Positions 1 to 30,745 of a DNA stretch of 30,745 nt are shown piece after piece. Numbering within the stretch: position 1 is the stretch's first letter; each line of letters begins with the position of its first letter. The notes under the pieces were generated by a model. It made no database searches, had not been told where the DNA came from, and was given only the letters and a program-made list of their open reading frames with translations. Both the position numbers and the translations under genes were made by a program. The stretch is from Syncephalis plumigaleata (taxonomy: Eukaryota; Zoopagomycota; Zoopagomycetes; Zoopagales; Piptocephalidaceae), in assembly GCA_025201365.1 (NCBI GenBank), contig JAIXMF010000149.1, forward strand, positions 1 through 30,745. The letters are read 5' to 3'.

Positions 1-1
1 T

Positions 2-3000
2 ACACGTGGTGAAACACTCGAGGAACAAGTAAATTATACTAGACAGATTGTAGACATCCTACGTAGTGATCAGGATGTGAAAATGATTACTCAGAAATTA
101 CTTGAATTCCAGGCAAACTGTCAACTGGATGTTAGTCAGTCAATCGTATTCAATAAGCGTAATACTCGAGTACGCCACTTGTTATCGACAGTATTATCGA
201 AAAAGAATGCCGATAAACAAGCAGCCGATAAACGTGCAAAACAACCCGTTAAAAGTGACGTCAAAGTAGTACTCGCGAATAGTTCACCCCATTCTACCTA
301 TGCTGCCACCCATTCAACTAGCCATGTTTACAAAATGCGATGACTAACCAGAACAGCAACAAGAGTAACAAACAGGATGGTAAAGATGGTTCGACATCAA
401 ATCGTTATTACTCTCAGGAACAGTACACGACGGAACAATACGAGAGCATGGTTACGCAACATCCGGATCGTATTGATCTCTGGATTGCTTACGCTCAGCA
501 TCTTCTACCTAGTCCGTTAACGATGGATATACTTCGTGCGCCAGGCACTCAATTGGATGACACGCTACGCATATTGTCGCGTGCTTTATCGGTTTGCCCC
601 GCATCAGAAGCATTATGGAACATGTACCTAGAGTTCATGATGCGACGTGGAGACATTGGTGCGGTGCAGAATCTCATTGAACATGCACTTCGCTACACAT
701 CAATGGCATGGAGTATACGTTGGCGGTAAGTACTAACTATTCATATTATTAACATGCTAATCGATCAAATTAGACATTATTTATGGGAGGAAGGTAGTAA
801 TAAGAAGCATGCGATACTCGGAGATATGACCAAGGATCTATTCGATTCTAATCAACTGGGTAAGTATATATATTCTATTGCGACTATCTATCTAGTTATT
901 GATGCTAATGAACATGCAATATCAGATGTACAACAACGATCTCAGCGATTACTAGACGTACTAGTGCAATTAGTATCCCTTGTGTTGAAGGAGAAAGGCG
1001 CAGATACAGCAATATATACGCTATTTCGTTTGATTGCTTGTACAGAACGAGCGGATTTCATATCGTTAATGGTCAATGATATAGATATTAGCGAGTCAAT
1101 TGCATTGGAATCCACCAAGATTACATCACATCAAGTGCTAGCCCAACTGTTACAGCCAGTTCATTTAACAGTGCTCATTACCACCTATTGCCATTTATTA
1201 TTATGGCATTCACTTCCAAGCAATTATCTCTTATATGCTGCACCTAATGATTTCGTAACCATTGGTGGTCTCGTACTTTTACGCTACGACCAGTTGAACG
1301 AACTACCAATGAGCGAGATATCCGATTCACCTCTACTCACTAGCGTATATGCCATTTGGATTAATGTAATGCGACATTTGCTTTCTATTAAGGATGCAAA
1401 TGAGCAGGTAGCAGCCGGTGCCATGTCGTTGGAACCATTGATTTGGTCATTTAAAGCAGCGGCACAAAACTGCCATCACTTAGCGAAGACATTCTCCCTA
1501 CCCAGAAATGATTTACACGATATTCTAGTAACTTCACTCAATCAATGGCCAAATGCAACATTAATTGAGTTATACATTGAAATAGAATCAAATGTACGTA
1601 ATAATGATTAGTACTAATATGTATGTATATATTAACATTATATGTGTATATGTGCACTATTTAGAAGGAAAGGGGAATCAACTATTTATCGAACACCATT
1701 CAACAACAATTGCAACAACAAAATGAAATCGAGCATATCAACTTGAATTTCCTATATTATCACTGGATAGTAGAGTATTTGTCGTCGGCATCAATGCAAG
1801 AGGATAAGGCACAAGTACGCAATGTGTTATTCAATCAGTTGTGCAATTGCATCAAACGATATTTCGATAAAAACAAGATGCATGCCTATACGACACCACA
1901 GCATATTGAACCGTTATATCGTAAACTATTGGGATTACCGGCTTCCGTGCATACACCACCTGTATTGAAGAATATCAGTATAGACAATACACGTACCGAT
2001 ATCTACCTATGGCTCAACTATTTATTCCTACTGCAACTCATTAATACGCGTGCATTCAATGATGGCTTAAGCATGGATGATGCATTTAGTCAAATGTTTA
2101 CGGCAATTATCTCAAAATCAAACACGATAACATCAATATATCCATGGGAGGGCACTTTATACGCATTATGGCGAACGTAAGTGGTGATCATTCGTCTATA
2201 TATACATATATATATATATATATATAATGGCATCCTATCGGTAAATCTAACATGATCTAGGTTTATTACATGGACGACTGAGCATAAATCCGGCAATTCA
2301 CTAATGAAACGAGACAAGGAGGATAGAACGCATTTTATTTATTCTTCATTGGAGCAGGCGATATCTCAATTGGTTATTAATCATGAACATAGATATAATC
2401 CCGGCGATGTCATTCCGATGGCTAAGCTTATTCCGTTAAAGGTAAACTAGAAACGAGCAATTGAATAGCTGAGACATCCACGAGAGCAGAGTGGTATTAG
2501 TTCACTGGTTATTTATACGAATAATGCCTATCTATCTATCTATATCTATCTATACATTTTAACAGGACTGGACGCTCATCAATGGTCTATTGGAGCAATG
2601 TATGGATCTTTTACCGGTGCTTTCCCGAGCAAAGAAATCACATCTGTTTTACTTGCTTATCGAAAACGTTTACTATTGGCGCATGTATGGCATACTTCAT
2701 TGTTAATCATCACCTTCATTATCATTTATTCGTAATAACTATGACTTTCATTTGAATCATCTAGGTTTATCTATTCGCTGGCAGTTGCCGCCGAATTAAA
2801 GGAGGGATATCCACTACAACGCCAATTCGTCAAGATTGAACAGAGCTTCATTAACGCGCTGTCGAAGTTTCCTCACGATCAAGCATTGTGGACTATGTGG
2901 GGCCATTTTGTCATATAATCAGGCATATTTACACAATACTGACATAGATTGTAAACTAACTGTAATAGGCGTTTGACTTTTGTTAAGCAACTAACAAGTG

Positions 3001-3161
3001 CTGTGTCTAATGACAGCAAGGACAAGGACAATGGGGATGACAAGGGCGATGATGACGACGACGACAAGACTACCGAGAAGAATGCCTTGCTATCTAGTGT
3101 GATCAATGAAGCGAAACGCTACCTGCCCATGCATACGACGACTAATCTTCATTGTAGTTAA
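2..3161 (+). CDS. ZFC3H1/Red1-like nuclear exosome-adaptor scaffold, C-terminal part (5' truncated)
   Basis: Partial gene running off the left edge. Phase-consistent exons: 2-265, 352-725, 774-859, 926-1593, 1665-2176, 2261-2441, 2566-2684, 2765-2896, 2969-3161, giving 842 residues and a TAA stop. Introns are 48-124 nt; several carry a CTAAC/CTAAT branch-like motif. The product has HAT/TPR-like helical repeats, for example LRILSRALSVCPASEALWNM followed by YLEFMMRRGD and, later, DIYLWLNYLFLLQL. This order and spacing resemble the C-terminal half of animal ZFC3H1, the scaffold linking the MTR4 helicase to poly(A) RNA decay; fission yeast Red1 plays the equivalent part. The C3H1 zinc finger would lie upstream of the window. 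The tail is Asp/Lys-rich (DDDDDD). The first junction (donor at 266) and the last one (GTGGGG donor at 2897) are the weakest; without the last intron the frame stops at 2917. NRDE2 is the main alternative family. Confidence 0.6.
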
Positions 3162-3607
3162 TCTGATTCTTTTTTCATAAAGAGCAGATATGTTATAGTT
3201 ATTTATGGTAATAACTGTAACATATACCGATGAATGACTAGATTTCTGGCAAGTACAAAAACCAGGTAACTTTAATACTAGATAGACGATGGTCCTAGAA
3301 ACCATTGATTATTTAGTGTTTATTATTTGTAATATATGTTATATCCATATTCATATCCATATCCACATATATTGTTAATACGGTGAATCCATTTACATAC
3401 ACATAATACATGCTTCTCCAACTCGTTAACATTGTTAGCCATCAACTTTTGTTTTTATTAATAAATAGATTTGCATAGTAGTTAGTATCATCGTCTTTGT
3501 CATTAAATGATTAATTTTAATGGGATCTGCTCTCAGAACTGCATTCTGGCACTTATGATCTTTGAATCATAAGAAAATATCCAACTACGCTAGTATATTT
3601 GTATCGT
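3162..3607. other. Intergenic, 3' flank of the ZFC3H1-like gene
   Basis: AT-rich sequence with TATCCATATCCA-type short repeats near 3345-3375 and no open frame I can support. It separates two convergently oriented units: the scaffold gene (+) and the RRM relic (-). Confidence 0.5.
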
Positions 3608-4085
3608 TTACCTTATAGAATTGATAATAATAGTTATCGCTGTTAATGAAAGATCCATTACCAATAAATCATGTTTGCAATACATTGCAACACATGTCGT
3701 AGCAGGTGATGCCTGAAGTGGTCCCAATCCCTTTAATGTCTTCATGCCTTCAATCAATGTACCAGGTATCATGGCCGTAATAACATGAAGATTATTGCCG
3801 CATAGTTCAAATCCATTCATTGCTGCTATGGCCACCGGGACTACTTTATCCGATTCACAATCAATAAATCTAGTGCAATTTATTAGATGGATTTATATAC
3901 ACGTCTTGTGCTACCATCTTACCCGTAAGTCTTGTGTTGTCTTGTAGTCCTATTCGGCTAATGCTATTAACAATTTAATAGTTAGCAAACTAGTGAATGG
4001 AATGATCACGTATGCATATGTGCTTACAACGAGAATGTAATACTCGATTCTATCAAATGCCTCAATGATAGTTTACAGTGTCAAC
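3608..4085 (-). pseudogene. Broken RRM gene fragment, PUF60/half-pint-like
   Basis: Reading the minus strand, three exon-like blocks join in phase: about 4070-4028 (TIIEAFDRIEYYILV), 3957-3923 (PNRTTRQHKTYG) and 3870-3608 (FIDCESDKVVPVAIAAMNGF, then ELCGNNLHV). The two introns, 70 and 52 nt, are GT-AG. Together they form most of one RNA-recognition motif: an RNP1-like HKTYGFID and the closing AAMNGFELCGNNLHV. The layout, with a Pro-containing linker after the motif, is closest to PUF60-type splicing factors. Upstream, a TAA at about 4074 breaks the frame, and the preceding bases (gac act gta aac) still encode an RRM-like DTVN one frame away, so a frameshift is likely. No second or third RRM or start region was found. 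It is therefore a relic, retaining intron positions (not a processed copy). It lies directly beside the left inverted-repeat arm. Confidence 0.6.
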
Positions 4086-4165
4086 TATACCATACTAAAT
4101 AAAACGGATGCACATTACAAATACTCGCATACTCCATAAGAATATGCTGTATTCGATGAACATTG

Positions 4166-4990
4166 TAAATCGTGCATTTATTAAATAAATTATGATGATA
4201 CTACTTACGGTTAATTGCATAGAGAGCAACGTGTGAACAAAGTGAATACGCGATAAACAATGTAATAAACAAATAGCAGTTAGTAGAATGACTGACTTGT
4301 CACGATTGAGCAAGAAATGAGCAAGGAAGGGTGCATGAACACGTATGCCAGTTTATTCGAAGAAGCAGTGTATGCCTGTAGGTAGATAGAGTATGTAGAT
4401 GACAGTAAACAAATAAAAATACAAATAAAAGCATGACATAGTGGTGGCATACAAACAGATGACGGAAAAGAGTGGTAAAAGTAAAAGGTGCATACTACAA
4501 CGAGAGCGGTGAACGCTTAAGCATTGATAAATAAGCAGGACAGTGATAGAGAACAAAGGACTAGAACGAACAATAAACAAGGCTTATTGGTATAGTAATA
4601 ATAGCGACAAGTGAGCATGTAGATAGTTTAGAGGAAGAGGAAAACAAAGAGATAAATAAAAGTCATAGAGATCGTATGACAGAATAGCTGCTATTGGGAG
4701 TGTGTATGTTAAAGTGAAAGAGGAAGTAAGCGGAATGCGAATGACACGAAGAAGACGCGTATTACTGAGAAAGTAAAAGAACTAGCTAGCATATAGTTAA
4801 GAGGAAGTGGACGCGTGTTGTTTACTGACAAGTGGGATGTAGTTGACACAAAGAAGACACGTGCTGTGTAAAGAAATAAATGACAAGGGGAATGAGCAAT
4901 AAGTGGAATAGTGAATACACGCAGTGTGAAATGGCAGCAGTGACAAGCATGTGTATGTAGTGGGATGAAGTAGAATGATGGAAATAAATT
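4166..4990. repeat. Left arm of an 825-bp inverted repeat
   Basis: The reverse complement of this segment matches 15517-16341 end to end. I counted 15 mismatches and no gaps, about 98% identity. Similarity drops sharply at both ends. The minus strand is pyrimidine-rich and contains a consensus-like donor (CCGTAAGTAG, about 4199-4208). Short open frames exist in both arms, but nothing suggests selection on protein. There is no TG...CA terminus, no terminal inverted repeat and no target duplication, so I call it a duplicated segment rather than a known transposon class. Confidence 0.92.
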
Positions 4991-5126
4991 GGAATGAATA
5001 GAGAAAGCAACAGTGAAATGAATGTAGTAGCAAGTATAGAAATATTTGTATGCAGTGATTTAAATTGTTAATGACAATAGTAGTACATTTATTGAACAGA
5101 ATTGTATGGTATATTAGTGATGACAG

Positions 5127-5219
5127 TTAAAAACGCCGTTGTCGCTTTGCTGGTGGCTCAGACAGGTCGGATTGTAGGAAGCAGTCAAGCTTGCGCTTCA
5201 CTTCCTGCGCGGATTTAAA
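5127..5219 (-). pseudogene. Disconnected last 30 codons of the FHA-kinase gene
   Basis: On the minus strand this segment reads FKSAQEVKRKLDCF, then a short acidic linker, then PAKRQRRF and TAA. It is the natural continuation of the kinase after ...LQHPW. The two halves are separated only by the solo LTR and one copy of its 5-bp target duplication. The basic PAKRQRRF end resembles a nuclear-localisation tail, and Chk2-type kinases also carry basic clusters after the kinase domain. In the present arrangement translation from upstream stops inside the LTR unless the LTR is spliced out. Confidence 0.85.
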
Positions 5220-5505
5220 CCATGTGTGATGATGTCTACCGTTTTCGGTAGAATCATGTCATGATTAACAGCCCCTCCAAGTATAAATAGGTCCAACTAG
5301 AACCTATCTATCATTATCGAAAAAAAAAGCTATCTTTTATCCCCTCTCTCAATAAAAAGCGTTTATATCTTTCGTAAATCCTCTCGTTTATTTGATATTG
5401 CAAGTATAGAATCGTAGCGTAAAGGTATATTTACTGGAACCTACGATTACGGGTCTTTGATATTAACCCAATTACACGCTGTTCTCACTAGAACGCCACA
5501 CCATG
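5220..5505 (+). mobile_element. Solo LTR (276 bp, 5225-5500) with 5-bp target duplication CCATG
   Basis: The element starts TGTGATGATG and ends GAACGCCACA (TG...CA). It is flanked by the direct repeat CCATG at 5220-5224 and 5501-5505. On the plus strand the order is that of an LTR: TATA box TATAAATA at 5282-5289, then a polyadenylation-like AATAAA at 5351-5356. A hairpin (TCTACCG, TTTT, CGGTAGA) lies near the 5' end and a run of nine A at 5320-5328. No internal retrotransposon genes are present, so it is a solo LTR left by recombination. Ty1/copia and Ty3/gypsy elements both give 5-bp duplications, so I cannot choose between them. It sits antisense in the last exon of the kinase gene, and its promoter points into that gene. 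Confidence 0.9.
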
Positions 5506-7863
5506 GATGCTGCAGAGCATCCATGGCCGTCATGCGTCGAGCCGGATCGACCTGGAGAAGGCCATTAACAAAACGCGTCGCTAAACATGATTGATTATAG
5601 TTAGTGGATTTTATTAGTGTAATCATAGCAACTTACCTTCATTGACGGGTTCATTAAAATTGACAATTTCAAATGGCGCTCGCACATTTAAAATTGTAAG
5701 AAGGTATTCTTCATAGGTCCATTTACTGATATACTTCATGAATGGATGAATACCTATGACATATCAGGTTAGCTATCGTTGATTTTAAGCAAAGATTAAC
5801 TTACCACTTAACAAGAAGTATGCAAGGATGCCTATACTCCACATGTCGGCGCTTTTGGTGAATCCGACATTTGAACCATGGATATGGGCAACTTTCCATT
5901 TGCCCGTGTCGCCTTGTTTCGTGAAGCGTTCAACAACGACGTCTACATTCGCGCCGCTCAAAAAGACCTCTGGCGCCATGTATTCTGGCGTACCAATAAG
6001 TCCTTTAGCAATTGCAGTTGAGTTTGGGAATATAAGCGACAGCCCAAAATCTGCCAGGAGGGCGTGTGTACAACCCTCGTCCTTGAAAAGAATATTTTCA
6101 CGCTATACTTGTGTTAGTATTTATAATAAAGCAAATAACCAAATAGCTTACCTTGATATCTAGTTGCAATTGAATTACATTAAACAAGTCATCATGAGTA
6201 AATATTATTAGTTAATCATAAACATAACTGATTACTTACCAAGGTGAGCTATATCGACCTTGTGCAGATCCTAGTAGTGTATGGGTTAATAGAGCTTAGT
6301 ATTAATCATAGTTGTATTACTTACTTGGACCGCCAGCAGAATTTGGCGGATAATTGCCTTGGCCTTGGCTACAGGGAGTGGTGCGGGGTTCTTGGCCAGG
6401 TAGTTAAAGAGACTACCTCCTTTGGCTAGCTCTGTGACAACAAACGTGCCACAATCGTTTTGATTGAAGCTAATGGCACGTAGTATATGTTGCTGGTGTC
6501 GAAATCGTCGCATTATACCCCACTCGTTTGCCAGCGTCATATCGTCGTTATCAGCTTGCTTGATTGCTGCTGCTTCTCCAGTAGCACAGGATATCCCCTT
6601 GTACACTGTACCGAAGGCACCGCTAGATGCGCACGTTAGCTATTCATTATAGAACTTTCCTGTATTTAACCATTCGATCACTTACCCGCCGAGACGCTCT
6701 GTGGTCTGGTAGTAATCACCCAGCATCTGTACCGTGTTAGTAGTAACATTGTATATATTTGTCTCCATTTACCTGTGTATAATAAACAGGCGACACCTGT
6801 TCTGATTCTGCTTGTTCTAATGCAGTATATAGAAATTTGTCTATATATATTGTTAGCTCAAATTTATCAATGAAGTCGCTGTAACTTACAATTATAAACG
6901 TCTATATTGATCGTGCCGACATTTTCAAATGTGCTGTTTTCATTTTCCTCCTGATCGTTTACTACAGAAATGATTAGCATGAATATTTGACCGTTCATAC
7001 CAATAACTTACTACTTAAGGCAGTAGAGCCCCCATTCTAATAAACGATTAGCTAAACATTCAATACATTTGAGCATAGGACTTACTGTTATGTGAATCAT
7101 ACCATTTTCCTAATGAGCTGCAGGTTAGATTACATTCATCGTTTAATATGATTATTCTCTTACCTCTGATATGTCGAAAGCGCAGTTATCACCTTGAGGA
7201 AGCTTATAATCACTAATGTATTACAATTAGTAAGTATAGCAAGGCGACATAGTAGTAACTTACCAGCCAGCTTCATTACCAAACGATAACTTGCCGCCAC
7301 GGTAAAGTAGCAATTCTTTAGATAGGTTAGTTATTGTAGTCAATATCATTTAAACACAGCTTACCTTGCTTTTTATCTTGCTCCACCGTTATCCACCCTA
7401 CTAGCTTCGTGCGCTTCTCCTGCTGAAGCTTGGGCCACTTAAAAGGCACACGAATAAATTTACTGTGCTTTTGCTCTACACCTGAGCCACCGTCGCCAGC
7501 AATTGATAGTTACGCTGGTTTCGGTGATGGCTCCGCTGCTTTGACTGGCACCGACTCCGAGGCAGCAACAGTAGCAGCAGTGGTAGTAGTAGGAGCAGGA
7601 GCAGTGGCAGCAGCAGTAGTAGTAGGGGAGGTGGTAGTGGTCGTAGCAGGAGCAGTGGCAGAAGCGAGAATAGGAGAAGTGACAGTGGTAGTAGTAGTAG
7701 GAGAGGTGGTAGTGGTAGTAGCAGGAGTGGGAATAGGAGCTGAAGTAAAAGTGACAATACGTACTCTTCCATCGTTAATACCAGCGGTAGTAGCTGGTAT
7801 TATAATAGGTGCGGACTTTGACGCTAGCACTCGTATTGGTGCTGGACCGGCATCTCGTTCCAT
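5447..7863 (-). CDS. FHA-domain Ser/Thr checkpoint-type kinase (Chk2/Rad53/Cds1-like), C-terminus replaced by LTR
   Basis: Fifteen exons, all in phase: 7863-7514, 7462-7365, 7315-7264, 7212-7164, 7109-7086, 7036-7012, 6961-6890, 6840-6773, 6726-6686, 6622-6325, 6270-6240, 6159-6152, 6102-5805, 5753-5637, 5580-5447; 554 residues. Residues 1-116 are Thr/Ala/Pro-rich with TSP/SP sites and no SQ/TQ cluster. An FHA-like fold spans about 118-230. The kinase has the glycine loop LGGGAFGTV (258-266), Lys281 in AAIK, HLDIK with Asp370 and Lys372, DFG at 390-392, TPEYMAPE, an inserted segment before DMWSIG, and DPARRMTA...QHPW (to 537). FHA next to a CAMK-type kinase is the Chk2/Rad53/Cds1/Dun1/Mek1 architecture, DNA-damage or meiotic checkpoint kinases. 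The last 17 residues come from the solo LTR. The catalytic residues are intact, so the enzyme may still work. Confidence 0.85.
6152..6159 (-). other. 8-nt micro-exon encoding part of the kinase catalytic loop
   Basis: The upstream exon ends ...GCT CAC CTT G and the downstream exon starts CGT GAA AAT. Only the eight bases ATATCAAG between them, bounded by CTAG upstream and GTAAGC downstream, complete His-Leu-Asp-Ile-Lys. The flanking introns are 80 nt (6160-6239) and 49 nt (6103-6151). No other AG in the upstream intron gives an open catalytic loop. Confidence 0.85.
7510..7760. repeat. Imperfect GTAGTAGTAGGAG-type minisatellite inside kinase exon 1
   Basis: The plus strand is a degenerate repeat of GTGGTAGTAG / GGAGCAGTGGCAG units. 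On the coding minus strand it gives the Thr/Ala/Pro-rich disordered N-terminus (runs such as PATTTTTSPTTTTTVTSP). The repeat is open in several frames, which explains the long shadow frames on both strands here. Confidence 0.8.
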
Positions 7864-9229
7864 TTTGAGAGCGCAATCGTTAAGTATATAGCTGTAAGGG
7901 TATAGAAAGCAGCAGTAGAGCCGTATGGGATAAGTAAAAGCTTGCGCGTAAATCGAGGTTGAACTAGATAGTGGATAGAACTGGAAGAGTAGCGGAATAA
8001 GAGGTTGTGCATAGCCCAGTACCTACTGTCGCCATCACTAGTGGCTTTATATAACGCAACACATAGGTCATAAAACTGTAGCTTCAGCTTATACCGCTAT
8101 ACTTCCTCTAGGACGCTTTGAACTTGGGAATATTTCAAACTCATACTGCGTAGAGTTGAGCAGAACTGAGCAGAACAGACCAGCTCCAATACTATAATAA
8201 TCACATGTTTTTTACGATCTTTGCCAATACTTGACTGATTTCTACGCGGCAAGTTTGCTTACATTGCTTGACACTTGACTAAATACGTTGTGCACATTTA
8301 ATGTAGATATCCTTATTCATGACAAATTTACAGAGTGTATAAGATATTGGTCGTCAAGATAAACAAGCAAAGTGACTGCGCACTTGCATCGTCTTTATTT
8401 GGAAGGTGGTTTTGCTCTATGTAAGCAGCCACAATCTGTCTGATTATTGACAAAGGACCCGCACCGATACCGTTTACCCGGATTTCCATCCATCCATCCA
8501 TCCTTTCTTTCCTCTTTTACTAGCGTTATGAGGTTGGCAGTTCATCCCATTCTTTCGACGTTGTTGGCTCATGTCAATTTCGATATCGCAAGCTATCGTT
8601 TTCCTCATTTCTTTGTTCACTTATCCAACACAACGCTTCCAAAAACGATTATCAAACAGCTATTCCATCTAGGTTACACAATCCTTACCAAAAAATTCTC
8701 ACGCCGTTATTCCACTTATGCACTGCAGTTACGTCACTACAACATCGCACTGCAACCTAGCTTAACCCTGTGCATGTCATTATCGTAAACTACTATTTAG
8801 TCCTAGCCCATCAGAACTAACCGACCGCACACTGTATCTGTTATCTATCCCAACTGTCTACGGCTTTTGCGCTTTTTACTTCTCTTTCGTTTTCCACCCT
8901 CATTCTGCTACTCTTTTCTTGTAATGACACTTTCTACATAATACTGTCGTTTATATACATAGAATGAGTTATCCTTTATTATATTTGTTCGTATGGCGGT
9001 AATAATAAGTATGCTAATAGGTACTATATATTTGCGCTTTATTTGCTTGAAAGTACACATGCATGGGACATTGGTTGTTGGATCTACAGCAGAAAGTAGC
9101 AGCTACTTAAGCGATTGGGACTAGTTCCGGTTGACGAACGTAACAGGCATTGCGACTAAAGTTCCCGCACGAGCGCTACTACCCCAAATTCTTAAGTAAG
9201 CTGCTATGGGCTGTAGTAATCCGCAATCA
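7864..9229. other. Upstream region of the kinase, no supported gene
   Basis: Sequence between the kinase start and the first traces of the synthetase relic. A plus-strand frame at 8447-8788 ends with an Arg-rich stretch (KFSRRYSTYAL) that resembles a mitochondrial presequence. It could be the decayed N-terminus of the IleRS relic downstream, but nothing connects them. Confidence 0.4.
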
Positions 9230-9239
9230 ATGTAAGCGA

Positions 9240-11038
9240 TATTTGAGTGTTCTGGATAGTTGGAAGGGCTGATATACGAAGCTAAGTTCTGCTATTACAA
9301 GACCCTCATTTATCGCGGTAGGTGGATGTTGTGTATGTCTGCTATTACGCAGATCGAAAGATTGCTCAATAGTATTCCGTGGGGAATTCTAGGACATACA
9401 ACGGCATCCGCCTCGCTACCCTTTTGCTACTAATTATTTTGATTAATTAGATAGCCGTCTATTCATATTACGAGGATACACGCAATACGCAGCAGTAACC
9501 AGAAGGTAAGTAAATATGACCACTCGTGCATACAATCAATACTAATAGCTGCCGTTTACTAATTATACTCTTTATTATTCATTTACAACGCTATCAACCA
9601 TTTAATTACTGCCATTATAGTCTAAACATTGTAATCATAGGAAGCATATTTGGGTTGCCTAAGCCAACATTGTTTGGCTTAGGAGGGATAGGGGTAGCTT
9701 ACTGGTCTATGGCCAGTATTGCTTTGGGTGTACACAAATATGCTTCCTATGCGGGCTTTCCTTTATTTAATAAACATATTATAACACAATACAATCAACT
9801 TAATAACAGTGGATATTGATTACGTTTATCTTTTTGCATTCTCATCGTTACTTGATAGGTCATTATATCTTACATGAACTACATTGCTCTGCCACGTTAA
9901 TTAGAAATGTTTACCAAGTATTCTCGTTCAATAAAGGTATGTCGATAAGAAGTGTGAGCAGCATACGCAACGGTAGAATTAATATTTGCTTTGTTTATTG
10001 TAGCTATTCAGGAATTGAATCGCTTTACCAACTCGCAACTATCGGCGTCCTACTTTGAATCTATCAAGGAGCGGCTTTATGTTGACGACAATTATCGTTG
10101 GCACGAAGATCAGCACAGACTGCCGTATACCACATAAGTCATCGACACTTGATATGCAATGTGGCTAAGCAAGGAATATCGCATAGATAATTGAAGTGTG
10201 CACACGCGCACTCGCACCAATTACTTGTCATTTAACCGAGGAGATTCAGCTTTTCTCCTCGTCAACTTGGTCGGCACCACTTGATAGCGTATTCCAGTCA
10301 GGATGGATATCTCTGGTAAACACTTGCAATTACTGAGCTATGTGTGGTCTAACACTCGAGCATCGGCAATGAATAGGATGATCGTTGGCATAATATTGTT
10401 TTGGAGCAAGACTGGACAGTGCTACGACACCTTCGTAGTCAGTATTACCAGCTAGTCGGGAAGACGCGACAGGTCAAGTAAGTGCTATATGCAGTATACT
10501 AAATGATTTATTTACAAATCTCATTGACTGACAGGGGAGTCAAGACAAGCGCGCAAATCGATCTGACACTAGAACTAGAAGACAATGCAATGTCTCCACT
10601 AGGCCAACTGCTACAGAAATACGGTAAGACGACAATAACAATAGCGATAGTGATATCGGTTGTATATATTTTATTGAGCAATACGCATTAGCATCACAGC
10701 TACCTGAACTGTTCTTATGTGCATCGGTTAATGTTGCTGCACAGTCGACATTAACCACGAGAAATGACACTGTCCTTATTAGTGAACGATAGCATTACCA
10801 AGTAAGCATGGAGTATGAAGTATGAGTGTGCCATGATAATGACTATTGATCGACAACGTAATAGACACTATGAATGGTGCATCTGGTCAAATGATTCTAC
10901 GTTTATTGGCACGACATAAATGTCCTAGATGTTGGAGCTATCGATCTGATCAATCGGAATGTCTATGCAATCGATGCCAACTTGTTGTGAACAATAACAA
11001 GGGACACGTCATTGACACTGCTATGCATCCATATAACT
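9240..11038 (+). pseudogene. Decayed mitochondrial isoleucyl-tRNA synthetase gene
   Basis: Pieces appear in the order of class I IleRS. At about 9240-9320: LDSWKG and YEAKFCYYKTLIYRGR, weakly like the region before the KPVYWSPS motif. At 9846-9936: HYILHELHCSATL...QVFSFNK. After a 67-nt GT-AG intron, from 10004: AIQELNRFTNSQLSASYFES then IKERLYVDD. One frame over, near 10108: RRSAQTAVYHI. At about 10215-10300: RALAPITCHLTEEI then SAPLDSVFQSGW. At 10545-10623 and 10692-10790: ELEDNAMSPLGQLLQKYG and SQLPELFLCASVNV. At 10905-10985: the C-terminal zinc ribbon HKCPRCWSYRSDQSECLCNRC without its last residue, ending at 11038. There is a frameshift near 10105, several stops, and most of the catalytic core (the Rossmann half and KMSKS) is missing. 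Introns remain, so it is not a retrocopy. Confidence 0.85.
9636..9751. repeat. Nested inverted-repeat structure (17-bp outer stem, two inner hairpins)
   Basis: The perfect 17-bp inverted repeat CATAGGAAGCATATTTG (9636-9652) / CAAATATGCTTCCTATG (9735-9751) encloses a 10-bp hairpin CCTAAGCCAA (9658-9667) / TTGGCTTAGG (9674-9683) and a second hairpin at 9700-9718 (TACTGGTC/GGCCAGTA, one G-T pair, 3-base loop). Total 116 bp. No target duplication is visible at the edges. It may be a small MITE-like element inserted in the synthetase relic or a structured RNA. It happens to be open in the plus-strand frame 9526-9819, which I do not regard as coding. Confidence 0.75.
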
Positions 11039-14036
11039 AATAGCAACATCCCATCGATGGTGTACTAGCAAGCCTATTGAATAACGACCTGATTCATTCG
11101 ATCACCCTGAACACATAGAACCTAGTTGTTAGACACATACCAATTATAAACCGTTACTTTATCATACTGTATTCGTGTACGATATTCATTATTAGTTGAA
11201 TGGATTAGAATGATCAGCTAGCAATTACTACAACTAATGATACCATTGTCATCATTATCATCATCATCAGTTTATAAACATCCATATGATATGATTAATG
11301 ATAGATATTGATACACGCGATACTGCTATTATGCATCTATGCTACATTGATTACTGCCAACATAGCGAACACTCGATTATTACCATTAACGGCACTTCTA
11401 TATGAGTATGGGCAGTCGTCATCTCAATCAATAGATTAAGCTGAGCATATCACATGGCTGACATACCGCAGCAAGTATTCGGTAATTAGAATGGAGTCGG
11501 ACGTTATTCTCGGTCAGTGGTGGACTAACCGATTCAGTCGTCGTCAAACCCAGCAAGACTAATCATCGAGTATAGATTCATTTATGACATACACCATTTA
11601 CATCAATGTAGAACAGCAGTTACTCGAAGAATCAGTATATAGTTATTGTAAAGATGAATGTTTATTGCGTAAAAGCCTTGGTAAGAATATGAATAACGAG
11701 TACATTATAATAAATATCCGTGTCTACGCTGTATTAAAATGTGCACACAATGGACAGCTTGTCTTTATTATTATATGTATAATGACTGTAGAATGGAATA
11801 AATGACTAACTTTACTGATGGAAATGCCGGAATAGTATAATGGAATGAGTGTATGGAATGATTGATGCTGGATGAAAGAGAGGAATGAGTAGACTAAAAT
11901 ACAATGTCGTTCTGGCAAGTAGAAGGTAATGAAGCAATAATGAGATAGGAAGGAATACAGTAATGACATGTCGATATAGATCAAATTGATTCACGTTTAT
12001 TAATATTGCTAGTGGATACTTGTCAATGATGGATGGCAATGAGTGTTGGCAGTAAGCATTAACATGGTTGATTATCCCGGTATGTCGTCGTTATTGTTGA
12101 ATATTAGTTGGTTGACATTTAGTATGGGAATTAGTACATATCGTCTGAATGCTGTCACTTGTATTAGCAATGAATAGAAATGTCAACTTACCGAATAGAA
12201 TGGAAATAGTATGCAGTCAATATCGTTGACAGTTGGATGTTCTAATTGTAATATTGTTAGTGTATTGTAATAGATGAACTTACCTGTAATTGATAACTAT
12301 GAATGAATGAATGAAGGAAGGAATTATAATAAAGTGTTAAGATATGTTATGTCCCCATCATATCCGCAGCCGCAGCCACGGGGCCTTTTTTTAGTGCGAG
12401 CGGGCATGCTATGTTGAATCAGTTGGATAGCCTTGCGACAATATACCACTATACTGCCGAATGTTAGTATGGTAACATTCAACAATAAAACTACGGAAGA
12501 GCGGGCATATGGACCATTCATTGCAAATGGCCATACACCACATCGACAGTATGATGGTCATGTTGGCCAAGCAATTACCACCATAGACGATGCTGCCACT
12601 TCAGTAGCGGTTCATGGTATACCAATTGAAACACATACAAAAGGGATCAGTAGATTAGCACATTTATACAAATGTATTGGTGCTAATGGGACATGACATA
12701 ATAAATGAGGGGATTGGGAAGTGGAGATATGAATAAAAGTACAATTGAAATGCGATAGGATAGCGCGAATAAAGAATGATTAAACATACGCAAAAACATA
12801 TCATTAAGTAAGGTCAGTCACCATAATACCAAGTAAACTAGACTCCCTTCTCCCAGCGAAGGCAGCAACATGATGATCAATATCACGGCAAAGCGTCGTT
12901 TAAATGATATTATGATGGCAAATATCTCAAACACATATCAATATAGAATAAAGATATGTATTCAAGTATTTGCAAACCGATACACTCCATAATATTCATA
13001 TAATAGAGAGGCTACCCGGCTACATTAGCAACTGAATGACTTGTAGAAACAACAAAGTATTTGCCTTAAAATGCGCAGAATCCGTGCAATTTAATAGCTA
13101 ATGTCCGCTCTACATGGGGCAAATACACATTATTGCTTTGCAGCAGCTTCATATTACGTAAATATACGGATGTCCGCAAGCAAGTAGCGTAGAACATCGA
13201 CACCCGTTACAGGTACCGACATTGCACTGAGTTGAAAAAAGTCAACTACGCTCATTACCACACTCAGCGCTACGCTACACGCAAACAGTTTACAGAGCAC
13301 TGACCTACTTTACTATGTGTATGTTTAAACAAAGAAAAGAATAAATAGTTCATTTGAATGACAAAGAAGAGAAGAAGAAGAGAAGCGAAGAGTAAAGAGA
13401 AGTGAAATGGTGTGAGTCATTGAATAGCTCACTATGTAGTGAGTGCTATGATGCCGTCATCATTGGCCATTTAGGTTATACAAACTTCAGTATTTGGTAA
13501 TAAATGTTTCAGTGATAGCGATAGCTATCGTCTACCTTATAGCATTCGTGACGATACAAGCGTAGCAGTATGGTTTGATGTTCACATGCGATGCACTTGC
13601 AAGTAGCAATAAGCAAGTATAAAAATACGATACAAAGCATACCGTGTAGTATACGAATGCTATCCGCTTTGCAAAACATATACTCGAACTACCTTTCCTC
13701 ACCATCGTATATTTTGTATACATCCTCGCGATATTGTCCATTACGTTTATTCTTCTATTCTTCTCGCTCGCTTTGTAAATATTACGAGCGCAGTACTTTT
13801 CCTTTCCTGTATATCCTCCATAACCTTCGTCAATAACCTCTGTTCACTTTATATCTTAGCGATTACGTGTTTCTACTGCTACTACTACTGCAATAGCAGT
13901 TTGTACTTGCTACCGCTGATCGAGACACGCGTTGTTTGCTATCGGTCTAGAAGTCGCAGTTCTTTCAAGTTTTAAGCTTTGCGTCCTTAAATCTTCTTGT
14001 TTATACACTGTATATTTCATATTAGCGACAAGCAAT
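11039..14036. other. About 3 kb between the synthetase relic and the Cdc20-like gene; no supported gene
   Basis: AT-rich sequence with many stops in all frames. There are (ATC)n-like stretches at about 11250-11272 and a GAATGAATGAATGAAGGAAGG run at 12302-12322. An 87-codon plus frame at 12433-12696 is less biased than its surroundings, but I do not recognise the product and it lacks splice or family support. The last few hundred bases (13,500-14,036) are pyrimidine-rich and probably promoter and leader of the downstream gene. Confidence 0.5.
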
Positions 14037-15370
14037 ATGACTACTTCAAATCTTAGCAGTCATAGTGGAGTAGTCACCCGAGCTATGGCACACCGATTAC
14101 AGAGTGACAGAGCAGCAACATCTACCGCTACTACTGCTACCACTAACACAGAGACAACATTCGACGAAACGACGTTATTAGAAGACAGCGACTTTCAACG
14201 TATAGCGGCATCGCCATCATCTCCGCCATCATCATCACCAAGTGGCTTTTCTACAATGCTGCCGCTAACATCCAATGCAATCCAACCGTATATATTTGAT
14301 ACGGAAGCGCAAATATATTGGTCGGTGGAACGTCTATTACCACAACTAACTGCACCAACATACGCCATACATAGCGTTAAGCGCTTTTATCCTAACCCTA
14401 TAAGTTGGTCATCAACCAATTTATTAGCGGTTGGAACTAGGGATCACTTAACCGTAGTGAACACTACCACCGGTGCTGATATTAAATTGGATGAAATAAG
14501 CGCAAACAATCCAATTACATGTGTAAGCTGGATGAAGGAAGTAAGTGGCAATCACTTCTAGTCAATTGTACCAAAATTTATTAATCCATTTACTTTCCTT
14601 TTATGTAGAGACCATACTTGGCTGTTGCAACAGCCAATGGTACTATTAACGTATGGGACGTAAATCAAGAGCGAGTGCTGCGTACATACGGCAGATCAGA
14701 GCACCCAATATACGCTATGACATGGTGTGGCTCAGTGCTAGACTCAGGCGAACGTGGCGAAAATGGCGGAAGAATCATGCGGCGGGATATAAGAGCTCCC
14801 GATATTGAGGAAGAACGGTATTTTACGCATGCATCTGATGTATGTTGTTTGCACTGGAATCGTGCAAATACCTGGCAAGTTAGCGGTAGTATGAATGGCC
14901 ACTTATTGCTTTGGAACAAATATTGGACGTCGCCTTTTCGTCAATTGAAGAATGGTAAGGGTGCAATCAAAGCTGCCGCTTGGTCACCACATCGCGACGA
15001 CTTACTAGTAGTCGGTGATGATTCGAAAGATGGTAAAATTAGACTATGGGACGTAACAAATAGCTATATATATAGTAGACTTGAAACAAAATCTAAAGTA
15101 AGTAATTTGGCATGGTTACCGCATAACCGCGGCATTTTATCGACTCATACAGGTAGAAGAAACAACCTACGGCTTTGGAGATATCCAGAGTTGATGCAAC
15201 CAGAGGTCGTCAGTGAGGGGAGTCACGGTACTGGATGCTATGCTGATCTGGACTTAATCAGCATGGCAACTGGACACGACAATGGTGTCTCATACCTGGC
15301 CACCTCGCCAGATGGCAATGTGTTTGCCACCAGTGCACCCAACAAGTCTCCCTCTCTTTGGGAGATGTAA
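14037..15370 (+). CDS. Divergent Cdc20/Cdh1-family WD40 protein (APC/C activator-like)
   Basis: Two exons, 14037-14540 and 14609-15370, joined by a 68-nt GTAAGT...TAG intron; 421 residues. The Met at 14037 is preferred because the longer frame from 13932 only adds a hydrophobic stretch unlike the family. Residues 1-90 are Ser/Thr-rich. Then a seven-bladed propeller follows with family marks: ISWSSTNLLAVG, TANGTINVWDV, RDIRAPD, HASDVCCLHWN, GAIKAAAWSPH, KIRLWDV, SKVSNLAWLPH, NNLRLWRYPE and GVSYLATSPDGNVFATSA. RD(I/V)R followed by this blade order is diagnostic of Cdc20/Fizzy/Cdh1/Ama1 proteins, which recruit substrates to the anaphase-promoting complex. No C-box (DR.IP.R-like) is recognisable, and the protein ends at SLWEM without the C-terminal Ile-Arg. 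It may be a meiotic-type or neofunctionalised paralogue, or a decaying copy. Confidence 0.8.
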
Positions 15371-15516
15371 ACTCATGAATTGTATTTTAGTTAACATAAT
15401 AAAGCTGTTCCTTCAAACATTAATAGCTACTCGTTGTTTGTATCGCTATCCATTACTACCTAGTAAGTGGCATTCATCAATAAAGACGAGCTGCCCATTG
15501 CTTCATACCATTCACT
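15371..15516. other. Short spacer: 3' flank of the Cdc20-like gene up to the right repeat arm
   Basis: It contains AATAAAGCTG shortly after the stop codon, a plausible polyadenylation signal. It shows only vague resemblance to sequence just outside the left arm. Confidence 0.4.
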
Positions 15517-16341
15517 AATTTATTTCCATCATTCTACTTCATCCCACTACATATACATGCTTGTCACTGCTGCCATTTCACACTGCATATATTCACTATT
15601 CCACCTATTGCTCATTCCCCTTGTCATTTATTTCTTTACACAGCACGTGTCTTCTTTGTGTCAACTACATCCCACTTGTCAGTAAACAACACGCGTCCAC
15701 TTCCTCTTAACTATATGCTAGCTAGTTCTTTTACTTTCTCAGTAATACGCGTCTTCTTCGTGTCATTCGCATTCCGCTTACTTCCTCTTTCACTTTAACA
15801 TACACACTCCCAATAGCAGCTATTCTGTCATACGATCTCTATGACTTTTATTTATCTCTTTGTTTTCCTCTTCCTCTAAACTATCTACATGCTCACTTGT
15901 CGTTATTATTTCTATACCAATAAGCCTTGTTTGTTGCTCGTTCTAGTCCTTTGTTCTCTATCACTGTCCTGCTTATTTATCAATGCTTAAGCGTTCACCG
16001 CTCTCGTTGTAGTATGCACCTTTTACTTTTACTGCTCTTTTCCGTCATCTGTTTGTATGCCACCACTATGTCATGCTTTTATTTGTATTTTTATTTGTTT
16101 ACTGTCATCTACATACTCTATCTACCTACAGGCATACACTGCTTCTTCAAATAAACTGGCATACGTGTTCATGCACCCTTCCTTGCTCATTCCTTGCTCA
16201 ATCGTGACAAGTCAGTCATTCTACTAACTGCTATTTGCTTATTACATTGTTTATCGTGTATTCACTTTGTTCACACGTTGCTCTCTATGCAATTAACCGT
16301 AAGTAGTATCAACATAATTTATTTAATAAATGCACGATTTA
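15517..16341. repeat. Right arm of the 825-bp inverted repeat
   Basis: Reverse-complement partner of 4166-4990 (about 98% identical, no gaps by my alignment). The plus strand is C/T-rich. A donor-like CCGTAAGTAG is kept at about 16299-16308. Inner spacing between the arms is 10,526 bp. The flanking sequence outside each arm differs, so the boundary is abrupt. Confidence 0.92.
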
Positions 16342-16963
16342 TTTACCGTGTTAATCGATATTATGTGTGTATGGAATCCCCATTAGCAGATGCTTTGTTC
16401 TTTGTTTAGCATTCGCCTCATGTTATTTATCACAATGCAAATGCCATTAAGGCAGCATCAAACAATGCTCTGCATAACTAGAATGTATCTGCCAAATAAT
16501 AAAAAGTTCTATGATAGATCTAGCTTATTTTAATGCATATGTGTTTAGTGTATTCTGTATTCTGGCTACTTGAATTAACATATGATGTTCAAGTCTTTGC
16601 AAAGCAACATCTACAATCAGTGAGATGTTACTACGGTTAGCTACGTTACGCGCTTTGATAGATACGCTACAATATAGGATATAGTCAATAGATATAATGT
16701 TTTAATACGATGAATACCTTTACGTACACGCCGTCTATTATAGATATGTATACTTGCGTGTATTGCATTTTTACTGGATCTTTATAATGTAATCAACGTA
16801 TTTTTATAATTCATATTAAACATTTAGCATAATTGTAAACAGTGTTAAAATAATATAGGAATAGAGCAATGATTACACATTTTACAATAAACATAGCTTT
16901 AATAATATTGGATAATTCATATGCAATAGACAAGTTAATAAAAGATAGGTGGTTGTGGTTGGA
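16342..16963. other. Intergenic between the right repeat arm and the first F-box-like gene
   Basis: AT-rich, no supported gene. At about 16450-16510 the plus strand reads RQHQTMLCITRMYL, vaguely like the segment before the first RRM of PUF60 proteins. That would mirror the RRM relic beyond the left arm, but the resemblance is too weak to annotate. Confidence 0.4.
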
Positions 16964-19900
16964 CTAGACAGAAAAGTCCAATAAGAATAGGAATTCCGGT
17001 GCTCGCATCTCCCACACGATGACGTGTGCGGCCGAGGTCCAGAAACGACGATTGGCCGCGGGTCGTAATGGGAATGGACCTCGTCGATGTCCCGTAATAC
17101 CATCGATCAGCTCGTATTCCATGCCATAGTCTTGATGTTCCTGTGGTGGCAGTACTGACTCCGTATGCTTATCGTTGTTACTATTACTGTTGTTGTTGTT
17201 GTTGTTGTTAAGACCAGGATGAATTGCCTCTCCCCAATGGAGTAGGCCAATGACTGGTTCTGGCGGGTAAGAGGGACCACCACCGCGCGAGAACTGCGGC
17301 GTGTAAGCGTAGGCAATATCACGACCCGTATGCGCGCCAGTTAATGCCCAGCCATCGTCTTCGTGTAGGGCAATTAGATCGGATGCAGCGATAACTCGAA
17401 TATCGATAATACCGCCACGACAACATTCCCATAACAATTGACCGCGTCCCACCAAGTTGATCATACACAGCCAGGTGGGTTGGTCAGGATCCGTGTACAC
17501 GGGATGTATCAATATCCTGCCCATGCTAATGGCACGCGTACACAACATGTCGCCGGTAAGCCAATTGGGAGCACGTACTAGAGCATGTTCGCCTTGTCGT
17601 ACCACTCGAATGGGATTAGTTTGCGTTGTGATTTGGGATGGCTTAGGTGTGGCAGTTGATCGTGGCACCTCCATAATCATATTCGTTGGATGTATGATAT
17701 TATCCTTAATGTTGATACCGGTATCTTCAGTCGTATTCGTTTCTGTATTCAATGCATCATTATTGCATTCGGCGGTCGTTTCCACAATACTACCGATAAT
17801 GTTATCATCGATATTGGTTGATTCAATGTTAAATTCGGCTACATTATCTTCATCTGTTATAATGATTGTTTCATCAGCAATAGAATCATCTCCCGTTTGT
17901 ATATATACTGCTGTTGCCGCTAAAGAATTGTCTATTGCCGTGTTCATTTCATGCTGTTCCAATGATTCATGTTCATCAGCTAGGGAAGGTTCATCCGTTG
18001 ACAATTCTACCATTAAGCTGCTAGTAAACGTTGAGGTTGATTCGTCAGCTTGTACATCTACCGATGCTACCGGTTCCTGTAAAGCTTGACGTATTTGTTC
18101 AAATGTCTATAGTGTATATGCGCGTTAGCGTTATTAATTAAAATAAACTAGTTTACATGATCGTATCATACCTGGCAAGTGTTTTGCTCGTGTGTACCGG
18201 CAGGCTGAGCGGTAATCTCCACGTATTCGTACTTTAGCAGTGTGTTGACCATATCGCATTTGAACACAAAAATACGTCGTTTACTAGACTCGCTCGAGTT
18301 ATCACTGCATAATGACGAGGTTTCCGCACGTTCTAGATGGCATGCCTGATTAACACCGAACAACGAATAGACTCGGAATCCGTTGCTTGTTGGCTCGCGT
18401 AAATCGTAGACCACACGTTTTGCCGATCCCTCCATGTCCATCGTTCGATGCCGTGTGGCCAATAACCAGCCGTCGCGTAGCTCTTGACCGCTCACGTAGG
18501 GCAGGGTGATCGCATTACCATTGTCGTTGTCTATCAAGGCCGCCACCGACCAAACGCACGTGGTAGGCTGTACTCCATCGGTGGCACTCGTCATGTTCAT
18601 ATCCGTGGCGCCCATCAACTCCTCAAGAGTGGCGCTTGCTTTACGTGTTCTCGTAATTGCATGATAGGTAATGGCGATGAATTGATCATCCAGCAAGATT
18701 TCATCAATACTAATCGGAGTATCGGCATCCATGAATAGTTCAATGGGAGTATAGGCCGTTTGATAGCCGATATCCAGGGTGGGCACGTAATAAAACTTAT
18801 CGGGCGTAATGGGTCCCTCCATGAAATCGTCCTGGTCCAACGATGCGATCGCCCTTGTATGGAACGCGTGTCGCGCTCGAGAAGCTGTCTGTGCCAATAG
18901 AGCACGTCGTGACATGCTATGCTGCGAGTGACTACGTCGACCGAAGCCACGCGTGTGTCGATCCTCCCAATCGGACTCGACATCGGCATCGTCAGTATCG
19001 TCGTCATGTAAGCGCATCCTCTCTAGCGGTGATACAGGCAGATTGGTCGACTCCATACCAGGTTTGCGTCGTCTAAGCGGTGGAATTCGCGTATTCTCCG
19101 ATTGCGTATGGTCCATATCACTATCACTCCAATCGTCCGCTCCTGTATTCGCAGTGAATGCCGGACGAGTATGACTGGCCGATGGCCTCGATGTGGTACG
19201 ACCCACCCTAATGATGAAACCCCATACGTTGCTTAGTAATACCTCCACCGACATGTTCGGCTCCTCTATGCTACCCTTCTCGCGGGGTGAAGTTGGAGAA
19301 ATGTTGCCGGATAACTCGGTTGCAATACCGTTGGCCAGCGACGACGTATCATTGAAATGATCGTTATCCATCGACGGTATACAAATGGTACGACTATTAT
19401 TCTGTCCTCGGCACCAATTCGCCTCCAATTGTTGTCTACGCTGATAAACGTGGAACCATTCATCGTCCATATTGTAATAGAGTTGCGTGTTCAACTTGCC
19501 CTTGACAAGTATATTTCGCTGACGTTGTAGTAGTAGGGCGGCCTTGCACCAACGCAACCAATCGATTTCATCGTCATTAAGCGGGAAATGCGCTATATAC
19601 GACTGCTTCCAACGGTGGTCGTCTCGACTAATGGTTTGATAGAGTTCTCGGCAAGTTCGAGCAAACGACACCGACATATAGTCCACCGAGAAATGCGCTA
19701 CACGAGCGAGAATCGACAATGGTAGGGATCTGCTATGCCACGCGGCCACCTTCTCCTGCCATGGATTGGCCTTTTTGGCGGTGTCACGCTTCCTACTGAT
19801 ACTAGCGCGTCCCGGCAAGGAGAATCGATCCTCGCTGTAGGAGCGCCCACCTTCGTCGGATGTATGACTAAATATCGATATACCCGGTGATACTGGACCG

Positions 19901-20868
19901 TAATTGTTAACTAATAGTCCGTGAATGGATGTACTACCGGGAACAGCTAGTCGATTCGTCGAACCTTCCGATAGAGATGCGGTCATTGCTGTAGTCGTAC
20001 CACTAGTGGCAATGTCCAACAATGCCGATTCCTGTACTGAGATAAGTACCGGTGCTGTATCTGTTCTTTCTACAACCATATCAGATGATAATTCTCCTTC
20101 TTCTTCTTTAACTGTATCTGCATCATATACATCCACTTGTAAATTTAATTCGGGTATATCTGTCGTGGTAGTAGTATCATTGGTAATGTCAATAGTATCC
20201 ACGTCTTCCAACTCAACTGTATCATTTATATCTACACCGGTAGTTACTTTAGTGTATTCTGCAGTTGCTGTTTTGGTTGCTGTTGTAGCACAATCATTTG
20301 TATTCTCCTCTTGAATTGCCATGACTGGTATGACATCTGCTTTACTCTCCTTTGCAATCGTTACGTTAACATCGATTTTTGTGTCGCATGTAGAAATAGC
20401 AGGCGATGCCGGTGGTGATAATGGCAATGGTAAGTGCAACCATACTGGCTCATTCATTGTATCATTAGTAGATGTGGTAATTGTTGTTGTTATTGCTGTT
20501 GTTATAGATGATTCATCTAATGTCGATAATTCGGTGATAGATGCAACTGGTGACAACATGACATCCTGTACAGGATCATTAATAGTTGTCTCGGGTAATG
20601 ACTCGGTACAGGATGGTGGTAATGCTTCCTTACACTCGGTTACAAGTTCATTGTCGCTTGTATCGTTATCATCGCTCATCACGATGACTGGTTGTGATGG
20701 TGGTGTTCGAGCATTAGGAATTACCGCCGGTTCTGGCTCCAAAACAAATGACACGTCATTCTGTTTATTATCAACTATCGTTGATTCTACTAATGTCGTC
20801 TCTTGTTCACTACTGACCATCATCGCTTCAGCAGGTATGACCGATTCCTCCAAGAAGTTATCCGACAT
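16964..20868 (-). CDS. Large F-box-like protein of unknown function (1,279 aa)
   Basis: Two exons, 20868-18172 and 18106-16964, joined in phase through a 65-nt intron (GTATGA...TATAG). Residues 1-330 are acidic and Ser/Thr/Val-rich with little predicted structure. At about 375-425 there is an F-box-like helical motif: LPLSILARVAHFSVDYMSVS, then TCRELYQTISRDDHRWKQSY. It is followed by W-rich segments DDEIDWLRWCKAALLL and YQRRQQLEANWCRG. The middle has Arg/Ser/Asp-rich linkers. The C-terminal half contains scattered beta-propeller-like strands (TTCVWSVAALID, RRIFVFKCDM), and the last exon a run of Asn. F-box proteins bridge substrates to Skp1-Cullin ubiquitin ligases; that role here is inferred only from the motif. 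The neighbouring minus-strand gene at 21948-24383 shares the post-F-box W-rich module and is probably an old tandem paralogue. Confidence 0.65.
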
Positions 20869-21947
20869 ATTATGCGATAATCTTTTTATAATTCCGTTTT
20901 ATGCTGATAATGAACAATGAACAATAATGATGCCAACTGGTGGTGTAACAGGTCAAGGGCTTCTTAGCTATACACAGCACGACCGTATCAAATGAAAACC
21001 TATAACAATGGCGTCGATGACAAGTGAGACTGCGTTGTTGCAAAGAGTATAAGTGGAGAGAAATGAAGAGTTAAGAGGAAAGAGGAATAGGCTTGAGAGG
21101 ATCAACGTTTAAGGACGCACGAGAAATGGAATTGAACGGAATGGCTGCAACCATGTCACGCTGCACGTCATTGGATCAGCCGATTAGTGAGCGAGCAAGG
21201 AAGCAAGGAAGCAAGGAAGGACAAATGGATGAACGGACTATCGTCGTCAAAGGTAGGAAGTATACCAATGACACGATACTACTTTAGAATTCTTTTGCGC
21301 GGATGTGCATGTACGAATGTGTGCATACTTGTATGTACATGTGTGACTGCGCGCGTGTCGTTTTAACGTCGAGTCAAGCGATACAAGGCGTACATCTCTG
21401 TGTCCACATGTGTGTGTGTGTGTGTGTGTGTGTGTTATATACATTCTATGATGCGAGTGTAACATAGCCGCGTGGCCATCACCATTCGATATCCCATGTG
21501 GAAACCGGCTGATATCAGTCTTCTTCTTTTTTAAACATGTATTCGACGTATTCTACTGGCTACTATTAATTCTAGAGTGCATATACCGTTCCAATATATA
21601 ATAAAGTTACCTACTTCTCATTGATCATTACAAAAATACGTGGATGTATGTATTATTCTAATTACTAACACGCTGAACGTTGCACATCAATAAAAATCAT
21701 ATCATTATCTTGCTTTATTTGGCAGTGTATAGCATGTCGAATGTCGAACAATTTCGCAATGGGATCATGTGTAGATGTATTTACACGGGTAACTTGATCA
21801 ATGCAAAATAGAACACATGTAAACATGCCATGAAATATACAAACGCAAAGAAATAGGGAGAGAGTGAGATATTTGTGCTATACAAACGAGTTACTACATT
21901 GCAGAAACAATCCATGTCATTTCCTGTTAGATGGATGGTTAATACGA
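20869..21947. other. Intergenic between the two F-box-like genes, with (TG)n microsatellite
   Basis: Upstream region of the larger F-box-like gene and 3' flank of the smaller one. It holds a TG repeat at about 21409-21434, three AAGGAAGC-type units at about 21197-21215, and no supported gene. Confidence 0.6.
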
Positions 21948-24383
21948 TTAAGGAGTGAATAGTTGAGTGGTATCCAATATTACATATCGAAATTTCCTCT
22001 TTTTCGGTCGTAGTTGCCATAAAGCACTGACGAGTAGTTCGCGTGGACTCACACGTCCCTCTTCTATCGAGCGTGGCTGGGGAGCCCATCGCCTCGAATT
22101 GGTCGACACTTTATAGTCGTGCTCCGACATCGTATCAATGTCAGTTAAGACATGCCTAATCGATTCGTCAGTCTCATGACTTGCGGTGGAATCTAACGGG
22201 ACATCTGCATGTATGGGCTGTTGTAAGGAACTGACCGCTTTAATCCATAGACGCCACTTTAAATCATCCATGCGTGGTAGGGCCAGGCATATGTGAGTAG
22301 AGGAACAATGTGCCATTACAGATTTACGATAAGTAGTAGTCGATGCCGATCGTTTTATCGTCGACAACGAACAACATGTATAAAATGGTTCATGTCGTTG
22401 TTGACGCTTTCTTCCCTGGTTGTTATTGCTTCCACTCTCCTGGTCGGTGGTAATGGCTTGCTTAATATTTACATGATCGTTGTCGACTTCAATCAGGCAA
22501 TGTACCTTGCCTGTAATTGCGTCGATAATCCTGTGTCGATACCCGTTCACTTCATCGATTTCAACGCCACACTGAAAACGACCGATAATAGGGTGTACTT
22601 GGGCATCCCCATAGATATTTGACCAAACGGTACGATACTCGTTGATGACACATCCATCCCGTAGACTCAGTACTTGCGTTATATTATTGTTGGTATACGC
22701 GATAATAACTTGATGTTCAGCTATTACTTTAACAGTGTGATATTTCGTATAGTGCTGCCAGATGATACCGGGTTTTGGTTTACCGTTGATCGACGCCGCT
22801 TCCATTAGCGATCCATTGCAACGGGAATCGATCTCGAGAACAGCTAGCCAGCTTTTATCGCGACATTTACGCGACCACATATGAATGACCACTTGATTGG
22901 GATTGCCACATGCCAGTGTCAATTCATTGAATAAATAGTGATTACCATGTCGTTGCGTAGTATTTTGATATGCCACCTTATTCTTATGTCTTTGCTGATT
23001 CATCGTCATTCTTCTAATAATTGCTGCTTTCTGCGGACTGAATCTACCATGACGTATTACTTTATGGCTAATGGCATGTGCGCCGCTGTTGCGATTGCTT
23101 ATGCCCCTCTGGAAACAGACAACTTGCCAGAAATAATGGCCGGGCGTGTTTTTCTCCTGCCACAAACGAAACACCTTTATACAGTTGGGATTGGCATCGA
23201 TAATAAGGTTTTGTCCACGTTGCAAACAAGTGTAATGATCCACTACACTAACATCGCCCTCCTTCAAGATACTCGATTCATCTGTGCTATCCAGGTAGCA
23301 CGCACATAACTGAAATTTGTTTTGACTTTGTTGATCGAGATCCATCCAAATAAGCCATTCATTAGACATGCCTACAATAATGGCGTGTAGACTAACCAAT
23401 AAAACCCTGCATGGATCCGATCTACCAGTTTGCCAGACACATATACACGTGGTGGTGCTGCTGAAACTACGTGGAATAACGGCCAGATGAGTGGAACTAG
23501 TCATTACTTGTTGGATATAGTTGAATTTCGACCATTGATACGGTAAATGTATATCGATTAAATGACAAGCATTTTGCGATGTAGTCGTACTCGTGCCGCT
23601 ACTACTCCTACTATTGCTGCTGCTGATACTTTTACCACTTATACTTCTACTACTGGAAATTCTGCCATAGCTGCTCATTCTGGCGTGTCCCATCGTAATG
23701 CCAGGTATCCCAATGGAGTTGTATTGATTTGCCACCGGGGCAATAAGCAATCGATGCTTGCCCTTGATTTCGAATAGTGTACCCCATGCAGCCGATGCCA
23801 ATGGTACTAGGTTGGAGCAACGTCCATGCAATGAGGTATTCAAACGTCCTACGTGACTTTTAACATATTGCTTGATCTGTGATAACATGGAGAAATCCTT
23901 AGGCTCGAACGCGCTCTCCATGCTAGAATTCGGCGTCAATGATACAATCGATGATGAGTGGCTTTCACTTGAACTGTGCACAGGGAAGTAAAGCTCACGG
24001 GTTCGTAATAGACCATGCGTCCAATTCCTCTCGAGGAGTTCTCGCCATTGAAACGCCACTCGCCAGTGCTGATCCAATGGTTTGCAAGCGGTACCGTTTA
24101 AATCCAAAGACAGCTCTAAATTGTAGCAAGCACCCATGGCCCATTGTAGCCATTCATCCTCCGGTTGACCGGCTACCGCTGGATATCGAGCATGGTAGAG
24201 GTTTTTCCAATAGACATCCTCCAGCACATTTGTCATTGCAATGCCCATCAGGCCATTCTTGCATAGTGCCTGCACTGATGATATATCAGCGGATTGTTGC
24301 GGTTGCTTGGAGAAACCAGAGAAATACTTGTTCAGCAAACTCATACTATCTAATTCTATTCTTTTTCGGTATGATACATTCAA
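21948..24383 (-). CDS. F-box-like / propeller-like protein of unknown function (811 aa)
   Basis: Single long exon. The Met at 24383 is used; an alternative Met lies 13 codons later before SLLNKYFSGF. The N-terminal 75 residues look like a worn F-box: ISSVQALCKNGLMGIAMTN, then EDVYWKNLYHARYP. They are followed by EDEWLQWAMGACYNLELSL and FQWRELLERNWTHGLL. These match in order the module WKQSYIAHFP / EIDWLRWCKAALLL / QRRQQLEANW of the neighbouring larger gene. Residues 120-260 are Ser-rich. The remainder has repeated strand-like patterns (THLAVIPRSF, CICVWQTG, NEWLIWMDL, VVIHMWSRK) suggesting a beta-propeller without clear WD dipeptides. I do not recognise a named family. A role as a substrate receptor of a cullin ligase is possible but unproven. 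Confidence 0.65.
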   Translation of the reverse strand: MNVSYRKRIELDSMSLLNKYFSGFSKQPQQSADISSVQALCKNGLMGIAMTNVLEDVYWKNLYHARYPAVAGQPEDEWLQWAMGACYNLELSLDLNGTACKPLDQHWRVAFQWRELLERNWTHGLLRTRELYFPVHSSSESHSSSIVSLTPNSSMESAFEPKDFSMLSQIKQYVKSHVGRLNTSLHGRCSNLVPLASAAWGTLFEIKGKHRLLIAPVANQYNSIGIPGITMGHARMSSYGRISSSRSISGKSISSSNSRSSSGTSTTTSQNACHLIDIHLPYQWSKFNYIQQVMTSSTHLAVIPRSFSSTTTCICVWQTGRSDPCRVLLVSLHAIIVGMSNEWLIWMDLDQQSQNKFQLCACYLDSTDESSILKEGDVSVVDHYTCLQRGQNLIIDANPNCIKVFRLWQEKNTPGHYFWQVVCFQRGISNRNSGAHAISHKVIRHGRFSPQKAAIIRRMTMNQQRHKNKVAYQNTTQRHGNHYLFNELTLACGNPNQVVIHMWSRKCRDKSWLAVLEIDSRCNGSLMEAASINGKPKPGIIWQHYTKYHTVKVIAEHQVIIAYTNNNITQVLSLRDGCVINEYRTVWSNIYGDAQVHPIIGRFQCGVEIDEVNGYRHRIIDAITGKVHCLIEVDNDHVNIKQAITTDQESGSNNNQGRKRQQRHEPFYTCCSLSTIKRSASTTTYRKSVMAHCSSTHICLALPRMDDLKWRLWIKAVSSLQQPIHADVPLDSTASHETDESIRHVLTDIDTMSEHDYKVSTNSRRWAPQPRSIEEGRVSPRELLVSALWQLRPKKRKFRYVILDTTQLFTP

Positions 24384-24981
24384 ATACTAATCAAAAAGGG
24401 GGAAAATGGGCTTGCACCTACTAGGGCGATGATATTGACATATACCTCATTTAAATACAGGTCACGCATATAGGCACACGTGTACACGTACATACATACG
24501 CACATACAAACCGTCATGGCTAAGGACTATGACAATGTTGCACTAATGATTGGTTCTACTAGAGGCGTTGATGGAATGACGTTCGAGTTGATTGGCTAGA
24601 ACGCTTTCCATTTGCAACGCAAACTTGCAGACAAATAGACCGTAATAATGCGTGCAATCCACTAGTTGCACGTATATGACGATATCACTGACGGTCTGTT
24701 CATCGATTTTTCTTTTCCATCCTTAACGAATTAGCCATCGTATGAAATGATCTATTCATTCATCGCTATTACACTCGATAATACAACCTATTTGATCGAT
24801 TTACTATATGCCGCTAATAATAATATTTATTGATATTCGTTTATACAGCAAAAACATGCACAAAGCTGCAGCTTATTTTGCTCAAATGTTTAATTTTACT
24901 GCAAAGCAATATACATACATACGTGTGTGTGTGTGTGTTCGTTCATTTGTATGTATATTAGTTAATAGACCATCATACTTC
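24384..24981. other. Intergenic between the F-box-like gene and the RBM26/27-like gene
   Basis: Upstream region of the 811-residue gene and 3' flank of the RNA-binding protein gene. ACACGTGTACACGTAC at about 24476-24491 is a small palindromic cluster of ACGT cores. A short GTGTGTGTGTGTG run lies at about 24924-24938. No gene is supported. Confidence 0.5.
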
Positions 24982-27605
24982 TTATCGTTTCCACGATCGT
25001 TCACTATCTTCCATTGCGTCAAAGTCACCATCCTCATCCATAACCGTATTGCTAATGCTAGATGTAATTGTCTCAGGTGTAGATGCCACCACCGGTGCTG
25101 GCTCGTTATACCATGACATTTTAAGTGTACCCACTCCTTCCATTTGTGCACCACTAAACGCGGCCTTTTCCGCTTCATGTCGTGTTTCAAACGTGATAAT
25201 TGCTCGGTTCTCCGCATCCAATGTATTAATATTTGTTACTACACCAAATTTCTATATGTGTAGATGTATATATATTTCATTAGTTAGTCTATATGTATAT
25301 TATGTATTCTTAGGTATTGTCCATTTGCTTCACTTACCGAGAAATGTGCTTGTAGTGTATTTTTAATATCATCCGTGAGATCACGTACTTGAATCTTAGT
25401 AGTACGATTGTCAAGTTTAAATGCTGCTGGTGCCGGAGTTGCATTGGTAGTACCTGCCGCTGCCGTTGTCGCTGCCGTTGTTGTTGCTGTTGCTGGTGTC
25501 CATGTCATGCTACCACGTCCGCGTCCACGACCACGCCATCCACCATAGGCACCGCGTCCACGGCCACGGCCACGTCCATAATAACCGCCGGCGGAGTAAT
25601 CTTGCGAGTTCGACGCATCTATCCCTAGTTCCTCGGCTTCTTTTTGCAATTTGGCTAATTTAGCGCGTAGCATTGCTTCCTCACTCTCGGGCTCTTCATT
25701 TTGTGATGTTGCTCCATTCTCGTTTAGCTTTGCGTTCAATTGCATGCTCTCTAGTTCACGGTCCAATTGATTGCGTCGCTGCTGTTCATAGGTTAAACTG
25801 GCGTTGTTCGCCGCCTCTTGTTGCTGCATGCGTAAATGCTCAGTCTCAGCTTGACTTTCCTTCACTACCGCGGTTATCTGCTCTAGTGCCTGTTGTAATT
25901 CGGCACGATCACTATCCGCCAAATCCGAGCGATTAAGTTGCGCCTCCAACAATTGCTGCTGCTCCAATTGCATCTGTAATAGTTGCTCCTTCTTTCGTTG
26001 AATGTCAAGTATCTGTTCCAGTTTTGCTTGACGCTGCTGTGCTTTAACATCTGCATCCGATTGTGCAGCAGGCGCTGTCTCCATAGCATCACTTCCTGTA
26101 GGCGTGCCACCCTGCTGCCAATGCTCGTTTTGTAGTCGTTCATGCCAGAATACCTTAATAAATCGATTGCCAAACACCGCATCTTGACAACTGTAGGCGG
26201 CGTATGCCTCGGCATTCGAGCTGAACTGCACTAATGCTTGTCGATTGACGGGATCAACTTGAATGTTCACAATAGTGCCAAATCGACGGAAGTAATCGTT
26301 TACTTGATCGAGCGCACACTGTTCAGGCGAGATGTTCTCCACGCGTAGTATAGTTCGTACATTTGCATTACTAGCGTTCATACCAGTTGAATCGAATCCG
26401 CCTCGACCACCTCGACCACGTCCACGTCCCATTCGTGCATTAACACCACCACGACCACGCATTCCATGCGAGGATACACCGCTGGCATCGTAGCCTTCAT
26501 TGATAGGGCCAGGATGCTCAGGAGAATAGCCGATAGGATCGGACACGGCAATAGTTGCATTAGGCGATATATGCTCGTATGGACAAGTATCACCACGCGA
26601 GCAGAATCCTTTCTGATCAAACTGATGACAACGACCTCGTCGATATCCACCATTAGCATTCCGCGCACCAACCATACCAGATGATGGCATTTGATTCATC
26701 GAGGTGTAGTTCATATTGCCCGCTATCGGGCCACCTAGCTGATTAGCATCTGAGTTCCATATGGGAATGGGACCACCGATACTACCGTTTGTTGGTATGG
26801 CACCACCAGCAGTCGTGCCCCTATGTGGTGGTCGCTCACGTCTTTTCTGCGAACGTCGATCGTCGTAATTACCATGCCCATCACGGTATGTGTCGCGCGA
26901 TGCCCTTGCACTAGGTGACGCTGACCTACGTCTACTTGGACTACGTGTCCAGTTACGATCGCGATTAGGTGATCCGTATCGACGATCTCGTCTATAACCT
27001 TTATCGGCTTCGTTGTTGCCCACAATTTCATCTGTGTCGTTTCGATTCCTAGTACGACTATAATTGTCACGATGCATTCGATCACGTCCACGATCACGAT
27101 CCTGTACATTGTTATTATTATTATTATTGTTATTCTCCATTGCCGTCGATGAATACTGAGATCCTGTCGTGTATTGTTGACGTACTTCATTCGGTAAAAA
27201 GTCTAGCGTAGTCATCATATTCAAGAGATTATCGACGAACGACACCGTATCTAATTGAGGGCGGTATAAAAACGTATACAAGCCAGGTCAGGTCAGGTCA
27301 AGTTGTTGTTTATGATTATAGATATAGATATACGCTTACATTCACTTAGAAAATCCTCCAACTGACTAACACATAGTTCACGCATTTCATCACGTGGCTT
27401 ATCATTCTTCAATAATGCGATAACGTAGTCGGCCAATACAACAGGATCCGCGTCGCAACTGCAATCATAACAGTGCAGTTAGTATGGCTAGATTGTTAGA
27501 TTGATCATTTATAACTTACATTGGTTCTAGCTCCGAGGCTAGTCTATCTTTTAAATACTGACTAGCACTAGCGTCGTTTAATACTATAGCTATTGATTGC
27601 GCCAT
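24982..27605 (-). CDS. RBM26/RBM27-like RNA-binding protein (fission yeast Rmn1-like)
   Basis: Four exons, 27605-27520, 27458-27340, 27250-25338 and 25251-24982, all in phase; 795 residues. The N-terminus LKDRLASELEPICDADP, then VLADYVIALLKNDK and ELCVSQLEDFL, is the PWI-like domain typical of RBM26/27. Next come an Asn run (microsatellite-encoded), an RD/RS-rich stretch, a CCCH zinc finger CHQFDQKGFCSRGDTCPYEH (about 272-291), a GRGRGRGG stretch, an RRM at about 366-442 (TILRVENISPEQ, ALVQFSS), a Gln/Glu/Leu coiled coil (about 470-606), RGRGRGRG repeats (about 620-650), and a second RRM from about 682 to 757 (KIQVRDLTDDI...AIITFET.HEAEKAAFSGA). In animals RBM26/27 act with the PAXT poly(A)-tail exosome-targeting system; Rmn1 does so in the fission yeast MTREC complex. 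The ZFC3H1-like gene at the other end of the window belongs to the same system. Intron 2 holds GGTCA tandem units. Confidence 0.9.
27283..27303. repeat. AGGTC/GGTCA tandem units in intron 2 of the RBM26/27-like gene
   Basis: About four consecutive 5-bp units (CCAGGTCAGGTCAGGTCAAG), on the intronic side of exon 3's acceptor. Nothing functional is evident. Confidence 0.7.
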
Positions 27606-29060
27606 AGTGTAGACATAAACAAACGCCTAGTAGTAATGCAATAAACGCACACGCACACGTACACACACGTACACCCAGGGACAAGATCCAACAACGAGAC
27701 CGGTCGTTACAGTAAATCAGCGCGTTTCAAAGACGAATAAGCGTACTCGAACGATTGCAAGTTGCTTATGAAGGCTTTCTTTTCCGACAAATCCGTGGCA
27801 ATAAAGCTCAAAAGAATTAAATTATATATAGTAAGCCAGGATGACTTTAGAAAAAGAATTTTACACTACGGTGATGTGGTGTTAAATACAGATTTACATT
27901 TTCATCAATGTAGGATTCATTTTGTAAGAAGCAAACTTGAAACTTGTAACCTAAGCTTATACACGTTTGCTCGTTCATCAATCTCTATGGTTTTACAGAG
28001 AAATACTAGTATTACTTGGATATTCGTTAATTGATGAAGCTGGCTATCAGTATTATAGAAAGCCATATGCATGACTTGCTCTCTCTTGCTCTCTCTTGCT
28101 CTTGCTCTTGCTCTTTCTCTCTTGCTCTACTAGTGGTAACATGCTGCCATGGGTCACATGCGACAGAAACTGTTTCTCTTCAGAAGTGTTCACGTTGTGT
28201 TCTCTCTCTCTCTCCTCACTTTACTCTTTCATCATCTTCCTATCATCCCTAAGCAATCCATGTGGATATAGGGTGAGTCAATCCGCCAGAATAGTGTGAT
28301 AGCCAAGATCAGTAATTGTTTATTGTACTCTTGAAGATCATACCAATATCCTATCTACAAGGCCATCCTTATTTGCACTCGCTGACTACAAGCGAGAGAT
28401 AGAGAATGTATCAATGCAGGTTATTATTAACTCATTCATTGGTATCAAAAAGTACTTAAGAGTATATTAGTGGCCATCATCATCATCATCCTCCTCCTCC
28501 TCCTCCTCTTACTTCCCCTTTCATCACGCTATCATCGCACCATTATCAATCATTATTAAAAGTGTAGCAACTCTTGCTCGATATTACCCTTCTTTTTACT
28601 CTCCAATTCTTTCTTTATTGCTTATAACCGCGCTGTTACTACTGCTACCAAGAAGCGTACAGACAAACACAACACACAACACACACACATACGCAACACA
28701 CATATTCTCACTTTCATTCTTTCTTACTCCATTCCTGTCAACGTACTCATCCTTCTTCTCCTTCTCCTCTGTTGTGCACTCGCCTACGCACCCTTATCCC
28801 TATACTCACAGACATAACACCAACACATACGTATATACTCACACGTACTTCCTCACTCACTCACTCATTCACTTATTGTTTTTCAGTGAACACAGAACGA
28901 GAAAGAAAGAGCAAGCGAGATAGCTTAACCTTAAACGCTTTCCATCTTCGAATCAAAAAAGCTACCTCCACTACGATATTCTATCTTTTCCTTTTGTGTG
29001 TATTTCTTCTAGCACTTGTTCCTCCTCGCCATACCGTACATACACCGAGTTTGACTAACT
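27606..29060. other. Shared upstream region of two divergent genes, low-complexity
   Basis: The RBM26/27-like gene (-) and the Rab5-like gene (+) are transcribed away from this 1.45-kb region. It contains CTCTTGCTCTCTCTTGCTC repeats (about 28078-28130), a CATCATCATCATCCTCCTCC run (about 28477-28508), CACACA-rich tracts (about 28665-28700), and is strongly C/T-rich up to the Rab5 start codon, as in many fungal promoters and leaders. A frame at 27762-28034 is not supported. Confidence 0.5.
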
Positions 29061-30419
29061 ATGGCGCAACAACGAGACGCATCTGGTGGTCGTGTTTTCC
29101 AGTTCAAACTAGTGTTGCTAGGTGGGTTCATCCGCTTTATTGGATAAACAGGACTAGTGCTGACCAAATAATAACCTTATATTACGTTTTGTTTATAGGC
29201 GAATCAGCCGTAGGCAAATCAAGGTAAATAACCGTTGTGGTCTATATTAGCCAGGTCACAAGTATGAATTCTCCCTCCTGTACTTACTACGACTATTATT
29301 ATTGTTATTGTCGTTGAATAGTTTGGTGCTTCGGTTTGTTAAAGACCAGTTTGACGACTATAGAGAGAGTACCATTGGCGGTAAATATTATTCCGATTTA
29401 TTAATCCACCTGTTACTGTCATATGAATACTAATATCATTGCTTGTCCTAATATCCATTACGACTATTCCTATTACACCTTTCTATATTCGACTATCATG
29501 CCCAATGATAATAGCGGCATTTCTAACCCAGTCACTTCAATTGGAATCGGGCGTAACAATAAAGTATGAAATCTGGTAGGTATATATACACGTATGTTGT
29601 TGCTGTATTGATGACTTTATTAATAATTATAATAACTATTAGGGATACTGCTGGACAAGAACGCTACAAGGTAAACGAATAGCGATATATATATATATAC
29701 AACGAATGGTGTTTATTCCTCAGTATAACTAACTAGTTCAAATAGAGTTTGGCTCCCATGTATTATCGTAATGCAAACTGCGCAGTAGTCGTGTATGACA
29801 TCACGCAGATGGCAAGTAACTTCAAAGTTCTAGTTTTATGGATAAGCTAACGCATGGACATTCTATTTTATCTTATAGAGCTCGTTGGAAAAGGCCAAAT
29901 CATGGATTGAGGAATTGCATAAACAGGCCGATCCCAATATCGTCATTGCATTGGCGGGCAACAAGTCTGATTTATCAGCTCGTCGTGCTGTACCTGTCGA
30001 TGTAAGTTATCTACACTACTAGTACCTATGCAATATCAATCGAGTAACTAATCATTGGTATCATTTACTACACGTTTGTTTGACACTCTGCGATACGACA
30101 TGATAGGTGGCAAAGGCATTTGCTAACGAGCATGGCCTCTTATTCCTGGAGACGTCAGCGAAAACTGCCGAAAATGTGTATGAACTATTTGCAGAGATCG
30201 GTAAGAACTGACTAGTAATTACTTTTACTACTACTATATCTAATATGCATATTTCTGTTTTGTGTATATATAATTTATTACGATCATCGTTGTAATAATA
30301 ATACTGTAATAGCCAAGAAATTGCCACTTGATGATCAATCCAAGACAGGTCCTGGTGGTCGTCCACTATCGACAGTTGATATGAACTCTACAGCACGCGG
30401 CGGTAACTGTGCATGCTAA
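29061..30419 (+). CDS. Rab5-family small GTPase (Ypt5/Vps21-like)
   Basis: Nine exons, 29061-29121, 29199-29223, 29322-29380, 29515-29575, 29643-29670, 29746-29811, 29879-30001, 30107-30200, 30313-30419; 207 residues. All GTPase boxes are present: [20 protein letters not shown] (P-loop), the Rab5-specific effector stretch [28 protein letters not shown] (switch II), NKSDL and ETSAK. The C-terminus NCAC is a CXC prenylation signal for geranylgeranylation. Rab5 proteins control early endosome fusion and vacuolar/endocytic sorting. Intron 6 (29812-29878) must use a GC donor (ATG|GCAAGT) to give ...[14 protein letters not shown]; the nearest GT donors break the frame. Exons of 25 and 28 nt are notably small. 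The start is fixed by homology: [10 protein letters not shown] precedes the conserved core directly. Confidence 0.95.
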
Positions 30420-30745
30420 TCTATCATAATAGACAAGACACAGATATACCTGTTTACCTTTCTATTACTATGGTGATATATATATATACTATCATTATAT
30501 ATCGTTTATTTAGTTGATTGATTGATTGATTGGCTAGTTTAAATCGGTTATGGTATGATGCACCATTGCATATCACCTTATAGTATCATGTCATTATCTT
30601 ATAAACTTGAATATTGATTAAGTGTACTTTTACTATTACTATGATGATTATTATTGAATGTGTATATAGTTTAATAATGAACAGCGATTTCTTGTTTGTT
30701 TGTTTGCTTGTTTGTTTGTTTGTTTGATTAGCAAGAAGTCGAGCA
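30420..30745. other. 3' flank of the Rab5-like gene with tetranucleotide repeats
   Basis: It holds GATTGATTGATTGATTGG (about 30515-30532) and a TGTTTGTTTG run (about 30695-30727) near the window's right edge. No gene is visible before the window ends. Confidence 0.6.

Follow-up and report, generated by a model that had tools for sequence, protein, structure and literature searches.

A kinase gene whose last exon is split by a retrotransposon remnant may be a live gene with a new, transposon-made end or a copy already on its way to decay, and our question was which of the two is found at this locus. The stretch analysed, here called the window, is an entire contig of 30,745 bp (C56) from a eukaryotic assembly of 32.6 Mb in 383 contigs. 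Its short introns, mostly of the form GTAAG...AG, and its Ty3/gypsy-type element suggest that the DNA is fungal. The reading that we favour, with a probability of roughly 0.85, is that the kinase allele of one haplotype is non-functional, having received both a Ty3/gypsy insertion, now a solo LTR, and a nonsense codon at position 118, and that this loss is probably tolerated.

The kinase gene was modelled by hand, without RNA, as 14 exons on the minus strand between 7863 and 5127 (7863-7365, 7315-7264, 7212-7164, 7109-7086, 7036-7012, 6961-6890, 6840-6773, 6726-6686, 6622-6325, 6270-6240, 6159-6152, 6102-5805, 5753-5637 and 5580-5127), and all 13 introns run from GT to AG. The most similar copy in the assembly lies near 43 kb on contig C373 and is 98.0% identical over the kinase stretch, the next best being a copy on C90 with 91.6%. 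Spliced, the C373 copy encodes a protein of 583 residues whose kinase domain is complete (PF00069, E 2.1e-49), and its PDB relatives, among the best 60 of 886 kinase-like matches, include DAPK1 (2.1e-33), RAD53 (5.5e-29) and CHK2 (1.1e-27), which points to the CAMK group. The label of a checkpoint-type kinase given in the initial annotation is thus plausible as far as the kinase domain is concerned, this being closest to DAPK1 and then to RAD53 and CHK2, but it is not backed by a significant FHA domain: there was no Pfam match to FHA and no significant PDB profile match, the only hit being a weak one to the FHA domain of CHFR (E 0.73, profile positions 45-103).

The LTR occupies positions 5225-5500 on the plus strand (276 bp, TGTGAT...GCCACA) and is flanked by the target-site duplication CCATG at 5220-5224 and 5501-5505, which confirms the extent, the TG...CA ends and the duplication first described. 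It falls exactly between the codons for HPW and those for a 30-residue basic tail. As had been proposed, the frame after HPW now reads through 17 LTR-derived codons, CGVLVRTACNWVNIKDP, and ends on a TAA at 5447 (5447-5500, minus strand), and the severed tail with its stop codon, FKSAQEVKRK...PAKRQRRF, lies beyond the LTR at 5127-5219 on the same strand. In the C373 copy this tail follows HPW directly, which supports the loss of the tail from the window copy. A KR[QP]R cluster near the C-terminus is kept in all 21 intact kinase copies, which suggests that it is useful; in two near-intact copies a stop removes the last four tail residues. Nuclear targeting by the tail is a guess made from its letters.

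Searching the genome with the LTR returned 15 matches, comprising 12 full-coverage LTRs (the window's own and 11 near-identical ones) and three diverged fragments on C112. The 12 LTRs make up seven insertions, namely five elements with paired LTRs (about 5.4-7.1 kb, on C340, C362, C35, C80 and C69) and two solo LTRs (in the window and at C340:56127). With 11 other LTRs almost identical to it and a separate 5-bp duplication at every one of the seven insertions, the LTR at 5225-5500 is no chance resemblance. Paired LTRs are identical to each other in four elements and differ at one position in the C69 element, and the window LTR differs from the C340 LTRs at one position; the family is therefore young. 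The element on C80, the sole one inspected, encodes an integrase zinc-binding domain (PF17921, E 4e-18) and an integrase core (PF00665, 1.3e-14) upstream of its 3' LTR. Integrase adjoining the 3' LTR is the gene order of Ty3/gypsy elements, and its position on C80 suggests that the family is of this type.

The empty site that had been predicted was found within the same assembly. The locus near 43 kb on C373 is allele-like: it is colinear with the window, holds CCATG once and has no sequence corresponding to the LTR. Its kinase copy is continuous across the insertion point, as are 30 further full-length copies, so that the LTR is missing from all 31 other full-length copies modelled. Upstream of the LTR, window positions 1-5224 match C373:37857-43052 with 98.2% identity, and downstream of it 5500-12479 match C373:43047-50017 with 94.2%. 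Identity is about 75% over 12460-13620, colinearity holding across 1-13,620, and it resumes at 16360-20591 (C373:54739-59000, 97.2%). Positions 21900-24400 have exactly one other match genome-wide, at C373:60299-62799 (99%). It should be underlined that the comparison covers 1-13620, 16360-20591 and 21900-24400. Because of the colinear flanks and the single genomic partner of 21900-24400, C56 and C373:38-69 kb most likely represent two haplotypes, with the LTR inserted in just one of them; the organism would then be a diploid-like or heterokaryotic eukaryote.

The allelic status of the two loci is inferred from their colinearity, and they could instead be the products of a recent segmental duplication, with the LTR inside a paralogue. 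Such a duplication would account for the drop in identity to 94% across 5500-12479 and for the one-sided block at 13621-16359, by which C56 and C373 differ in more than point changes. Against it, C56 is a whole contig of 30.7 kb that is colinear with C373 in all parts compared, 21900-24400 has its one partner there and nowhere else in the assembly, and C72 seems to stand to C373:557-573 kb much as C56 does to its partner. We therefore consider a duplication improbable, though it deserves to be kept in mind.

Besides the LTR, the window copy has a second lesion. Its exon 1 contains a stop at codon 118, TAA (7510-7512, minus strand), where all 31 other full-length copies have CAA, and this stop precedes both a conserved N-terminal region of about 130 residues and the kinase domain. 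Both lesions are absent from the C373 copy, whose frame is intact; since neither is found in that or any other full-length copy, the C56 haplotype is where both most probably originated. The kinase exons are complete, as the initial annotation held, but a normal message would already stop upstream of them. Its suggestion of a first step to decay comes close, except that the LTR is only one of at least two lesions.

Its other suggestion, a live gene with a transposon-made C-terminus, is not supported in view of the stop at codon 118. On that reading the cell makes the kinase with its tail replaced by 17 LTR residues, which changes where it is located. The frame does run cleanly into the 17 LTR codons, and apart from the LTR and the TAA the window copy retains its frame and all 13 splice sites, including the frame of the kinase core, so that it is either young or still in use. 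However, the stop is unique to the window copy among the 32, and splicing around it looks poor when judged by the introns found in the other copies. These 402 introns measure 45-83 nt and are mostly of the form GTAAG...AG, with GTAAGT (266), GTAAGC (49), GTAAAT (31), GTAAGA (26) and GTAGGT (23) as donors and seven others, and in 307 of them a CTRAY lies no more than 40 nt from the acceptor. In exon 1, the TAA would be excised by 16 in-frame GT...AG events of 30-129 nt, but every one of these has a donor scoring no better than the weakest 0.2% of the 402 real ones and lacks a CTRAY within that distance of its acceptor. A live gene of this kind is accordingly very doubtful in our view. The TAA may also be an assembly error, or a shorter kinase may be made from a downstream start, such as the ATG of exon 8 at 6726.

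The LTR might also act on other copies. Its motifs TATAAATA (5282-5289) and AATAAA (5351-5356) suggest that its own transcription would run on the plus strand, antisense to the kinase gene. Because the LTR opposes the gene and retains both a TATA box and a poly(A) signal, and because the gene's full-length paralogues are 77-98% identical, it is conceivable that readout through the whole 2.4-kb gene body makes this copy a trans-acting silencing allele for the kinase family. If so, an otherwise dead copy would have a dominant effect; we rate the chance of this as very slight.

Least credible is that the LTR behaves as an intron, with cryptic GT...AG sites inside it or nearby excising most of it and restoring the tail: 12 in-frame combinations do reach the tail in a plain enumeration without shuffled control, but they would be introns of 215-356 nt against 45-83 nt in the family, none of the 12 donors scores above the weakest 0.2% of real ones, a CTRAY is missing from the 40 nt next to each acceptor (as is also true of 95 of the 402 real introns), and the exon-1 stop would persist. 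With weak donors in the 12 LTR and 16 exon-1 events and no CTRAY near their acceptors, rescue of either lesion by splicing is unlikely.

The loss of one haplotype's allele can thus be pictured as follows. A Ty3/gypsy-type retrotransposon went in where the codons of the kinase fold end and those of the basic tail begin, and duplicated 5 bp of its target, as is shown by the duplication, the LTR ends and the empty site, the last in the allele-like copy as in the 30 remaining full-length ones. The interior of the element would then have been lost by recombination between its LTRs, leaving the solo LTR. The nonsense codon, which may have been gained later or may already have been there, would limit the product to a short peptide with neither the conserved N-terminal region nor the kinase, and no full-length protein would be made. 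The loss would probably be tolerated because the frame is intact in the other allele and in many paralogues.

The gene is multi-copy. When 1,920 bp of it served as a DNA query, at least 43 matches were obtained, at least 32 of them full-length including the window copy; the models cover these 32, the other 11 being fragments, truncated at a contig end or diverged. Some of the 32 modelled copies are probably allelic to one another. The frame is intact in 21 of them, ends four residues early in two and is disrupted in nine, the window copy among them. With 32 full-length copies, 21 of them intact, one lost allele probably matters little. The dN/dS ratio was 0.28-0.46 in ten compared pairs without the window copy, one of which includes the disrupted C90 copy, and 0.91, 0.44 and 0.28 in three pairs with it. 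The value of 0.91 is that of the window and C373 copies and comes from only 4.5 synonymous and 13.5 nonsynonymous changes; when these were polarised against seven chosen paralogues, the counts were 4 and 12 for the window copy and 3 and 7 for the C373 copy, which does not clearly single out the window copy.

The arrangement of the family is a separate observation. At least 22 of the 32 full-length copies stand in outward-facing pairs spaced about 7-31 kb apart, and contigs with such pairs are C72, C111, C290, C324, C24, C329 and C373. The partners are 99.0-100% identical in eight of the 11 pairs compared (78.5, 96.2 and 96.3% in the other three), as if they were kept alike by gene conversion. 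One pair on C72 and one on C373 probably represent a single locus on two haplotypes, and the spacer of the C72 pair holds reading frames which we take to resemble eIF5B.

The neighbourhood of the kinase gene contains further repeats. A dispersed repeat with a core of about 690 bp lies just 3' of the gene (4166-4990, minus strand), and a second copy, 98% identical to the first, lies at 15517-16341 on the plus strand, just 3' of a Cdc20-like gene. Genome-wide, the core query gave 316 first-look candidates and a wider query 428, of which 40 were scored each time. Among the 40 scored with the core query, a tally by eye counted at least 13, including both window copies, that directly follow the 3' end of a kinase or Cdc20-like gene with the same orientation. 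The Cdc20-like WD40 gene (plus strand, about 14037-15370) and its repeat lie in the haplotype-specific block at 13621-16359, where the C373 sequence differs. Between the same colinear flanks, C373:51226-54738 carries the dispersed repeat in reverse and a reading frame of 497 residues without Pfam match, relatives of which are found on C353, C192 and C207 and elsewhere on C373. We considered whether the inverted 825-bp copies at 4166-4990 and 15517-16341 are the terminal repeats of a 12-kb element carrying the kinase and Cdc20-like genes. This was rejected because the repeat is dispersed (316 or 428 candidates), because two copies on C228 face inward and because the Cdc20-like half is haplotype-specific. 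On C228, inverted arms of 935 bp that are 99.9% identical (532-1466 and 3863-4797) are each built on the dispersed repeat and enclose a spacer of 2.4 kb. Upstream of the kinase gene, the short stretch at 9636-9751 has perfect 17-bp inverted ends, CATAGGAAGCATATTTG, and is possibly a miniature inverted-repeat element.

What the locus offers is a clean, young and haplotype-specific transposon insertion with its duplication, its empty site and an intact second allele, all within one assembly. It also calls for caution, as a gene seemingly alive except for the insertion had an upstream stop that was revealed only by comparing relatives. Of possible interest to specialists are the large kinase family, mostly in near-identical outward-facing pairs and often beside a dispersed repeat, and the fact that the kinase locus adjoins a block whose gene differs between haplotypes. 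A narrow open-access search for literature on a solo LTR with kinase truncation and on palindromic kinase pairs found none, which is no proof of absence.

Compared with known systems, the insertion is ordinary in kind. It shares with solo LTRs of Ty3/gypsy (Metaviridae-type) elements the TG...CA ends, the 5-bp duplication, the near-identical relatives with paired LTRs and the integrase by the 3' LTR; nothing essential differs, although here the LTR interrupts the coding exon of a gene with many copies, and does so on one haplotype only. With the CAMK-group Ser/Thr kinases DAPK1, RAD53 and CHK2 the gene shares a complete kinase domain (PF00069), but it differs from them in having no significant FHA domain and 32 full-length copies. 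Most kinases have the motif HRD, whereas all 21 intact copies of this family have HLD, and DAPK1 itself has HFD in the PDB alignment. Finally, Fusarium oxysporum has a kinase expansion, tied to accessory chromosomes by the title of the report (PMC6001611), and so likewise appears to have amplified kinase genes in one genome; to judge from that source, the present family differs in its outward-facing, mostly near-identical pairs, often situated by a dispersed repeat.
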